A DNA stretch of 64,000 bases, taken from positions 744,001 through 808,000 of the forward strand of contig NZ_SJPX01000005.1 in assembly GCF_007860175.1 (NCBI RefSeq), written 5' to 3'. The stretch comes from Rubripirellula reticaptiva (GTDB lineage Bacteria > Planctomycetota > Planctomycetia > Pirellulales > Pirellulaceae). Below the pieces are notes generated by a model. That model worked only from the letters and a program-made list of their open reading frames with translations. It ran no database searches and was not told where the DNA came from. This document shows positions 1-64,000 of this stretch, one piece after another (positions within the stretch are counted from its first letter, which is position 1; each line of letters opens with the position of its first letter). A program made the position numbers and the translations under genes.

Positions 1-503
1 GATAGGGCGACCAGATAAGGGGATCCCCGATTCGTTGTTGAAACTCTTGAGGGTCTCTCTCCTGAAAACCCAGGGGCTTGAGTTTGAGATTGCAGCAAGT
101 TCGCGCCTCCTGACTTCGTCGTAGGCAAAGTCAGGAGGCGACATGACGGGTTGACTCTTTATTCGAGATTGGTTGCGATCACATGCGTGTAACCGGTTCG
201 CGACGATTCGGTACGAAGGAAGAAAGACGGATCACAAATTCACGATGCGTCTCCGACAACAGCTGCCTGAATCGTCGCATCAAGCGTATCGTCTTCAGCC
301 TCTCAACCACCGGCAAACAGAGGCCCCGAAACCATACAGAGCAGCGAACAACCAATCACGCATCTCACTCGGCCATTCCTCATGGAGCTTTTTCCGCTCC
401 TAAGTTTCATCAACGATATGGGTTCCTTAAGTTGAGTCAATTCCATGCCTTGCAAAATAGATTGCTCGCCCCAGCCGACTTGCGTTGCCGCTCGCTCCGC
501 GGC
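1..503. other. non-coding left edge
   Basis: No convincing gene was found here. Two overlapping plus-strand reading frames from about 173 to 557 have no recognisable domain and run into the antisense of the TPR protein, so I treat them as chance frames. The stretch does hold a perfect 13-bp inverted repeat (104-140, listed separately) and a GGGGATCCCC palindrome near position 20. It may be the 3' flank of a gene outside the window or a decayed element. Confidence 0.5.
104..140. repeat. perfect 13-bp inverted repeat (hairpin)
   Basis: CGCCTCCTGACTT at 104-116 is matched exactly by its reverse complement at 128-140, with an 11-base loop. No T-run follows on either side, so it is not a standard intrinsic terminator. 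It could be a terminator-like structure for a gene to the left, or the end of a mobile element. Confidence 0.75.
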
Positions 504-504
504 A

Positions 505-1707
505 TCAGCGCACGCCGCTCAGACATCCAAAATGATCCCGAGCCAATTCGGAAGTGATGGAATCAAGCTCTGAACGCGAAGCTGGATCGAGTTCAAATGC
601 CTGACTTGCATATTTGGCGGCCAAATCCATCTTCTGGTGGTGCTTGTAACACTTGGCCATCAACAGACAATTGGAAGCGTTGGGAGCGACATTTAGTAGT
701 TGTTGGTAGGCATGCTCTTCCATCGAACGTTGATCTAGTTGGCGTGCAGCGAACGCAATACCTTTCCAAGCACTCGCGAGACTTTGTCGCTTTTGATTCG
801 ATTCAATCTGCGCAGTCCAGTATTGAATTGCCATTTGATATCCGACCAAGCTACTTTCCGGATCTCCAAGTCGCTGGAAGCATAGACCGTAAACGTCCAA
901 GCTGGCTGGATGGAATCGTTCTCCAGAAAGCAATGGTTTCAGTCCAACTAAAGCCTGGTCAAAAAGCTCCAATTGCACGAGCGATGTAACCCGCATCGCA
1001 ATCGCCCCTGTCGGCGCAGTTGGCGAGATCGGGCGTCTGACAATCGCATTTAGCTGATCAATTCGATCATCTAGAGAGTCGAGTAAACTAACAATTGCCA
1101 AACCGTCAATTCGCGTTTGCGGCCTCAATTGCGAAAGTCTTCTTGCATGCCCCAACGCTACGGTTGGGCGATCATTTGACAACGATTGCCGCAACTGACT
1201 GGCTAACGTTTTAGAAACAGAATCAACGTAGACGCCCGGAATTGAAACAGCAACCACGACGAACAGCGCCGGCACTAACGAAGATTTTTCAATCCTATCA
1301 CCACCTGCGACTAGGGTTTTGAAAACGTTCAAGCATGCCAACGGCAGCGTCATAGTGATTACCGCTAGCGCACCGCGAACAATGGACAGAGCCACAGCAC
1401 TCATTCCAAATTCATAAAGCAAGATACGCCAGACACCAATTTGCGAAACCACAATTAGGGCGAGAAGAGCAACTAAGCCAAATCGCACGATCTTCGACTT
1501 TCTTGCGATTTGATCGGCCATCAAAACGCTAATCGGGACCGCGGAAAACACGGAAACCACCAGCACATCCAATCGCCCAAAAATTTCAAAATCGCCGCGA
1601 TCACTTTTCAGTGCGAGATATCCAATACCACAGACCAAGCAAGCAGCCGAAATTGCTCGAAACTCTGCACCCCAGGGGAAGCGTAGAGCGGAACGATTGG
1701 AAATCAT
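505..1707 (-). CDS. membrane protein with C-terminal TPR repeats
   Basis: A 400-residue protein. Hydrophobic segments lie in about residues 15-35, 45-65, 70-95, 100-125 and 145-160. The rest is soluble, with helical repeats resembling tetratricopeptide repeats in about residues 170-390 (for example the AWKGIAFAARQL and LLMAKCYKHHQKMDLAAKY stretches). It is the last gene of an operon: its ATG overlaps the stop of the preceding membrane gene by 4 bases. TPR regions usually hold protein complexes together, and TPR and multihaem cytochromes often occur together in planctomycetes. I infer a scaffold or assembly role for the redox proteins encoded upstream. No enzymatic motif was seen. The function is unknown. 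Confidence 0.8.
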   Translation of the reverse strand: MISNRSALRFPWGAEFRAISAACLVCGIGYLALKSDRGDFEIFGRLDVLVVSVFSAVPISVLMADQIARKSKIVRFGLVALLALIVVSQIGVWRILLYEFGMSAVALSIVRGALAVITMTLPLACLNVFKTLVAGGDRIEKSSLVPALFVVVAVSIPGVYVDSVSKTLASQLRQSLSNDRPTVALGHARRLSQLRPQTRIDGLAIVSLLDSLDDRIDQLNAIVRRPISPTAPTGAIAMRVTSLVQLELFDQALVGLKPLLSGERFHPASLDVYGLCFQRLGDPESSLVGYQMAIQYWTAQIESNQKRQSLASAWKGIAFAARQLDQRSMEEHAYQQLLNVAPNASNCLLMAKCYKHHQKMDLAAKYASQAFELDPASRSELDSITSELARDHFGCLSGVR

Positions 1708-2891
1708 GGGGCACTCGTGATTGGTGAACCTTTACTGGAATTGGGACGACGTTTCCAAATCATGCCATCGAAGCAGTAATGCCAAAACGCAACAATTAGA
1801 TTGACAGTCACCCAGAACTGAAACAGGCCCTGTGACAGCAGGTAGTTGCCCACGCCAATCACAGCAACAAAGACGAACAGAAACAAAAACCAAGTCTCTG
1901 AAAGTCGTTTGAGTACGTTGCTCTGTGGCGACGCTACGGACTTCCGGACCGACCAGGTAACGATCGACAGGTATTCGACCGAGTGAAAGATTGCGGACGC
2001 AACCGCCAACTGGATAACCGATTGTGATCTTTGAAAATGGGCAGCCAACAACATTGACGCGAACAGCCCCATCACACTCGTCAGATAAACGACGCTGGCG
2101 ATCTTAGCCGTCTTTCCAATCCCCCATCGCGTCCACTCCAAGGCAACGAGGTAAATCGGAATCAGCATCAACAAAATATCCGCCACTACAAAAGGCCCGC
2201 TTGCGCCGACGTGTGTTGCGAGGGATTCGTTGATGGGCTCCGCAAAGTCGTTCCAGCCCAGTCCAGCAACCCTCGCAATGACATAGAGCAAAAATACACG
2301 AAAGGCAATCTTGTGAAGCCTACCTTTCCAAGTTGACTCTTGGACAAGCCCGTTGCGTTGATAGATACGGAACACACCGTGATGCTGAGAAGAAAAATGC
2401 CATGCGTTCCAAGCGTAATCGACCACGCCCAGGCACAGCAGCGATCCAGTACCGAACTGGATGCACAAGCAGACTGCCAAAATCACAACCGCCAATGACG
2501 CAAACAACCATCGCCGATCATCCGATCGATGATGGTCCACCGAAACCACGGCGATCGTAATCCAGCGATGTGGCGCGGTCACAAAGAAGATTTGCCAAAA
2601 CAGGATACCCTCATGCGCCTCCAATCCACCCGCCCAATCGACAAACCAAAGAAGCGGCCAAAGCACATTTGCAATGAAGAGACAGTCGACCAGAGGTGAA
2701 AATAAATAACCTCTACTCGAGTTCCGATACGAAACTTGGCCTGAGCCATCTTTGCGGGCGGATGTCTCAACCGCCATTGATGGAGACGTCGACCGAGACA
2801 GTGTTGGATTCCGATCGTGCGTATGTTCTAACGTTTCGGATGTAAGTTGGGCTTTCCCAGCCTGTCGTGGATGCAAAGAGGCTTGGCTCAT
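1704..2891 (-). CDS. polytopic membrane protein with conserved-looking histidine clusters
   Basis: A 395-residue protein with about eight hydrophobic segments after a polar N-terminus of some 60 residues. Histidines and aromatics cluster at membrane edges: TAPHRWITIAVVSVDHHR, AWHFSSQHHGVFRIYQR, FHSVEYLS and FWHYCFDGMIWKRR near the C-terminus. Such clusters are typical of metal or haem ligands in membrane oxidoreductases and desaturase-like proteins, but I cannot assign a family. It overlaps both neighbours by 4 bases (ATGA), so it is translationally coupled to the cytochrome gene upstream and the TPR gene downstream. This suggests a membrane partner for the cytochrome. The function is unknown. 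Confidence 0.8.
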   Translation of the reverse strand: MSQASLHPRQAGKAQLTSETLEHTHDRNPTLSRSTSPSMAVETSARKDGSGQVSYRNSSRGYLFSPLVDCLFIANVLWPLLWFVDWAGGLEAHEGILFWQIFFVTAPHRWITIAVVSVDHHRSDDRRWLFASLAVVILAVCLCIQFGTGSLLCLGVVDYAWNAWHFSSQHHGVFRIYQRNGLVQESTWKGRLHKIAFRVFLLYVIARVAGLGWNDFAEPINESLATHVGASGPFVVADILLMLIPIYLVALEWTRWGIGKTAKIASVVYLTSVMGLFASMLLAAHFQRSQSVIQLAVASAIFHSVEYLSIVTWSVRKSVASPQSNVLKRLSETWFLFLFVFVAVIGVGNYLLSQGLFQFWVTVNLIVAFWHYCFDGMIWKRRPNSSKGSPITSAP

Positions 2892-4195
2892 GGCTGCACC
2901 TGTGAAGCAGCGATTTCGGTGACGCTGTATTCGTTTGCACCGTCCTTGTTGGCTCTGCCCGTGATGTCAGTGCTGTAACGTTCGACAAGAGACTTGCCGG
3001 CGGCAGCAGGAATCTGAATATGGTGATCGTGAAATGCGATACCGGCAGTCCATTCCACCTTGGGCATGTGGCACGCAATGCAGTCACCTCGACGCGGCGA
3101 CGGGCAGGTTGCCAAACGTGTCGCTGAGTGACAACTCTGACACCGGGCGATGTAGGCTTGGCGATCTGTCGACGTCGCGTCATGCGGATCGTGGCACGAT
3201 GAACACGTCATCGCACCTTCGGATTCCAGGTAGCAACGACTTCGCTGTAGTCCGTAGGGCTGAAACCGTACATGATCTTTTTCGGGAGAATCCGCTCGAA
3301 CCGATCGCTCGTCGCGATGGCAAGAACTGCAGACCTGCATGTACCCTTGAGCAGTCTCGAAATCGACCATCGGCTTGACATCCGCCGCTCGCCCTTCTCG
3401 TGCCGAGATAACATGTGATTGACGAGGCCCATGACATCGTTCGCAACCCACGTTGGTAATCATCGTAGCCGAATGCAACGGCAACGCAGACGGCGGAATC
3501 ACCGTCGAATGACACCCCAAACAGGAACGCAAATCCGACGAATCCATCGGCCGACCGAAGCACTCCACACTCGATGTATCAAACAAATCAAAGCGATCGT
3601 GGTCCGGCGTCAGTTCAAGCTGTTGCGGGTTGCCAAAAGCGGACAGACGAATTTCGACACCCTGATGACCAGCCGAATCCGTTGCGATGGGCGTCTGTGC
3701 GTGCTTCCCAGACCCCATTAACCAATTGACGTTGATGACTCGGTTGCCGGTCGAGATTTGAAAGTCATCATTTTGAAGAGTGAATTGAAACCGCTGTTGA
3801 CGTCGCGAATCATCGTAGCTGGCTTGTTTTGCTAGTGTTTTTGCAAGGGGTGTCGATGCCATCGGAGCGAGGGTGTGCGAATGCCCTGATCGCTGATGCG
3901 ATTGAAACTGCGACTGATGGCACGAGACGCACGCCTGATCGCCCGCAAACTGATTCTTGATCAATTGGTTCCACTGCTGGAGATGCGTTTCGTTATAGCT
4001 CGGCAAATTGTGTTTTCCCGAGCGTTCCCCTGATTTCAAATCCGCATCTGTGTCAAATGATGTGACAGACTGCGACCTATGATTTGAGTCATTGCGATGC
4101 AAAGACAGAGCTCCAAAATCCAAACGCCCCGCTCTCCAACTCAAGAATGCAATCACGATCACGACACAGCTACCCAAGAAGGGCTTTCCGTTCAT
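2888..4195 (-). CDS. seven-haem c-type cytochrome
   Basis: A 435-residue protein with an N-terminal hydrophobic anchor or signal (residues about 5-20) and seven CXXCH haem-attachment motifs, starting at residues 89 (CVSCH), 225 (CLGCH), 251 (CERCH), 289 (CSSCH), 331 (CSSCH), 352 (CQSCH) and 372 (CIACH). The arrangement CSSCHDPHD, CQSCH, CIACHMPKV is typical of cytochrome c554-like and doubled-CXXCH proteins. These carry electrons in the periplasm, and some members are redox enzymes. A 130-residue haem-free stretch (94-224) separates motif 1 from motif 2 and may be a beta-rich insert. It is the first gene of a three-gene operon. Substrate and electron partner are unknown. Confidence 0.93.
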   Translation of the reverse strand: MNGKPFLGSCVVIVIAFLSWRAGRLDFGALSLHRNDSNHRSQSVTSFDTDADLKSGERSGKHNLPSYNETHLQQWNQLIKNQFAGDQACVSCHQSQFQSHQRSGHSHTLAPMASTPLAKTLAKQASYDDSRRQQRFQFTLQNDDFQISTGNRVINVNWLMGSGKHAQTPIATDSAGHQGVEIRLSAFGNPQQLELTPDHDRFDLFDTSSVECFGRPMDSSDLRSCLGCHSTVIPPSALPLHSATMITNVGCERCHGPRQSHVISAREGRAADVKPMVDFETAQGYMQVCSSCHRDERSVRADSPEKDHVRFQPYGLQRSRCYLESEGAMTCSSCHDPHDATSTDRQAYIARCQSCHSATRLATCPSPRRGDCIACHMPKVEWTAGIAFHDHHIQIPAAAGKSLVERYSTDITGRANKDGANEYSVTEIAASQVQP

Positions 4196-4284
4196 CAGGG
4201 AGACGCTCTAGAAACAATAGACATAGAATGCTGCAGCCCGAGACGTTAAAAGAATCGACGCTGCAGCGAAAACTCATCCTGCGA

Positions 4285-4704
4285 TCAGCTCAGTGGCGCG
4301 TCTTTGAGCTTCCAATCGCCGTCCACCAGTTGCAATGTCCATCGCTGAGTGGAATGACTGCTACTCGAAGGCCGTCTTGCTTCGCGATCGCCCTTCTCTG
4401 AGTCAAAGACTCCACCAGTGATTGTGACGGGAATGATTGCCGTCTCACCTTCAAAGGTCCCAACTCCGCTGATGTCGTAGCCATACTTCGCATACGCCTC
4501 TCGATCCTTCGGTACGCTTCCAGCGACGAACGCTTCGTTAAAACGAGATTCGTCCGACGCCAAATCACCAAGTCCAGAAACTCGCGCGTACGCGTCTTGT
4601 TCGTTTGTCGACGAGAGTCCATCCCGCGAACCACAGCCGGTGATGAACGTCAGAAGCAAGACTGAAGCTGCCGTCGGCAACATTTTCGAAATGAAGATTT
4701 TCAT
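4285..4704 (-). CDS. small secreted lipoprotein, unknown function
   Basis: A 139-residue protein starting with a lysine-containing hydrophobic signal and a lipobox-like LLTFITGC followed by GSRDG, so it is probably lipid-anchored at Cys24. The mature part is short and polar. It has a YDISGVGTFEGETAIIPVTITGG-like beta pattern in the middle (shortened here) and ends in WTLQLVDGDWKLKD. It lies downstream of the DUF1559 gene on the same strand. Planctomycete genomes often pair DUF1559 proteins with a small lipoprotein of this kind, so co-function is likely but undefined. No catalytic motif was seen. Confidence 0.8.
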   Translation of the reverse strand: MKIFISKMLPTAASVLLLTFITGCGSRDGLSSTNEQDAYARVSGLGDLASDESRFNEAFVAGSVPKDREAYAKYGYDISGVGTFEGETAIIPVTITGGVFDSEKGDREARRPSSSSHSTQRWTLQLVDGDWKLKDAPLS

Positions 4705-4911
4705 TGATTGTTGGATAGTAGTTGTTGGTTATTTTCTAGAGATTGAACGCAGCGGAAAACATCCGTTGCGAAGGTTGATGACCGCGCGGCAGACCCTTGA
4801 CTTACCTAATGTGGACAGACTCGCCACGAGGCCAAAAGCTTTAGTTGCGGCGCCGCAAACTTCTCACTTTCCAGCTGCGGTCGAACCGGAAATTTAAGTC
4901 GCGTTTGACGA

Positions 4912-6081
4912 CTATTCCTGGATCACAACTTCGCTATTTTGGGCAGTCCCCATTGGCCGCCAAATGTTCAAATTGTCAACCGAATCGGTAACGAATCGCA
5001 CGGACCCGTCGGCCATCAGTGTGCTGACACCACCAACGTGATGACTGCGTGAAGCCGCGTAGACGTCCGGCGTATCGCGTTCCTGCAAACATTCCATGTA
5101 CGGAGTTTTGATCCCGACGATCGTCTCATCACAAGCTGCCAACGTGTCCTTTTCCTTTGAGTTCGGACTCAGGAATGTTGAAAAGATGCTCGCTCCCATC
5201 GCTGGCGACATCCAGACACCTCGAATATCTGATTTCGGCGATCCGCCGCTCAAATCCGACGCAACAATCTCGCTGATGGCAATCGTATTGCTTAGCCCAT
5301 CTAAGAAGTCGCGGCTCTTCATTCCTTGCCGTTGCTGGAAACGGTCGCCTGCGGAAACAGCACTTCCGCCTGAACCCGGATTGATGATTTTGTCCTGATC
5401 CACATAGTAAGTCCCGAACGCCCCACGGGTTTCGCTAGATTCCCACGACAACATGTTTCCCGATCCCCAAGATGCTGCATAGTTACAGCCTTTGGCGAGC
5501 GATTCCAAACCGTAGCTTCCATCAGTGAACTGGCTAGTCGGTGTCGGAGCTGAAGGGCAGCTGATGAACGACCCCAATTGATCGCGTCCAAAGTAATCAT
5601 TGGATTCCATCGACTCGCAGTGGTCACAAGGATTGGACGTGTGGTCGTCTGCGCGATCGTCTTCGCAAATCTCTACCTTTTCCCAAAGCCCTGGTTGTTC
5701 GATGAACGGAAACAGCATGGGAAGCCATGTCCAGCCCATTTCGTTTTGACCGTGCTGCCAACCACCTGTTTTGAATCGATTCCCCGGTTCGTCATAGTTG
5801 ACACTTCCAGGTGGAAACGCACCGTGAGTAGCCATGTGATTATGCATCGCCAATCCGAGTTGTTTCATGTTGTTCTGACACTGCATGCGTCGCGCAGCTT
5901 CGCGTGCCGCTTGCACCGCAGGCAGTAATAGTCCCACTAGAACTCCAATGATGGCAATCACGACCAATAGTTCGACCAATGTGAATGCAGGTCGATGCGC
6001 GGTGACACTCCGCTCTGAAGTTCCATGGCGCTGCTGTGGTCGTGCTCGCCTTGTCGCCATACCCATCAAGTTTCTCATCAA
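4912..6081 (-). CDS. DUF1559 pseudopilin-like protein
   Basis: A 389-residue protein. Residues about 32-60 carry a type IV prepilin N-terminal methylation signature (FTLVELLVVIAIIGVL) followed directly by LLPAVQAAREAARRMQC and NNMKQLGLAMHNH, the hallmark of the DUF1559 family. That family is greatly expanded in planctomycetes. The C-terminal third contains the family's H-X9-G block ending in MADGSVRFV. The signature implies cleavage by a prepilin peptidase and assembly or export by a type II secretion or type IV pilus-like machine. The cargo and role are not established. An alternative ATG 6 codons further in is possible. Confidence 0.95.
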   Translation of the reverse strand: MMRNLMGMATRRARPQQRHGTSERSVTAHRPAFTLVELLVVIAIIGVLVGLLLPAVQAAREAARRMQCQNNMKQLGLAMHNHMATHGAFPPGSVNYDEPGNRFKTGGWQHGQNEMGWTWLPMLFPFIEQPGLWEKVEICEDDRADDHTSNPCDHCESMESNDYFGRDQLGSFISCPSAPTPTSQFTDGSYGLESLAKGCNYAASWGSGNMLSWESSETRGAFGTYYVDQDKIINPGSGGSAVSAGDRFQQRQGMKSRDFLDGLSNTIAISEIVASDLSGGSPKSDIRGVWMSPAMGASIFSTFLSPNSKEKDTLAACDETIVGIKTPYMECLQERDTPDVYAASRSHHVGGVSTLMADGSVRFVTDSVDNLNIWRPMGTAQNSEVVIQE

Positions 6082-6480
6082 GGTTTTCCGATTTCTATTT
6101 GAAAGACAAATTTGTGTTCGACAAAAAATCGATCGACGGATGTCAAGATTTGTGGGGAAGGCCAGTCACCCAATCCAACCTCAAGTCCGTGTGTTCGATT
6201 TCCTGAATCGGGGCGGATTAAAACAAAGCCATATAAATTTGGAAGTTTGAACTGATGTGCAAATGATGAAGCGTTTTCACGATCACCTAGCGAAGAACAC
6301 AACGCGTCAGCATGGCACCCTCGACAAGCTTCAAGGGGGAACGACGCAACCTTGCACGACTGTGAAGGTCTCGAGAATTCCAGCTGATTTAGCAGGAAGC
6401 AAGCGAAACGAAGGTGCCAATCACTGTTTCCCCCTCAAGGGATTCCCAACCCAAGCAAGCCAACCTAGACAACGATGGCA
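6082..6480. other. non-coding region upstream of DUF1559 gene
   Basis: About 400 bases without a supported gene. It should contain the promoter of the DUF1559 gene on the minus strand. The reading frames in the 6257-6720 segment are not protein-like. The right part grades into the integrase remnant. Confidence 0.5.
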
Positions 6481-6632
6481 GAATCACGATGCAGGAAAAC
6501 GGGGCAGATCTGCGTTCGATTCAAACGCTGCTGGGTCACGAGAATTTGAACACAACTCAAATCTACACCCACGTCACGATTCAGCGACTCAGGGAAGTTC
6601 ACAAGCGAACCCAAGCGACCTTCGCAAGGTGA
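6480..6632 (+). pseudogene. tyrosine recombinase (integrase) C-terminal remnant
   Basis: The frame ending at 6632 encodes [18 protein letters not shown] followed by [18 protein letters not shown] and KRTQATFAR. This matches the extreme C-terminus of XerC/XerD and phage or integron integrases, including the LGH box and the catalytic Tyr in TTQIYTHV. Only about 45-50 residues remain: the core Arg-His part and the N-terminal DNA-binding domain are missing, and the sequence just before ENGAD looks scrambled. It is a remnant, not a working recombinase. It marks an old insertion event beside the broken toxin gene that follows. Confidence 0.85.
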
Positions 6633-6650
6633 ACATCAAACTCGGGAGAG

Positions 6651-7056
6651 TTGGTCGTGCCGTTTTTGCTGGATACGAATGCGTGGATTGGCCTGCTCAA
6701 GAATCCATCGAGTTCCGTTAAAACTCGCATTCAGACTTTAAGTCCAAGCGAAGTGGTAACCTGCTCAATCGTTCATGCTGAGTTGCGTTACGGTGCAGGA
6801 AAGTATGGCAATGTCCAGCGCCGCGTTCTTTTGATTGAACAATTCCTTGCACCATTTCGGTCAGTAGCATTCGACGATGATGTTGTCATTGAATACGCAA
6901 GGCTTCGCCATTCTCTGGATGGCGATGGGTAAACCGATCGGGTCGCTTGACACGATGATTGCAGCAAGTTGCCTGTCTCACCAATTCACGATCGTGACGC
7001 ACAACGTCTTTGAATTTTCACGAGTTCCTGGCCTAACCGTTGAAAATTGGCAGTGA
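6651..7056 (+). pseudogene. VapC-type PIN-domain toxin, frameshifted
   Basis: The first frame (6651-6932) encodes FLLDTNAWIGLLK, TCSIVHAELRYGAGK and EYARLRHSLDGDG, then meets TAA at 6930. The continuation in another frame from about 6931 gives KPIGSLDTMIAASCLSHQ and TIVTHNVFEFSRVPGLTVEN-WQ, ending with TGA at 7054-7056. Together they make an almost complete VapC of about 134 residues, with the acidic PIN residues D in LLDTN, E in AELRYG, D in SLDTMIAA and the THN...EFSRVPGL tail. One extra base near 6928-6930 would explain the break. VapC proteins are RNases held in check by VapB. No vapB was seen upstream, where the integrase remnant lies. Confidence 0.88.
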
Positions 7057-7742
7057 TGACGATTGCTCAACGCGAAGCGATCAGCGGCTTCGACGCAGAC
7101 ATCGACAACGATGCCACTGACGACTTGACATACCAGTGGGATGCCTTGCTTCGCCGTGTTAGGCGTGATGATGGCACGACGGCAAGCTCGTACGTGCAAA
7201 CAAGGGTTGCTGAGCCATGGACGCTGGCCGGGATCTATGCACACCGCGTCGAGCTTACGACAGAAGAAGCCATGAAGTTGTGTGACGATGCTCCCCAAGA
7301 TCGAGAGGGACGAAAGGCGTTCGATCGGCATTTGGACGATCGCTGCCAATGTTTTCGTTCGGCTTACCATCTGCTCGGCCCGGACGCGGATGGGGAAACA
7401 TTGATCACCTTGAAAATGACAAGGGCGATCAAAGTCGCTGGCCAAGTTCAAGTCAACGGAACTCCTCTCGCCAATGCATTTATCATGATTCACTCGAAGA
7501 AAACCGCGATTGATCAGCTTTTCCCCCGTTCGGCTCCGGAGCTAACTGATCATGAAGGAAAATTCAGCTGCTATTGCTTCCCCGGCGATCTCGACCAAGC
7601 ACGGATCGTCGCGGAACGGCCAAGTGGGAATCGAGTGTTGACCCTAAGCGACATTCAGCCAACGTCAACGGCAACGGGTATGATGTTTGAATTCGACACC
7701 GACGCGAAGGACTACGAAGTTGTCGGCAAACCGAAGCGTTAG
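7056..7742 (+). CDS. orphan protein with carboxypeptidase-regulatory-like C-terminal part
   Basis: A 228-residue frame from the ATG at 7056 (a TTG at 7047 is also possible). It begins without any signal peptide and overlaps the TGA of the vapC remnant as TGATG. Residues about 125-200 (VAGQVQVNGTPLANAFIMI, then DHEGKFSCYCFPGDL) look like a carboxypeptidase-regulatory or transthyretin-like beta-sandwich, usually found at the end of large secreted planctomycete proteins. The lack of a secretion signal and the position in a decayed island suggest it is the surviving 3' end of a larger gene. The reverse frame over it has no domain features. Expression is uncertain. Confidence 0.5.
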   Translation: MTIAQREAISGFDADIDNDATDDLTYQWDALLRRVRRDDGTTASSYVQTRVAEPWTLAGIYAHRVELTTEEAMKLCDDAPQDREGRKAFDRHLDDRCQCFRSAYHLLGPDADGETLITLKMTRAIKVAGQVQVNGTPLANAFIMIHSKKTAIDQLFPRSAPELTDHEGKFSCYCFPGDLDQARIVAERPSGNRVLTLSDIQPTSTATGMMFEFDTDAKDYEVVGKPKR

Positions 7743-7867
7743 TGGCAGGCAAAGAACTCTTGCGCGAGTGCTCTCACATTTGAAGCGAATTTCTGACGCA
7801 AATGAATCACTCTTTTGCTGCCGAGTGATCGGCGATGCTCGCGGTAGTCATCACAACCACAACAGCC

Positions 7868-9100
7868 TTACTCGCTTAACCATGTAACAGGCCAGGGTGA
7901 CTTGGTGAGAGCTTGCCGGGCGGTTGGCGAATCGGATGCGAACACGCGAACGTCGTCGGCAGAGAGCGTGCCGAGTTGCACGGTGGTGTTGATTCGCCAT
8001 TCTCGTTCGGCGCGCCAATCGTAGGTATTGCCCGCCGCTTGAAACAGGAAACGATCCGCCGGTGCGAGCTTCCTGCGACTCTCTGGTTCACCGTAGATCA
8101 CTGGGCGGCCGCCCATCGCCGCTAAAACCTGTTTGCGAACGGCGACTCCGAACGGTTCGTAGTCCCAGCGGCCGAGGTGAGGCCGAAAACAGCGTCGCTG
8201 CAGAATGTCGGCGAGGGGCAGCGCCGAAAAACAGACCACCGGCTCGGAGCGCGTCGTCGCGACGGCCGAAGCGATCAGACACTGCGACCGCACAATTCGC
8301 TCGAGTGCATCGATCGGACCACGGTGCGTCGCAGCGGGATGATCAACCAAGACCGAGTCTTGGTACTGAGACTCGGTTTCGCCTGGCCATGGTCCGTGAC
8401 GTGATCGGGTGCAGTGAATCAGCCATTGCCCGTCCGTCCGAGACCAGTCAGCATCGGGGGACGAGGATTTAGTTGGCGGTGGTCCCGCGAGCGTGGATTC
8501 GGCGGTTGAAGTTTGGGGAAGCGATGAGTTGCGACCGGCCAGATACCATCCGATCGCACCATCGGTGATCAACCTGTTGGCGGCGTCTTTTCTGCCGCCC
8601 ATGATCGCAACTCGAGTGGACGCGTCCCTAGAGAGGCTTAGTCGTTTTCGCAGGCAAGTCTCGACGTTGCCACCTCGCCGAACGTGAATGGCATCAACGC
8701 GATCGGCGATCGCAATCACGGCTGCGTCACGCGAGAGTTCTTCGCAATCAATGCGAACATCTGCGACGCTGTCGTCAACGGAGACCGTTACGAGCGGAAC
8801 GTCAAACAACGCCGCTGCTCGAACGGTCCAAGGTTCGATCGCTGATCCTCGCGCGACCACGACAGCACCGCCGAGGTCACGGCAATCGAGCATGCTACGA
8901 CACAGAAACTGACAAACGCGTTGATGCAGAAACACGTCGTGTCCCAGTCGGCTGCTGGTTACTGCGACAAGGGTTCGCGGAAACCGCAGGATGTCACGTC
9001 CATGAACTTCGGCAACTGATTCTTTGACACTACCGTTAGCATTGGCCCATCGCCGCATCCGCGCGATACGAACTTCGTCAGGCGCTGGTGACGGTGTCAT
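7868..9100 (-). CDS. unknown two-part protein with SLOG/DprA-like N-half and EREWR-containing C-half
   Basis: A 410-residue soluble protein. The N-terminal half (about 40-180) alternates beta strands and glycine turns: TLVAVTSSRLG, GGAVVVARGSAIEPW, DVPLVTVSV, then DRVDAIHVRRGGNVETCL. This resembles the Rossmann-like SLOG/DprA fold that binds nucleotides or DNA. The C-terminal half (about 270-400) has RPHLGRWDYEPFGVAVRK, RPVIYGE and WRAEREWRI, a pattern I associate with uncharacterised bacterial proteins but cannot name. No signal peptide or membrane segment. It lies 41 bases after the histidine phosphatase gene on the same strand. Both domain comparisons are by eye and the function is unknown. 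Confidence 0.7.
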   Translation of the reverse strand: MTPSPAPDEVRIARMRRWANANGSVKESVAEVHGRDILRFPRTLVAVTSSRLGHDVFLHQRVCQFLCRSMLDCRDLGGAVVVARGSAIEPWTVRAAALFDVPLVTVSVDDSVADVRIDCEELSRDAAVIAIADRVDAIHVRRGGNVETCLRKRLSLSRDASTRVAIMGGRKDAANRLITDGAIGWYLAGRNSSLPQTSTAESTLAGPPPTKSSSPDADWSRTDGQWLIHCTRSRHGPWPGETESQYQDSVLVDHPAATHRGPIDALERIVRSQCLIASAVATTRSEPVVCFSALPLADILQRRCFRPHLGRWDYEPFGVAVRKQVLAAMGGRPVIYGEPESRRKLAPADRFLFQAAGNTYDWRAEREWRINTTVQLGTLSADDVRVFASDSPTARQALTKSPWPVTWLSE

Positions 9101-9141
9101 GTGGAGTTCCCTTCAAAGGAGCCAGTGGCACTAGGTCAAGA

Positions 9142-9822
9142 TTACGTTTCGTTGCCCGTGATCAATTTGTGGGGCAGATGGGTCACGGAGTTAAACCAAT
9201 CGAGCGTCCAACGATCGCCATCGAAATCCAGCTTCGAGATTCCGGTGTTACGAAGGGCTCCAAAAATTCTTGGATCGACACTTGCGTTAAGCATCTGGGC
9301 CAACAGCGCTCGCTTGAAATCTGCGTGGATGATCGCGACGACGGCCTGTCCCGAACTGCCAAAGGTAGCCGACAAACGTTTGACAACTTTACCAGCACGT
9401 GCGCAGGCTTCGTCGTCGGTTTCACGTCTTTGGCCGCCCCACCATCCGGTTTCTTTGATCGTAGAATCGACCGTGCACCGATTCGCATCGTCGACGACGT
9501 GACGGATGACATCAGCGCGGCCAAGCCCGATTCCGCCTTCGGTCGCATCCGGACCATGGCCGCGGAAACAGCCACCTCGTTCGAACACATCATGCCAAAC
9601 TTGGACGTCTGCACGATTCACATCCGTTACATAACGAGTCGTTTGTAACGTTCGCAAAAAAGGACTGGTGATCAAGTGATCGATCGAAAGCGATTTGATC
9701 CACAACGCCAAGTGCTGGCACTGCAGTCGGCCGACCGCGGTGATCCCGGGATCTTCGACACGCAGGTAGGCTGCCCTCGCGTTGTTTTCGCTTTCGGCAT
9801 GTCGGATCAAGTACAACTGCAT
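9142..9822 (-). CDS. histidine phosphatase family protein
   Basis: Starting at the ATG at 9822 the product begins MQLYLIRHAESENNARA, which holds the phosphohistidine RHAE/RHGE motif of the phosphoglycerate mutase-like histidine phosphatases. A second block, TSPFLRTLQTTRYV, is the usual SPLxRtxqTa segment. Later come a catalytic His-type VVAIIHADFKRALL block and GISKLDFDG. About 226 residues is normal for the family. A frame extending to 9882 adds 20 residues that overlap the upstream gene and lack conservation signs, so I chose 9822. Substrates vary across the family (sugar phosphates, nucleotides, phosphoproteins) and cannot be predicted here. Confidence 0.9.
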   Translation of the reverse strand: MQLYLIRHAESENNARAAYLRVEDPGITAVGRLQCQHLALWIKSLSIDHLITSPFLRTLQTTRYVTDVNRADVQVWHDVFERGGCFRGHGPDATEGGIGLGRADVIRHVVDDANRCTVDSTIKETGWWGGQRRETDDEACARAGKVVKRLSATFGSSGQAVVAIIHADFKRALLAQMLNASVDPRIFGALRNTGISKLDFDGDRWTLDWFNSVTHLPHKLITGNET

Positions 9823-9850
9823 GGTGAAAAATTCTTGCTCGGCGTTACGA

Positions 9851-10120
9851 TTACCGCCGCTGTCGAGTTCGCGTTCGAACATAGTCGATCATCATCCATT
9901 CAACGACGACCAACACGACCGGAATGGTGAATAACAAAAACTGAGACAACTGGACGTTGGCTGCCCATGATGGCCCCGATCGCTGAGCAGCGCTGATCAC
10001 GGCCATTACCAGCGATCCGTTGATGAACAGCATCAACGAAGTCACCAGCGCCGATCCGATCGCCAACAGGCAACCAGCCGTCACAGTGCTGCGTTCATCG
10101 GCGGACGATTTCCAGATCAC
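9851..10120 (-). CDS. small two-helix membrane protein
   Basis: An 89-residue protein with hydrophobic segments at about residues 15-42 and 60-78 and a basic end (YVRTRTRQRR), giving both termini on the cytoplasmic side by the positive-inside rule. Its ATG overlaps the stop of the GntP permease gene by 4 bases, so the two are translationally coupled. It may be an accessory subunit of that transporter. No family recognised. Confidence 0.7.
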   Translation of the reverse strand: MIWKSSADERSTVTAGCLLAIGSALVTSLMLFINGSLVMAVISAAQRSGPSWAANVQLSQFLLFTIPVVLVVVEWMMIDYVRTRTRQRR

Positions 10121-12108
10121 AGGCCCGCTCGCATCGGCAGCACTTGGCTAAACAGGATCGTAGCCAACAAGCCGACTATCGAAAGCACGGCCAAAAGCGG
10201 CGTCCAACTTCTTAACGATTCGCCTTCGGTGAGTCCGCCCATTTTCGTGAATACCCAAAATCCGCTGTCATTCATCCAACTGCCCATCAGCGATCCAGCG
10301 CCGACCGCAGTCGCGACGTAGACCAAATTGTATTCGGGTTTGATGTCACCGATGATCGCGGACATCATACCTGCACCAATGATCATCGCGACTGTGCTGC
10401 TGCCCTGGGCGACTTTCAAGACCGCCGCAATGCTCCATCCAAGCACCAACAGCGACACGCCTGCGGCGCCGGTGCCCGAGAAATAATCGCGGATCGTCTC
10501 ACTGATGTTCGTCTCTTGCAGCATTCCACCGAACGCGCCGCCGGCGGCCGTGATCAAGATAATGACGCCACCGCTCATCAACGATTCTTCGACATCGCCA
10601 CTAAGGCCACGCCACGACAATGACCGAGTGATCTTTAGCGTCAGCATTGCGCAGATCGCGGCCAGCAACAGAGCAAAGTTCGCGTTGCTCCACAGCGCCA
10701 TGCGATCCGCCAAGTCGCGCGCCGGTGACTGCCAGACATGTTGCTGGATCAGTTTTGGGTAAGCGTCTTCGATCAACGCACGATTCATTCGCCGTCGGTC
10801 AACAGGTTTCATCCTCAATTGATCGGCGTCCAATTTTGACTTTGCCACTTTCGACAACGGCACACCCAAAAAAGCTTTTTCGTCATGCAAATCGGTAGAC
10901 AGCAATGCTTGGCTGAACAGTTCGACGTATTCCTTTTTTGATGCATCATCGGCGGGAACGACGGTTAGCTGGTTCCGTTCGGCATCCGATAGCTGGTTGC
11001 TGGCCAGTAAACGTCCGGCCGGTGAAACAGGTTTCGCACTGGCCATCGTTTGAGCGAGTTCAGCGAAATTCTTGACTTCTGCGACAGTCAATCTCGCACG
11101 GTCTTCGCGGTCCGCAAGCGTCGTTGCGAGTGTCCCAGCACCGATCAGCAATACTGGCAGGGCGACCGGCAGCAGCGACACCCAAAGCGATGGAAGTTCG
11201 TGTTCCAAGAGTGCTTTATGTTTGTTGTCACCGGCGCCGAGAGATCGCATCACGATCGGCATTTTCTTGTCGATCAAGATCGAAAACAGCAAACCGGCAA
11301 TGGCTGCGGGAATTGCCACCATAACACCAACCAACATCATCATCCCAATGTCGACACCCAGAATCGCCGACACCAACAGCGGCCCCGGTGTTGGTGGAAC
11401 TAGCGTGTGAGTGATAGCGCCGCCGGTCGCAATCGCCATCATATACCGCAAATAGTTTTGATTGGTTCGCCGATACAGGCTGCGGGCGAGCGGCACCAAT
11501 AAGTAGAACACGGTGTCAAAGAAGACGGGGATCGCCAGGATAAAACCACTGACCATCAAGCCAAACGAGGCCTTCTTTTCGCCTGTCAAGGAGACCGCGC
11601 TGCGTACGACCCGGTCGGCCGCGCCGCTGTCGAGCATGCACTTGCCAATGATCGCAGCCATAGCGATCACGATGCCGATTCCGCCAGCTGAACTTCCGAA
11701 CGCATTGACCACGGCGTTCATGCGCGTGCCAGCGTCTTGACCTTCGACCAACCCCACACCCAAACTGACAATCAGTGCGGAAATGATCAGTGCCAAAAAC
11801 GCGTTCAGTTTCAGACCAATGATCATGCCAAGCACTGACACGATGCCAACGACCAGCAGAATGATGGGAATGATGTCCAGAACACCATCGTAGGAGTTGG
11901 GGATTTCGACGTCAGCAACTTCACCGTCCTCGGCTTCACTGACAGCGTCAGCCGCGTCGACGGCAACAGCAGCTTGGCCTGCGCCTGGAGTTAGGGCGGC
12001 TGGAGCAACGGGGCCTTGCCCGATCAGTTCGGCACTGCCGAGACAACCAAAGGCCAGTACTAGACAAAGCACGCAAATGAACGGGGGTCGCATTCGGTCA
12101 GGATCCAA
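10117..12108 (-). CDS. GntP-family permease with large central insertion
   Basis: A 663-residue membrane protein, much longer than the roughly 440-450 residues usual for gluconate/H+ symporters of the GntP family. It has an N-terminal signal-like segment (about 8-28), a polar stretch, and then family blocks: GIGIVIAMAAIIGKCMLDSGAADR, TLVPPTPGPLLVSAILGVD, VAQGSSTVAMIIGAG and GSLMGSWMNDSGFWVF (some shortened). An insert of about 130-140 mostly hydrophilic residues (about 330-470) sits between two transmembrane blocks. GntP transporters import gluconate and related sugar acids with protons across the inner membrane. The N-terminal extension and insert suggest an added periplasmic or cytoplasmic domain. 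The gene is followed by the coupled small membrane protein. Confidence 0.88.
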   Translation of the reverse strand: MDPDRMRPPFICVLCLVLAFGCLGSAELIGQGPVAPAALTPGAGQAAVAVDAADAVSEAEDGEVADVEIPNSYDGVLDIIPIILLVVGIVSVLGMIIGLKLNAFLALIISALIVSLGVGLVEGQDAGTRMNAVVNAFGSSAGGIGIVIAMAAIIGKCMLDSGAADRVVRSAVSLTGEKKASFGLMVSGFILAIPVFFDTVFYLLVPLARSLYRRTNQNYLRYMMAIATGGAITHTLVPPTPGPLLVSAILGVDIGMMMLVGVMVAIPAAIAGLLFSILIDKKMPIVMRSLGAGDNKHKALLEHELPSLWVSLLPVALPVLLIGAGTLATTLADREDRARLTVAEVKNFAELAQTMASAKPVSPAGRLLASNQLSDAERNQLTVVPADDASKKEYVELFSQALLSTDLHDEKAFLGVPLSKVAKSKLDADQLRMKPVDRRRMNRALIEDAYPKLIQQHVWQSPARDLADRMALWSNANFALLLAAICAMLTLKITRSLSWRGLSGDVEESLMSGGVIILITAAGGAFGGMLQETNISETIRDYFSGTGAAGVSLLVLGWSIAAVLKVAQGSSTVAMIIGAGMMSAIIGDIKPEYNLVYVATAVGAGSLMGSWMNDSGFWVFTKMGGLTEGESLRSWTPLLAVLSIVGLLATILFSQVLPMRAGL

Positions 12109-12185
12109 GGGAGAGCAATGGCGTCAGGAATCTTGTCGCGATGAAGATTCTAGCCCAACGCACGCCAGCGTGTTGGACGCAGCCA

Positions 12186-13310
12186 CTACGAACCGCTGGA
12201 CGTGTTGCCGGTCGACCGATTCTTTCGCAGTTGATCGCTTACGCGTGCCAAGATCTTTTGATCCTCGGCGCTCAATGATTCTTTGCCGCCGCTGTGCAAC
12301 CGCCGCAAGATGTCATCGAGCCGAGCAGCGTCGACGGCTTCATTTCGCTCCTGCTGCATCACTGCTTTCAAGCGTTTCAGCTTTCGCTTTCGATTCAGAC
12401 GTTCCTTGACCTTAGCGACCAGACTGGGTTGACGTCGCGATTGAGAAGAACCAGCCTCGGTCGAAAACTCAAACGCACGCAAGATTTGCACAATGTCGCT
12501 GCGGTACGATGAGACCCACAGCAACAGAGCCAAACCAAACAAGATCGGCCAACTGGGCAGTCCCGTTGATGTCGTTTGGGCAAGCGACCACATTGCCAAC
12601 ACCATTGTCAACATCGCCAGCACGATCAAGCAGCGGCGAAAGACTCGAACTTGGGCGGGCAGATCCAAACGCGTTCCACAGATCGCCGTCAGCGCGCCAT
12701 ACGTCTGGCGTCCGAGCGAGCGAGGGAGCGGAAAGATTTGGCAAACGGCCTGCAGCGAGCACAACCAAGCCGCTGCCTTCCACATCGCATCCGGAGCCGC
12801 CATGCCCAACGATGGCATGGCAAACAAACCAGTGACCAACGAACCAGCAGAGTCGTCCGACAAAGTGGGGATCTGGAACCCGCCGCCGATCAAACGAAAA
12901 ACCATCGCCAACACGACCAAGGAACCCATCGTCGACAAAGTGACGACCAACGCTCGCTTGGGTGGCCACCGACGCGGTGATGTTTCGACGCCAATCAAGC
13001 CAACGGTCAGTTCACCGACGGACAGCCCGCAGCCTAAAACCGTAAAGGTGTGAACGATGCTTTGCACAACCCAGCCGCTAACCCAAACCATGGTTCCAAG
13101 CAACGCGGCCTTCGGCAAATCGGAATTGCCTGGCTGTGATTTTGCAATCATCACGACGGTCAGCACGATTCCGGCAGCGACAAAAATCCCGTAGGACAGA
13201 TTCAATTGCATGCCACCAAGCGAACCGATCGGCACCGCCCAAGGGGGCACCCTATCGCGGGCAACCTGCGAGGGTTGAGGGGGAACCGAGGGTGGCTGTT
13301 CGACGGGCAT
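12186..13310 (-). CDS. M50-like membrane protein lacking the metalloprotease motifs (pseudoprotease)
   Basis: A 374-residue protein with about six hydrophobic segments. The layout follows site-2 protease/M50 proteins: a segment ending WVSGWVVQSIVHTFTVLGCG, then a GELTVGLIGVE block in the place of the strand that follows HExxH. Where HExxH is expected it has H87-T-F-T-V. Where NxxPxxxLDG is expected it has CQIFPLPRSLGRQ (about 190-201), so the second metal-binding Asp is missing too. The cytoplasmic C-tail (about 335-370: LDDILRRLHSGGKESLSAED) resembles the tail of bacterial rhomboid-type proteins. It is therefore probably inactive as a protease and may act in binding or regulation. The family assignment is by eye. 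Confidence 0.75.
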   Translation of the reverse strand: MPVEQPPSVPPQPSQVARDRVPPWAVPIGSLGGMQLNLSYGIFVAAGIVLTVVMIAKSQPGNSDLPKAALLGTMVWVSGWVVQSIVHTFTVLGCGLSVGELTVGLIGVETSPRRWPPKRALVVTLSTMGSLVVLAMVFRLIGGGFQIPTLSDDSAGSLVTGLFAMPSLGMAAPDAMWKAAAWLCSLQAVCQIFPLPRSLGRQTYGALTAICGTRLDLPAQVRVFRRCLIVLAMLTMVLAMWSLAQTTSTGLPSWPILFGLALLLWVSSYRSDIVQILRAFEFSTEAGSSQSRRQPSLVAKVKERLNRKRKLKRLKAVMQQERNEAVDAARLDDILRRLHSGGKESLSAEDQKILARVSDQLRKNRSTGNTSSGS

Positions 13311-13483
13311 CAGAAATCAGTGGGCATCAGAAATCAGGCGACAAGCCAAGTTCGAAAAGTGGCAGCCGGCGCGTTAGCTCGAAGTATACCGCATTGGCAA
13401 ATTGGTGAGACCGAAGTCGACAAAAACGGCGAACACGGTCTCGCCTGAAACTTCTGCCATTGGCGATCGCGCAGGCATTTTGA

Positions 13484-14092
13484 CTACAGATCTTTCAGCC
13501 GCTGGACCGACGCTCGGGCGCGTCTTAGGAAATCGTGCTTCGGCTCGCCAGTTTCCAGAAAAATCGGCGGTCCGATCGTGATACAGCTCAACAGTGGCAC
13601 GGGCAGCACTTCGCCGCGGGGCAGAATCCGATTTACGTTGTCGATGTAGACCGGCACCAATTCCAGGTCAGGTCGTTTTTTGGCCATGTAGAACAGGCCG
13701 CTCTTGAACGCCGTCATTTCCGTTTCGCCCGATGAACGACCACCCTCGGGGAACATGATCAGCGAATAAACGTCACCCATCTGTTTCAACATGATGTCGA
13801 TGGGGCTCTTGTGGACCTTGATTTCTTTTCGGTCCACCAGCAAAGCGTTGAAGCTGCGAGCCAAGTGAGGCTTGAACCAACCGGCCGACCAATAGTCTTT
13901 GGCCGCGACAGGGCGCGTCACCGCTCGCAGTTCCCGCGGCAGCGCCGACCATAACACCACCGCGTCAAGGTGGCTGGTGTGGTTGGCAAAGTAGATTCGC
14001 TGGCACGTATCCGGTTGGCAATCGATCCAACGAACGGTGAACCCGCTGAACAACTTTGCCAACAATACAATTGCGTGGCTAGTAAGCGTCAT
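13484..14092 (-). CDS. plsC: 1-acyl-glycerol-3-phosphate acyltransferase (PlsC-type)
   Basis: A 202-residue protein with the acyltransferase motif I NHTSHLD at residues 37-43 (His38 and Asp43 form HX4D), motif III FPEGGRSS at 114-121, and a motif IV-like VPVYIDN. These belong to the PlsC/LPLAT family, which adds the second acyl chain to lysophosphatidate during phospholipid synthesis at the inner membrane. The length is slightly below the usual 240 residues, mainly from a short N-terminus. It lies 75 bases after miaA on the same strand. Some members act on other lysolipids, so the exact substrate is inferred. Confidence 0.85.
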   Translation of the reverse strand: MTLTSHAIVLLAKLFSGFTVRWIDCQPDTCQRIYFANHTSHLDAVVLWSALPRELRAVTRPVAAKDYWSAGWFKPHLARSFNALLVDRKEIKVHKSPIDIMLKQMGDVYSLIMFPEGGRSSGETEMTAFKSGLFYMAKKRPDLELVPVYIDNVNRILPRGEVLPVPLLSCITIGPPIFLETGEPKHDFLRRARASVQRLKDL

Positions 14093-14167
14093 GCGCCCAT
14101 TCTAGTGCAACTTTCCTGTTTCTATCAGCGGCCAAGCGCGGACGGGCGTTCGTGGTCAGCTGCGCCC

Positions 14168-15112
14168 CTAAAACATCCTCACAATCTCATCGGCGACGCT
14201 GCGTGGATCGATCGAGTCGACGACATCCACTGGCCGGATTTCCGTGAACGAACGCAGCCACGACTCTTGGCGTTTGGCCAGTTGGCGAGTGTGGGTAGCG
14301 ACGTCGAGCTTTGTTTCGTCCAAGCCGGGGCCGCCACGCAGGTGGCTAATCACTTCGCGATAGCCGACCGCTTGAGCCGCCGTGCGAGACAATTCACCGT
14401 GCCTGTCGAGCAGACCCCGGACCTCTTCGACGAGCCCAGCCTCGAACATCGCATCGACGCGCGAATTGATTCGCTGATGCAGCATCTTCCGAGGCCACAG
14501 CAAACTGACGACTCGGCAATGCGATGGAGCAACCGACTTGTCAAACTGAATCTGTCGGTGGCTGATGGGCTGGCCAGTCAACCGAGCCACTTCAAGAGCT
14601 CGGATCATGCGACGGGCATCGTTCTTACCGATTCGGTGAGCCGCCAGCGGGTCGACTTGATGCAAACGATCTCGCAGCGCTTCGACACCGTACTTTTCAA
14701 CATCAGCTTGCACAGCTTCGCGAAACGCCCAGTCCGCCGGTGGACCAGGATCAAAGCCACGCAGGACTCCCTTTAAAAACATTGGCGTGCCGCCGACAAA
14801 AATCGGCGTCCGTCCGCGCGAACCGATTTCAGCAACCGCGTCATGAGCAGCTCGCAGGTAACGGGCAACACTGAAGTCTTCGGTTGCGTCGACCAAGTCG
14901 ATCAAATGGTGCGGTACCGCTGCTTGTTCTTCAGCACTCGGTTTCGCCGAACCGATGTCCATGCGCCGGTAGACGGCGATTGAATCAAGCGAGATGATTT
15001 CACCGTTGATTCGTTTGGCCAACTCAATCGCGACGGCACTTTTTCCGGACGCTGTGGGGCCGGTCAGCACGACCGCCGACGACGCAAGCGATTCAAAACA
15101 AGGTTCAGGCAT
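14168..15112 (-). CDS. miaA: tRNA dimethylallyltransferase
   Basis: Product of 314 residues from the ATG at 15112. A longer open frame exists, but its extra 206 residues are the antisense of the upstream permease. The P-loop GPTASGKS (18-25) is followed by the family blocks DSIAVYRRMDIGSAKP, VPHHLIDL, FVGGTPMFLKGVLRG, RMIRALEV and QAVGYREV. MiaA transfers a dimethylallyl group from DMAPP to adenosine 37 of tRNAs that read UNN codons. The common YRGMDIGTAKP appears here as YRRMDIGSAKP and GGTGLY as GGTPMF, variants I regard as tolerable. It sits 17 bases after the metal transporter permease gene. Confidence 0.95.
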   Translation of the reverse strand: MPEPCFESLASSAVVLTGPTASGKSAVAIELAKRINGEIISLDSIAVYRRMDIGSAKPSAEEQAAVPHHLIDLVDATEDFSVARYLRAAHDAVAEIGSRGRTPIFVGGTPMFLKGVLRGFDPGPPADWAFREAVQADVEKYGVEALRDRLHQVDPLAAHRIGKNDARRMIRALEVARLTGQPISHRQIQFDKSVAPSHCRVVSLLWPRKMLHQRINSRVDAMFEAGLVEEVRGLLDRHGELSRTAAQAVGYREVISHLRGGPGLDETKLDVATHTRQLAKRQESWLRSFTEIRPVDVVDSIDPRSVADEIVRMF

Positions 15113-15129
15113 GTTGATAAAGCCAAGTC

Positions 15130-16047
15130 CTACTTGAACATCCATCCGTGACGACGCCCCACCATTGCACTGACCGCCAACAAGCCCGACGCGACAACGA
15201 CAATGATCGCACCGGTGCTCAGTTTGGGCACGATCGCGCTGGCGACCGAACCAAACCCTGCTGCCAACGCACCAATCGCAGCCGAAATCCAAATGTTCGG
15301 CCGAATCGAATCGCTCCAGTATCGTGCGGCACTGGCGGGGATGATCAACAGCCCCACGATCAACAACAAACCGACGGACTGCATTCCCGCCACGCACACG
15401 GCCACAACCAGCGACATCAGTAACAAGTCCAGTAACCGAACGGGGTACCCCAAAACGGTCGCCAGCCCTTCGTCGAAACACATCAACGTCCATTCTTTCA
15501 ACAACATCGTGCTGGCCAGAATCGCCACGATCGCGATGCCTGCCAATAAAAAAACATCGGACTGCCGTATCGACGCAGCTTGTCCAAAAATGAATCCCGG
15601 CAAACCCGCTTGGCTGCCCGTTGGCGAGGCTTGAACGATCGGCATCAGCACCACACCGATGCCAAAAAACGTACTCAGCACAATCGCCATCACAGCGTCC
15701 TCGGGCAACCGGGCGACACGCCGCAGCCACAGCACCGACAGCATCGCCAAGCCGCTGCTGATCGCGCCGCCAATCAACATCACCGGCAAACTTTTGCCGG
15801 CTTCGGGTGCGATCGATGCGTATACCAAAAATGCAACCGCGACGCCTGGCAACGCCGCATGACCGATCACGTCGCCAGCCAACGCTCGACCTCGCAGCAT
15901 CAAGAACGTGCCCGTGATTCCTGCAGCAACCCCCAACAGCATCGTGCCGGCAAGCACGACGAGGGTATTGTAGGCGAACAGGTTTTCAATCAGCGACATC
16001 GGCAACGTTGAGGTTGTGGAAACGGTCAGGACCTGAAGTGCGATCAC
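15130..16047 (-). CDS. metal ABC transporter permease (ZnuB/TroC family)
   Basis: A 305-residue membrane protein with eight or nine hydrophobic segments. It contains blocks typical of the ABC-3 family: LMLRGRALAGDVIGHAALPGVA near the N-terminus (shortened), ALAMLSVLW-like helices and LLIVGLLIIPASAARYW. The likely start is GTG at 16047, whose bases overlap the TGA of the ATPase gene (GTGA), which indicates translational coupling. A second ATG 16 codons in would also fit. It forms the membrane channel of a zinc, manganese or iron importer with the adjacent ATPase and binding protein. Confidence 0.93.
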   Translation of the reverse strand: MIALQVLTVSTTSTLPMSLIENLFAYNTLVVLAGTMLLGVAAGITGTFLMLRGRALAGDVIGHAALPGVAVAFLVYASIAPEAGKSLPVMLIGGAISSGLAMLSVLWLRRVARLPEDAVMAIVLSTFFGIGVVLMPIVQASPTGSQAGLPGFIFGQAASIRQSDVFLLAGIAIVAILASTMLLKEWTLMCFDEGLATVLGYPVRLLDLLLMSLVVAVCVAGMQSVGLLLIVGLLIIPASAARYWSDSIRPNIWISAAIGALAAGFGSVASAIVPKLSTGAIIVVVASGLLAVSAMVGRRHGWMFK

Positions 16048-16799
16048 TCAAAGATCATCATTTTGCCGCCGTACGTGGCCTTTAACAACTTGGGCGTCAT
16101 CACGTCCGCCACCGGGCCTTCGGCGATCACTCGCCCGTTCAATAGCAGCGCACGATCAAAGTAATCTGCAACGGTATCCAGGTCATGGTGAACGACCATC
16201 GCCGTTTTTCCGTCGTCACGCAATCGCCTCAGCACGTCAATGATGGTTCGTTCGGTGGACGCGTCCACGCCCGCTAGCGGCTCGTCCATCAAGAACAGAT
16301 CAGCACCCTGGACCAGCGCCCGTGCCAAAAAGACACGCTGTTGTTGGCCACCGGAAAGCTGGCTGATTTGCCGCTTGCTGTAATCCTGCATCCCAACGCT
16401 TCGCAGCGCCTCGATCGCCTGCTCTCGGTGCTTCGAACGCACCGGTCGCAGCCAACCAATCTTGCGATACAAGCCCATACAAACCACATCCAATGCCGTG
16501 ACCGGAAAGTCCCAGTCGACACTGGTCCGCTGGGGAACATAGCTAACCCGCCCAACCGCACTGGCGAACGTATCGCCAAAAAATTTGAAGTAGCCCGACG
16601 CTGGTTCAATCAGCCCCAAAGCCGCTTTGATCATCGTGCTTTTGCCCGCACCGTTGGGGCCGACGATCGCGGTAAGCGTTCCCGGCGGAGTCGCCAAGTT
16701 CACGTTTTCAAGTACCGCATTGCTGCGATAGGCAATCGTAACGTTGAACGCTTGTAGTGGGCAAACCGATGAGGAATCGTCGCCAGACATTGCGTTCAA
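16044..16799 (-). CDS. metal ABC transporter ATP-binding protein
   Basis: A 251-residue ABC ATPase with Walker A GPNGAGKST, Q-loop region YVPQRTSVDWDFPVTALDVV, signature LSGGQQQRVFLARAL, Walker B ADLFLMDEPLAGVD and the switch His in VVHHDL. The Q-loop wording and length are typical of the zinc/manganese importer subfamily (ZnuC, MntB, TroB). Its start overlaps the stop of the binding-protein gene by 4 bases and its stop overlaps the start of the permease gene. Confidence 0.95.
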   Translation of the reverse strand: MNAMSGDDSSSVCPLQAFNVTIAYRSNAVLENVNLATPPGTLTAIVGPNGAGKSTMIKAALGLIEPASGYFKFFGDTFASAVGRVSYVPQRTSVDWDFPVTALDVVCMGLYRKIGWLRPVRSKHREQAIEALRSVGMQDYSKRQISQLSGGQQQRVFLARALVQGADLFLMDEPLAGVDASTERTIIDVLRRLRDDGKTAMVVHHDLDTVADYFDRALLLNGRVIAEGPVADVMTPKLLKATYGGKMMIFE

Positions 16800-17860
16800 C
16801 CTTCGATCTCCGGTGCGTTTGCCTGTAGCGGACCATCATGCGGCACGGTTCCGCCAAGTGCCTTGGCGATCGTACCAAAATTATGCCGCATCATCCCGAT
16901 GTAGTTGCCCGACGGAGTATCGGCGGCGCCCATCGAGTCGCTAAGCAGCACCCAGTCGCTGGACACTTCCTGGCCTCGCTTTCGCGCGCCTTCGACGATC
17001 GCTTTGACTTGGCGTTCGGAAACACTCGACTCAAAGAAAACCGCGGGCACGTTCCTGCTGCTGATCAAGTCTACCAATCGGTTGACGTCGCGAATCGCCG
17101 CGTCGCTGATCGTCGAGACGCCTTGGACGCCATGGACCTCGACATGATAGCGACGGCCAAAATAACGGAAGGCGTCGTGCGCAGTGATCATGATCCGCTG
17201 AGACTCGGGAATGCTTTCCATCGCCTTGCCCCCCCATTGGTCCAACACCGCCAATTCAGCTTGGTACTTTGACGCTCGGACTGCAATAGCGTCGGCATGC
17301 TCGGGCATTAACTCTGACAATCGCCGAGAAACGTTTCCAACCGCTTCGCTCCAAAGTGACACGTCCATCCAGATGTGCGGATCGTGCACACCGGCGTCGG
17401 CATCGATTAATTGGTCGTGCGGCAGTGTCTCGCCGATGGCGATCGTGTTTTTGGGGTCGCCGTCGCGGCCAGCCAGGACGTCGCCGAGTCGGCCTTCGAG
17501 ATGCAGGCCGTTGTAGACGACAATGTCGGCAGCACGCAGCTTTACCGCCACCGAGCGCGAGGGCGTGAATAGGTGCGGATCCACACCCGGCCCCATGATC
17601 GTTTCCACGTTGGCGTCGGGACCGACCAAGATGGAAACCATGTCGCCAATCATCCCGGTAGTGGTGACGATTTTTTTGCGTGTTTTGCCGGACGAATCCA
17701 GATCTTGTGTCGACCTGCCCGCCGAAGTGGCAGCCGAGTGGTTGCATCCGCCTAACAAAAGGGCGGCCCAGAACATCGCCAGCGAAACCACAATGGCAGC
17801 CACAAATCGGACTTGTGATCGGTCGTTGGGCGAATTTACGGGGTTCTGGAGGCGTTGCAC
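16796..17860 (-). CDS. metal ABC transporter substrate-binding lipoprotein (TroA/ZnuA family)
   Basis: A 354-residue protein with a membrane-targeting segment and lipobox LLLGGC (Cys about 39). The metal ligands of cluster A-1/TroA proteins are visible: GVDPHLFTPS (His), DADAGVHDPHIWMDV (His), MITAHDAFRYFGRRY (His) and a C-terminal SDSMG Asp. There is no long His-rich loop of the kind that marks dedicated zinc binders, so manganese, zinc or iron are all possible. FFESSVSERQVK and NYIGMMRHN are further family blocks. It is the first gene of the operon, behind a palindromic operator candidate. Confidence 0.93.
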   Translation of the reverse strand: MQRLQNPVNSPNDRSQVRFVAAIVVSLAMFWAALLLGGCNHSAATSAGRSTQDLDSSGKTRKKIVTTTGMIGDMVSILVGPDANVETIMGPGVDPHLFTPSRSVAVKLRAADIVVYNGLHLEGRLGDVLAGRDGDPKNTIAIGETLPHDQLIDADAGVHDPHIWMDVSLWSEAVGNVSRRLSELMPEHADAIAVRASKYQAELAVLDQWGGKAMESIPESQRIMITAHDAFRYFGRRYHVEVHGVQGVSTISDAAIRDVNRLVDLISSRNVPAVFFESSVSERQVKAIVEGARKRGQEVSSDWVLLSDSMGAADTPSGNYIGMMRHNFGTIAKALGGTVPHDGPLQANAPEIEG

Positions 17861-17893
17861 TTAAAAAACTCGGCAATCGGGAGGTTTACGAGT

Positions 17894-17915
17894 AGCCAAA
17901 TATAATTGTTTGGCT
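17894..17915 (-). promoter_or_regulatory. candidate metalloregulator operator
   Basis: A 22-bp palindrome: AGCCAAA (17894-17900), 8 AT-rich bases, TTTGGCT (17909-17915). It lies 34 bases before the start of the metal-binding lipoprotein gene, in the position expected for a promoter. Importer operons of this kind are usually repressed by Zur, MntR/DtxR or Fur-type proteins that bind AT-rich palindromes. The exact regulator cannot be told from the sequence, and no regulator gene adjoins. Confidence 0.5.
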
Positions 17916-18081
17916 TGCCAAAAACTAGCTCAATGCAAGTGCAATTCGCGTTCCGGTTCGAGAACATTTACCTGCGAACATTTACCAGCCGGACATCAAT
18001 GGTGTGGTAAACTTCAGTTTGCGTTGATCGAATTTTTGCGTCGTTCGATGCTGGCCCGCCGAAATTGAGACTTCGACCGAG

Positions 18082-18639
18082 ATGGGACTGACCTACTTCA
18101 AACGTTTCCGCATGGAATACGACCTGACGGAAACCCCAGATCCGGAAAAGACGGTTCCGGCCGGCTATTCGATGATTCCGTTCAGCACCGGAATCGTTCG
18201 TGAGCATGCGACGGCAAAGTACCAGAGCTTTCGGCAAGAATTGGACGCCAACGTTTTTCCGTGCCTGGGACGTCGCGACGGTTGTATGCGTTTGATGCGC
18301 GAGATCACTTCGCGTGACGGGTTTGTTGCCGAGGCAACCTGGTTGTGCCGCTACCGCGATCCCACGACGGGACATTCAATCCCAGTCGGAACCGTCCAAG
18401 GGATTGAAATTGACGGCTGGGGGGCGATCCAGAATTTGGGCATCGATTCGACGCATCGCGGACGCGGGCTCGGCTCGATCCTGATGGCACGCGCAGCAAG
18501 CGGTTTCCGGGAAGCCGGACTAACGCGGATGCACCTAGAAGTGACGACCGACAACACCGCAGCAATCCGTTTGTACGAAAGGCTGGGTTTCAAACGTGCC
18601 CAAGTCGTCTACAAAGCCGCCGACGTCGCCGGCGTTTGA
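18082..18639 (+). CDS. GNAT-family N-acetyltransferase
   Basis: A 185-residue protein whose C-terminal half carries the acetyl-CoA-binding block NLGIDSTHRGRGLGSILMA (Q/RxxGxG/A-type loop RGRGLG) followed by a helix, HLEVTTDNTAAIRLYERLGF and a closing strand, the standard GNAT motif A and B order. The substrate amine is unknown. The first 90 residues are poorly conserved in appearance and may form the substrate side. It is transcribed divergently from the metal transporter operon and converges on the thioredoxin gene. Confidence 0.88.
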   Translation: MGLTYFKRFRMEYDLTETPDPEKTVPAGYSMIPFSTGIVREHATAKYQSFRQELDANVFPCLGRRDGCMRLMREITSRDGFVAEATWLCRYRDPTTGHSIPVGTVQGIEIDGWGAIQNLGIDSTHRGRGLGSILMARAASGFREAGLTRMHLEVTTDNTAAIRLYERLGFKRAQVVYKAADVAGV

Positions 18640-18671
18640 ATTTTTTTTCGGGTAGCGAAAGGTCAATTCGC

Positions 18672-18694
18672 AGCCCGCCAAGTCCAGGCGGGCT
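18672..18694. terminator. hairpin between convergent genes
   Basis: AGCCCGCC (672-679 of this kilobase) pairs with GGCGGGCT (687-694) across a 7-base loop. It lies between the ends of the GNAT gene and the thioredoxin gene and could stop transcription from either side. There is a T-run just after the GNAT stop but none directly after the stem, so the call is tentative. Confidence 0.45.
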
Positions 18695-18711
18695 ATGAAT
18701 CAGTTCGGTGA

Positions 18712-19041
18712 CTAAGCCGACGTGCCGTTGAGTGCTTCTTGAAGCGCACTCTTGGGGCGAACGCCAACGAAGCTATCGGACACTTCGCCACCTTTGAAAA
18801 CCAACAGCGTTGGAATGCTGCTAATACCAAACTTCTGAGCGATGCCTGGATTATCGTCGATGTTGATCTTGCCGATCTTGACCGAAGGATTCTCGGCAGC
18901 CAGTTCGTCAATCATCGGAGCGATTTGACGGCAAGGGCCGCACCAAGGAGCCCAGAAGTCAACCAGCACAGGGCCGTCTGACTTGAGGACTTCGCTATCG
19001 AAGTTGTCGTCGGTGAATTCTTTGACAGCGTCTGAGGCCAT
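18712..19041 (-). CDS. trxA: thioredoxin
   Basis: Product of 109 residues from the ATG at 19041, which has a GAAGGA ribosome site 7 bases upstream. A longer open frame starting at 19173 adds 44 residues without thioredoxin features. The active site WCGPC is at residues 33-37, with the cis-Pro block ISSIPTLLVFKGG and KINIDDNPGIAQKFG before it. Thioredoxin reduces cytosolic protein disulphides. There is no signal peptide, so it is cytoplasmic. Confidence 0.97.
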   Translation of the reverse strand: MASDAVKEFTDDNFDSEVLKSDGPVLVDFWAPWCGPCRQIAPMIDELAAENPSVKIGKINIDDNPGIAQKFGISSIPTLLVFKGGEVSDSFVGVRPKSALQEALNGTSA

Positions 19042-19182
19042 GGAAATTCCTTCGTAAATGGATGTTATCTGATGGGTCGGCGTCAATTTAAGCCTTGCGG
19101 GGGCTCGCAAGCAATTCCCCCCAGCAATTTGGTCGGCACCGAATGATGGCCGCCCCGCTACATTGTCCGCCAAAGTTGGCAG

Positions 19183-19851
19183 TTAGCCGAGTAGGTCACG
19201 ATAGGGTAGCAATATCTGGGCCAATTGATCCAGGATCATTCCAGTCGCACCCCAAATTTCATGATGCCGGTGACGAATCGCTCGAGCGCGGAACTGAAAA
19301 GTTCCTACCTCTCCTGGCCCACTGCGAACCGAACGCGTTTTCAGCGTGTCGATTCGGCTATGCGGATTCAAGAGCACCGAAAGTGGCAGCGTCACCACTT
19401 CGGCGACCTCGATCGGGTCAGGCCGCCAATCCTGGTTCGGACTGTCGATCACCATCACGACCGGAAAAACCAAATTTCGGCTGGCATAGACATATTGCGT
19501 CGCCAGTTGTCCACAGAAAGTTCGCACGTTCGGCGGGACGCCGAGCTCTTCTTCGAACTCGCGCAAGGCTGCTTGGCGAATCGTTTCGCCCGCATCGACT
19601 TGGCCACCGGGCAACGAAATTTGACCGCCATGATGGGCCAACGTCGTCGGCCGCAACGTCAGTGGAATCGTCCATTGATCGGCGTCGTCACGATACAGAG
19701 TGACGGCAACCGCAGCGATGCGAACTTGCATCGCTGGCGGGCCACGATGACGCCCATAGGAAAGCGTCGGAGAAATGCTGGTGCATGAACGAGGAACGCT
19801 GGGTTGCGAAAGCAATCGCTCGATCAACTTGCCCAGGTTTTCATCACTCAT
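19183..19851 (-). CDS. Nudix hydrolase, CoA pyrophosphatase type
   Basis: A 222-residue protein. The Nudix box GX5EX7REUXEEXGU is present as GQVDAGETIRQAALREFEEELG. It is preceded by HHGGQISLPGG, matching the LxxHxGQxxFPGG signature of the CoA-pyrophosphatase (NudL/YeaB) branch, which cleaves CoA to phosphopantetheine and 3',5'-ADP. It lies about 140 bases upstream of thioredoxin on the same strand. Substrate is predicted from the signature only. Confidence 0.9.
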   Translation of the reverse strand: MSDENLGKLIERLLSQPSVPRSCTSISPTLSYGRHRGPPAMQVRIAAVAVTLYRDDADQWTIPLTLRPTTLAHHGGQISLPGGQVDAGETIRQAALREFEEELGVPPNVRTFCGQLATQYVYASRNLVFPVVMVIDSPNQDWRPDPIEVAEVVTLPLSVLLNPHSRIDTLKTRSVRSGPGEVGTFQFRARAIRHRHHEIWGATGMILDQLAQILLPYRDLLG

Positions 19852-19880
19852 GGTTCTTACCGTCTGCCGTTCGCCGGAAA

Positions 19881-20627
19881 CTACATCAAAGTTTCAAGCA
19901 ATCGGCGCAGTTTGCGCAGCTCGACGCGGTGATCGAAATCGTCCATCGGCGACATGTGTACCGTCAATGCGCGATCATATCCGTCGCGCGACAATTGAGT
20001 CGCAATCTTGCCGTAGTCGACTTCCCCTTGCCCGACGCTGACCTGGAATGCATCCGGTCGCGTGTCACGGAGGTGAACGTTGCAGACAAATTTCAGAATC
20101 TTGTCCAGGCTTTTCGCTTTGGCCGGGCCGGCGATGTAAACGCTGGGATCCAACGTGATGCCAAGGCCGTCGACGTTATTGCAAAGCACCATCAACGTAT
20201 CGGGATCGTCACTCAAACAATTCAATTGGCTGCGGACACTGATGCGGACACCTTCGCCCTCGCCGACTTTGACAAGCTTTTGCAACCGTTCGACTTCTTC
20301 GTTGAACGGCGTACCGTGCTCACCCGAAGGCACGGTGATGTTGACCACCTTGGTCTGCTTGGCCAAATGACAGATTTTCTCGAAATCTTCGTAGTGCTGG
20401 TCGCCCGTCGACGCCAATTCGACACTGTAGCCCGAGATATCTAAGCGATGCGAATGACGCAGCAATTGTGCTGCGCGATCCAAGTCTTCTAGCAGTTCAC
20501 TTGGCTTGACCTTGCCGGATTCATGCAGCGCGATTTCGATAGCGGTGAATTCAAGATCCGTTAGAACCTCAATCGCCTCCCGCAACTCCATCTCGGGCCA
20601 GCACTCAGTCGATGCTGAAACAAACAC
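19881..20627 (-). CDS. sugar phosphate isomerase/epimerase (TIM-barrel)
   Basis: A 248-residue protein with the pattern of the xylose-isomerase-like TIM barrel (AP endonuclease 2 family): FTAIEIALHESG, LDISGYSVEL, VVNITVPSG, GLGITLDPSVYI, CNVHLRDTRPD, VSVGQGEVDYGKI. The VHLRD and GxGEVDY blocks hold metal and substrate ligands in related epimerases. The start is GTG at 20627, supported by AAGGA 8 bases upstream. The reaction is unknown. It lies 29 bases before the Nudix gene and may be co-transcribed with it. Confidence 0.85.
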   Translation of the reverse strand: MFVSASTECWPEMELREAIEVLTDLEFTAIEIALHESGKVKPSELLEDLDRAAQLLRHSHRLDISGYSVELASTGDQHYEDFEKICHLAKQTKVVNITVPSGEHGTPFNEEVERLQKLVKVGEGEGVRISVRSQLNCLSDDPDTLMVLCNNVDGLGITLDPSVYIAGPAKAKSLDKILKFVCNVHLRDTRPDAFQVSVGQGEVDYGKIATQLSRDGYDRALTVHMSPMDDFDHRVELRKLRRLLETLM

Positions 20628-20651
20628 GTTTCGTCCTTCCTAACTATCGAT

Positions 20652-20699
20652 GCTCGTCACGCGTCGATCGAACGTCTTTGAACGCCGACCGTGACGAGC
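20652..20699. repeat. 10-bp inverted repeat in the 265-bp spacer
   Basis: GCTCGTCACG at 20652-20661 is the reverse complement of CGTGACGAGC at 20690-20699, with a 28-base loop. The spacer between aroK and the epimerase gene (20628-20892) holds no supported gene. The repeat may be a leader structure for the epimerase mRNA or a weak terminator for aroK. Confidence 0.5.
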
Positions 20700-20892
20700 G
20701 AAAATTTCCGTAACCGTTGTTGTGCTTTCGAAGCACCTATTCGTAAACCGCCTAAAACGCCACGGCTTACCGAAGCCACACAGCTTACCGCGGCGAGGGC
20801 TTCCAGCAATAGACCGGTTTTGAATCGGTCGACGTGATTGAACCAGCCTGCTGACCGGCAAAGTTCGCCAGGTGTGTGCGGAATCGCACGAG

Positions 20893-21423
20893 CTAGTTTT
20901 TCCCGACTGCTTTCATGACTTCGGCGGCGACTTGGTCGATCGACTTGCCCGTCGTGTCAACGCGGAAATCAGCGGACGATTCATACAGGTCGTGTCGATC
21001 GGCCAATAGTCGCTCGATTTCTTCGCGCTGCGACAACGCGGTCAGAGCAGGCCGTCGGTCGGCCGTTGACGCATCCGCCAATACCCGGCCACAGATCTCG
21101 TCGGCCGTCGCATCCAACCAGACTCGCACGCCCGTCGATGCCAACACTTCTCGGTTTTCGGCACGCAAAATCGCACCTCCGCCTAACGAAATGATCGATG
21201 CACGACCAGCCGCGACTTCGACGAGGGCCGCAGATTCGAGATCACGAAACAGTGATTCGCCACCTTCGGCGAAGATCTCGCGAATCGATTTTTCTGCCTT
21301 TTTCTCGATCACCTCGTCCAGGTCGATCGAGGGTGCGGCCCAAGCAGCCGCTAGCCTAGCGGCCACGGAAGTCTTGCCCGTGCCGCGGAATCCAGTCAAA
21401 TACAGGTGGCGTGTGATCAACAT
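20893..21423 (-). CDS. aroK: shikimate kinase
   Basis: Product of 176 residues from the ATG at 21423. The P-loop is GFRGTGKTS (11-19), followed by the shikimate-binding DLDEVIEKK, RDLESAAL with the conserved Arg, and SLGGGAIL. This order defines shikimate kinase, which phosphorylates shikimate in the chorismate pathway. A 19-residue N-terminal extension is open in frame but overlaps the divergent SGNH hydrolase gene and is unlikely. The length is normal for the family. Confidence 0.95.
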   Translation of the reverse strand: MLITRHLYLTGFRGTGKTSVAARLAAAWAAPSIDLDEVIEKKAEKSIREIFAEGGESLFRDLESAALVEVAAGRASIISLGGGAILRAENREVLASTGVRVWLDATADEICGRVLADASTADRRPALTALSQREEIERLLADRHDLYESSADFRVDTTGKSIDQVAAEVMKAVGKN

Positions 21424-21432
21424 AGTTAGACG

Positions 21433-22833
21433 ATGACAAAAAAAGCGAAATCCGACAAGCAACCTGCTGCTGTGAATCATGCAAAGTCACGCCGTACGGC
21501 GATGATCGTGGGGGCGATCGCGCTCTCACTGCTGCCGTTTGTCGTGATCGAATGGGCCGTACGAACTTTTGCGGATCCCCCCGCGGCCGTCGATGTTCAC
21601 TCGGTCGTGGGCCTGGATCATTTGCAGCCACTGTTTGAACTGGACCCCGCGTCAGATCGATATCGCATTCCGGATTGGCGTTTACAATTCTTTTGTCGCG
21701 ACTCGTTTCCACGCGTCAAATCCGCCGGCACGCGACGTGTGTTTGTGTTGGGAGGATCGACAGTTCAGGGGCGACCGTTTTCAACCGAGACTGCGTTTTC
21801 AACTTGGCTACGTTTGCAATTGCAGGCTGCTGACCCAAACACGAACTTCGAAGTCATCAATTGTGGCGGCGTTTCTTACGCCAGCTATCGCGTCGCAAAA
21901 ATCCTTGACGAGGTGCTCGCCTATCAGCCTGACGCGATCGTGATCTACACCGGCCATAACGAATTCTTGGAAGACCGCAGCTACGAGCATATTCGCCAGC
22001 TCGGGCCGATTCGCCGCAGCATTACTCGGGCCACCTCGTCGTGGGCGACTGCTCGCTGGATCCAACGCAAACTGATGCCGCCTGAAATTCGCGCACCGAT
22101 GATCTTGGCGACGGAAGTCGACACGCGGCTTGATCATATCGGTGGTCTGGATTCCTACCAGAACGATCCGACTTGGCGAAGCGAAGTGGAGAGTCAATTC
22201 AGTCAATCGTTCAGCGGAATGCTAAGTGCAGCGAAAGCTGCGAAGGTTCCCGTTATCGTTTGCTCGCCATCGAGCGATTTGGTCAACACACCACCCTTCA
22301 AATCAGATCCCACGGTGGCACGTTTCGACGCATCGCTGACTTACGCCGCGGGCCGGGCGAAATGGGAAGCAGGAGAAGTCGCCGAGGCAAAACGATTGCT
22401 CGTGCTGGCTAAAAACCAAGACATTTGCCCTTTGCGCGCAACCGATGCGATCGTCCAATCCGTACATGACGCCTGTCGTGATTTCGAGACACCGATGATC
22501 GATACCGACGAATTGTTTGACATGCGAAATCACCTAGGCGCGAAAGTGTCCGACGGAATTGCAGATCCCGAATTTTTTGCGGACCACGTTCACCCAACCA
22601 TTGCCGGGCACCAACGAATCGCGGCTGCACTTTTGGAAAAGTTCACCAACAAAGGGTGGGTCACAATCAGCTCATCATCCCAAGCGAGGTTCGAAGCCGC
22701 GGCGGCTTCGCATCTGTCATCGCTCGACGAGACGTATTATGCACGCGGTCGTCAACGGTTGAGGGGACTTCGCCGCTGGGCGTCCGGGCGGGCGGCACTG
22801 CCGATTGCAGAAGACCAAAAGTCGCTAGAATAA
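21433..22833 (+). CDS. membrane-anchored SGNH/GDSL-family hydrolase
   Basis: A 466-residue protein with one N-terminal hydrophobic segment (about 23-42) that probably anchors it in the inner membrane. SGNH blocks are visible: VLGGSTVQG (Ser nucleophile), INCGGVSYAS (Gly), TGHNEFLE (Asn) and DHVHPTIAGH (Asp and His). Such enzymes remove acyl groups from polysaccharides, lipids or other esters. GGSTVxG with GHNEF is characteristic of a large planctomycete subgroup with TPR or sugar-related neighbours. Ten bases separate its ATG from the divergent aroK start. The substrate is unknown. Confidence 0.9.
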   Translation: MTKKAKSDKQPAAVNHAKSRRTAMIVGAIALSLLPFVVIEWAVRTFADPPAAVDVHSVVGLDHLQPLFELDPASDRYRIPDWRLQFFCRDSFPRVKSAGTRRVFVLGGSTVQGRPFSTETAFSTWLRLQLQAADPNTNFEVINCGGVSYASYRVAKILDEVLAYQPDAIVIYTGHNEFLEDRSYEHIRQLGPIRRSITRATSSWATARWIQRKLMPPEIRAPMILATEVDTRLDHIGGLDSYQNDPTWRSEVESQFSQSFSGMLSAAKAAKVPVIVCSPSSDLVNTPPFKSDPTVARFDASLTYAAGRAKWEAGEVAEAKRLLVLAKNQDICPLRATDAIVQSVHDACRDFETPMIDTDELFDMRNHLGAKVSDGIADPEFFADHVHPTIAGHQRIAAALLEKFTNKGWVTISSSSQARFEAAAASHLSSLDETYYARGRQRLRGLRRWASGRAALPIAEDQKSLE

Positions 22834-22916
22834 CGTTTGTTCATCCAAATCGCTTTTCACTCGCCAGCACTGCTGATGTGACGATTCGCTGGCAATACGT
22901 CCGCCCGGAAAAACTG

Positions 22917-24191
22917 ATGCGTCAACTAATCGCCCTGGTCCTGTTCATCGGATTCGTTTCGCCTCCGGTGTTTCGACTTGCATCGGCCCAGAATTCCGAA
23001 AGCCAAAGTTTCGAAGTCCAGGATATTGCGAACCAAGGTTCCGCAAGTCAAGAGTCGTCCGCGCCGCTGAGTGCCGACAACATCCAACGCAGCCTGACGC
23101 GTGACAGCCCGATCGATGCCGACGATATTGCGGCGGCAAGCGGGTGGGCGTCCGGCAGTGGCATCGTGGATTGGCTGGGCCCGCTAGCGCCAGTTGCCTT
23201 ATCGCCATTTTTCGGTGTCACCTGTTTGTCGGGCCTTGCGCTGTGGGGGCCGGACTGGGCAACCAACAATGCGGTACTAGGTGTGGCTGGACCACTTCGT
23301 AATGAGACGTTGTTCTTTATCTTTTTAGGGCTGACGTTGCTGACCAGTCTGCCGCGTCTGACCAAGGTCAGCAAACCGTTCGCACAGGCACTTGATCGTC
23401 TTGAAACTTACGCCGTCATCGTAATCTTGTTATCGATCAAGTTTGTGATGTCGATGGAAATGTCGGGCGACGAAGTCAGTGGCGAACCGCAAATCGCGAT
23501 GGTCCAATTTGGCGTCGTCAGCATGTCGATCGACACGTTGCTGGCGATCGCAATGGTGATCAACGTGTTGGTCATCAACAGTGTTAAGTTCTTTTTCGAG
23601 TTCCTGGTTTGGTTGACGCCGGTTCCGTTTTTGGATGCTATTTTCGAAGTCTGCAACAAATCGTTGTGCGCCGTCTTGATGGGCATTTACGCCTATAGCC
23701 CGACGATTGCGACGGGCATCAACTTGGCGGTGTTGATCGTCGCGGCACTAATGTTGCGATGGATCAGCCGCCGTGTGCGTTTCTATCGAACAATGACGCT
23801 GGACCCGATCCTGGCAAAACTATGGACCAGTTTCGGAACTCCACGCAAACCGGAATTGATCGTTTTTCCAACGGATACGTTTGGACCGTTCAAGGCCAAG
23901 AGTCGGCTGCGAATGGCGGTTCATCCCGATGGCGGATGGAAGCTCTGCGAAGCGAATTGGTGGATGCCAGGGAACGAGCACTTGGTCGGCCCGGAAGCCA
24001 AACCGGCGGTTCGCGCAGGCTGGGTAATGAACACTCTGATCATCAAAGATGTCGATGGCCGTGAAGCAAAGTTGACGTTCAGTCGTCGTTACAACGAAGC
24101 CAAACTATCGGCATTGCTTCGAGACATGGGAATGGACGAAGCCGAAATCGATGAGGTGGTCGACCAGACGCTGGCAACTCAGTTCGCATAG
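22917..24191 (+). CDS. secreted/membrane protein, DUF4126-like hydrophobic region
   Basis: Product of 424 residues from the ATG at 22917. The open frame reaches back to 22656, but that part overlaps the SGNH gene. A signal peptide covers residues about 1-24 (cleavage near ASA-QN). After a polar stretch of 60 residues come about five hydrophobic segments (about 90-300). The C-terminal 120 residues are soluble (FGPFKAKSRLRMAVHPDG, NWWMPGNEH). The resemblance to DUF4126-type membrane proteins is weak. It lies 83 bases after the SGNH gene and converges on the LptB-like gene. The function is unknown. Confidence 0.75.
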   Translation: MRQLIALVLFIGFVSPPVFRLASAQNSESQSFEVQDIANQGSASQESSAPLSADNIQRSLTRDSPIDADDIAAASGWASGSGIVDWLGPLAPVALSPFFGVTCLSGLALWGPDWATNNAVLGVAGPLRNETLFFIFLGLTLLTSLPRLTKVSKPFAQALDRLETYAVIVILLSIKFVMSMEMSGDEVSGEPQIAMVQFGVVSMSIDTLLAIAMVINVLVINSVKFFFEFLVWLTPVPFLDAIFEVCNKSLCAVLMGIYAYSPTIATGINLAVLIVAALMLRWISRRVRFYRTMTLDPILAKLWTSFGTPRKPELIVFPTDTFGPFKAKSRLRMAVHPDGGWKLCEANWWMPGNEHLVGPEAKPAVRAGWVMNTLIIKDVDGREAKLTFSRRYNEAKLSALLRDMGMDEAEIDEVVDQTLATQFA

Positions 24192-24204
24192 AGGCGACAA
24201 CAGG

Positions 24205-25041
24205 CTAAACGTCGGTGATCCGGCGTTTCGGTGCCTTTTGCGAACTTGGCGCGGCGCCGAAGTGAGGCTTCGGAACGGTGGCATGCGGCGGTTGGTTTCG
24301 TTCAACGCCATCCAAGTCACCAAGGTATTCTTCGCGAACCTTGGGGTGCCGTTTGACTTCTTCGGGTGTGCCGTCGATTAAGACCTGGCCTTGATAGATT
24401 ACGTAGCAGCGATCCACCGTTCCTAAGATTTCTCGGGCTGCGTGGTCCGTGATCAGCACGCTGATTCCACTTTCACGCAGCTGCAGAATCACTTCTTGAA
24501 TCGACTGGACCGTGACCGGGTCAATCCCGGCAAACGGTTCGTCAAGCATCACAATTTTTGGATTGGAAACCAAACAGCGAGCGATCTCCAACCGACGTCG
24601 CTCGCCACCGGAGAGGCCGCCCGCTTTGCTTTTACGAATGTGGGTGATGTTAAACTCTTCGAGCAACTCGTCCGTGCGAGCTTTGCGTGCCTTGCGGTCG
24701 ATGCCAAGTAGTTCCAACAATGCCGAGATATTTTGCTCAACCGTCAAACTCTTGAACACGCTCGGTTCCTGTGGCAGGTAACCCATGTGCCCATCTCGAG
24801 CGCGGCGATACATCGGCCACGTGGTCACGTCGGCACCGTCCAGATAGACGCGGCCTCGATCCGGTTCGACCAGTCCACAGATCATGCGAAAACTGGTCGA
24901 TTTGCCCGCACCGTTGGGACCTAGCAAGCCCACAATTTCGCCGCGGCCGACGTGCAAATTCACACCGTCAACAACCCGTCGACGGCCATACGTCTTTTGA
25001 AGCTCGAAGGCCTCTAAGATCCACGGGTTTTCGCTAGTCAT
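24205..25041 (-). CDS. lptB: LPS export ABC transporter ATP-binding protein
   Basis: A 278-residue ABC ATPase: Walker A GPNGAGKST, LptB-typical YLPQEPSVFKSLTVEQNI, signature LSGGERRRLEIARCL, Walker B IVMLDEPFAGIDP and the switch His in ITDHAAREIL. The sequence after Walker B (VTVQSIQEVI) is the usual LptB form. LptB drives lipopolysaccharide extraction from the inner membrane with LptFG, which are not in the window. A tail of about 35 residues rich in Pro and Lys extends beyond the normal end. It is followed by 13 bases and a convergent gene. Confidence 0.92.
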   Translation of the reverse strand: MTSENPWILEAFELQKTYGRRRVVDGVNLHVGRGEIVGLLGPNGAGKSTSFRMICGLVEPDRGRVYLDGADVTTWPMYRRARDGHMGYLPQEPSVFKSLTVEQNISALLELLGIDRKARKARTDELLEEFNITHIRKSKAGGLSGGERRRLEIARCLVSNPKIVMLDEPFAGIDPVTVQSIQEVILQLRESGISVLITDHAAREILGTVDRCYVIYQGQVLIDGTPEEVKRHPKVREEYLGDLDGVERNQPPHATVPKPHFGAAPSSQKAPKRRITDV

Positions 25042-25113
25042 GCTTGCAGTCCATTGCAGAGGTTCAATTTCGCTCTGAGATCACAATGAGAGGTCGATCG
25101 CGTCTCATTTACT

Positions 25114-27144
25114 TTACCGAATCAATTTCATTCGCTTGAAGTTCGGCGTAAACGGAACCGGCGAACTCCACGAGTGCGGCCAGAAAACCACCAGCGCCTT
25201 GCCGACCAACAAGTCACGCGGCACATAGGAATCATCGGCCCATCGCCAAGCCGGTTCATTGACACCGCGAGGCAGTTTGTACTGGCTTTTCGTGCCGGCC
25301 CAGCATCTCGCGTCGAGGCTCTCGGGGCTGTTGTCGCCCATTGGGAAAAACTGGTCTTCGTGCAAGGTGAACGAAACGGTACGCCGAGCTTGCCAGCCGA
25401 TAAATTCGTCCCAGCGTTGGGGCATCGCAAAAACACTTTGAATGTCTCCCATCGAAACGCCGCTGCCGGCCAACCGGAACAGCGTGCTGTTGTCGTAATC
25501 GTTGATGCCGCCGAAGTTAGCATTGTTGGTGGCAATGTAATACTTGTCACGGCGAATCTGCAGATGTCGAACCGTTGCCTCACCACCCTTCACCGCCAAC
25601 CCAACCGGTGCAGCGTCGAGCGGATCGTTTTTCGACCAACGTGGATAATCTTCGTCGCGACTCCGATAATCGCGGGCATCGAAAGTAGTCAACGAATCAA
25701 ACTCGATCACGTCGCCATCGACCCAGAGGACCAATTGGTCATCGCAGTTGCTCAGTCGAACCGTATGGCGCGAACCGGCCTTGAATCCAGTTTCGGCTGT
25801 TGGCGAAGAGTTTGCTCCGGTGAAGTTCCTGGTTTCACCTTTCCCTGAGCCGGCGTCGATGATCGTGAGCTTTGCCCTGCCGTCGGCAAGATTGATTCGG
25901 CACTGATACTTGACGCCGGCTTCGACGATTTCGAGCGTGACTTCTTTTGCATCACTACTGGTCTCGATATCAGCTTCGGCGATCAGGTCGCCAACCCAGT
26001 GCATGCCGTCACGACCAATTTGCTGGTTTCCGCTGTCTTGACCGCCCCAAATGGCGACACCCCGAAATTGTTCGGGCCCAGCGCCACTGTCGTAGTTTTC
26101 GTTGAACTCGCCGTTGCTAAATCCGCCGTTGAGCGATCGTTCCAGACTGCCACCGCCTGATGTTGACGGCCGTTCCTTGTAAACGTATCCGGCCGGGACA
26201 TGGATGTACGAATCGTAGGCGTAAAAATCGGTGATCGCTTGCGACTGATACGCGTCAACGTCCGAAAGTGATTGACCGGCATCCGCGGCCGACCATTGTT
26301 CGTCGGTGGGAAAGCGATGGAAGTAACGCAGCCATTGATCAGCGTCAGCCGGTGCCTTGACCGTTGCGACAAAGCCGTCCGTTTTACGGTCGGTGGTCCA
26401 AGAGTTTTCCGGCGGCGAATCGGCGCCTTCGGCCCATGCTTGCCAGCGACTTGGGTAGTCAGCATTGACGAGCGACTCGGATTGGAAGTCAGTGTCGTAG
26501 ACCAACTGGCTCATCGCCATCAACGTGGTCGGCGGTTTGCGCAGGATCATCGACTTGTCGTTCGTACCGGTGCGACGCGCGTAAACATCGCCGTGGCTAA
26601 GCGTCAGCGTTTCGGTCGGCAATCCGACCAATCGCTTGATGTAGTTTTGCTTGGGATTTCCTGGATACTTGAAGACAATCACATCCCATCGATCGGGATC
26701 GTGGATCATGTATTTGAATTTGCTGACCAGGATTCGGTCGCCATTGAATGTGGTGTCTTCGCCGTTGTCCTTTAGGTCCAACGAATTGACGTGACGACAG
26801 TTCGGGCAGACACCGCCGACGACAACCAAGTTCGTGCTTGCACCGGATCGTTCGCGACTCGCACCAACTTGGAACTGTTGTCCACACTGGTCGCACGACA
26901 AGTCTTTGTGGGCTCCCATCAATGTCGGTGCCATCGAACCAGTGGGGATCACGAAGGCTTCGGCCAAGAAGGCGCGAAACAGCAGCGCCAGGATGAACGC
27001 GACCACGAAGGCTTCGACGGTTTCTCGCTGGGCGGCGACCCGAAACGACTCGGCGCGCTTCTCGGCAGGCGTGCGTTGATCTTGATTGGCGGCCGCCTCC
27101 GCTGCTTCTTGTTTGATTCGATCAGCGTTTTTGGCTCGGGCCAT
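25114..27144 (-). CDS. lepB: signal peptidase I with zinc-ribbon and large inserted domain
   Basis: A 676-residue protein, about twice the E. coli length. A basic, Gln/Ala-rich N-terminus is followed by one transmembrane segment (about 43-64). IPTGSMAPTL contains the nucleophile Ser70, and NYIKRLVGLP the general-base Lys170. Between them lies a four-cysteine motif (Cys84, Cys87, Cys113, Cys116) resembling a zinc ribbon. After residue 185 there is an insert of about 400 residues with a lectin- or concanavalin-like beta pattern (DQLVLWVDGD, VTLEIVEAG), and then the conserved GDNSPES box near residue 610. Signal peptidase I removes Sec and Tat signal peptides outside the inner membrane. No second S26 gene was seen here. 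Confidence 0.95.
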   Translation of the reverse strand: MARAKNADRIKQEAAEAAANQDQRTPAEKRAESFRVAAQRETVEAFVVAFILALLFRAFLAEAFVIPTGSMAPTLMGAHKDLSCDQCGQQFQVGASRERSGASTNLVVVGGVCPNCRHVNSLDLKDNGEDTTFNGDRILVSKFKYMIHDPDRWDVIVFKYPGNPKQNYIKRLVGLPTETLTLSHGDVYARRTGTNDKSMILRKPPTTLMAMSQLVYDTDFQSESLVNADYPSRWQAWAEGADSPPENSWTTDRKTDGFVATVKAPADADQWLRYFHRFPTDEQWSAADAGQSLSDVDAYQSQAITDFYAYDSYIHVPAGYVYKERPSTSGGGSLERSLNGGFSNGEFNENYDSGAGPEQFRGVAIWGGQDSGNQQIGRDGMHWVGDLIAEADIETSSDAKEVTLEIVEAGVKYQCRINLADGRAKLTIIDAGSGKGETRNFTGANSSPTAETGFKAGSRHTVRLSNCDDQLVLWVDGDVIEFDSLTTFDARDYRSRDEDYPRWSKNDPLDAAPVGLAVKGGEATVRHLQIRRDKYYIATNNANFGGINDYDNSTLFRLAGSGVSMGDIQSVFAMPQRWDEFIGWQARRTVSFTLHEDQFFPMGDNSPESLDARCWAGTKSQYKLPRGVNEPAWRWADDSYVPRDLLVGKALVVFWPHSWSSPVPFTPNFKRMKLIR

Positions 27145-27389
27145 CAGTCGACTCAGGGCATCAATGGAGTGGGGACAAAGAGAAAACAGCTAACGTAGCG
27201 TGCCGCATCCTAGCCATTTCCCCTGATTTACGGAACTTCGATTCATTCGGCGAAAGCGTCTGAATCTTGGCAAATGGAAGCTGAGGGGCCTCAGGCAATC
27301 GTTTGAGGGTCGCTGGCAGGCGTCAAAGCCGGCATTTTGGCTCGGTTTCCCTATCGAAACCATCGGACTCGGCCGACCGCTGATCGGTA

Positions 27390-29327
27390 TTACGTGGCGG
27401 CCTTACGGTGCGAAAGGTAGGTGTAGTTGCCAAGCGATTTCTCGTAGAACGCGACCGTCTCGCCCGCTTGTTCGTTATTCAGCACGCCTCGCTGAAGTGC
27501 GTCTTCGACTGCTTCTTGCAGCTTGTCGACCAATTCGCGAGTTTCATACTGGACGTAGCCCAGCACTTCTTGGACGGTATCGCCCTTGACGATCGACTGT
27601 ACCTTGACGTTTCCGTCGGCGATATCGACATGGACTGCGTGCGTATCGCCAAACAGATTGTGCAGGTCACCCAAAATTTCTTGATAGGCACCGACCATCA
27701 TCACAGCCAATTGATACGGCTGGCCTACCGTGTGTTCATGCAGCATCAGAGTGCGGCTGCGCTTACCGCCACAGATAAAACCGTCGACCTTGCCGTCGCT
27801 GTCGCAAGTGATGTCGCCCAGCACCGCGTGCCGAGTTGGTTTTTCGGCCAACCGATGGATCGGCATGATCGGGAACAATTGGTCGATCGCCCACGAGTCA
27901 GGCATCGACTGGAACAGCGAGAAGTTGGCGAAGTAAATGTCCGAGAGTGTGCGATCCAAGTGCCGAAGCTCGTCCGGCAGTTCGCCCATTTCAGCGCCGA
28001 TTTTTTGAATGCCGTGGCAGATTGCAAAGTACAGGTCTTCGGCGATGACGCGTTGTTCAAGTGGCAGATATCCACCGCTGAACAGGTTCATGCAAAGTTC
28101 AAGCGAAACTTGAGCGTCGTGGAATACTTGCTGGATATTTCGCGACGTCAAACTGTCCAGCGAAAGCCAAAGATCATGAACCGGTTGCTCGTACTCCTCG
28201 GGTAATTCACCGAGGTCGGACTGGAACTTGCCTTGCGCGGTAACGCCAAGGATATCCATCACCAAAATGCTGTGCTGAGCCGCGATGGCTCGGCCACTTT
28301 CCGAGATCAGCGTAGGGTGTGGCACTTCCGCTTCGTCGCACACCGTTTGCACGTGATAGACCACGTCATTGGCGTACTCTTGCATGGTGTAATTCATGCT
28401 GGAATCGGTATCCGTTTGCGATCCGTCATAGTCGACACCCAAACCGCCGCCAACGTCCAAGTACTTCAGCCCCGCGCCGCGGCGAAACAGATCGACGTAG
28501 ATCCGAGACGCTTCCAAGATCGCCGATTTCAGTTGGCGGATATTGCCGACCTGGCTGCCGACGTGAAAGTGCAACAGTTGGAAACAGTCGCCCATCCCCA
28601 GTTCGATCAGGCGGTCCAATTGCGCCAGCATTTCGGAAACCGTCAATCCAAACTTGCTGCGGTAACCGCCGCTGGCTTGCCAACGCCCGGTGCCGCGGGT
28701 GGCCAGTTTGACTCGCATTCCGATTGTCGGACGGATGCCCATTTCTTCGGCGTGCTTCAGGATCAAATCCAGCTCGCTAACCTTTTCAACGACCGGAATG
28801 ACTGTCCGCCCCATTCGCTGGGCCAGCAGAGCCATGTGGATGAATTCGTCGTCTTTGAAACCGTTACAGATGACCGGCATGTCGGGGTCGGTCATCGCGA
28901 CCACGGCCAACAATTCAGGCTTGCTGCCCGCTTCGACGCCGAAACCGTATTGGCGACCATGGGCGATTACTTGCTGGACGACATCGCGTTGCTGGTTGAC
29001 CTTGATCGGAAAGACACAGCAGTATCGGTTTTGGAATCCGTGCTGGTTGATCGCTTCGGCAAAGCAATCGTTCATCCGCTTGAGTCGGTCAGCCAAGATT
29101 CCGTTGAAACGAATCAGAATCGGCAAATCGAGGCCGCGTTGATCAAGTCGGTCGACCAGTTCTTTGACATCGATCGCGTTGGCCCGGTTGCGATTGGGCG
29201 AGACCAACAAGGTGCCGTTGTCAGAGATATGAAAGTAATCGTCACTCCAGCGTTCGATGTCATACAACTCGGCAGAGTTTTCGACGGTCCAATTTGGCGT
29301 GGTGGTTGGTGTAGTGGTGGCACTCAT
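27390..29327 (-). CDS. speA: biosynthetic arginine decarboxylase
   Basis: A 645-residue protein close to the E. coli SpeA length (658). The PLP-binding lysine is in CCVFPIKVNQQRDVV, and the family blocks GVEAGSKPELL, VICNGFKDDEFI, LLHFHVGSQVGNI, LDVGGGLGVDYDGS and FICGGKRSRTLMLHEH (shortened where needed) follow in order. It makes agmatine and CO2 from arginine, the first step of the agmatine route to putrescine. It has no signal peptide, so it is cytoplasmic. The start gives MSATTTPTTTP, and a slightly later start cannot be excluded. A 245-bp spacer separates it from lepB downstream. Confidence 0.97.
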   Translation of the reverse strand: MSATTTPTTTPNWTVENSAELYDIERWSDDYFHISDNGTLLVSPNRNRANAIDVKELVDRLDQRGLDLPILIRFNGILADRLKRMNDCFAEAINQHGFQNRYCCVFPIKVNQQRDVVQQVIAHGRQYGFGVEAGSKPELLAVVAMTDPDMPVICNGFKDDEFIHMALLAQRMGRTVIPVVEKVSELDLILKHAEEMGIRPTIGMRVKLATRGTGRWQASGGYRSKFGLTVSEMLAQLDRLIELGMGDCFQLLHFHVGSQVGNIRQLKSAILEASRIYVDLFRRGAGLKYLDVGGGLGVDYDGSQTDTDSSMNYTMQEYANDVVYHVQTVCDEAEVPHPTLISESGRAIAAQHSILVMDILGVTAQGKFQSDLGELPEEYEQPVHDLWLSLDSLTSRNIQQVFHDAQVSLELCMNLFSGGYLPLEQRVIAEDLYFAICHGIQKIGAEMGELPDELRHLDRTLSDIYFANFSLFQSMPDSWAIDQLFPIMPIHRLAEKPTRHAVLGDITCDSDGKVDGFICGGKRSRTLMLHEHTVGQPYQLAVMMVGAYQEILGDLHNLFGDTHAVHVDIADGNVKVQSIVKGDTVQEVLGYVQYETRELVDKLQEAVEDALQRGVLNNEQAGETVAFYEKSLGNYTYLSHRKAAT

Positions 29328-29545
29328 CCAGCGATCTTTCCCGAAAGGTTAGGAAACGAAACCAACAAAATTCGACGCAGCAGGAAACCGAAGTCTTCGG
29401 GTCTGGCAGTAACGAAAGTTGTCAAGACTATCGGCGAGTCATTTCAGACCGGAACCGTTAATGAGCTCCGCTACCGAAACCTTGAGCCAGCGTGTGAATT
29501 CTAGGCGAGTAAGCTCGCCACTGTTTCGGCGACACCAAACTGGCA

Positions 29546-30079
29546 CTAGCCTTTGCGAGCCAATTGTTCTTCGACCGCAGCGATCGGGATGGGGATTCCG
29601 CGAAGAGTGCCTTCCAGCACGATCGATCCGTTCACGACACCCTGGAAAGCTGCGATGATCATTCGATTACGGCGAGCCTTCACCAGCTCGACCATCAAGA
29701 TCAAATCGTCGCCGGGCGTGACGATACCTCGAAAACGCACGTCATCAACGCCGCCGAAACCGACAATGTCGGCACCTAGCAAGTCGTTCTTTTGAGTGAA
29801 ATAACTGGAAAGCTGAGCCACCGATTCCAGCATGACAACACCGGGCATCAAAGGCATGCCGGGCATATGGCCGCGGCACCAAAATTCATCCTCCGTGACC
29901 GATTTTACGGCCGCGCATACATTCCGGTCTAAATCCTCGTAGAGGATCGCCGTCAATTGCTCCATCTCGTGGCGCTGCGGATTCAACTCGCGGATCGCTT
30001 CAATACCGGCGATTGGCTTGTTGACGTCCAACAGATCGAGATCGATGATGAATTTGCTTTTCAACTTGCTTTTCACCAA
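29546..30079 (-). CDS. FabZ-like beta-hydroxyacyl-ACP dehydratase
   Basis: A 177-residue hotdog-fold protein with the FabZ active-site motif HMPGMPLMPGV followed by MLESVAQ, in which the His and the Glu are the catalytic pair. FIIDLDLLDVNKPIAGIEAI at the N-terminus (shortened) matches the planctomycete variants. The family dehydrates 3-hydroxyacyl-ACP in fatty-acid synthesis. The start is unclear: TTG at 30079 or GTG at 30076, neither with a purine-rich site. It follows the 32-residue basic protein gene by 28 bases, probably in one transcript. Confidence 0.88.
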   Translation of the reverse strand: MVKSKLKSKFIIDLDLLDVNKPIAGIEAIRELNPQRHEMEQLTAILYEDLDRNVCAAVKSVTEDEFWCRGHMPGMPLMPGVVMLESVAQLSSYFTQKNDLLGADIVGFGGVDDVRFRGIVTPGDDLILMVELVKARRNRMIIAAFQGVVNGSIVLEGTLRGIPIPIAAVEEQLARKG

Positions 30080-30107
30080 GCGAGGAAGAGAAATCTCGAT
30101 CTTTTGA

Positions 30108-30206
30108 TTAGGTTTTCAGCTTGCGGCGTTTCGCTTTACGTGCCTTAGCGTTAGCCGGGCGGCGGCCGTGATTAGCTTTCTTTAACTTGCGATGCGGTTT
30201 GGCCAT
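30108..30206 (-). CDS. 32-residue highly basic protein (ribosomal-protein-like)
   Basis: A small gene with ATG at 30206 and TAA at 30108-30110. The product begins MAKPHRKLKKANHGRRPA and ends with KAKRRKLKT. It has 15 Lys or Arg residues and three His-type or polar residues scattered among Ala, with no acidic residue. Such composition is typical of very small ribosomal proteins such as bTHX or bS22, or of nucleic-acid-binding peptides. It is the first gene of a pair with the FabZ-like gene. A chance frame this basic, with a clean ATG and stop directly before a real gene, is unlikely, but function is inferred from composition only. Confidence 0.65.
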   Translation of the reverse strand: MAKPHRKLKKANHGRRPANAKARKAKRRKLKT

Positions 30207-30431
30207 CGAAAAATCTGGTCGTCAGAGGTACAGGAAAATGGGAGCTTTGCTTCCCAAGAATCGAGAAAATAGCAGGTTTCGTGCCGCAGGGGTAGCCTCG
30301 GTCACGGTCAACTTTTCGCCGGTAATGGCAGACCATCCAGTGATCCATCCCAAACCCCGCTAGTAGCAGACCCAAGCATGGCTTATCGGACGCCCGCCGA
30401 AGAGCCGTCGGGGAAGTCCGAACTGTGGCCG

Positions 30432-31676
30432 CTAATATCGTGTTGATGGACCGCGGTACCCGCCTTGGCGAGCATTATCAGAATACGGCAGGTGGGCTTG
30501 CGGCTGATAAGACTGTGGCTGGTAAGACTGTGGCTGGTAAGACTGTGGCTGACCGCCGCCACCAAGTGTGACCTCAGGCTGGGGCTGAGCCGACTTGTAG
30601 CGTCCCGGATTTCGCACCGACGGGGGAACCATCGGGTCGGCGATCGTGGGAGCCTCGGCCAAGGCCGGGTTCTCGGAAACAGCCTCGAGTCGTTTTCGCT
30701 GATACCAGCCGCCCGATTCGGTGCTGGCCAGTGTGGTCAAGACGGCCGAGTTTTGCGGGGCGATCAAGTTCGTCGCCGGACCGGTTGCGGATGCAGGCCG
30801 AACGCCGGACGAGGGAACCGACAAGTCACCGCGGACCGATGCGATCGCGTTCGGTGATGGGATTGATGGCGATGCGGAAGCTGGAGGAGCATTTTTCGCG
30901 AAACGGGCGACCGGTCCGCTGCCTTCGGCAACCCAAGCGAGCCAATACTGTTGCAGTTCGGCCAGCGAATCGTAGCCGTAGTGTTTTTTGATGTTCACAG
31001 TCCAAGATGGCGACTGCATGTAATCGCTCAGGAACGCGATGAACGTCGGAGCGTCCTGTTGTTCGATCAAGAACCGGCACACTGAATATCCCTGGGCATA
31101 CATCGGCAGCACGTCGTTGGGGTACTCAGTCAACAAGAACAGCTTGTTCATTGCGATGCCACGATGGGTGCTCAAGAATTCCCGCAGCTTGGCTTCGTGC
31201 TTGCTCTTTTCCGAATCGTGTTCGACTGTCGTACAAATTCCCTCGTCGGCCCATCGCGGCAACGGACGTCCGAAGTGAGTCGCCAAGACAGTGTGCGTGA
31301 CTTCGTGAGGCAGAACGCTGTCGAGGATTCGCTCGGGCGTACCGACGACTTTCATTTGGAAGTCGCGAACCGGAGCGGTGTGGTAGTTGGTTTCGCCCTG
31401 GGCGGCCAGATTAGCACCCGCGATGACAACGACAGGGCATGGTGTCGGCCAAGGCGGCAACGGCTGGCCTAGCCAATACGATGCCAGGTCATGACGGTAT
31501 TTTTCCGCCGTATCGCCAACTTGTTTGGCAAGCTGAGCGTCAGGCGCTTGGATCAAGAAGTTACGTGTCCGATAGTTGGCTGCGTCAGCCTTAGTTGCGG
31601 CCAAGCCCACGGCCAAGCAGACAATTCCAGCGGCAAACGCGACAATCGTGCCGCGCAATTTCGAGTCGGCTTCCAT
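30432..31676 (-). CDS. secreted gluzincin-type metalloprotease-like protein with C-terminal PQSYQ repeats
   Basis: A 414-residue protein with a signal peptide (about 8-33, AxA near TKADAA). The zinc motif HEVTH (in VLPHEVTHTVLATHFG, about residues 127-131) is followed 17 residues later by RWADEGI, where the Glu is the likely third ligand, as in Peptidase_MA-like gluzincins and DUF1570-type proteins. GYSVCRFLIEQ is a further shared block. The last 80 residues are Pro/Gln/Tyr-rich and include three copies of a PQSYQ unit. Predicted location is periplasmic or cell surface. It probably cleaves peptides or has lost that activity; the substrate is unknown. Confidence 0.8.
   Translation of the reverse strand: MEADSKLRGTIVAFAAGIVCLAVGLAATKADAANYRTRNFLIQAPDAQLAKQVGDTAEKYRHDLASYWLGQPLPPWPTPCPVVVIAGANLAAQGETNYHTAPVRDFQMKVVGTPERILDSVLPHEVTHTVLATHFGRPLPRWADEGICTTVEHDSEKSKHEAKLREFLSTHRGIAMNKLFLLTEYPNDVLPMYAQGYSVCRFLIEQQDAPTFIAFLSDYMQSPSWTVNIKKHYGYDSLAELQQYWLAWVAEGSGPVARFAKNAPPASASPSIPSPNAIASVRGDLSVPSSGVRPASATGPATNLIAPQNSAVLTTLASTESGGWYQRKRLEAVSENPALAEAPTIADPMVPPSVRNPGRYKSAQPQPEVTLGGGGQPQSYQPQSYQPQSYQPQAHLPYSDNARQGGYRGPSTRY
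30496..30552 (-). repeat. 15-bp tandem repeat inside the metalloprotease-like gene
   Basis: The unit GACTGTGGCTGGTAA occurs at 30511-30525 and 30526-30540, with partial copies on either side (from 30496 and to 30552). Read on the coding strand it gives repeated PQSYQ. Such repeats expand or shrink by slippage, in whole codons here, so copy number may vary between strains. Confidence 0.85.
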
Positions 31677-31858
31677 GCCGGGGGCTCCTAAAATGCGTTT
31701 CGTTTTCGGACGTCGGGCAGTCTAGGAGAATCCGGGCGGTCACCGATAGCCGAATGTTGCCCCGATTTCTGCGGGAATTGCGGCTTCGGCGGCAAGTTTT
31801 CGGACCATAAAACTTGCCAAAAATCTTCTCGCCCAATTCGTCCGCTGTGCCAAGCGTC

Positions 31859-32464
31859 CTAGGCAGGAAACAATTCGCGAATCCGCTTCGCCACGGTTTC
31901 GATGTCCTGGTTGGCGTCGACGACTGCGGTCGTTTCGCTGGCTTCGGGCAACTGCTTCAAGAACGCTTTGCGAACCGACTCCATGTATTCAGGGCCGCGA
32001 GCTTCCATGCGATCAGCTGGTCGGTCGATCCGCGCCATCGAATCAAGTGCCGGCATGTCCAACAGAACGGTCACGTCGGGCGACAGATTGCCGGACGCCA
32101 TTCGGCCAAGTTGCCACAGCAAATCCGGCGAAACGTCACCACCGATACTTTGGTAAACGACTGTCGACAGTAAGAATCGATCCGAGATCACGACTTTGCC
32201 TTCAGCGAGTGCCGGTCGAATCAGCGTCTCAACCAATTCGCTTCGGCTGGCCATAAAGATGATCGCTTCGGTTCGACGATGCATCGTCAGATCACTGCTC
32301 AATAGAATTTCACGCAACCGTGCTCCCACCGCCGTTGTACCCGGATCGCGAACGCAAAGAACTTCGCGACCTTGGTTTCGAAAGTGCTCGGCCAAACGGT
32401 TGATCTGAGTCGATTTGCCAACACCGTCGATGCCATCAAGCGAAACAAACATCCCGGTCGTCAT
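31859..32464 (-). CDS. tmk: thymidylate kinase
   Basis: A 201-residue protein with P-loop DGIDGVGKST (9-18), the DR(x) segment VRDPGTTAVGARLREILL that binds dTMP, and DRFLLSTVVYQ, all typical of thymidylate kinase. It phosphorylates dTMP to dTDP for DNA synthesis. Length is normal. It is divergent from the small conserved gene at 32617, leaving a 152-bp shared promoter region. Confidence 0.95.
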   Translation of the reverse strand: MTTGMFVSLDGIDGVGKSTQINRLAEHFRNQGREVLCVRDPGTTAVGARLREILLSSDLTMHRRTEAIIFMASRSELVETLIRPALAEGKVVISDRFLLSTVVYQSIGGDVSPDLLWQLGRMASGNLSPDVTVLLDMPALDSMARIDRPADRMEARGPEYMESVRKAFLKQLPEASETTAVVDANQDIETVAKRIRELFPA

Positions 32465-32616
32465 GAATCAGTCTCGTTAAGGAATTGTTGTTGAATCGGT
32501 TACGAAATAATGATCGATGGTTGCCGACACGGCGTTAAACGTACAAACTTGGAAGATAGCGGGTTACCCTCAGCCTCGCTATTCTTCCCAATTCGTCGCC
32601 TTTGCGAGTGAACAAC

Positions 32617-32958
32617 ATGGACGTAAACAAACTGAAGCCAGGCGATTGGGTGATTTATCGAAAGCAAAAATCCAGTAAATCGCCTGGCGAACGAGCGATC
32701 GAAGTTCGGCCTGCATCCAGCGGTGAAACGTACCAATACATGGTCGACAAGTTTTGGATCGTCGAGGAAGTCCTAGGCGACGGCCAGATTCGTTTGCGAA
32801 CGCGTCGCGGCAAACAGCACACCGTGCCGGCGGACGATCTGCGATTGCGCACGCCGCGATGGTGGGAACGGATCTTGTACCGAAATCGTTTCGAGCCAGC
32901 CGAGCTGACACCTAAAACGTCCGTGGGAGCAACGAACGAGCCTGCCAGCAATGGCTGA
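32617..32958 (+). CDS. small conserved-looking protein, unknown function
   Basis: Product of 113 residues from the ATG at 32617 (TTG at 32602 would add five). It begins MDVNKLKPGDWVIYRKQK and continues with strands such as KFWIVEEVLGDGQIRLRTRRGK and HTVPADDLRLRTPRWW (shortened). This beta-barrel-like pattern with many Lys and Arg residues suggests a small SH3- or KOW-like fold, perhaps binding nucleic acid. It overlaps the start of the DUF2461 gene by 8 bases. No family name is claimed. Confidence 0.75.
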   Translation: MDVNKLKPGDWVIYRKQKSSKSPGERAIEVRPASSGETYQYMVDKFWIVEEVLGDGQIRLRTRRGKQHTVPADDLRLRTPRWWERILYRNRFEPAELTPKTSVGATNEPASNG

Positions 32959-33637
32959 ATCGATTTTGTCGCCGAAATTATTTCGGTTCCTTCGTGAACT
33001 AAAAAAGAACAACAATCGCGACTGGTTTGCCGACAACAAATCTCGTTTCGAAGAGGACGTGCGAGGGCCTGCGGTCGAGCTGGTCAGCCAGTTGCAGAAG
33101 CCGCTCGCGAAAGCGGCGCCCATGTTGTGCGTCGTCCCCAAAGGTCATGGCGGCAGCGTGATGCGGATCTATCGCGACACGCGATTCGGCAAAGACAAAA
33201 CGCCCTACAAAACCAACATTGGCATTTCGATCCGCCACCAAGCGGACAAGAACATTCACGCGCCCGGCGTCTACTTACACCTCGAGCCAAACGAGTGTTT
33301 CATCGGTGCCGGATCCTGGCGTCCGGCGTCGGCACAGTTGGCGGCTTTTCGAGCCGCGATCGCGAACGATCCCAAGGGCTGGATCAAGGCACGCGACCAG
33401 CGAGGGTTTCGCGAAAACTACTCACTTGCGGGCGAGAGTCTGAAAACTTCACCGCGAGACTATGACAAAGATCACCCCATGATCGAAGACCTGCGGCGGA
33501 TCGATTTCATTGGGACCTCGCCATTTGCTGAAACTGACATGACAGGCCCCGATGTCGTCGCCACCGTGATCGACCGAATCAAGAAAGCTAAGCCGATAAT
33601 GAGTTTTCTGTGTGATGCGATCGGCGTTCCGTACTAG
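32951..33637 (+). CDS. DUF2461 (TIGR02453) family protein
   Basis: A 228-residue protein with the family blocks LFRFLRELKKNNNRDWF near the N-terminus, MRIYRDTRFGKDKTPYKTN in the middle and GVYLHLEPNECFIGAG-SW-P. These define DUF2461, a widespread family without established function. It overlaps the upstream small gene by 8 bases, so the two are coupled. No signal peptide. Confidence 0.93.
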   Translation: MAESILSPKLFRFLRELKKNNNRDWFADNKSRFEEDVRGPAVELVSQLQKPLAKAAPMLCVVPKGHGGSVMRIYRDTRFGKDKTPYKTNIGISIRHQADKNIHAPGVYLHLEPNECFIGAGSWRPASAQLAAFRAAIANDPKGWIKARDQRGFRENYSLAGESLKTSPRDYDKDHPMIEDLRRIDFIGTSPFAETDMTGPDVVATVIDRIKKAKPIMSFLCDAIGVPY

Positions 33638-33664
33638 CGGGACTCCACGCGTTATTCTAGTCGC

Positions 33665-35359
33665 ATGACGATTTTGATTCGATGCTTCGTCGCCGCGATC
33701 ACCATCGCGGCGGTTTCTGAAAACTCATGGCTGGCTGGCACCGATGCATTGGCGGGACTGTTGCCGCTGGCGTTAGTAGCTTCTTCGGACCGGCAATGGA
33801 CCAAGCGATTCGGCGCACGGTTGGCGAACTTCGCATGTTTCGTGCTGCCATGCTTAACCTTGGTCGACACAACGGTGTTCCAGTGGACCGGCAGCCATCT
33901 GTGGTCGCCGCTGGTGGGACGAGCGGTCACGGATTTGCGTGCTGGCTTGTTTTCTTACGCCTCGGCAAACGTGATGCGAGGCATCGGCGTCCTGGTTGCA
34001 AAAATCGCACTTTACGTCTCCGTCGCGTGGGCGCTGGGCCGAATCGGCTCGCGCTGGCAGATCTCGGTAACGCCAATCGCAACTTGCACGGCAATCGCAT
34101 GGATCGCGGTTTTGGGGCATCACGGGAATATACCCAAGCCAGAATGGGCTGCAACAACGACGAAACAAGTCACAAACGACACCGCCCAAAGCTTTCAGTC
34201 GATGGTTCTGCGCCGCGACGCGGACCAGCGAATGATGTCAGTCAGCTCGCTCGATGAATCCGGATCTGATCACGAGAATCGGCCCGACATTTTAATCGTC
34301 ATTGCCGAATCATTTCGTCACGAACTGATCACGCCCGAAGGGACACCCAATCTTTGGAAACTGGCAAACGAAGGAATCTGGTGTCGCAATCATTTTTCGG
34401 GCGGCAACGCCACCAACCACGGCATCTTCAGCATCGTCAGCGGCTTGGAAGCGATTTGGTATTCGCGTCCGGTACGATACTCGCCGCCGTTAAATCGCCT
34501 ATTCCACCGGAGCGGATACGAAATCGGTTTCTTTGCGGGACACGACGATTGGCGAGTCTTTCGAATGGACGGCTTCATCAGTGATGAACACTACGATGAG
34601 TTTTCCGCCGAACCGCCCGATGGCTTGTCATCGGATCGTCAGGCCACGATGCGGGCAATCGAGTACTTGCGACCGAGCGACGAACCAACTCGCAAACCGC
34701 GACTGGCGATCTTGTATCTGTATGCAACTCACGCCACGTTCAACAGTTACCCCGACGACCAAAAGTTCCAGCCCGCGGCGGACGACCGGTTCACGATTCC
34801 GTATCCACCGTCGGCCGCCGATGAAGTTTGGAACCGTTATCGAAACGCGGCGGTCACGGCGGACCGTTTCATCGGCGCGGCGTTGGGCGACGACGATACC
34901 GCCCGAAATCGCATCTTTGTATTCACAGGCGACCATGGCGAATCATTTTTAGAAGACGGCACCATTGGGCACGGCACCAAGCTGTCGCCCCAGCAAAACA
35001 TGACGCCCGCAATCATACGGATTCCCGGCGGAAGCCACCGCGTCATCGACTCGCCGACCATGCACGCAGACATTTTGCCAACATTGCTTGCTGCCGCCGG
35101 CATTGAACTGACAGTACAAAACCGACCAGTGCTCGACGGTATCGACTTGGCGAGCGCGAGCGAAGACACACTGGCCCAGCGGTTCTTCGTCACGCGAAAC
35201 TACTTCGACGACCAAGTTGCCATCATTCACGACCGCGATCCCATGCAAAATGAAATCGAAGTCTCGCTCGACGAGTTCACGATCAAAGGCAACACCGATC
35301 ACTTGCAATCCTGGATCGACGCGCGTTTCAAGCCGTCGCAATCACGGCAACCAAAGTAA
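33665..35359 (+). CDS. membrane-anchored sulfatase-fold protein (YejM/LTA-synthase-like)
   Basis: A 564-residue protein with four or five N-terminal hydrophobic segments (about 1-165) and a C-terminal alkaline-phosphatase-superfamily domain (about 205-550). Metal and nucleophile sites are visible: DILIVIAES (acidic ligand), SGGNATNHGIFSIVSG (Thr nucleophile position), FTGDHGESF (Asp, His) and IGHGTKLSP (His). The GNATxxGIF form is close to that of YejM/PbgA-type inner-membrane proteins, which control outer-membrane lipid balance, and to phosphoglycerol transferases. All ligand residues look present, so it may be enzymatically active. The cargo is unknown. Confidence 0.88.
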   Translation: MTILIRCFVAAITIAAVSENSWLAGTDALAGLLPLALVASSDRQWTKRFGARLANFACFVLPCLTLVDTTVFQWTGSHLWSPLVGRAVTDLRAGLFSYASANVMRGIGVLVAKIALYVSVAWALGRIGSRWQISVTPIATCTAIAWIAVLGHHGNIPKPEWAATTTKQVTNDTAQSFQSMVLRRDADQRMMSVSSLDESGSDHENRPDILIVIAESFRHELITPEGTPNLWKLANEGIWCRNHFSGGNATNHGIFSIVSGLEAIWYSRPVRYSPPLNRLFHRSGYEIGFFAGHDDWRVFRMDGFISDEHYDEFSAEPPDGLSSDRQATMRAIEYLRPSDEPTRKPRLAILYLYATHATFNSYPDDQKFQPAADDRFTIPYPPSAADEVWNRYRNAAVTADRFIGAALGDDDTARNRIFVFTGDHGESFLEDGTIGHGTKLSPQQNMTPAIIRIPGGSHRVIDSPTMHADILPTLLAAAGIELTVQNRPVLDGIDLASASEDTLAQRFFVTRNYFDDQVAIIHDRDPMQNEIEVSLDEFTIKGNTDHLQSWIDARFKPSQSRQPK

Positions 35360-35379
35360 CGACGTTGCGGTGCGACTTT

Positions 35380-35412
35380 CTAAAGGACTTGCGATTTACT
35401 AAAGGACTTGCG
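35380..35412. repeat. 14-bp direct repeat at the end of the MoxR gene
   Basis: CTAAAGGACTTGCG occurs at 35380-35393 and again at 35399-35412. The second copy includes the stop codon of the MoxR gene on the minus strand. It looks like a small slippage duplication. Confidence 0.8.
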
Positions 35413-36427
35413 CTGGCGCCGCGCGTTGCTCTTTGATCAACCGAGTGATCAAGTCATCGACCGTGACTCCGTCGGCGTCCGCGGCAAAGGTCGGCACGAT
35501 ACGATGACGCAGCACCGGGTGCGCCAGGGTTTCGACATCGTCGATCGTGACGTGCGTTCGCCCCTGCAGAAGCGCGCGAGCTTTGGCGGCTAGCACCAAT
35601 TGCTGGCTGGCACGCGGCCCCGGCCCCCATTCGATCATCTCTTTGACCCACGGCTTTGCATTCTCGTCGCGCGGTCGTACGGCGCGGATCGTATCGAGCA
35701 CCCAGTCTTTGACATGAGGCGGCAAGGGGACGCGGCGGACGGTTCGTTGGAACTGCATGATTTCTTCGCCCGACACCACGGCTTCCACCGCACTGGTGAA
35801 CGACGACGTAGTACGGTCAACGATCTCGGCTTCTTCATCACGTGTCGGATAATCGACGACAACCAAGAACAAGAACCGGTCACGTTGCGCTTCGGGTAGG
35901 GGGTAGGTGCCTTCTTGTTCGATTGGGTTCTGAGTCGCCAGCACAAAAAACGGCTCGTCCAGCCGGTACGTTTTTCCTGCTGCGGTGACTTCGTGTTCCT
36001 GCATCGCTTCCAACAACGCCGCTTGCGTCTTTGGCGGCGTCCGGTTGATTTCGTCTGCCAGCAACATTTGTGTGAACACCGGCCCGCGTTCAAACTTGAA
36101 TTGTCGATGTCCGGTTTGCGGATCTTCTTGGATGATTTCCGTTCCGGTGATGTCGCCAGGCATCAAGTCGGGCGTGAACTGAATCCGCCGAAACTTCAAA
36201 TTCATGCTCTCGGCCAACGTCTTCACCATCAACGTTTTCGCAAGACCCGGCACGCCCTCGAGCAGACAATGCCCGCGTGCCAGGATCGCGATCAGCAATT
36301 GCTCGATCACTTCGTCTTGCCCGACGACAACGCGGCCCACTTGTTCACGAATTTTCTGGCAGGCGGTGACCAACTGTTGCGCAGCGGCCATGTCGTCTTC
36401 GGATTCGATGGGAGGCGGATTCACCAT
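35399..36427 (-). CDS. MoxR-family AAA+ ATPase
   Basis: A 342-residue protein: Walker [18 protein letters not shown], MoxR-typical [18 protein letters not shown], Walker [23 protein letters not shown] (shortened), sensor [18 protein letters not shown] and the C-terminal lid. MoxR ATPases act as chaperones that help assemble or load metal into partner complexes, usually together with vWA proteins. Here the gene stands alone, with none of the usual DUF58, vWA or transglutaminase partners next to it, unlike the second MoxR gene at 46.6 kb. Their partner may be elsewhere in the genome. Confidence 0.93.
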
Positions 36428-36614
36428 AGTGTGGTTTCGATCAAGTCATTGGTAGGGGAATGCAAACGCGAGATGGAATGCAAACGGAAGTGCAGGCACG
36501 CTATATTAGCTAGTGCCAGCATCGGCTTCGCCCGCCAAATCACGTTTTGCAATCTCCATTTTGGATTTTTGCATCCTTTTGCCCACCCCTACGCTCTCTT
36601 TTCCCCGCCGATCC

Positions 36615-38429
36615 ATGCCATCGTTGTTTGTTGTCCGAGGTCGTGATCAGGGAAAGCACTTCCAGCTTTCCAAGCCGATGTATCGAATCGGACGCGAAAC
36701 GGGCAGCGACATTCAATTGCTCGACTCAGAATCGTCTCGCTCGCACGCCGAATTTCAAGCTGGTGATGACGGAAAGTACGAGATCGTGGATCTGGGCAGC
36801 AGCAACGGCACTCGGATCAATGGCAAAAGAGTCAGTCGACACCTGCTCAACAGCGGCGATCGAATCGAAATCGGTGGCACGCTAATGATCTACACTGGTA
36901 CCGGCCAGCCTGGTGCCACGTCGGCCGGACGAGGATCTTCCAGTATCGGCCCAATCGGTGATCTCGAAGCCGCCCACGGCGTCGACATCGTTCTAAAAAG
37001 CCAAGATGACGTCAGCCGCATTGTTTCATCGCTGTCCCAATCGGTGTCCGACCCCGACCTGATCGTCAACTCTGGCGAAGGATCACTTCGCCGGCGATCC
37101 GAGTCGGACCGCTCGCTCGAAGTCATGTACTTGACCGCGATCGCAGTGGGACGAACCGACGATATCGAAGAAGTGCTGAATCGAATTTTGCGATTGGTGT
37201 TCGATTGGGTCGAAGCCGACCGTGGTTGCGTGATGTTGCGTGATGTTGCAACAGACAAATTTCGGCCTGCGGCAAGGTGTGACCGCGAAGACGAAGCGAA
37301 TTCAGTGCGAGGCAAGCCGATCGCGATCAGCCAAACGATTTTGGATTACGTGATCAAACAAAAGGAAGGCGTACGAACCAGCGACGCGCGTGACGATGCT
37401 CGCTTTGATTCAGCGGCGTCGATCGTTCAAGGTGGCGTTCGCGAAGCGCTGTGCGTTCCCTTGCAAGGTCGGTACGCGATCGTCGGCGCACTCTATATCG
37501 ACACCTACACATCGCCTGGTCAGTTTGTGGCCAGCGGAAACAAGACTCGTTTCAACGACGATCACCTTCGACTGATCACTGCGATCGGTCACCAAGCGGC
37601 GTTGGCGATCGAGGATACGTTCTACTATTCGGCGCTGGTGCAAAGCGAACGACTGGCCGCGATGGGACAAACGATCGCGACACTCTCGCACCACATTAAA
37701 AACATTCTTCAAGGGATCAGCGGCGGTAGTTACCTGATCGAAGCCGGACTCGACCGCGGCGATACCGACGCGGTACGGCGTGGCTGGTCGATCGTCGACC
37801 GAAACCAAGAACGGATCTCAAATCTGGTCATGGACATGTTAACGTTCAGCAAAGAACGCGAACCGGAAAAAGTTGATGCCGATCTAAATGAGACGGTCGC
37901 CGATGCGGTTGAATTGATGAAGGCACGTGCCGCCGAGGTGCAAGTCGAAATCGGTACCGATCTCACCTCGTCGATGCCGCTGGCTCTTTTTGATCCCGAT
38001 GCGGTTCACCGAGCGGTGATGAACTTGGTCACCAATGCGATCGATGCCGCATCGGGCCGATTGGCGAGAGACGATGACTTTGACGTCAATGCCGAATTGG
38101 GTGACCCGGCCGAGTCCGAAGCTGAGACCGGGAAAGTTTTCGTGCGAACCTCGTACGAGTCGGGCCAGGGCTGGACTGTTGATGTGGTCGACAACGGACT
38201 AGGCGTCGCACCGGAAGACCGCGAAAAAATCTTTTCGCTATTCGAATCACGCAAAGGCATGCGAGGTACGGGATTGGGATTACCCGTCAGCGCAAAGATC
38301 ATGCGAGAACACGGCGGCGACATCTCGATCGTCGATATCGGAATCAGCCAAGGGACCTGTTTTCGCCTACGTTTCCCGGATCGCGAAACCAACCTGTCAG
38401 ATTTTGCAAAATTGGACACGTTAGGCTAA
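36615..38429 (+). CDS. FHA-GAF sensor histidine kinase
   Basis: Product of 604 residues from the ATG at 36615. The frame opens 34 codons earlier, but those have no domain features. The FHA domain (about 1-95) has the phosphothreonine-binding RIGRETGSD, SRSHAEF and GSSNGTRING motifs. A GAF domain spans about 165-325 (RGCVMLRD, ALCVPLQG, YAIVGALYID). The kinase core has an H-box LSHHIKNILQGI, N-box NLVTNAIDA, G1 DNGLGV and G2 GTGLGLPV. FHA at the N-terminus suggests it is recruited by a Thr-phosphorylated protein, linking a Ser/Thr kinase to histidine signalling. No response regulator adjoins. There is no membrane segment. Confidence 0.92.
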   Translation: MPSLFVVRGRDQGKHFQLSKPMYRIGRETGSDIQLLDSESSRSHAEFQAGDDGKYEIVDLGSSNGTRINGKRVSRHLLNSGDRIEIGGTLMIYTGTGQPGATSAGRGSSSIGPIGDLEAAHGVDIVLKSQDDVSRIVSSLSQSVSDPDLIVNSGEGSLRRRSESDRSLEVMYLTAIAVGRTDDIEEVLNRILRLVFDWVEADRGCVMLRDVATDKFRPAARCDREDEANSVRGKPIAISQTILDYVIKQKEGVRTSDARDDARFDSAASIVQGGVREALCVPLQGRYAIVGALYIDTYTSPGQFVASGNKTRFNDDHLRLITAIGHQAALAIEDTFYYSALVQSERLAAMGQTIATLSHHIKNILQGISGGSYLIEAGLDRGDTDAVRRGWSIVDRNQERISNLVMDMLTFSKEREPEKVDADLNETVADAVELMKARAAEVQVEIGTDLTSSMPLALFDPDAVHRAVMNLVTNAIDAASGRLARDDDFDVNAELGDPAESEAETGKVFVRTSYESGQGWTVDVVDNGLGVAPEDREKIFSLFESRKGMRGTGLGLPVSAKIMREHGGDISIVDIGISQGTCFRLRFPDRETNLSDFAKLDTLG

Positions 38430-38480
38430 TCGCCACTCACGGCAAACGCGACACGTTGTGCCCGATTGAAACGGCTTGTC

Positions 38481-38807
38481 TCAACGCCCGTAGTTCGACA
38501 AGTCGATCGGCGAGATATCTTGCAAGAATGCATCTGGGCTGAGCCAAAGCGTGAGCCAGAACAAGACGAGAGAGACAATCGGCAACAGCAACAGCAGGAT
38601 CAAGACCTTAACAATGCTCCTTTCCTCGTCGTCACTGTTCGAGCACAAGTCGTGCTGCTTCGCGTCATCGATTTCGATATCGCTTTTCGAAAACGTAGAA
38701 CTGGTTGAACGAGACTGATCCTGCGTGGTATTCAGGATGCTCGTTGGATCGATCGATTCGGAATCCAATTTCCCAGCCTGCGACTGGAAGATTAATAGCG
38801 GAATCAT
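38481..38807 (-). CDS. small C-tail-anchored acidic membrane protein
   Basis: A 108-residue frame with a GGAG ribosome site 7 bases before its ATG. The N-terminal two-thirds are hydrophilic and rich in Ser, Asp and Glu (SKSDIEIDDAK, SNSDDEERS). One strong hydrophobic helix follows (VKVLILLLLLPIVSLVLFWL, about 67-88), and then a short tail. It lies antisense to nothing else and fills an otherwise empty stretch. The function is unknown. Confidence 0.6.
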   Translation of the reverse strand: MIPLLIFQSQAGKLDSESIDPTSILNTTQDQSRSTSSTFSKSDIEIDDAKQHDLCSNSDDEERSIVKVLILLLLLPIVSLVLFWLTLWLSPDAFLQDISPIDLSNYGR

Positions 38808-39134
38808 GGGCTGCTCCCTACAACAATCTGGATGGAGAACACAAACGACGCGTTAGACGCCCGGGACTTAAATACGCCGTCACGCTGCGCGAGAGCACTC
38901 CGATGCACACGGCAGGCCACAATGGCATGATTTGCCAAAAGTTCGAAAAAAACGCCATTTCCATACATGCACAGTCGACATCAAACCCGCGCACCGTCAC
39001 CCCTGGTTTCCAGCATGGAAACTGGCGTTTCCACTTCGGTGTCGTTTTCAAGTGAAGCATGACTTGCCGAAAAGTCTTGTCGACATTGCCACCTGCCATC
39101 CCCGATGATTGGGCTATCTTCTTAGAATGGATTC
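38808..39134. other. intergenic region upstream of the PAS kinase
   Basis: No gene supported in these 327 bases. Near the right end is a set of three alternating 7-bp elements (39006-39033, listed separately). The promoter for the PAS kinase and regulator pair is expected here. I looked for a sigma-54 site and found none with correct spacing. Confidence 0.6.
39006..39033. promoter_or_regulatory. three alternating 7-bp inverted copies
   Basis: GTTTCCA (39006-39012), GCA, TGGAAAC (39016-39022), TGGC, GTTTCCA (39027-39033). The middle element can pair with either neighbour, giving two mutually exclusive hairpins in RNA or a double operator in DNA. It lies about 100 bases before the PAS kinase start. 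No known regulator site is recognised. Confidence 0.6.
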
Positions 39135-40346
39135 ATGAATTCTCCCAACCTAAGCAGTGCTTCAATTCCGAAACGAGGGCAACCGATCGCACCGGAGTTT
39201 TTCCCTACGATTGCGGAGTGCACTTACGACTGGGAAAGCTGGCACAATCGCGATGCTGAACTGTTGTGGGTAAATTCGGCGGTCGAGCGTTTCACCGGAT
39301 ACACGGCCAGTGATTGCTTGGAAATGGACGACTACCCGTATCGCCTGATTGATTCTTCGGACCATGGTCGCATGAAGCAACACATGGTCGAGATGGCCAG
39401 CGGAAGCTCAGGGAACAACATTGAATTCAAAGTGCGGCATCGCGATGGAACTCACCGCTGGGTCGCAGTATCTTGGCAACCGATGACAGACCGGCAAGGA
39501 CGTTCGCTGGGTTACCGAACCAGCGTGCGGGACATCGCCGATAAACGCGAACTGCGTGAACAGTTGCGTTTGCACAACGAGCACCTCGAGCAACTGGTGC
39601 AAGAGCGAACCGCTCGCGTCGCTGAATTAGAAAAGCACCGTTCGAAAATGCAGCAACTCGCAGCCCTCGGGGAACTAGCCGCCGGCGTCGCTCACGAGAT
39701 CAACAATCCGCTGGCCGGAATACGCAACGCCTTGCTGCTAATGAAACGGCATTTGCCCAGCGACACAAAACACTTTGACAAGTTCGAGCTGATTGACCGA
39801 GAAATCGACCGCATCAGTGGCATCACGCACCAGATGTATCAACTCTATCGGCCCAGCCAGCAGATGGCGACGCGGTTTTCAATCCAACAGTCGATCGAAG
39901 AGGTGATCTCGCTGTCACAACCGCTTGCACGAAAGACCAGAGTCAAGGTCGTGACGGTCTTCGTTGATTTGATCGCGATTGGCGAACTGGGCGCCGATGA
40001 AGTGGTGTCGCGAGAAGGTGAGCTGAAGCAGGTACTGCTGAATCTTATTCACAACGCGATTCAAGCTTCCAAACCAGGACAAACGGTGACCGTCACCACA
40101 AAAACGGAACATCGAACTTTGTCCGTCGAAGTTGCTGATGATGGATATGGCATCGCAGCCGAACATCTGGACCAGATTTTCAATCCTTTCTTTAGCACAA
40201 AGACGGAAACCGTCGGACAGGGCATGGGATTGGGGCTATCCGTAACGCGTAGTATCGTTGAAGCCATGGACGGCTCGGTCAAAGTCGCGAGCGAAGTGGG
40301 CAAGGGGACGCGGTTTACGGTCTCGATACCAAGACGACTGGAGTAG
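39135..40346 (+). CDS. PAS-domain sensor histidine kinase
   Basis: A 403-residue soluble kinase. The PAS domain is at about 20-145 (WVNSAVERFTGYTASDCLEM and RHRDGTHRWVAVSWQPM, shortened), followed by a coiled region (LREQLRLHNEHLEQLVQERT) and the kinase core with H-box GVAHEINNPLAGI, N-box LIHNAIQA, G1 ADDGYGI and G2 GMGLGLSV. The VAHEINNPL form is typical of NtrB-type partners of sigma-54 regulators, which fits the NtrC-like gene 60 bases downstream. The signal is unknown. No membrane segments, so it senses something in the cytoplasm. Confidence 0.93.
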   Translation: MNSPNLSSASIPKRGQPIAPEFFPTIAECTYDWESWHNRDAELLWVNSAVERFTGYTASDCLEMDDYPYRLIDSSDHGRMKQHMVEMASGSSGNNIEFKVRHRDGTHRWVAVSWQPMTDRQGRSLGYRTSVRDIADKRELREQLRLHNEHLEQLVQERTARVAELEKHRSKMQQLAALGELAAGVAHEINNPLAGIRNALLLMKRHLPSDTKHFDKFELIDREIDRISGITHQMYQLYRPSQQMATRFSIQQSIEEVISLSQPLARKTRVKVVTVFVDLIAIGELGADEVVSREGELKQVLLNLIHNAIQASKPGQTVTVTTKTEHRTLSVEVADDGYGIAAEHLDQIFNPFFSTKTETVGQGMGLGLSVTRSIVEAMDGSVKVASEVGKGTRFTVSIPRRLE

Positions 40347-40421
40347 GCGGCACCGCCTTCTCGTGCACCGCGTCACGACGACAAGCTTGCAACGAATGTC
40401 ACTTGGTTGGCTAGGTTTCAA

Positions 40422-41816
40422 ATGACAACAACGAACGACCACTCTCACCGAATCCTCATCGCTGATGACGAACCGCTTTATCGAAACGCGACCGCTGAAC
40501 TTTTGCGGGATGAAGGCTACGATTGCGTTTGCGTCGAAGATGCCAACGACGCGATCGAATTGCTTCGTGAACAGCCGTTTGACTTGATCCTTTCTGATTT
40601 GAACATGCCCGGCAATTTGAAATTAGAATTGTTGAATGAAGGCCGCACGGAGTTCTCGCATATTCCGATGATTGTCGTGACTGGCGCACCCTCGATCCCT
40701 AGCGCGATCGAAAGCGTTCGACTTGGCATCGCCGACTACCTGCTCAAGCCGGTCAAATTTGACGAACTGTTGGCCGCAATCAAGCGAGCGATTGGGCAAC
40801 CGATTGCCAAGAATGTCGAACCCGGCAAGCCACCGGCGTCCGGCAAGACGCAATCACGGTTTACTGAGATTATCGGCGACAGCACGCCGATGACTGAATT
40901 ACTGGATATAGTCGACCGTATCACGGCGAGTAAAACAAATGTGCTGATTACCGGCGAGAGCGGAACGGGCAAAGAAGTGATTGCCAAGGCAATCCACGAC
41001 AACAGTCCACGATCCGGCGGTACATTTCAAGTCATCGACTGCACAGCAATTCCAGAATCGTTGTTCGAATCGATGCTGTTTGGTCACATGAAGGGATCGT
41101 TCACGGGGGCAATTCAAGACCAGCAAGGTTTGCTTCGTCACTGTGATGGTGGTACGGCATTCGTCGACGAATTAGGTGAATTGCCGGCGATTTCACAGGC
41201 GAAGTTGTTACGGGCCGTTCAAGAGCAAACCTTCACGCCGATTGGTGACAGCAAACCGATTAGCGTCAATACTCGTTTCGTTTCCGCGACCAATCGTGAT
41301 CTACAGGCCGACGTTGATGCTGGCCGCTTTCGCCAGGACTTGTTCTATCGATTGGCAGTGATCCACATCGAACTGGCTCCGCTACGCGAGCGCGGCAACG
41401 ATGTCCTGTTGCTTGCCGACTATTTTCTAAAACACTTGCGACCAACAGACTCTAGCATCGTTGGGTTCTCGGCCCAGACGCTCGATTGCTTCCGCAGCTA
41501 TCACTGGCCCGGCAATGTTCGCGAACTACGAAACGTAATCGAACGAACCATTGCACTCGCACGCGGCGAAACGATCGAGGTCGATGACCTACCGCCGCAG
41601 CTTCGCGATATTGATTCACTTCCCATGGACACAGCCAAAATCGCAGAAATATCTCGAGACGAAATGCTCGATCGTGCCGATCAGGCTTACCTCACTGCGT
41701 TACTGAAGAAACACGAAGGGGTTATCGCAAGTGCTGCACGCCAAGCCGGGCTATCACGTCAAGGATTGAATAAGTTGTTGAGACGACACCACATCAGCGC
41801 GGATCAGTTTCGGTAG
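40422..41816 (+). CDS. NtrC-type sigma-54-dependent response regulator
   Basis: Product of 464 residues from the ATG at 40422 (a TTG 15 bases earlier is possible). Receiver domain about 1-120 with LIADDEPLY, phosphoacceptor Asp in LSDLNMPG and Lys in LLKPVKF. AAA+ domain about 145-375 with Walker [10 protein letters not shown] and Walker [12 protein letters not shown]. Fis-type helix-turn-helix at the C-terminus ([19 protein letters not shown]). The loop that contacts sigma-54 reads GSFTGA rather than GAFTGA, the middle Ala being replaced by Ser. It should activate sigma-54 promoters when phosphorylated by the kinase gene just upstream. Confidence 0.94.
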
Positions 41817-41924
41817 CCTTGGCGGATTCGAGCAAACATTTTGACGGGGGTATCGTCAACCGGCGTGGGGTGTTGGAATGGGCCGCCCGATTTAGCGCGA
41901 CATCTTCTCCCAGACTCCAGTACC

Positions 41925-43160
41925 GTGACCGAAATTTCATCCGAAACGCTGATCCTAGAACTTGCCCGCAGTCTGCATGCTTGTGGATCGCCAGCCTATG
42001 AGTTGGACCTCAGGATGGAACAGGTTGCTGCGTCGCTTGGTAGATCAGCGACATTCTTTTCAACGCCTACTGCACTGTTTGTGACGTTTGATGACGATGT
42101 CGACCAAGGGACAAGGTTGGTGCGTGTATTTCCTGGCGACACGAACCTGAGGCGGTATGCAGAACTGTTCGAACTGCAAGCCGCGATTCAGAATGAAGGG
42201 TTACAGCCGCCCGAGGCTTGGCAACGTTTACAGCAAATCAACGCGACGCCCGATGGCTATGACAAGACCGTTGAAATTGCTGCGTACGGGATCGTTGGTG
42301 CCTGCGTCGCTGTGCTGGTCGGGGGCAACACAGTCGTCATCGCGGCGTCGGGCGCGATTGGATTGATCGTCGGCAGTTTGGTGGTCGGGCTAGCGGCGAT
42401 GCGGCTACAACTCCATTTGATCAATGTGATTGCGGGATTTGTCGCAAGTGCCATGGCGTGCTTGATCCAAGTTCTTGTCCCGGCGAGCAATTTTGAATTG
42501 ACGGTACTGTCGTCGCTAATCGTGCTAGTTCCGGGTTTGCATTTAACGATCAGCATCAACGAATTAGCAACCCAAAACTTAGCGTCGGGCTCGGCTCGAG
42601 TCGCTGGAGCGATCACGACTCTGCTGACCATGATCTTTGGCGTCTACATGGGACACGGGATTGTTGCTGCTTTTCATGCAGTCCCCACATCGGCCGCGCC
42701 GATGACGCCGACGCTGCTGGCTTCGGCAGTCGTCATCGTTCCGACCGGACTCTGTTTCGCAGTCCTTTTTCGAACTCGATACCGCGACGTCCCCTGGTTG
42801 CTGTTGGCGACGATCGTCGGTTTCGGCACACTGCGATTGGCAGCCGAATTCGTCAGCTCATTTGCGGCGGTTTGGATCGCATCCGTCGTTGCAGGAATTG
42901 TCAGCCACGTCATCACTGGCCGGTTACGGTTGCCTTCGGCGGTGATGCTGATGCCCGCGCTGATCCTGTTGGTGCCAGGAAGCATCGGCTTTTCTGGGAT
43001 AGCACAAATCATGCTCCGAGACGACTTGCCCGGCGGCATTCGTTTGGTCGCCACGATGATGCTTACCTCGGTTGCGATCGTCGCCGGCTTGCTCCTCACC
43101 GACGCCCTCGCACCCAACCAAAACCTCGCGAAAGAAACAACAATTCGTGACGCTAGCTAG
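41925..43160 (+). CDS. threonine/serine exporter family protein (ThrE-like)
   Basis: Product of 411 residues from GTG at 41925 (an upstream TTG at 41841 would add 28 residues without conserved features). The N-terminal cytoplasmic half has LARSLHACGSPAYELDLRM, the DUF1212 signature, and SATFFSTPTALFVTF. About ten hydrophobic segments follow in two sets, as in proteins where ThrE and its C-terminal partner domain are fused. ThrE pumps threonine and serine out of the cell with proton or other ion exchange. It lies 108 bases after the NtrC-type gene. The substrate here is inferred from family only. Confidence 0.9.
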   Translation: MTEISSETLILELARSLHACGSPAYELDLRMEQVAASLGRSATFFSTPTALFVTFDDDVDQGTRLVRVFPGDTNLRRYAELFELQAAIQNEGLQPPEAWQRLQQINATPDGYDKTVEIAAYGIVGACVAVLVGGNTVVIAASGAIGLIVGSLVVGLAAMRLQLHLINVIAGFVASAMACLIQVLVPASNFELTVLSSLIVLVPGLHLTISINELATQNLASGSARVAGAITTLLTMIFGVYMGHGIVAAFHAVPTSAAPMTPTLLASAVVIVPTGLCFAVLFRTRYRDVPWLLLATIVGFGTLRLAAEFVSSFAAVWIASVVAGIVSHVITGRLRLPSAVMLMPALILLVPGSIGFSGIAQIMLRDDLPGGIRLVATMMLTSVAIVAGLLLTDALAPNQNLAKETTIRDAS

Positions 43161-43193
43161 CAGTCGTCCCCTCGCACGATCCCAACCCGCAAA

Positions 43194-45386
43194 TCACAGG
43201 TTTTGAACGAATTCGTCGGGTAGTTTGCCTTGATATCTAGCGTTCGCATATTGCCGGTACCAAGCTGTTGCGGTGGAAATCCACTGTCTTTGCGGCGGCG
43301 ACAAACTTGGTTGGATTGACGCCACGTGATCGTCAACTCGCTGGGCAAACTGGTACAGCGTTTCACTTGGACCGCGAACGAGCGACCATTTCTTCATTCG
43401 CCGATCGACGCGTGACAACCTTTTTCGACATTGCTGGTCGATCGCATGGATGCCGACTTGCGAAGGCTTGTAGAATTTTGTCCACCAAAAATAAATGAGC
43501 CCACAAACCAGCGGAATCTGGGCCAACCGAAAAAGTGTCATCAGGGTCTCGGTCACCCGCGCGGGCATGACCAAACCTAGCCAATACGTGTACCACGCCT
43601 CATCGTTACTTGACGATGTCTCATCAGAACCACCAGAGCGAGCCATTGCGCTGGCGGCATCCTGCAGAGGCGAGATCGTACGATAAGTACGACCCGGGGT
43701 CGATTCGACGGGAAACCACTGGCCAGTCGCATCGTCGTATGCTTCCGCCCAAGCGTGGGCGTCACGATTTCGGGCAATCCATTTCGTGTTGTCGTCACTA
43801 TGCTGCTCATCCACGACGTATCCCGTCAAGTATCGTGACGGCACACCGACCGATCGCAACATCAAAACGCTTGCCGATGCAAAGTATTCACAGTGCGCGA
43901 CGTGCCGGGTATCCAAAAAGTGAGCAACAGGGTCAACGCGACGTGGCGGAACGGTTTGATTGAGACCATAGACAAACTGCTGTTGAAAAAAGTCACTGAT
44001 CGCTGCGGCTTTCTCACGAGCCGATTCTTTACCGCGGCAGATCTCGGTCGTTGTCGACGCCAGCATTTCCTTCAACGACTGTGGGATTCTTTCGAGGAGA
44101 AATCGACGCTGACCGTCAAGCTGCTCGGGCGGAAGTTCATTGCTAATGCCAACTCGATACGGCACCGTCACGTCGACCCCCATCCGCACAATGCCATGCT
44201 GGGAAACGATCAGCTCGTTACTTTTCGACTCGATCCAACGAGTCGCAAGAGGCATGAACACCACCGCCCCTTTCATGGGATCGTTATGGACGTCCATTTC
44301 GACCAAGACTTCTTGTGCGTCTCGAGGATTCTTAGTTGAACTTTGGCGTCGCTTTGGATTCTGTAAATCAAAGTGTTTCAAGTCGCGACTGATACTGACA
44401 ATCGACCTTGACGCAGGAGACTCTGACGGACGAACCGTGAAGTCAATCATGTCAGCTTCGGCGGCGTCGTTCAATCGCAGATTGTTTGCCGATCGCCATT
44501 GACCAGATTGATAGTAATCGAATGCCGTTCCTCGCAAGTAGCCCGGTGCACGTTCAGAATCCACGATCAAGGCGATCGATGTTGGATCCGATGAGAGGTG
44601 TTTGCGAATCGATCCCAATCGGCTGCCGTTGACGTACATGAGTCCGCCGACGTACTTCGGACTAACGGTCGTGTCGATCGAAACTTTAAGTTGCTGCTGC
44701 AATGCGTTCTGGACACTAGGCAATGCATCAGTCGTCGCTCGGGCCACAACGCTGGTAGCCAACAACAAAGTTGAAATCGTAAGAACGGCAAAAACGGGAC
44801 TTGTACGGCGAGATTGTTCGGTCGGATCGCCGGGCCTGTCCGGCAGACCCATTGCCCGATTGCGTTTCGCTGAAAAAATGATCTGCGAGGCCGTACAAAA
44901 ACCGATGCAAACGATCAAGCCAACCGTCGTTTGTGCCGTCAGCGACCGGCTGACTCCCCCCGCAGCAACACACAACAAAACGACGATCATCCCCAAAGCC
45001 AGAAGCGAAACGTGGCCTCGATCGGGACGAAAGGTCCAAACCGCGAGAGACAAAAAAAAGCACGAGTGTGCCAGCACGTCAACGGCCAAATAAACCAAGT
45101 TGGCGGATCCGTTGATGCGACCACCAACACGCCAAACCGTAGTAAAAGCAACGATCAGTGCGATGGTCAAGAACAAAACCATCCATCGAATGGACCGAGA
45201 CGACGAGCCAAACCAACGATTATTTTCAGATGCCGGTCGAGATGTCGAGCGGTGATGTAAAAGCACCCATGCCAGTGGAAGTGCCGCCAGAATTCCTACT
45301 TGCAAGAAATCATTAAATGTCGATCCCAAGAACAGCATCTCGCCAAACAGAATCACACCGAGCAACGTCTTCGTACGTTCAAGCAT
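43194..45386 (-). CDS. TgpA-type membrane transglutaminase-like protein
   Basis: Product of 730 residues from the ATG at 45386, which has a GGAG site about 10 bases before it. Several hydrophobic segments (about 1-190, DUF3488-like) are followed by a large outside domain with the transglutaminase catalytic triad: Cys in RHVAHCEYFASASVLMLR, His in NRDAHAWAEAY, and an acidic residue in FPVESTPGR (Glu where Asp is common). A final membrane segment near 625-645 and a soluble tail (RKRLSRVDRRMKKWSLV) complete the TgpA layout. TgpA proteins are essential in some bacteria and are thought to process cell-surface peptides. It ends a MoxR-DUF58-TgpA operon. Confidence 0.92.
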   Translation of the reverse strand: MLERTKTLLGVILFGEMLFLGSTFNDFLQVGILAALPLAWVLLHHRSTSRPASENNRWFGSSSRSIRWMVLFLTIALIVAFTTVWRVGGRINGSANLVYLAVDVLAHSCFFLSLAVWTFRPDRGHVSLLALGMIVVLLCVAAGGVSRSLTAQTTVGLIVCIGFCTASQIIFSAKRNRAMGLPDRPGDPTEQSRRTSPVFAVLTISTLLLATSVVARATTDALPSVQNALQQQLKVSIDTTVSPKYVGGLMYVNGSRLGSIRKHLSSDPTSIALIVDSERAPGYLRGTAFDYYQSGQWRSANNLRLNDAAEADMIDFTVRPSESPASRSIVSISRDLKHFDLQNPKRRQSSTKNPRDAQEVLVEMDVHNDPMKGAVVFMPLATRWIESKSNELIVSQHGIVRMGVDVTVPYRVGISNELPPEQLDGQRRFLLERIPQSLKEMLASTTTEICRGKESAREKAAAISDFFQQQFVYGLNQTVPPRRVDPVAHFLDTRHVAHCEYFASASVLMLRSVGVPSRYLTGYVVDEQHSDDNTKWIARNRDAHAWAEAYDDATGQWFPVESTPGRTYRTISPLQDAASAMARSGGSDETSSSNDEAWYTYWLGLVMPARVTETLMTLFRLAQIPLVCGLIYFWWTKFYKPSQVGIHAIDQQCRKRLSRVDRRMKKWSLVRGPSETLYQFAQRVDDHVASIQPSLSPPQRQWISTATAWYRQYANARYQGKLPDEFVQNL

Positions 45387-46608
45387 GAGCCGCATACTCC
45401 GGCGCGCTAGAGGGATTACATTGAATGACGGTGACGTGGTTGAGAGAGAAAGCACGTTCGAATTCTTGCTGGCGCGTCGTCAGCAATAATGTGGGGCAGT
45501 GGCCGATCATTTCAAAGACGCCCGCAATACGACGATTGGCCGTGGCTTGGTCGACGGTTTCCGCGCCAGCCAATTGAATCAAAAGCGGTTCGCTGTCCGA
45601 AACCGCGTGTTGGTTGCGAGGTGCTATAAAAGACTCGGTCGATTCGTTGGTCACGTGCAAACGCAGCCGGACCTGGCGGTGACAAAGATCCGTTACAGCA
45701 ACGGCGGCCAACGACAACAGGCGTTCCAACACTGGATCCACGGTCTCGGCAGATTGTGGGCGATCGCGATCACTCGACGTGTCGACGATGATCGTGACCG
45801 TTTGAACCGATGGCGATTGATACTCGCGAACAATGGGGCGCCCCAGCCTAGCCCATGACGAAAAATCCCATCGCCGAACCGGCATGCCGACTTGATATTC
45901 GCGACTGCCGGTATAGTTCAACGCATCTCCGGAAAGCAACCGGTTTGACCATGCACCGATTGCACCGAGAACGGTTCCTGCGATGGGATCGTCCTCGTCA
46001 TCGATCAATTGTGGTGTGATCGCAATCGTTGTCTGCGAAGCCACAGCGTTGCTTGATCGAAACAAATAAAACGGAAACAGCGACTCGACCATTACATTGG
46101 GCAGCACAGCGATGCCGCGTCGCCCGCCCGACAACGTAAACGCAGCATCAACACGATCACGCGGCCGAATCGTCGCGAGCTGACACCGCTGAGACAACAA
46201 CTGGAATCTGAGGGGACGAGCGTCGCGTCGACGAGTCTTTTCAGGGACAAAACCCACCATCAGATCCATGGCCGGCAACCGCGATTCGTTACGAAGGTGC
46301 ATCGTGACCAAGAACGGCTGGTTCAAAGGTGCAGAGGTTGGCAACGAAAAGTCGACCTTTAGACGTGGACGTGCCAATCGGCTGCCCAGTCCACCAAGTA
46401 CAAGCATCGTCAAAGTCGCCGCAAAAACACCGACCCACGGGTAACCCCACACGATGTTCAGCGAAACGATCATGATCAACAGCAAAGTGACCGACGCACC
46501 GGTTAGCGAACGGCGAAACGCCAACAGCAACGTGATTGGCGAGATGACGACTCGGCCAACCAAAGCGACCCATCGCCATGGCGTGCTTGATGGTGCGATC
46601 GAGTTCAA
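45379..46608 (-). CDS. DUF58 domain protein
   Basis: A 409-residue protein with two hydrophobic segments near residues 10-70, then the DUF58 core YTGSREYQVGMPVRRWDFSS (shortened), in which REY and RxIxW-type residues are the family mark, and a vWA-like stretch VTIIVDTSSD. DUF58 proteins occur with MoxR ATPases and are predicted partners that present substrates to them. Its start overlaps the stop of the MoxR gene by 4 bases and its end overlaps the TgpA-like start by 8, so all three are coupled. It is predicted to face the periplasm or sit at the inner membrane. Confidence 0.9.
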   Translation of the reverse strand: MNSIAPSSTPWRWVALVGRVVISPITLLLAFRRSLTGASVTLLLIMIVSLNIVWGYPWVGVFAATLTMLVLGGLGSRLARPRLKVDFSLPTSAPLNQPFLVTMHLRNESRLPAMDLMVGFVPEKTRRRDARPLRFQLLSQRCQLATIRPRDRVDAAFTLSGGRRGIAVLPNVMVESLFPFYLFRSSNAVASQTTIAITPQLIDDEDDPIAGTVLGAIGAWSNRLLSGDALNYTGSREYQVGMPVRRWDFSSWARLGRPIVREYQSPSVQTVTIIVDTSSDRDRPQSAETVDPVLERLLSLAAVAVTDLCHRQVRLRLHVTNESTESFIAPRNQHAVSDSEPLLIQLAGAETVDQATANRRIAGVFEMIGHCPTLLLTTRQQEFERAFSLNHVTVIQCNPSSAPEYAAHA

Positions 46609-47750
46609 ACGGGCACCTCAACTTGGTCGACCAATTCACGAATGATCATGGCTGTTTCGCGATGGGGCATCGATGCACTGCGCGGCGAGACACGGTGCGC
46701 GATCGTTAGTTCCGCCATGGCTTGAATGTCATCAGGCATAACAAAGCCACGACCACGAAGCACCGCGTGCGCTTGTGCTGCGCGAAGCAACATTTTTGAT
46801 CCACGGGGACTGCATCCGATCCGCAGCCTCGAATCGACACGCGTCAAACTAACAATCTCGACCAAATACTCTGCTACCTTTCGGTCCACCGTCGCCGCTC
46901 GCGCCATCGCCTGCAATTCGATCAATTCATCACGGTTCATCACTGGCTTCAATGCACTGTGCGGATCGTCGGATGTACGATCAAGCAACATCTCTACTTC
47001 ACTGCTTGAGTCCGGATAGTCCATCGCCAACCTGAGCAGGAAACGATCGAGTTGCGATTCGGGCAACGGAAAGGTCCCTTCGAATCCACTTGGATTTTGC
47101 GTTGCGATTACCAAGAACGGTTGATTCAGTTTGTAACACTCGCCGTCAATCGTGACCTGTGATTCGGCCATCGCCTCTAACAACGCACTTTGCGTCCGCG
47201 GTGACGCTCGGTTGATTTCATCGGCAATCAGCAAGTTGCAAAAAATCGGTCCGGCTCGAAACTCGAACTTATTCGTCGCAGGTTGGAAAATCGAACTTCC
47301 CAAAATATCCGCTGGCAACAGATCGGGCGTGCACTGAACTCGTCCAAAGTCAAGGTCGATCAGGGCGGCAATTGATTTCGCGAGTGTCGTCTTGCCAACA
47401 CCGGGCACGTCTTCGATCAATAGCGATCCGCCGGCCAGTATCGCCGTCAGTATCGAATCAATCACCGCGTCTTTGCCACGAATGACACCGCGCAGTTTTT
47501 GCCGAACGAGATCGAGTTTTGCTAAGCGGGGATCATCCGTGATGGCCGCTTTGATCGGCGCGGTGGATGACGAGACCGAATCTTCGAGCGTTTTTCGTGC
47601 AAACAAGGGAACTGACTCTGGCCTAAATGAAGAAGTACGGACACGCCAGTGCAGACCAAAGGACGGTTGCCAGAACTGGATCGTCGCAATCCCGATCAAC
47701 GTAATCCTGTCTACGCAGTCCTGCGGACGCGATTGAATTGTACCGGACAT
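46605..47750 (-). CDS. MoxR-family AAA+ ATPase of the TgpA operon
   Basis: A 381-residue protein: Walker A EDVPGVGKTTLAKSIA, FGRVQCTPDLLPADILGS, Walker B LLIADEINRASPRTQSALLEAM (shortened), ATQNPSGFEGTFPLPESQ and the lid with RVSPRSAS. The ATG at 47750 gives about 75 residues before the conserved part and lies 6 bases after the trmH-like gene; a later TTG near 47606 would give a more typical length. The start is therefore uncertain. It is the ATPase of the MoxR-DUF58-TgpA module and should energise assembly or activation of a surface protein. Confidence 0.92.
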   Translation of the reverse strand: MSGTIQSRPQDCVDRITLIGIATIQFWQPSFGLHWRVRTSSFRPESVPLFARKTLEDSVSSSTAPIKAAITDDPRLAKLDLVRQKLRGVIRGKDAVIDSILTAILAGGSLLIEDVPGVGKTTLAKSIAALIDLDFGRVQCTPDLLPADILGSSIFQPATNKFEFRAGPIFCNLLIADEINRASPRTQSALLEAMAESQVTIDGECYKLNQPFLVIATQNPSGFEGTFPLPESQLDRFLLRLAMDYPDSSSEVEMLLDRTSDDPHSALKPVMNRDELIELQAMARAATVDRKVAEYLVEIVSLTRVDSRLRIGCSPRGSKMLLRAAQAHAVLRGRGFVMPDDIQAMAELTIAHRVSPRSASMPHRETAMIIRELVDQVEVPV

Positions 47751-47756
47751 GAAAAG

Positions 47757-48623
47757 TCACGTGCAATCAGCGGCAATATGCCCATGATCGCGATGCTTCG
47801 TCATTTCGTACATGAAGATGGCAGCGGCAACCGAAACGTTCAAACTGTCAGTGTCCAAGTGCATCGGAATGGTAACCAAGTCGGTCACAACGGACTCGAT
47901 TTCTCGCCCAAGGCCGTCCGGTTCGCTGCCGACGATCAACATCATCGGTCGTCGATCTGATTCAATTGTGCCAAAGACGAATTGGTCAAGAGGCGTCGCA
48001 TCGGGGTTGAGTGTGGTTGCGACCACACGGACATTGCTGCGCCGAATCATCGTCGGAATCTCATCAATCGGATGGTTCGATTGGTAGATCGATTGACTGA
48101 AAACCGTCCCCATGCTGACTCGAATGGAACGCCTTGAAAACGGATCCGCCGTCCTTGGCCCCGTCACGAGTCGGTTGATGCCGAGCGCGGTCGCCGTACG
48201 AATCATGCTGCCCAAATTGTCCGCAAGCGAAACACCAAAAACAGCTAGTGAGATTTCCCGCCGTGATGAATCGGACCAGGCTGGATCAACGGCAAGTTGG
48301 GTGACCGATTGAGTGGGCGGCCGAATTCCTTCGGCCAAGATGCCGCGGTGGAAATCAAACCCAACCAATTGGCGAATCTGATCTGACGAGAGCACGAAGA
48401 GGGGGACGTCGTCGTGAAACTCGGCAGCGACTTGTTCGTGTCGGCCTTCTTCGACAACGACCGAGCGCGGTCGAAAATTGCTTTGCGCCAATTTTTGCAC
48501 ACACCAGCCGCCTTCGACAATGAATGTGTCGTCGGCTGTCTTGATGCTGCGTCGTTCCGATTGCAGGTCGGTGTACCGAGCCAGTCGCGGGTCGTCGATG
48601 TCGTGGATTTGAATGATGGGCAT
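47757..48623 (-). CDS. TrmH-family RNA methyltransferase
   Basis: Product of 288 residues from the ATG at 48623. The longer frame to 48692 adds 23 residues without features. A substrate-binding N-terminal domain (about 1-95, with a KLAQSNFRPRSVVVEEG strand) precedes the SPOUT knot: SLADNLGSMIRTATALG, LIVGSEPDGLG and MHLDTDSLNVSVAAAIF, which are motifs 1 to 3 of TrmH/SpoU 2'-O-methyltransferases. The target could be tRNA or 23S rRNA. It begins the minus-strand block that continues with the MoxR operon and is divergent from the NarL-type regulator. Confidence 0.93.
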   Translation of the reverse strand: MPIIQIHDIDDPRLARYTDLQSERRSIKTADDTFIVEGGWCVQKLAQSNFRPRSVVVEEGRHEQVAAEFHDDVPLFVLSSDQIRQLVGFDFHRGILAEGIRPPTQSVTQLAVDPAWSDSSRREISLAVFGVSLADNLGSMIRTATALGINRLVTGPRTADPFSRRSIRVSMGTVFSQSIYQSNHPIDEIPTMIRRSNVRVVATTLNPDATPLDQFVFGTIESDRRPMMLIVGSEPDGLGREIESVVTDLVTIPMHLDTDSLNVSVAAAIFMYEMTKHRDHGHIAADCT

Positions 48624-48901
48624 AGCAAATTCTAGCGTTACAGTCGTTACGAAGCGTGCGGCCTGCCTTACCAACAGCCCTATCTGAGTCAAACGAGTGT
48701 ACGGATGTTGATTTTTGGCAACGTGCCGTGGTTTGTCGGCAACGTTTCGATAGACAGACCGTCAAGACATGGTGAACCGTGATAGATGCGATTGAAGTTG
48801 CGTCTAGTGCGGGGGCAAAGCCGTAGAGTTTTCACCGCTGGTCTAAACAATTTCCGTCAACACGTCGGGCACACGTGTTGCGAGCCCCCAATTCTTAAAA
48901 T

Positions 48902-49624
48902 ATGCCCATCCGAATTCTAGTTGTTGACCCCCATGAAATCACTCGTGCGGGAATCGGTCTTGCCTGCCAGTCACGCGAAGATCTGAAAATCGTTGGCGAA
49001 GTCGACTCGATTGACGAGGCGGTGCTTTTAACGCCCGAGACAAATCCGAATGTCGTGGTCATGGACCCTCGTTCTTGTGCCGGCGATGGCCTCGAAGAAC
49101 TGCTTCGATACCGCAATGCCTTCCCAGCGATCAAGATTTTAGCGTTCACTGGAAACGAAAATCCGGCGTTCGCGAAAGACGTCGTTGAATGCGGCGTGGA
49201 TGGATTCTTGATCAAGGATGCATCCGCCGACGAGCTCTGTTGGGCGATCCGAACCATTCATGCCGGGCGGATCTTCATCAGTCACTCCCACCACGGCGTT
49301 AGTTCGCCCCAACATGAAAAAACGGTTGATTCAAACATCCAAAAACGGGATGCCAACGCGTTGGAGCACCCGAATCATCTCGCGATGGAAAACAACCCAG
49401 ATGCCCAAATTGATCTGTCGACACGCGAACGGGAAGTCCTTGCCCTGATCGCCGACGGGATGACGAACAAACAGGCGGCTGCAAAGCTGTTCCTCAGCGT
49501 CAAGACTGTCGAAACGTATCGAGCTCGCGTGATGCGAAAGCATCAGTTGAAAGACCGAAGCGACCTTGTGCGATTCGCAAAGCGGCACGCGTCGAAAACA
49601 CTTGAATTGCAACCTACGGGGTAA
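48902..49624 (+). CDS. NarL/FixJ-type response regulator
   Basis: A 240-residue protein: receiver domain about 3-125, linker, and LuxR-type helix-turn-helix at about 175-235 (LSTREREVLALIADGMTNKQ, LFLSVKTVETYRARVMRKH, shortened). The phosphoacceptor Asp is in VVVMDPRSC and the Lys in FLIKDASADE. One of the two acidic residues before the phosphosite is altered: the usual VDDH reads VDPH, so metal binding may be weak. It has no kinase partner nearby. It lies 433 bases before the first secreted subunit gene and could regulate that locus. Confidence 0.9.
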   Translation: MPIRILVVDPHEITRAGIGLACQSREDLKIVGEVDSIDEAVLLTPETNPNVVVMDPRSCAGDGLEELLRYRNAFPAIKILAFTGNENPAFAKDVVECGVDGFLIKDASADELCWAIRTIHAGRIFISHSHHGVSSPQHEKTVDSNIQKRDANALEHPNHLAMENNPDAQIDLSTREREVLALIADGMTNKQAAAKLFLSVKTVETYRARVMRKHQLKDRSDLVRFAKRHASKTLELQPTG

Positions 49625-49637
49625 GGGTGCGGTGTTT

Positions 49638-49658
49638 CCTGTCGGGGAAACCCGCAGG
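49638..49658 (+). terminator. GNRA-capped hairpin after the NarL-type gene
   Basis: CCTG-T-CGGG pairs with CCCG-CAGG (one bulged T) around a GAAA loop, 13 bases after the stop codon at 49624. There is no T-run, so it may be a terminator of limited strength or an mRNA end-protecting structure. Confidence 0.5.
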
Positions 49659-49807
49659 ACGTGAATTGGAACTTCCGCTTCCCGTCAGGAAAAATGTGGC
49701 ACTTGGAATTCAGTGTCAGGCTTCCTTGGACTTCGCGTCTGTTTTCGCACCGAGCGTGAAACTTGGACATAGGTTTCAAGCGTTCCCATTACCACAGCAA
49801 AACAAAC

Positions 49808-49830
49808 CGCTTGGCCACCACGGCCAAGCG
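49808..49830 (+). repeat. 9-bp hairpin in the leader
   Basis: CGCTTGGCC (49808-49816) pairs with GGCCAAGCG (49822-49830) across a 5-base loop. It lies about 230 bases before subunit A. It is probably part of the leader structure or a further stop for read-through from the regulator gene. Confidence 0.6.
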
Positions 49831-50057
49831 ACAAGTTTCACAGACTCGAAGTTGTGGACTTGGGGAAAACGAGGCTCAGAAATTGTTTCGGATTCGGTTG
49901 ACCTGTGTGCACCTAAATCCCTACTGTCGTCTTCGGCAAGCCGCAATCCTGCGGCGAATCGAATTCAGGAAACGCGATTGAGCTTCAAAAGAAATTAACG
50001 CATTTCGATTCACAAGATACGACTCGCTCGTTTTCAATTGCCCCTAGGAAACTCACG

Positions 50058-50576
50058 ATGAACTTCAAAACTACTTTCGTTGCTCTGATTCTCGCCACTA
50101 CCGCTGGTACCGCTTTGGGTCAAACCACTGCATCGCAAAAATTCACGGTCACCGTTCCCGGTGCGATCGCGATCACCGCGCCTTCCAACGTGACGATCGT
50201 CCACGATGAAAGTGAAATCGATCAAGTGTTCCCCGCTCAATCGTGGGTTGTCAAAGGCAACTCGTTGGCTGGTGTCACGGCATCGTTCGCAACTAGTCAA
50301 GCATTCCGTCACACCGTTGATCCAACTGCAAAACGCAACGCGACTTTGGGCTTGAGCGTCAATTCATCCGTTGGATCGGCCGCCTGGACCATTAGCCAAG
50401 CAACTGACACGACTGACTATGCCAACAACGACGGTGTTGCTACGGTTCAAGTTTCGTCCAACGGTTTCGGACGAGCGAACCTTGACCTTTCGGTCAGCTT
50501 CGTCACCAATGGCTTTGGATCGTTCCCAGCCGGTGACTATGAAACGACTGTCACTGGTACGGTGACAGCAAACTGA
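50058..50576 (+). CDS. small secreted beta-rich protein A (subunit-like)
   Basis: A 172-residue protein with a signal peptide (about 1-21, cleavage near ALG-Q). The mature part alternates strands and Ser/Thr/Asn-rich turns, with no Cys. It is clearly homologous to protein B at 54752: the shared blocks are ITAPxxVxIxHD, QxFPAQxWxVxGNS, AFxH, AKxxAxLxLSVxS and the closing GDYxxxVxxT. Length and composition fit a structural subunit of a surface fibre or coat. It is the first gene after a 433-bp leader, has a good ribosome site, and is followed at once by a very stable hairpin, which is often seen after a highly expressed first subunit. No named family is recognised. Confidence 0.85.
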   Translation: MNFKTTFVALILATTAGTALGQTTASQKFTVTVPGAIAITAPSNVTIVHDESEIDQVFPAQSWVVKGNSLAGVTASFATSQAFRHTVDPTAKRNATLGLSVNSSVGSAAWTISQATDTTDYANNDGVATVQVSSNGFGRANLDLSVSFVTNGFGSFPAGDYETTVTGTVTAN

Positions 50577-50609
50577 TATTTGACTTTTTCGATCTAAGAA
50601 CAACGGTTG

Positions 50610-50636
50610 CCGCCGCGTCTCATGGAGACGCGGCGG
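50610..50636 (+). terminator. perfect 12-bp triloop hairpin after subunit A
   Basis: CCGCCGCGTCTC (50610-50621) pairs perfectly with GAGACGCGGCGG (50625-50636) across the loop ATG, 34 bases after the stop of gene A and 32 before gene C. There is no T-run downstream (TGATTGCG). A stem this strong may act as an attenuator or protect the 3' end of the gene A message, keeping A more abundant than the later genes. Confidence 0.8.
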
Positions 50637-50667
50637 TGATTGCGTCTACAACTCGATCACGAACTTC

Positions 50668-51144
50668 ATGATCCACTGGAAACACCTTTTCATCGCCTTC
50701 GCAATCGCCACATTGACTTTCCAGGTCAGTGACGGCGATGTTGTTCGTTTAGGCGGAAACGGTGTGCGAGTTGACATGACCCCTATCCCTCAGTCGGGAT
50801 CGCAAAGCCTAACCGCTTCGGCCGAGTGCCGTGTTCGCGTCAACAACCGCCAAGCCCTGTTGCACTGGACAACGTCGACCTTTCGTCATATTCAGTACCC
50901 TGAAATCGAGAGTGACGCCACAATCGAGGCGACAGTGACCGGAACCTCTGGGATGGTCGACGCGTAACCGCGACGCCTCGTCAAACAAACAGACCGATCA
51001 GCCAACCGAAATGAAGCCGCCATTGCGATGGGCATCGCAGGCAACGGCGAAGTAAAAGTCAACTTGCGAGTCAGTATGGGAAACGCACAACCGGTCGAGG
51101 GCAACCACTGTGCAACTGTCGTGCTGACGATCACAGGACACTAA
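50668..51144 (+). pseudogene. third subunit-like gene C with in-frame stop
   Basis: The frame 50668-50967 encodes a signal-like start (MIHWKHLFIAFAIATLTF) and a beta-rich part, then meets TAA at 50965-50967. The same frame stays open for 58 more codons to TAA at 51142-51144 and there encodes a plausible tail: NEAAIAMGIAGNGEVKVNL, RVSMGNAQPVEGNHCATV and VLTITGH. That tail has the same pattern as the ends of proteins A and B (a G-x-L-x-L strand followed by the closing beta strand). So the gene reads as a 158-residue diverged paralogue interrupted by one stop codon near the position of the conserved Trp. It is either a recent nonsense mutation, a sequencing error, or programmed read-through. Confidence 0.75.
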
Positions 51145-51154
51145 AAGGACTTTT

Positions 51155-52861
51155 TTGACTCACGCAAGGATGCCCAAACGATCCACGCCCGAGACCGTCG
51201 CACAGTGTGTGATTGGGATCGTTGTTTGCATTGGCATCGGTGTCGGTTGCGCCTCGCGGCCACTGCCGACACGTCCTTCGATTGCTGAATTGGTTCAAGA
51301 TTCGCTCGACCATTCGATGCCCGAATTCGACATCAAATCGGCCAATCCATCAGACGACTTCGATGCGTCATCGATTCACCACGACTTGGCGCCCGGTGAA
51401 TCCATCATCGAGGAACAAATCATTGATGACCGCATCATCAGCGAACGGGTAATCAGCGATCAGGTAATCAGCGATCAGGCGTCCCAAGAAAAAACGCTCG
51501 GCCAATCGGTTACCGAGCACGCCGAATTGATTGACGTCTTTCCCCGATCCAGAGATGATCATCCGATCGAACGGGCGATGGGGTATGACGACTACTTCGA
51601 AGACAACGGATCTTCACGGCGGCGAAGCGTACGTCGAACTTCAAAGACGGCTGTCCAACAAACCCAAGGATATTTGGAAGCCGAAGAACCACTGTTGTTT
51701 GATGAAGAATTCATCGAGACCGATGTTCGTGAAGTCTTGCTGACCCTGTCGTCCGATGCAGGCATTGACTTAGTGATGGATGAAAATGTCCGCGGAGTCG
51801 TCAACGCACGAGTGCACAATTTGCCGCTCGATCGAGCGATCGAAAAGGTATTGATGCCGCTGGGGCTGTATTACGCCAAACGCGGCAACCAGCATTTTGT
51901 CGCACCGCCAGACCCGGAATCGCCACTATTTTCGTACATTGCCAGTCGTTCGGAGTACCGTCCCAAACACTTGGAAACGAAAGCTCTGATCGACACCGTG
52001 CCCAAGGGCCTCGTGCCGTTTGTGCAAGAAATCGCCGGCTCAAACTTGATCGTCGTCGAGGCACCGGACCAAATCGCACAGCAATTGATGGATCGATTCG
52101 CGGCGGTGGACCAACCGATTCCTCAAGTCGTCTTGGAAGCAATCATTTGCGTCGTCGAGCCGGACAGCGGATTTCAATTTGGACTCGATTGGCAGCACGC
52201 TGTCGAACTGAATGGTGAAAGCGCATTGAAACTTGGTGCGACCGGACTAGCACTCAGTTCCACCTACTCGAAAGCGGGTGCCGGCGCGATTTTCGACGAC
52301 TTTGCCAAGACGTCGACGTTCATCAAATTGTTGAACGAAAACGGATACCTGACCATTCGCGCGTCACCTCATGTGATGGCCCAAGACAACAAGAAGGCCA
52401 CGATCGCAATCAATCGCGAGACATTCTTTAGTGTCCAGCCACAATCGAGTGGCGCGACCGACAGCAGCGCATTTTTCTTTCAACAAGATATCCAAACGGT
52501 GCAATCGGGGATCAGTTTGGACATCACACCGCGCATCCGCGGTGACGTCGTCACCATCGATATTGAGAAAGCAGAAGTCAGCGAGGACGTCCGAACGGCG
52601 AATACAGAACTAGCGCTCAATCCGTTCCCAATTATCAATCGTCGTTCGGTCTCAACAACGGTTCACGTCAAAGACGGTAAAACCATTGTGATCGGAGGTT
52701 TAGTACAGCGAGAGACGATTGATAAGGTGAATCGGATCCCCGGATTAAGCAGGATTCCGCTACTGGGCTATCTTTTTGAAACGACACAACAACAAACCCG
52801 CGATGCGGAAGTTGTGATCTTTATCTCACCCAAAATCGTGAAGCCCGTTTGCACTCCTTAA
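51155..52861 (+). CDS. secretin-family outer membrane lipoprotein (GspD/PilQ-like)
   Basis: A 568-residue protein. The start is TTG at 51155, chosen because AAAGGA lies 5 bases before it, whereas the ATG at 51170 has no usable site. A lipobox-like GVGC (about 31-34) follows one hydrophobic segment. After a variable stretch with two VISDQ repeats comes an STN-like N-domain (FIETDVREVLLTLSSDAG, shortened; residues about 175-245), a second N-domain, and the secretin domain (about 330-560) ending with KTIVIGGLVQRETIDKV, IPLLGYLFETTQQQ and VIFISPKIV. Secretins form multimeric outer-membrane channels for type II secretion, type IV pili and phage export. Here the flanking genes encode small secreted proteins instead of pseudopilins. 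Confidence 0.93.
   Translation: MTHARMPKRSTPETVAQCVIGIVVCIGIGVGCASRPLPTRPSIAELVQDSLDHSMPEFDIKSANPSDDFDASSIHHDLAPGESIIEEQIIDDRIISERVISDQVISDQASQEKTLGQSVTEHAELIDVFPRSRDDHPIERAMGYDDYFEDNGSSRRRSVRRTSKTAVQQTQGYLEAEEPLLFDEEFIETDVREVLLTLSSDAGIDLVMDENVRGVVNARVHNLPLDRAIEKVLMPLGLYYAKRGNQHFVAPPDPESPLFSYIASRSEYRPKHLETKALIDTVPKGLVPFVQEIAGSNLIVVEAPDQIAQQLMDRFAAVDQPIPQVVLEAIICVVEPDSGFQFGLDWQHAVELNGESALKLGATGLALSSTYSKAGAGAIFDDFAKTSTFIKLLNENGYLTIRASPHVMAQDNKKATIAINRETFFSVQPQSSGATDSSAFFFQQDIQTVQSGISLDITPRIRGDVVTIDIEKAEVSEDVRTANTELALNPFPIINRRSVSTTVHVKDGKTIVIGGLVQRETIDKVNRIPGLSRIPLLGYLFETTQQQTRDAEVVIFISPKIVKPVCTP
51448..51477 (+). repeat. 15-bp tandem duplication inside the secretin gene
   Basis: GGTAATCAGCGATCA occurs at 51448-51462 and 51463-51477 and encodes two VISDQ units, preceded by a diverged one. 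It lies in the variable linker between the lipid anchor and the first N-domain. Confidence 0.85.
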
Positions 52862-52911
52862 TTAGTGCCACCGATTTCACTCTTGCCCCAAATCTAACCG
52901 AACGCACCGCC

Positions 52912-54609
52912 ATGCCTGCCCCACAGCGCAAGGGTGTTCGATTTCGTTTGAGCCTATCATTGGCTCTCGGATTGATCGCCGCCAACTCCACTTCGCTCGC
53001 CGAATCTACCACTTCCGCCAGTGTTGAAGATATCGGTGGAGGCGAAAAACGCGTGACCTTGTCCCAGTCTGTTGAACCGTCGTTTCATATTGAACCGATC
53101 GTGCATCGATTCGAAGCTCGTCGCGGCACGACGATTCCATTTCGGTTCGAAATTAAATCGACCGGCAAAGCAATGAATGTTACGGTCATGCCGGTACGTT
53201 TGCGTCAAGAAGTCACTGGCATCATTTTGCATGACGAACAAGGTGAAGCGCCGGATGAGATGAAGTTCTTGAGCCCGACTGAGTTCAAGCTCGAACCTGG
53301 CGAGTCGACGTTTTTGGTTGGTGAAGTCACCGTTCCGCTGGCAAAATCGAACTACCTTTCGTACGGCGTTCTGGTCCGTGACAACGGCTATGTGTCGGGT
53401 AAAACACCTGACCCAACCGATCCAACTCGAATCACTGCTGGGGTGCGGTTTGTGACCCAGTATGTGTTGCGAGTCGACATTGAAACGGGCGTCAAAGATG
53501 TCAGCCAGATGAACCAACTCGCTTTTGAACACGGCAGTGTGATCAACGAGCTTGGCATGCCTGTCGCAAAGACCTTTCTGATCAACCCAACTGACTTTGC
53601 GTTCGAATGCAGCGTCAGAGGTACCATTGAGTCAGCCACAACATCGCGTCCCAAGCCGTTTCGCTTATCACTTCCGTCCCGAGTCAACCTCGAAGGCGAA
53701 GAACGATACTTAGTGCGGATCATGCCTCGCAGCCGCGTGCAAGTCACTGCACCGGTGGAGGAACTGTTGTTTCCGGGTGAACAGTCACTGAAAGTTGAAG
53801 TAACCAATGGCCGCCGAGGCTTGGTCGACCAGACCTTTGCCGTCAACGTTGGGCAGGGTGATTTCCCAGCCCTCGAAGTCCAGCAAGCATACTTGGATCA
53901 TGAATTGTCCGTGCATCCGGCCCAAATCGCAGTCGGTGATGCAGCGGGTGTCAGTCGGTCCAACACACTGCGATTCACGAACAACTCGGTGCACTCGAAA
54001 AACATCGTGGCCGAACTTGTCGACTTGGCTGGCAATCCAGTCGACGACGTGCAGCTTTCGTCGGATTCCTTTGACGTTCGACCGGGCCGGACAAAGACGG
54101 TTCGGTTGTCGATTTCGTCACGCAACGACGCGGACGTGGCCAAGTATGGCGACATTAGGTTGAGGGTTCGTACGGGCGACGATCGAGAAATAGTTGAGTC
54201 GATTCCGATGGCGATGATCTTTGGGACCCCGGCGACTCCCAACCTAGAGGTTGGCGAGTTGGTGTCCGTCGAAAAGGACGGATTCACTTCCTTTGCAATG
54301 ACGGTCACCAATCTCGGCGAAGGATACGTACCCGTCCATGCTGATCTTCAGATCGGTGACGCGACGGGCAATTCGTTAGACTTGGCGGATGGATTTGGCC
54401 GCTGGCTGCGACCTGGCGAAACGCGTGAGCTGGCGTTCGTGCCACCGAAGATGATCGCCGCAGGTCAGTACCAGATCGTACTTAACTTGGTCACCACTCC
54501 CGACCAAGAACCAGTCCAGAAGACTTTGGTAATTGAATTGGATCCGAAAACAGCCGACGAGCAAGTCGCCGAACCGAAAGCAGCCACCGTAACCAACTCG
54601 CCAATATGA
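52912..54609 (+). CDS. large secreted protein with two PapD-chaperone-like regions
   Basis: Product of 565 residues from the ATG at 52912 (the frame also opens at 52849, where it overlaps the secretin gene). Signal peptide about 1-31. Residues about 48-200 follow the layout of pilus-assembly chaperone N-domains: IEPIVHRFEARRGTTIPFR, a hydrophobic strand, FLSPTEFKLEPGESTFL, YGVLVRD and RFVTQYVLRVDIE (shortened). A second, similar region runs about 335-460 (SNTLRFTNNSV, FDVRPGRTKTVRL). A third beta domain (about 460-560) resembles CARDB-type domains (MTVTNLGEGYVPVHADL). Chaperones of this fold donate a strand to fold fibre subunits in the periplasm. The protein lies 50 bases after the secretin stop. 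The chaperone role is inferred. Confidence 0.8.
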   Translation: MPAPQRKGVRFRLSLSLALGLIAANSTSLAESTTSASVEDIGGGEKRVTLSQSVEPSFHIEPIVHRFEARRGTTIPFRFEIKSTGKAMNVTVMPVRLRQEVTGIILHDEQGEAPDEMKFLSPTEFKLEPGESTFLVGEVTVPLAKSNYLSYGVLVRDNGYVSGKTPDPTDPTRITAGVRFVTQYVLRVDIETGVKDVSQMNQLAFEHGSVINELGMPVAKTFLINPTDFAFECSVRGTIESATTSRPKPFRLSLPSRVNLEGEERYLVRIMPRSRVQVTAPVEELLFPGEQSLKVEVTNGRRGLVDQTFAVNVGQGDFPALEVQQAYLDHELSVHPAQIAVGDAAGVSRSNTLRFTNNSVHSKNIVAELVDLAGNPVDDVQLSSDSFDVRPGRTKTVRLSISSRNDADVAKYGDIRLRVRTGDDREIVESIPMAMIFGTPATPNLEVGELVSVEKDGFTSFAMTVTNLGEGYVPVHADLQIGDATGNSLDLADGFGRWLRPGETRELAFVPPKMIAAGQYQIVLNLVTTPDQEPVQKTLVIELDPKTADEQVAEPKAATVTNSPI

Positions 54610-54675
54610 GTTGTTTGGCTTGGTGCTAGAGGTATCGATCTAGCGTTATAACCGGCTGATCTTGAACATTCCGAC

Positions 54676-54714
54676 AGGCCACGTTCATCCTTGCCGATGA
54701 CCGTGGCCTTTTTT
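54676..54714 (+). terminator. intrinsic terminator of the secretin/chaperone-like operon
   Basis: AGGCCACG pairs with CGTGGCCT, with an inner TCAT/ATGA pair and a loop of CCTTGCCG, followed by TTTTTT. It lies 67 bases after the stop of the chaperone-like gene and only 38 bases before gene B, so gene B may have its own promoter or receive read-through. Confidence 0.85.
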
Positions 54715-54751
54715 GTGGTTGTTGTACAGAGACCGGATCACAATCTTGACT

Positions 54752-55300
54752 ATGAATGGGCACAACTTCAGGGCATCCGCTTTCGCAATTGCGAGCGTGA
54801 TCGTAAATTCGGGCATCCCTTCCAACAGTCGAGCGGACGAACCACTCAACGCAGGTGTGCAAGCCTTCGTGGTTTCGGTGCCAACACGACTCGGCATAAC
54901 CGCGCCAGCACAGGTCAATATCACTCATGATTTGACGGACGCTGTTCAACGATTTCCGGCCCAGCAATGGTCGGTACGTGGAAATTCTCGCGGCGGCATG
55001 GTGATCGAGTTTTCGATCGCCAAAGCGTTTAAGCACCATCAAATCGAATCGGCCAAGAATGATGCTCGGCTGAGTCTTTCGGTCACCAGCACGGACGGGC
55101 CGGCAACTTGGCTTGTCACCCAGCCATCGGACCAAACGTCGCTGTCAAATGACGATGAAACCGCGGTCGTGCAAGCCACTTCGGATGACGTGGGGTCAGC
55201 GATGCTGGAGTTGAACGTCGACTTTGTCGCCGCGCCGTCGGTTTCACTTGCCACGGGCGACTACACCATGGAAGTCGTCTGCACGATTTCAACGCCCTGA
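54752..55300 (+). CDS. small secreted beta-rich protein B (subunit-like)
   Basis: Product of 182 residues from the ATG at 54752. The frame to 54713 overlaps the terminator and is less likely. Signal peptide about 1-29 (SNSRA-DEP). The mature part aligns along its whole length with protein A: FVVSVPTRLGITAPAQV, ITHD, RFPAQQWSVRGNS, AFKHH, LSLSVTSTDGPATW, and GDYTMEVVCTIST. One Cys near the end has no partner. It is a paralogue of A, separated from it by the secretin and chaperone-like genes and a terminator. It probably serves as a second subunit, tip protein or alternate form. Confidence 0.82.
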   Translation: MNGHNFRASAFAIASVIVNSGIPSNSRADEPLNAGVQAFVVSVPTRLGITAPAQVNITHDLTDAVQRFPAQQWSVRGNSRGGMVIEFSIAKAFKHHQIESAKNDARLSLSVTSTDGPATWLVTQPSDQTSLSNDDETAVVQATSDDVGSAMLELNVDFVAAPSVSLATGDYTMEVVCTISTP

Positions 55301-55316
55301 TTAATTACTTATCCGT

Positions 55317-56384
55317 TTAGCACTCTTCCATCGACCCGTGAACTTCGCGTGGAAGGTATTGCCCGGGACCGTCTTCATCATAGTGCTGAGCCATGACGGA
55401 TTCGAATTGTTCGCGAGACTTGATTCGCACGAACGATTCCCGCACGGTCTTGAAGTTCGGGTGACTCGCGGAGTACTTGATGCAGAACTTTCGCATCAGC
55501 ATCGGCGCACGCTCGGGTGAATACGTTTGTTCGCACAACGTGAAGTGCTCTCGCATCACTGCGGCTTGTTGGTGAATCGTCGGTGGCGCCGGCAGCGGCT
55601 TGCCGGCGGCCAGCGCAAGCGATTGCGAAAAGATCCATGGATTGCCGATCGCGCCGCGGGCGATGGTGACTCCGTCGATTCCGGTTTGCTCGATCATTCG
55701 ATAACCGTCGGCGGCCGTAAACAGATCACCGCTGCCGAGAATCTTCAAACGGTCACCGACATACGATTTGACCTCCGACAGAAACTCCCACCGACTCGGG
55801 CCCACATATCGCTGGACCACGGTCCGACCGTGAACGGTTGCCGCATCGAGTCCGGCGTCGATCGCACCGTCAAGAATTTCGAAAAACTGGTCGCGAGCCT
55901 CGGTCGAATCATCGATGCCGCGTCGCATCTTTACCGTCACCGGGATCGAGTCGGGAACGACATCGCGAGTTCGACGAAGGATTTCGATGGCGACGTGAGG
56001 CTGGGACAGATGGAAACCGCCGCGGCACCGCCCCAAGACTTTCTTGACGGGACAGCCGAAGTTGACATCGATAATGTCGAAGCCTGCATTGGCAAGCTTG
56101 AGTGCTCCGGCAGAGAACTGTTCAGGCTCCGCTCCCATCAATTGGCCACCCACGGGTGGTTCATCAGGATGGATGTCCAGGAAGTGACGTGTCTTTTCGC
56201 GATTGCCCAACTGCAGCAAAAACTGGTCCAACATGACTTCACACAGCGTGTAGCTGGCGCCGTGGCGTCGAGCGATTAGTCGCATCGGCAGGTCGCTGTA
56301 CCCAGACAATGCCGCCTGGACGATCGGGGATCCGATGACGACATTGCCGATCTTCAGCGGTGGAATTGCGACAGTGCTGTTCAT
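55317..56384 (-). CDS. dus: tRNA-dihydrouridine synthase
   Basis: Product of 355 residues from the ATG at 56384 (the frame runs 16 codons further). FMN-barrel blocks: IVQAALSGYSDLPMRLIAR, DVNFGCPVKKVLGRCRGG with the catalytic-region Cys, VTVKMRRGID, VHGRTVVQRY, LGSGDLFTAADGYRM and GVTIARGAIGNPWIF (shortened in part). These are the DUS-family hallmarks; the enzyme reduces uridine in the D-loop of tRNA with NADPH. The CPVKKVxGxCRGG form differs from the usual GAGSALL and is probably a planctomycete variant. It is convergent with gene B. Confidence 0.94.
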   Translation of the reverse strand: MNSTVAIPPLKIGNVVIGSPIVQAALSGYSDLPMRLIARRHGASYTLCEVMLDQFLLQLGNREKTRHFLDIHPDEPPVGGQLMGAEPEQFSAGALKLANAGFDIIDVNFGCPVKKVLGRCRGGFHLSQPHVAIEILRRTRDVVPDSIPVTVKMRRGIDDSTEARDQFFEILDGAIDAGLDAATVHGRTVVQRYVGPSRWEFLSEVKSYVGDRLKILGSGDLFTAADGYRMIEQTGIDGVTIARGAIGNPWIFSQSLALAAGKPLPAPPTIHQQAAVMREHFTLCEQTYSPERAPMLMRKFCIKYSASHPNFKTVRESFVRIKSREQFESVMAQHYDEDGPGQYLPREVHGSMEEC

Positions 56385-56450
56385 GCCAAAGAGGCTCCGA
56401 TCGGATAGGATGTTCGGCCGAGACGACTTCACGAACTCAGGGAAACCGCA

Positions 56451-57617
56451 ATGACGATGTCTCTACTGCTGCGGTCATTGATCATCTTTACCGCTACGGC
56501 CGTGTTTGCCAACGGCGCAGAACCTCCGACACCTGCTGCGGGCTCCGCAGCCTCAACTCAGCCAACCACTAAGACAACGATGCAAATTGAAAGTCAAGCT
56601 TTCGGGACGACTCCCGCAGGCGACGAAGTGACCAAGTTTACGCTGACCAACACCAAAGGTCACTCGATTTCAGTCATGAACTGGGGTGCGACTTTGATGG
56701 AAGTCAACGTGCCCGACCGCGACGGCAAGCTTGCGAACGTCAATTTGTGCTTCGATTCGCTGAAGCCCTATTTGTCGGGGCACCCGTACTTTGGCAGTTC
56801 CGTGGGTCGTTTCTGCAACCGCATCGAACACGGCAAATTTGCGATCGATGGCGTCGATTACCAAGTCACCCTGAACGCAGGCAAACACCATTTGCACGGT
56901 GGCAAAAAGGGATTCACGTACAAGACCTGGGACTCGGCGACGTATCAAACTGACGATGCCGTGGGCGTGAAGTTCAACCTGACCAGCCCCGATGGCGAAG
57001 AAGGATATCCCGGAACCGTCGATGCAACGGTCGATTATCAGTGGAACGACGACAACGAATTGACCATTGATTTTGCCGCTACTACGGACGCGGCGACTCA
57101 CATCAACATGACCAACCACAGTTACTGGAATCTTGGCGGAGCAGGTTCCGGTTCAGCGATGGATCACGTCGCCGTAATCGAAGCAGATGAGATTCTTGAT
57201 GTCGATGAAGACTTGATTCCGACCGGCACGATCAATTCGGTCGATGGCACCGTATTCGATTTCCGAACGTCTCGCTCATTCGGCGAACGAGTCGATACGC
57301 TGGCCGCGACAAAAGGATACGACCACTGCTATGTCGTTCGCGGCACAACGGGCCAGATGCGACGGGCGGCAACGGTGTCGGATCCCAAAACGGGCCGAGT
57401 GTTGGAAATCGAAACCACTCAGCCCGGGATGCAGCTGTATACCGCAAACCATTTGCCGGGGACTGATAAATCCGCCGGTGCCGGCATGCACGAAGCGTTC
57501 TGTTTGGAAACCCAGCACTATCCCAACACACCGAACCGGCCAGCGTTCCCGACAACTCTGTTGAAGCCTGGCAGCAAGATGCGGGAAACAACCGTCCACC
57601 GTTTCTCAGTCGAGTAA
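56451..57617 (+). CDS. secreted aldose 1-epimerase (galactose mutarotase)
   Basis: A 388-residue protein with a signal peptide (about 1-24, VFANGAE). Family blocks: SVMNWGATLMEVNVPDRDG, SVGRFCNRIEHGKFAIDG, LHGGKKGF, MTNHSYWNLGG with the substrate His, DHCYVVRG and FCLETQHYPNTPNRP with the catalytic Glu. Aldose 1-epimerases interconvert alpha and beta anomers of hexoses. A signal peptide places it in the periplasm, consistent with uptake of sugars released outside the cell. It is divergent from dus. Usual length is about 340; the extra residues lie at the N-terminus. Confidence 0.95.
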   Translation: MTMSLLLRSLIIFTATAVFANGAEPPTPAAGSAASTQPTTKTTMQIESQAFGTTPAGDEVTKFTLTNTKGHSISVMNWGATLMEVNVPDRDGKLANVNLCFDSLKPYLSGHPYFGSSVGRFCNRIEHGKFAIDGVDYQVTLNAGKHHLHGGKKGFTYKTWDSATYQTDDAVGVKFNLTSPDGEEGYPGTVDATVDYQWNDDNELTIDFAATTDAATHINMTNHSYWNLGGAGSGSAMDHVAVIEADEILDVDEDLIPTGTINSVDGTVFDFRTSRSFGERVDTLAATKGYDHCYVVRGTTGQMRRAATVSDPKTGRVLEIETTQPGMQLYTANHLPGTDKSAGAGMHEAFCLETQHYPNTPNRPAFPTTLLKPGSKMRETTVHRFSVE

Positions 57618-57688
57618 AGTATTTGGTCAAGTAACTCGACGAATTCCTTTCACGAAATCAGGCGTCCGTCAAGTAAGCAAACGCATCA

Positions 57689-57718
57689 AACCCGGGTCCA
57701 AGTGGACTCGGGTTTTTT
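57689..57718 (+). terminator. intrinsic terminator after the mutarotase gene
   Basis: AACCCGGGTCC pairs with GGACTCGGGTT (one G-U) around a 4-base loop, followed by a run of six T. It lies 72 bases after the mutarotase stop. Confidence 0.9.
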
Positions 57719-57818
57719 CGCGCGCCTCTGGCACGTGATTTGATTTATTCGTGAATTATCTTTTTTGACGGCGTTTAAAGCGACCAATCAAAACGGCAAT
57801 GAAGAATTTGCATTTGCC

Positions 57819-57847
57819 TTGACGCAAAAACCGCGTAAAGTTAACGT
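57819..57847 (+). promoter_or_regulatory. candidate promoter of the C39-like gene
   Basis: TTGACG at 57819-57824, a 17-base spacer, and a weak -10 TAACGT at 57842-57847, 46 bases before the start codon. Only the -35 is a good match, so this is a tentative call. Confidence 0.3.
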
Positions 57848-57892
57848 GCAATTAACAATTCGACTGTTCTCTTCGCCGACGGAGTTTGTGGT

Positions 57893-58753
57893 ATGTCAGC
57901 AGACCTGGCCTTCGGTATTTTTGCGATTACCGGGCTATCGGCCTTGGCATACACAGTCGGCCGCCGCGTTGGCTTGAACTCGGGGAAGGCACGGCAACCT
58001 TACTTTCTAGCATCAATGTTGGCTGGCCTCGTTTTCTCTTGGGAAATGGCGGGCAAGTTGTCTTGGGCGGTTGTTTTCCCAACTTCCTCGGTATTGTTCT
58101 GGGCAAATTTGATGCCGGTCATCCTGTCGTTCGCGGCCGGCATCGCTTGCACGATGGTCTCGCTGACGGGTTGGCGACGCCAAGGCACGGTCATTGGACT
58201 GATGCTGTTGACGATCGGCTACACGTTGACTCCGATAGCTCGGCCTATTTTTGCGCGGGCTGAAACGGACGAAATTGCGACGTGGCGAGACAACGTTTGT
58301 TTGCAAAGTCACTCGGCGACATGCGCCCCGGCCGCCGCGGCAACGCTGCTGAGTCTTTCCGGGATCAGTGCGACTGAGTTTGCGATGGTGTCGCCTTGTT
58401 TGACCAGCAGCATGGGCACCGAGCCGCTGGGGTTATTCCGCGGGCTCGCGATTGCAGCATCTGGCAAACCCGTTCGTCCGGCCGTCGCATCGTCGGATCC
58501 GGCGACGTGGACCGAAGGCGACCAGTTGCCCAATATCGCGCTAGTCGAATTCGAATTGGCCGATTCACAGGGATCGAGCGGCCGCATCTTTGGTCCGCAG
58601 CATGAAGGGCACGCGGTCGTCATTCATGGGCGTGACCCACGCGGCAACTGGATTGTGCTGGACCCTGCGTTCGGCCGAACGGTCTGGTCACCATCGACAT
58701 TCGAGTCTCGTTTCACCGGCGATGCGATCTACATGAAGTCAGTATCAAAGTAG
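57893..58753 (+). CDS. membrane-anchored C39-like cysteine peptidase
   Basis: A 286-residue protein with a GGAG site 8 bases before its ATG. Four hydrophobic segments (about 5-25, 35-55, 60-80, 95-115) precede a soluble domain. That domain has the C39 peptidase order: CLQSHSATCAPAAAATLL (the second Cys in the catalytic position), GHAVVIHGRDPRGNW (His) and IVLDPAFGR (Asp). C39 peptidases usually cut leader peptides of exported peptides as part of ABC exporters. Here the domain stands alone on a membrane anchor with no ATPase. The residues for activity appear present. The orientation of the domain and the substrate are unknown. Confidence 0.85.
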   Translation: MSADLAFGIFAITGLSALAYTVGRRVGLNSGKARQPYFLASMLAGLVFSWEMAGKLSWAVVFPTSSVLFWANLMPVILSFAAGIACTMVSLTGWRRQGTVIGLMLLTIGYTLTPIARPIFARAETDEIATWRDNVCLQSHSATCAPAAAATLLSLSGISATEFAMVSPCLTSSMGTEPLGLFRGLAIAASGKPVRPAVASSDPATWTEGDQLPNIALVEFELADSQGSSGRIFGPQHEGHAVVIHGRDPRGNWIVLDPAFGRTVWSPSTFESRFTGDAIYMKSVSK

Positions 58754-58910
58754 GCTAGGCAGACCGCGTTGCAGGCCACATCTTCCCGCCGCACCGCCTT
58801 GCATCGCCGACTTGAGTTCAATACCGCAGAAAGTTGAAATTGATCTTGCCGTTGGTGAAACTTGGTCGCTAGTGTCCGGTCGTCTCGGAATGCGTTTTTA
58901 GGGAAACAGG

Positions 58911-59765
58911 ATGTTTTGCCTTCCACACCACCATCGGAAATTGCCAGCGATCGCGGCCATCGTGATCTTCGCTGTTGCGATCTCGTCGGCCGGTTGCAGC
59001 CAGAATCCATACTTGGCGGCTCCCGGCGGTGCGGCTTGGAACATGCCGGCCAACGCAGCTATTTCGCAAAACGACGCCCGTTTAGCCGAACTGAATCGCC
59101 GTGTCCAATTGCTGGACGACAATAATCGGCAACTAACGACCCAATTGGCTCAAAGCGACCAGCAGATTCAAGTCTACAAAGACGAATCCGAACTGCTGCG
59201 AAATCAGCTTGCCGCGGTCAGCAATCAGATGGAATCGACGGCCATCGCCGCTCGTAACGCCCAAACGCAAGTCCGCGGCATGCAAGCCTCGGCTCAAGTT
59301 CGCGGGGGCGCGACGATCCAGCCAAACACGAACCTGACTCAGATGGCAAGCCGTTTGAACTTGGGTGGCATTCCTGTCCAGCAGGATGGCAACGTCATTC
59401 GGATCTCGGTTCCGTCGGATCAGTTGTTTGCACCGGGATCGGCTCAAATGAATGCGCAAGCAGCGACGACGCTTGATCCCATCGCGACCCAGCTCGTTCG
59501 CATGTTTCCACGAAACCGAATTGGCATTGAAGGCTACACCGACAATGCGCCGCTGTACGGTGGCGGTTTCGCGAGTGCTCATCAATTGACCGCCGCTCAA
59601 GCATCGGCGGTGCTGGATCTGCTGAGTCGCCGAAACGGGATGCCACCGAATCAATTGTTCACGGTCGCGCAAGGGTCCAACAATCCACGCCAGTCCAATG
59701 ACACGCCCGCCGGTCGCGCGGCCAATCGACGTGTCGAGTTGGTCATCTATCCCGACAACTATTAG
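58911..59765 (+). CDS. OmpA-family peptidoglycan-associated lipoprotein
   Basis: A 284-residue protein with a lipobox ISSAGC (Cys about 28). A coiled-coil stretch follows (about 60-120: LAELNRRVQLLDDNNRQL and QQIQVYKDESELLRNQL). The C-terminal OmpA domain (about 165-280) has RIGIEGYTDNAPLYGGG, TAAQASAVLDLL and PAGRAANRRVELVIYP, the latter with the diaminopimelate-binding Asp/Arg pattern (TDN and NRRVE). It should tie the outer membrane to peptidoglycan, so peptidoglycan is likely present in this organism. Confidence 0.92.
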   Translation: MFCLPHHHRKLPAIAAIVIFAVAISSAGCSQNPYLAAPGGAAWNMPANAAISQNDARLAELNRRVQLLDDNNRQLTTQLAQSDQQIQVYKDESELLRNQLAAVSNQMESTAIAARNAQTQVRGMQASAQVRGGATIQPNTNLTQMASRLNLGGIPVQQDGNVIRISVPSDQLFAPGSAQMNAQAATTLDPIATQLVRMFPRNRIGIEGYTDNAPLYGGGFASAHQLTAAQASAVLDLLSRRNGMPPNQLFTVAQGSNNPRQSNDTPAGRAANRRVELVIYPDNY

Positions 59766-59784
59766 TCGTTGATCGCAGCCTTCT

Positions 59785-59838
59785 GTTCCGGTCGCATGGG
59801 TTTCGGTCACATAGGGTTCCGGTCGCATGGGTTTCGGT
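59785..59838. repeat. 23-bp direct repeats upstream of pheT
   Basis: GTTCCGGTCGCATGGGTTTC with GGT following occurs at 59785-59807 and again at 59816-59838 (period 31 bases). A degenerate copy (TTTCGGTCACATAGGGT) sits between, suggesting four imperfect 15-16-bp units. It lies in the 198-bp gap before pheT. Confidence 0.85.
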
Positions 59839-59963
59839 AGCCGCCGAAGAAGTGGGCTGGCTGATCTCGTCAATCCGGTTTTTGCCGATCTTTTGCGGAT
59901 TTCGGCGGTCCGATAGACTATCCGGCTTCTTCTTTGTCCTCGTTTGCTGCTTGAAATCCCGCC

Positions 59964-62021
59964 ATGCTTGTTTCTTTGAAATGGTTGTCGAAATACATCG
60001 ATTTGCCGATGTCTCACGAGGAACTGGCCCTTCGGCTGAGTCTTTCGGGGCTCAATCACGAGGAAACGACCGAACTCGGCGGCGACTTCATCGTCGACCT
60101 TGAAGTCACCAGCAACCGCGGCGACTGCCTCGGGCACCTCGGCGTCGCTCGCGAAATTGGCGTTTTGTATGGGCTGGACGTTGCGACGCCCGATCCAAAA
60201 CTGAAACCGGGATCGACCAAAGTCGACTCGTTGTTGTCGGTAAAAAATCAAGCTTTGGATGCTTGCCCGCGTTACACCGCGCGAGTCATCCAGGGCGTCA
60301 AGGTTGGCCCCAGCCCGGCGTGGTTGGTCGAGGCTCTGCAGTCGGTGTTTTGGAAACGTCGTTTGGACGGTTCGATCGAGGCCTACCAATCGATCAATAA
60401 CGTCGTCGACGCGACGAACTTTGTGATGATGGAATGTGGCCAACCGTTGCACGCGTTCGACTACGACAAGATCGCCGACAAGCAAATCATTGTGCGGCAA
60501 GCAGCAAACGGCGAGAAAATTCAAGCAATCGACCATCGCGATTACGAACTCGACGAGTCGATGTGTGTGATCGCGGATGCAAAAGACTCGCAAGCGGTCG
60601 CCGGAGTGATGGGCGGCGCACTATCCGAAGTTTCTGAAGCGACGACGAATGTTGTGATCGAGGCCGCCGTGTTCACGCCGCTATCGGTTCGACGAACCGC
60701 TCGCCGATTGAAACTGCACAGTCCATCGTCGTACCGATTCGAACGCAAGGTTGACTCGGTTGGCGTCGAGTGGGCATCGCGACGAGTTTGCGAATTGATC
60801 GTCGAAATGGCGGGCGGTACGGTTGCCGACGGCATCATTGATACCTCACCGACGATTCAACCCAACGATCCAGTGGTGCTGCGTGCCAGTCAAATCGAGC
60901 GGATCCTCGGAATCAAAATCGACGCCGACGAAGTGAAACGCATCCTGACAAAGTTGGGCTGCGAAGCAGGCAAATCAGATGCAACGTCGACCGTCTATGT
61001 GCCGCCCACTTGGCGTCACGATTTGACTCGCGAAGCTGACTTGATCGAAGAGGTCGCTCGCATCCACGGTTACGACAAAATTCCTGAAGACGCACCAATC
61101 CCCGTCGCCCCGAGTTCCAAACGCGACTTCGATACTGCGATGGAAAGAGTTCGACAAGTTTTGACGTCGGCTGGAATTAGCGAAGCGATGACGCCCAGCA
61201 TCGTCACCGAAAAGTTAGACCAATCGCTAAGCCCATGGACCGACACGCCGGCGTTACAAACGGAAACAGCAATGTTAAAGGGTGCACGCCGGTTGCGGCG
61301 GACACTGTTGCCAAGCTTGCTAGAAGGCCGTGCCAAGAATTGGGCTTCGTCGTCGATTGCCGCTGACTTATTCGAGATCGCGCACATTTACCTTCCCGCG
61401 ACCGGCGGTAACGACACGCTGCCATCGGAACAGTACTCTCTAGGAATCGTCTCGGGCAGCGACTTCTTCGTTGTCAAAGGAACTCTGGAAACGCTGTTCG
61501 ACCGCATGGGTGTCGAAGGCAGTCTAGAAGTCCAGTCGGTCGACCGGACGGGTTTTGCCAAAGGCAGCGTGGTGTCGCTGAAGATCGGTGAAGTCGAGCT
61601 TGGATATATGGGCATCGTCGAACCCAAAGTGCTGAAGTCGTGGAAACTGCCGGCGCCCGTGGTTGTGGCTGAGATTGCGTTGCCAGCAATGTTAGAGATA
61701 TCGTCGTTGGTGCCTCAGCAAAAGTCGGTCAGCATGTTCCCATCGATCGAACGTGACTTGAACTTCATTCTTGCCGAGTCGGTTCGCTGGGTCGATTTGG
61801 AAAAAGTCGTGCGAGCCGCGGTTGGCGATTCGCTGGCCGATGTTCGGTATCGCGAAACGTACCGAAACGCCGAAAAAGACGGAAAAAATCGCAAACGCGT
61901 CTTGCTGACCGTCCAGTTGCAACGTCACGATCAAACCCTCAGCGGTGATCAGGCAGACGAATTGATTGGAAAAGTGATTGGGCAATGCGGCAAACAACTG
62001 TCCGCCGAACTATTGTCGTAG
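59964..62021 (+). CDS. pheT: phenylalanyl-tRNA synthetase beta subunit lacking the N-terminal tRNA-binding domain
   Basis: A 685-residue protein against about 795 in E. coli. The first 40 residues (MLVSLKWLSKYIDLPMSHEE, GLNHEET) are the usual start, but the EMAP-II/OB-fold tRNA-binding domain of about 100 residues that normally follows is absent; the next block is VDLEVTSNRGDCLGHLGVAREI. The B3/B4 editing region (about 95-300: RYTARVIQGVKV, PLHAFDYDKI), B5 domain (about 300-370), the core and the C-terminal FDX-ACB domain (about 590-685: VSMFPSIERDLNFILAE) are present. It pairs with PheS to charge tRNA-Phe; no pheS is adjacent. Confidence 0.95.
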   Translation: MLVSLKWLSKYIDLPMSHEELALRLSLSGLNHEETTELGGDFIVDLEVTSNRGDCLGHLGVAREIGVLYGLDVATPDPKLKPGSTKVDSLLSVKNQALDACPRYTARVIQGVKVGPSPAWLVEALQSVFWKRRLDGSIEAYQSINNVVDATNFVMMECGQPLHAFDYDKIADKQIIVRQAANGEKIQAIDHRDYELDESMCVIADAKDSQAVAGVMGGALSEVSEATTNVVIEAAVFTPLSVRRTARRLKLHSPSSYRFERKVDSVGVEWASRRVCELIVEMAGGTVADGIIDTSPTIQPNDPVVLRASQIERILGIKIDADEVKRILTKLGCEAGKSDATSTVYVPPTWRHDLTREADLIEEVARIHGYDKIPEDAPIPVAPSSKRDFDTAMERVRQVLTSAGISEAMTPSIVTEKLDQSLSPWTDTPALQTETAMLKGARRLRRTLLPSLLEGRAKNWASSSIAADLFEIAHIYLPATGGNDTLPSEQYSLGIVSGSDFFVVKGTLETLFDRMGVEGSLEVQSVDRTGFAKGSVVSLKIGEVELGYMGIVEPKVLKSWKLPAPVVVAEIALPAMLEISSLVPQQKSVSMFPSIERDLNFILAESVRWVDLEKVVRAAVGDSLADVRYRETYRNAEKDGKNRKRVLLTVQLQRHDQTLSGDQADELIGKVIGQCGKQLSAELLS

Positions 62022-62139
62022 CCAGTCCTTTATTGCATGCTGGGCAAACGGCGATTGAGTCGGCGTTGCCGCGGTGGGCAAGCCAATTCAGCAGCCGGGA
62101 TATCGCCGGCTCTACCGTTTTGCGTCAACCAGCGTTTCT

Positions 62140-63126
62140 ATGCAGCGTCCCACTTTCCTCGGCGATCTATATCTCGGCATCGATGTCGGCGGCACCAATG
62201 TGAAAGTTGGTCTGGTCGACGATAGCGGCACCATGATCAAGCAAGGATCCGCTGCAACGCCGGTACTGAAAACGCCTGAAAAAGTGTTCCAGTTCGCAAT
62301 CAATTTTGCGAATCAATACTGCCAACATTTTGACATCGCGCCGGAACGTTTGAAGGCCGTCGGCTTGGCGGTCCCTGGGGTTCTCGATACGCGTGAGTAT
62401 GTGCTGCGTGAAGTGGTTAACCTGCCGGGCTGGCTTGGGCAACCGCTGAATCAGATTTTGTCGAGCGTTTGTCAGCGTCCGACGATCGTCACCAACGATG
62501 CCAATGCCGCGGCTTATGCCGAGCACGAGGCGAGAAACCTGGGCGAACAATCGCTCGCGTTGGTCACGCTAGGGACAGGCGTCGGATGCGGTGTTGTGGC
62601 GGGTGGCCGGCCGCATGGTGGCGACCATGGATGCGCGGGTGAGATCGGTCACATCACGATCAACTTTGATGACGATGCGCTGCCTTGTACCTGTGGCAGT
62701 CGCGGTCACTTGGAATCCTACGCAGGCGCCGCTGGCGTGATCAAACGGTTGCAAAACTTGTTGAACAGCGAGGCAAGCGGTTCGCAGAAATGGACGACGC
62801 TCGAAATTGCGGATGCGGCAGAGGCCGGCAATGCGATCTGCATTCAAGTCATCGACGAAACCGCAGTACTGGTTGGCCGTGCGATCGGCATGTTAGGTCA
62901 GGGGCTTGATCCGGCTGTTGTGTTGCTAGGCGGAGCGATGACGTTTGGTGGTGACAAGACCGAAACAGGCCGGCGTTTTCTGCAGCGTATCCGCGCGACT
63001 GTCAAAGCGACAACACTGGTGCAGGTCGGTGGTAACATGAAAGTAGAGTTCGCGACCCTTGGCAACGACGCCGGAGTCTTAGGCGCGGCGATGGTGGCAA
63101 AAAAACTCTCTAGGCAACCTTCTTAG
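62140..63126 (+). CDS. ROK-family sugar kinase (glucokinase-like)
   Basis: Product of 328 residues from the ATG at 62140. The phosphate-binding block is GIDVGGTNVKVGLVDD; the sugar-binding block is TNDANAAAYAEHE and TLGTGVGCGVVAGGRPHGG (shortened); then AGEIGHITI and the zinc motif CTCGSRGHLE. In that motif the third Cys of CXCGXXGCXE is His. ROK kinases phosphorylate glucose, N-acetylglucosamine or mannose with ATP. The NagB-like gene 27 bases downstream suggests an amino sugar or its product as the natural substrate. It is cytoplasmic. Confidence 0.92.
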   Translation: MQRPTFLGDLYLGIDVGGTNVKVGLVDDSGTMIKQGSAATPVLKTPEKVFQFAINFANQYCQHFDIAPERLKAVGLAVPGVLDTREYVLREVVNLPGWLGQPLNQILSSVCQRPTIVTNDANAAAYAEHEARNLGEQSLALVTLGTGVGCGVVAGGRPHGGDHGCAGEIGHITINFDDDALPCTCGSRGHLESYAGAAGVIKRLQNLLNSEASGSQKWTTLEIADAAEAGNAICIQVIDETAVLVGRAIGMLGQGLDPAVVLLGGAMTFGGDKTETGRRFLQRIRATVKATTLVQVGGNMKVEFATLGNDAGVLGAAMVAKKLSRQPS

Positions 63127-63152
63127 CGCAACCTTCCTAGCAAGGATCGTCA

Positions 63153-64000
63153 GTGATCACGAAACCTAACGAGCGGATCTCTTGTCGGATTTTCGAACGA
63201 GCATCGGATGCATCGGCTGCGGCCGCAGCTGAGATTGCCGATCTGATCCGTTTGAAATCCAGCCAGAACCAGAATGCGGTGCTTGGTTTGGTTGTCGGTT
63301 CGTCGCCCGTCAACATTTATAGTGAATTAGTGCGACTGCATCGCGCGGGAGAGTTGTCATTTGCCAACGTCGTGACGTTCAACTCCGACGAGTACCACCC
63401 GATGCAGCCAGTCGAACTGCAAAGTGCTTCGCGGTTCATGCGTGAACATCTTTTCGATCATGTAGATATCGATCCGGCCAATATTCATTTGCTCGATGGC
63501 ACCGTGTCCAAGGAAGATGCCGCCGCACATTGTGCCCAGTACGAACAAATGATTCGCGATGCTGGCGGTATCGATGTGCAGTTATTGGGCGTCAACCGCG
63601 CCGGGCATATCGGATTGAACGAACCAGGGTCGGATCGCAGTTCGCGGACGCGGCTGATCACGCTGGACGAACCCACGCGTACGGAAGCAGCGAGCGATTT
63701 TTTCGGTGCCGAAAATGTTCCTCGTCACGCCATCACGATGGGGATTGAAACGATTCTCTCAGCAAAGCGAATTCTGTTGGTGGCGATGGGCGAGGGCAAA
63801 GCGGACATTGTCGCTCGTGTTGTCGAAGGGTTCGCCAGCGCGAATGTCCCGGCAACATTCTTGCAGGACCACCCGAGCGCTGAAATCTTACTCGACCAAG
63901 CGGCGGCATCCGGGCTGGCCCGATTCGCGACGCCTTGGTTAATCGGCGAGGTAACTTGGGACGACACAACGACTCGGCGCGCCGTGATTGACTTAGCCGA
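63153..64000 (+). CDS. glucosamine-6-phosphate deaminase-like protein, cut by the window end
   Basis: Starts at GTG 63153 with AAGGA 6 bases upstream and stays open to the end of the window (282 codons shown). NagB blocks: FNSDEYHPMQP, LLGVNRAGHIGLNEPGS, HAITMGIETILSAKRILLVAMG and FLQDHP-AE. The usual GIGxxGHIGFNEP appears as GVNRAGHIGLNEP. The frame continues past the normal NagB end with RFATPWLIGEVTWDDTTR, which recalls the long NagB proteins carrying a C-terminal PIG-L/LmbE domain. NagB converts glucosamine 6-phosphate to fructose 6-phosphate and ammonia. It follows the ROK kinase gene in the same direction. Confidence 0.9.
   Translation, partial: MITKPNERISCRIFERASDASAAAAAEIADLIRLKSSQNQNAVLGLVVGSSPVNIYSELVRLHRAGELSFANVVTFNSDEYHPMQPVELQSASRFMREHLFDHVDIDPANIHLLDGTVSKEDAAAHCAQYEQMIRDAGGIDVQLLGVNRAGHIGLNEPGSDRSSRTRLITLDEPTRTEAASDFFGAENVPRHAITMGIETILSAKRILLVAMGEGKADIVARVVEGFASANVPATFLQDHPSAEILLDQAAASGLARFATPWLIGEVTWDDTTTRRAVIDLA

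Follow-up and report, generated by a model that had tools for sequence, protein, structure and literature searches.

Secretins work for ATP-driven machines, namely type II and type III secretion, type IV pili and Tad, or for filamentous phages; diderm bacteria that make donor-strand pili do so through ushers. In Gram-positive bacteria, WxL and WxLIP proteins are thought to form a surface complex. One study presents an AF2 prediction in which a DUF916 strand is inserted into WxL (PMC10599100), and another describes TasA/TapA of Bacillus as a strand-complementing partner and a donor-strand filament of beta-sandwich subunits (PMC10151520). The locus described here lies in a 64,000-nucleotide stretch of the Rubripirellula reticaptiva genome, which we call the window, and consists of the following features:

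48902–49624, + strand: LuxR-type response regulator, upstream of A (Pfam Response_reg, E 4e-14; GerE, E 2e-18)
50058–50576, + strand: A, secreted, with one beta-sandwich domain; a donor-strand pilin-like subunit by prediction (AF2, Foldseek, alignment)
50604–50642, + strand: hairpin with an 18-bp stem and a 3-base loop, directly 3′ of A (folding z-score)
50668–50967, + strand: C, a third, diverged A-family copy, frame-broken (profile match with one internal stop)
51155–52861, + strand: SEC, a secretin with a lipobox-like Cys, a long linker and a complete secretin core (Pfam, alignment, tree)
52912–54609, + strand: PAP, a secreted protein modeled as about four Ig-like domains and resembling PapD and WxLIP; the predicted chaperone of A and B (AF2, Foldseek)
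54752–55300, + strand: B, an A paralogue and second subunit (42% identity to A; alignment)

The locus resembles chaperone–usher pili, specifically the alternate (CFA/I) class, in its small secreted subunits of predicted Ig-like fold with an alternating N-terminal segment and a terminal beta-strand, in its Ig-domain partner, whose predicted fold resembles FimC among many Ig proteins, and in the absence of an ATPase gene beside the window genes. It differs from them in that a secretin stands in the place of the usher, which none of the 12 genomes tested contains, and in the number of Ig domains of the partner, about four in PAP as against two. With the WxL/WxLIP clusters of Gram-positive bacteria it shares one Ig-domain partner accompanied by small secreted proteins, but those clusters have no secretin. 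The same is true of TasA/TapA, which also has a Gram-positive host; there the likeness would be in the module's predicted strand-complementing partner and predicted donor-strand filament. Finally, SEC has the secretin core and the N0/STN-like region of the type II secretion and type IV pilus secretins (GspD, PilQ), whereas the window copy of the module, unlike those systems, has no ATPase or prepilin gene beside it.

Composition and distribution of the module

The genes between 50058 and 55300 run in the order A, C, SEC, PAP, B, all on the + strand; the initial annotation of this DNA had likewise placed them on one strand. Its statements about the small proteins also hold: A and B align along their length (42% identity over 144 residues, E 2e-32; B starts at the ATG at 54752, and our searches and alignments took it from 54761 onward), and a third, diverged copy, C, is present. 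A is 172 aa long and, judged by eye, its start is signal-peptide-like. The C frame at 50668–50967 ends early, with out-of-frame similarity running on to about 51145. An intact C gene occupies the same place in two related loci, L037 (180 aa) and L038 (160 aa), and L044 also has an open copy; the window copy is either frame-broken or mis-assembled.

A and SEC occur in an identical set of 24 of 149 Pirellulaceae genomes, representing 11 of 68 genera, and neither is found in the other 125 (SEC was called present at E ≤ 1e-60). PAP is present in all 24 and gave one weak 62-residue match elsewhere. The order of the genes, which the initial annotation had proposed comparing among relatives, is conserved in many of them: SEC adjoins PAP on the same strand in 24 of 24 genomes, and A lies beside the pair in 21, being on a separate contig in the remaining 3. 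The co-occurrence of the three genes across 24 genomes rules out a chance neighbourhood; its Fisher p of 3e-28 takes no account of common ancestry, for which reason it is fairer to count the 11 genera. We take A, SEC and PAP to be inherited as a single unit.

Outside the family, sampled genome searches within Planctomycetota found seven SEC–PAP loci in six genomes, with other classes of the phylum represented. Small secreted proteins lie alongside in five of the seven, and there is a candidate in a sixth; when such far-module proteins were compared with the A profile, the match was confined to 35 C-terminal columns. A search by secretin alone led to a further locus, L170, with PAP and two small secreted proteins alongside, and four far loci (L128, L130, L131 and L132) have a PAP-like hit and no secretin.

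The LuxR-type response regulator at 48902–49624 is likely to regulate the module; genes similar to it lie upstream in L037, L038, L039, L040 and L042, with one open frame separating regulator and module in L039 and L040. A scan for promoters and terminators gave no surplus over shuffled sequence. A minor point is the hairpin 3′ of A. The 90 bases following A fold with a z-score of -4.9, and z falls below -3 directly 3′ of A in 10 of the 25 A genes folded; the hairpin is possibly an attenuator, or stabilises the mRNA, and would in either case raise A relative to SEC and PAP.

A candidate chaperone–secretin pathway

The AF2 model of A has a pLDDT of 89.4, with three of the five AF2 models at 70–78. 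Its best four Foldseek matches in the PDB are all CfaB of CFA/I pili, followed mostly by other donor-strand pilins and archaeal cannulae, although the matches reach an E-value of only 5e-4, with TM scores of 0.44–0.51 and an rmsd of about 15 across the full alignment. In the alignment of the A family, N-terminal positions 29, 31 and 33 are hydrophobic in 27/27, 23/27 and 25/26 sequences, versus just 5/27 and 7/27 for positions 30 and 32, and in the monomer model this alternating segment is assigned to no strand. A C-terminal pilin motif combines a Gly 14 residues from the end with a penultimate Tyr; the Gly is found in 26 of 28 A-family alignment rows, and the Tyr is absent. We found no paper on this motif in the CC-licensed PMC literature. 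Searched against PDB sequences, the A and PAP profiles each returned no credible match and one chance-like one.

PAP was modeled with a pLDDT of 82 as about four beta-domains (strands read by eye), that is, two PapD-sized pairs. The initial annotation had described two PapD-like regions. PAP has no PapD match in Pfam at E ≤ 1; the PAP of another locus, L100, matches PapD_N at an E-value of only 0.17, under the cut-off. Among the Foldseek matches of PAP are chains, some 200 residues long, of PDB entries that contain FimC; we take these chains to be FimC itself (TMt 0.51–0.54). The most conserved 10-mer of PAP, residues 180–189, follows a low-confidence loop and falls where PapD chaperones presumably carry their donor strand.

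SEC starts at 51155 (TTG) or 51170 (ATG) and ends at 52861. The initial annotation called it a secretin-family lipoprotein. It matches Pfam Secretin with an E-value of 8e-42, and the conservation of Gly31-Cys32, in no fewer than 90% of the 23 secretins aligned, is consistent with a lipoprotein. An N0/STN-like region precedes the core (Pfam STN, E 5e-5, 23.4 bits, under the cut-off of 28.4), and an N1-like region is seen by alignment.

The initial annotation had suggested that the secretin could be the outlet for chaperone-held subunits, and this is still the best reading of the locus. Of the outcomes that it had named as refuting, neither a lack of conserved gene order nor an adjoining type II secretion ATPase was seen, the second being weak evidence; complementarity of subunit and chaperone has indirect support, from the CfaB-like model of A with its strandless alternating segment and from the likeness of PAP to FimC and WxLIP among many Ig proteins. 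We think the chances are slightly better than even that SEC takes the usher's place in a chaperone–secretin pathway that would build surface fibres. The Sec route would bring A, B and C into the periplasm, each as an Ig-like subunit whose own N-terminal segment leaves the fold incomplete. There PAP would hold the subunits as a PapD or WxLIP chaperone does, probably by lending them its conserved strand (residues ~175–191), and SEC, as a lipid-anchored secretin on which PAP would dock, would provide the outlet in the outer membrane. While leaving, the subunits would join by donor-strand exchange into a thin fibre, and assembly might proceed without an ATPase, as in chaperone–usher pili. No description of such a system was found in the CC-licensed PMC literature.

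Alternative readings

A rather unlikely alternative is a static surface complex without a fibre, in which SEC exports A and/or PAP and these associate like WxL and WxLIP of Gram-positive bacteria. WxLIP is among the structural neighbours of PAP in Foldseek (TMt 0.42–0.48), and the PAP of L098, one of six far PAPs scanned, exceeds the cut-off for WxLIP_PGBD (PF06030) when scored as a protein, at 31.4 bits against 27.3. In the genome search, however, the same gene scored 23.1 bits, under that cut-off, and across the phylum PF06030 found matches at E ≤ 0.01 in 10 of 392 genomes, none of them above it. The window proteins also depart from the Gram-positive pattern: PAP has no WxLIP match at E ≤ 1 and, by eye, no C-terminal transmembrane helix, and A, B and C have no WxL match among their Pfam hits at E ≤ 1. 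Moreover, the best structural matches of A are fibre-forming pilins.

It is unlikely, too, that SEC is a special secretin of a type II secretion system encoded elsewhere, with A and PAP as its substrates. As the initial annotation observed, there is no ATPase or pseudopilin gene at the locus: the window contains no T2SSE-family gene and no GspE-like frame, and its sole prepilin-like hit is at 4912–6081. A GspE-like frame was likewise absent from 48 near loci (the control locus, L066, was found), and the prepilin motif occurs in five frames of the near set, none adjoining the window module. In this genome, however, an adjoining ATPase, proposed earlier as a sign of a standard system, discriminates poorly. 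There are 12 T2SSE-family matches, but only one of nine secretin matches has such a gene within 5 kb, so that scattered type II secretion genes seem usual, the missing neighbour says little, and the 12 genes could serve SEC in trans. Two other loci also lean toward this alternative: L098, a far module, has prepilin-like and GspE-like genes within 4 kb, and in L044 (the same locus as L075) PAP is followed, at a distance of about 510 bases, by a prepilin-like gene. Against it, SEC falls under the NCBIfam cut-offs for GspD (TIGR02517, 161 bits against 351), PilQ (TIGR02515, 147 against 284), MshL and SctC; it also occurs strictly together with A and PAP, and in our tree 25 PAP-linked secretins form one clade (support 100/99) apart from 25 other secretins, the latter taken from seven genomes including the window's own. 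On secretin scores, clade and neighbours, an ordinary type II secretion locus is less likely.

Quite improbable is a third alternative, in which the secretin has in PAP a structural Ig-repeat partner or a periplasmic plug, and PAP tethers A to serve as a surface adhesin or cap. The fold match of PAP is unspecific, since its top Foldseek hits by E-value are long Ig proteins, ciliary ones included, rather than chaperones, and among the secretin-containing modules read its length lies between 413 and 580 aa; yet its conserved stretch, at the presumed donor-strand position, and its co-occurrence with a pilin-like protein speak for a chaperone. An ordinary chaperone–usher locus is rejected, because, in line with the usher-less locus first described, the usher family (PF00577) was found in 0 of 12 module genomes, the window's own included (these 12 are part of ~31 with the module, and 8 of the 12 are at least 90% complete), with the control positive in E. 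coli only.

Implications for planctomycete surface fibres

A broader version of the chaperone–secretin pathway, in which it is self-contained and ATPase-free, makes donor-strand fibres in Planctomycetota with the secretin functionally replacing the usher, and is a candidate for some planctomycete fibres, is one that we offer tentatively and would sooner doubt than assert. Boedeker et al. (2017) report that large crateriform structures bear 12-nm pili-like fibres (PMC5394234), and the word "secretin" is absent from that text. None of the module loci found is named Planctopirus or Gemmata, genera studied in that paper; that the module makes some of the pili-like fibres of planctomycetes is only a suggestion.

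If the chaperone–secretin pathway is real, it would be a novel route by which bacteria assemble surface fibres and a separate secretion pathway in usher-less genomes, and it would link the chaperone–usher, WxLIP and secretin worlds. It would also make two matters testable: the action of a secretin without an ATPase, and the make-up of some of the pili-like fibres of planctomycetes.

Gene content of the module

Five genes lie on the forward strand between 50058 and 55300, in this order:

50058-50576, +, A, small secreted protein, predicted pilin-like subunit
50668-51145, +, C, frame-broken third gene of the A family
51155 or 51170 to 52861, +, SEC, secretin
52912-54609, +, PAP, multi-Ig protein, PapD- and WxLIP-like among many Ig proteins by predicted fold
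54752-55300, +, B, small secreted paralogue of A

SEC is a true secretin (Pfam, E 8e-42), scoring under every NCBIfam cut-off listed (GspD 161/351 bits, PilQ 147/284, MshL 139/250, SctC 110/238), and neither A, B, C nor PAP matched a curated family above cut-off in Pfam and NCBIfam scans. C is open in close relatives, and the broken copy is either a minor subunit in decay or an artefact of assembly. A strong hairpin just after A would be consistent with the major subunit being made in excess. Between PAP and B (54660-54720) we saw by eye an inverted repeat and then a T run, which is missing from the terminator scan list and suggests that B is a separate transcript. On the minus strand, at 43194-47750, transglutaminase and DUF58 genes found by domain scan stand in a row with a third gene that we take to be an AAA ATPase; such a row is a common bacterial cluster.

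Distribution and ancestry

We searched 149 genomes of the family and found PAP in 25, and A and SEC (E<=1e-60) in 24 each, the same 24 in both cases; the extra PAP genome, G116, has a match of just 62 residues inside a 1741-aa frame. The 24 module genomes are spread over 11 of 68 genera, and G142, a same-genus relative of the window's organism, a planctomycete, has the module. SEC and PAP are adjacent on the same strand in all 24 (the PAP of G126 is divided between contigs L059 and L060). In 21 genomes A is next to the pair, ahead of SEC in 18 and only after PAP in 3; it is on a separate contig in G137, G126 and G115, whose contig starts inside SEC. A-family genes away from the module (G142:C257, G103:C1:5266552, G137:C73 and C15, G115:C272 and C274, G126:C395) are putative subunits encoded elsewhere. 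When contigs from 84,980 species were scanned with one PAP motif, all 23 resulting loci, which overlap in part with the 24 module genomes, were titled planctomycetes; SEC adjoins PAP in 22, and the remaining locus is cut inside PAP.

The remaining neighbours differ from genus to genus, with two recurrent exceptions. Upstream, the window and five loci of the same family share a LuxR-type response regulator. At seven loci (L045, L047, L049, L050, L051, L053, L054) the gene just behind PAP, on the opposite strand, encodes a secreted protein, and the seven products are related to one another. Three of these seven were scanned, and one has a PEP-CTERM tail above the Pfam cut-off and a nidogen-like match slightly under cut-off; this secreted protein is possibly an adhesin or partner.

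Beyond the family, two PAP profiles run against 392 genomes of the phylum matched 5 (own genome included) and 8, for a union of 8 besides our own. SEC relatives lie next to PAP at seven loci in six genomes (L097, L098, L099, L100, L126, L127, L129) and were not found at four PAP-like loci (L128, L130, L131, L132), some of which are short or break off early. Small secreted proteins, their signal sequences called by eye or from a rough hydrophobicity measure, accompany PAP and SEC at L097 and L127 (three each), L100 (two), L126 and L099 (one each), with a candidate at L129; the L098 stretch starts at PAP. Near and far PAPs are related across 492 columns (hhalign 99.7%, E 6e-26), whereas near and far small proteins have no clear sequence kinship (71%, only 35 C-terminal columns). 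As an independent check, the secretin profile alone (E<=1e-40, 343 genomes) returned six genomes, two of them new; G503, G506 and G450 are not among the matches listed and may have been outside that sample. One new locus, L170 (G296), has the order SEC, two small secreted proteins, PAP, with PAP matching its profile at E 2e-11 and the small proteins matching the far profile weakly (best E 1e-3 and 0.09). At the other, L171 (G187), the contig starts at SEC, so that the neighbours are uninformative. At L097 (11899-12429) the secretin start is in a different frame from its body, through either a broken gene or an assembly error. L128 (4920-9620) carries several small secreted proteins and a short (294 aa) PAP-like protein on a stretch that ends at the contig end, possibly a WxL-like cluster in a planctomycete.

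For the secretin tree we used 50 sequences: 18 near and 7 far PAP-linked ones, and 25 others taken from six far genomes and that of the window. Rows excluded were second copies of far module secretins (seven), close relatives within the module set (five), other secretins judged partial (two: L157, L159) and other secretins without a usable profile match (three: L008, L149, L162). A branch with support 100/99 separates all 25 PAP-linked secretins from the rest; they are a family of their own. The order of far rows inside the clade is unsure because some are long branches.

Predicted folds of A and PAP

In the PDB, the model of A (alignment of 28; pLDDT 89.4, with 70-78 for three of the five models) is matched best by CfaB of CFA/I pili (E 5e-4 to 8e-4, TM 0.44-0.51, rmsd about 15 across the full alignment); CS17, Fim subunits and archaeal cannulae come next, and proteins of these kinds generally form donor-strand fibres. 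Segment 29-33 alternates hydrophobic and polar residues across the family and is without a strand in the model; in 26 of 28 rows a Gly-x-Tyr/His motif has its Gly at position 14 counted back from the C-terminus.

PAP (alignment of 24; pLDDT 82) is predicted to form about four beta-domains. Long ciliary Ig proteins head its Foldseek list, and WxLIP of Enterococcus and FimC are within the first 50 matches. Its ten most conserved residues, 180-189, are preceded by a low-confidence loop (about 161-180) and a conserved strand (148-157); the loop and 180-189 presumably correspond to the place of the F1-G1 loop and donor strand in PapD chaperones. The Pfam WxLIP_PGBD cut-off was passed by one of six far PAPs scanned and by none in the genome search. 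For WxLIP, a published account includes AF2 modelling in which a strand of DUF916 is predicted to insert into WxL (PMC10599100).

Known systems and a proposed chaperone-secretin pathway

From every known kind tested, the module departs in a feature that defines that kind. WxL clusters are defined by WxL domains, unlike the module. A type II secretion system (T2SS) has a GspD-type secretin with adjoining machinery, which the module does not, although a link to T2SS is possible: at L098, prepilin-like and GspE-like genes lie within 4 kb after SEC. There (3679-8999), the far module is followed by an alanine-zipper lipoprotein, the prepilin-like gene and the GspE-like ATPase. At L044 (7548-8588, on the contig of L075) PAP is followed, about 510 bases further on, by a prepilin-like gene of the same orientation. 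A GspE query recovered the control in L066 (E 6e-110) and matched no open frame in the window or in 48 near loci. T2SSE-family matches in the window's genome number 12, of which the nearest lies about 373 kb off on the same contig; only one of the genome's nine secretin matches has a T2SSE-family gene within 5 kb, so a missing ATPase neighbour is not peculiar to SEC. A search of 12 module genomes for the usher, which defines chaperone-usher pili, found none, and the control was positive in E. coli only.

Text searches of CC-licensed PMC articles found no published description of such a module. The initial annotation had proposed the secretin as the outlet for subunits handled by the PapD-like protein, and a chaperone-secretin pathway is the best-supported reading. 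Gene content, linkage, ancestry and predicted folds are what the data show, and we infer binding, export and a fibre as follows: PAP would hold A-type subunits in the periplasm, SEC would be the outlet, and donor-strand exchange would drive assembly, with no ATPase needed. The module may nonetheless operate like chaperone-usher pili.
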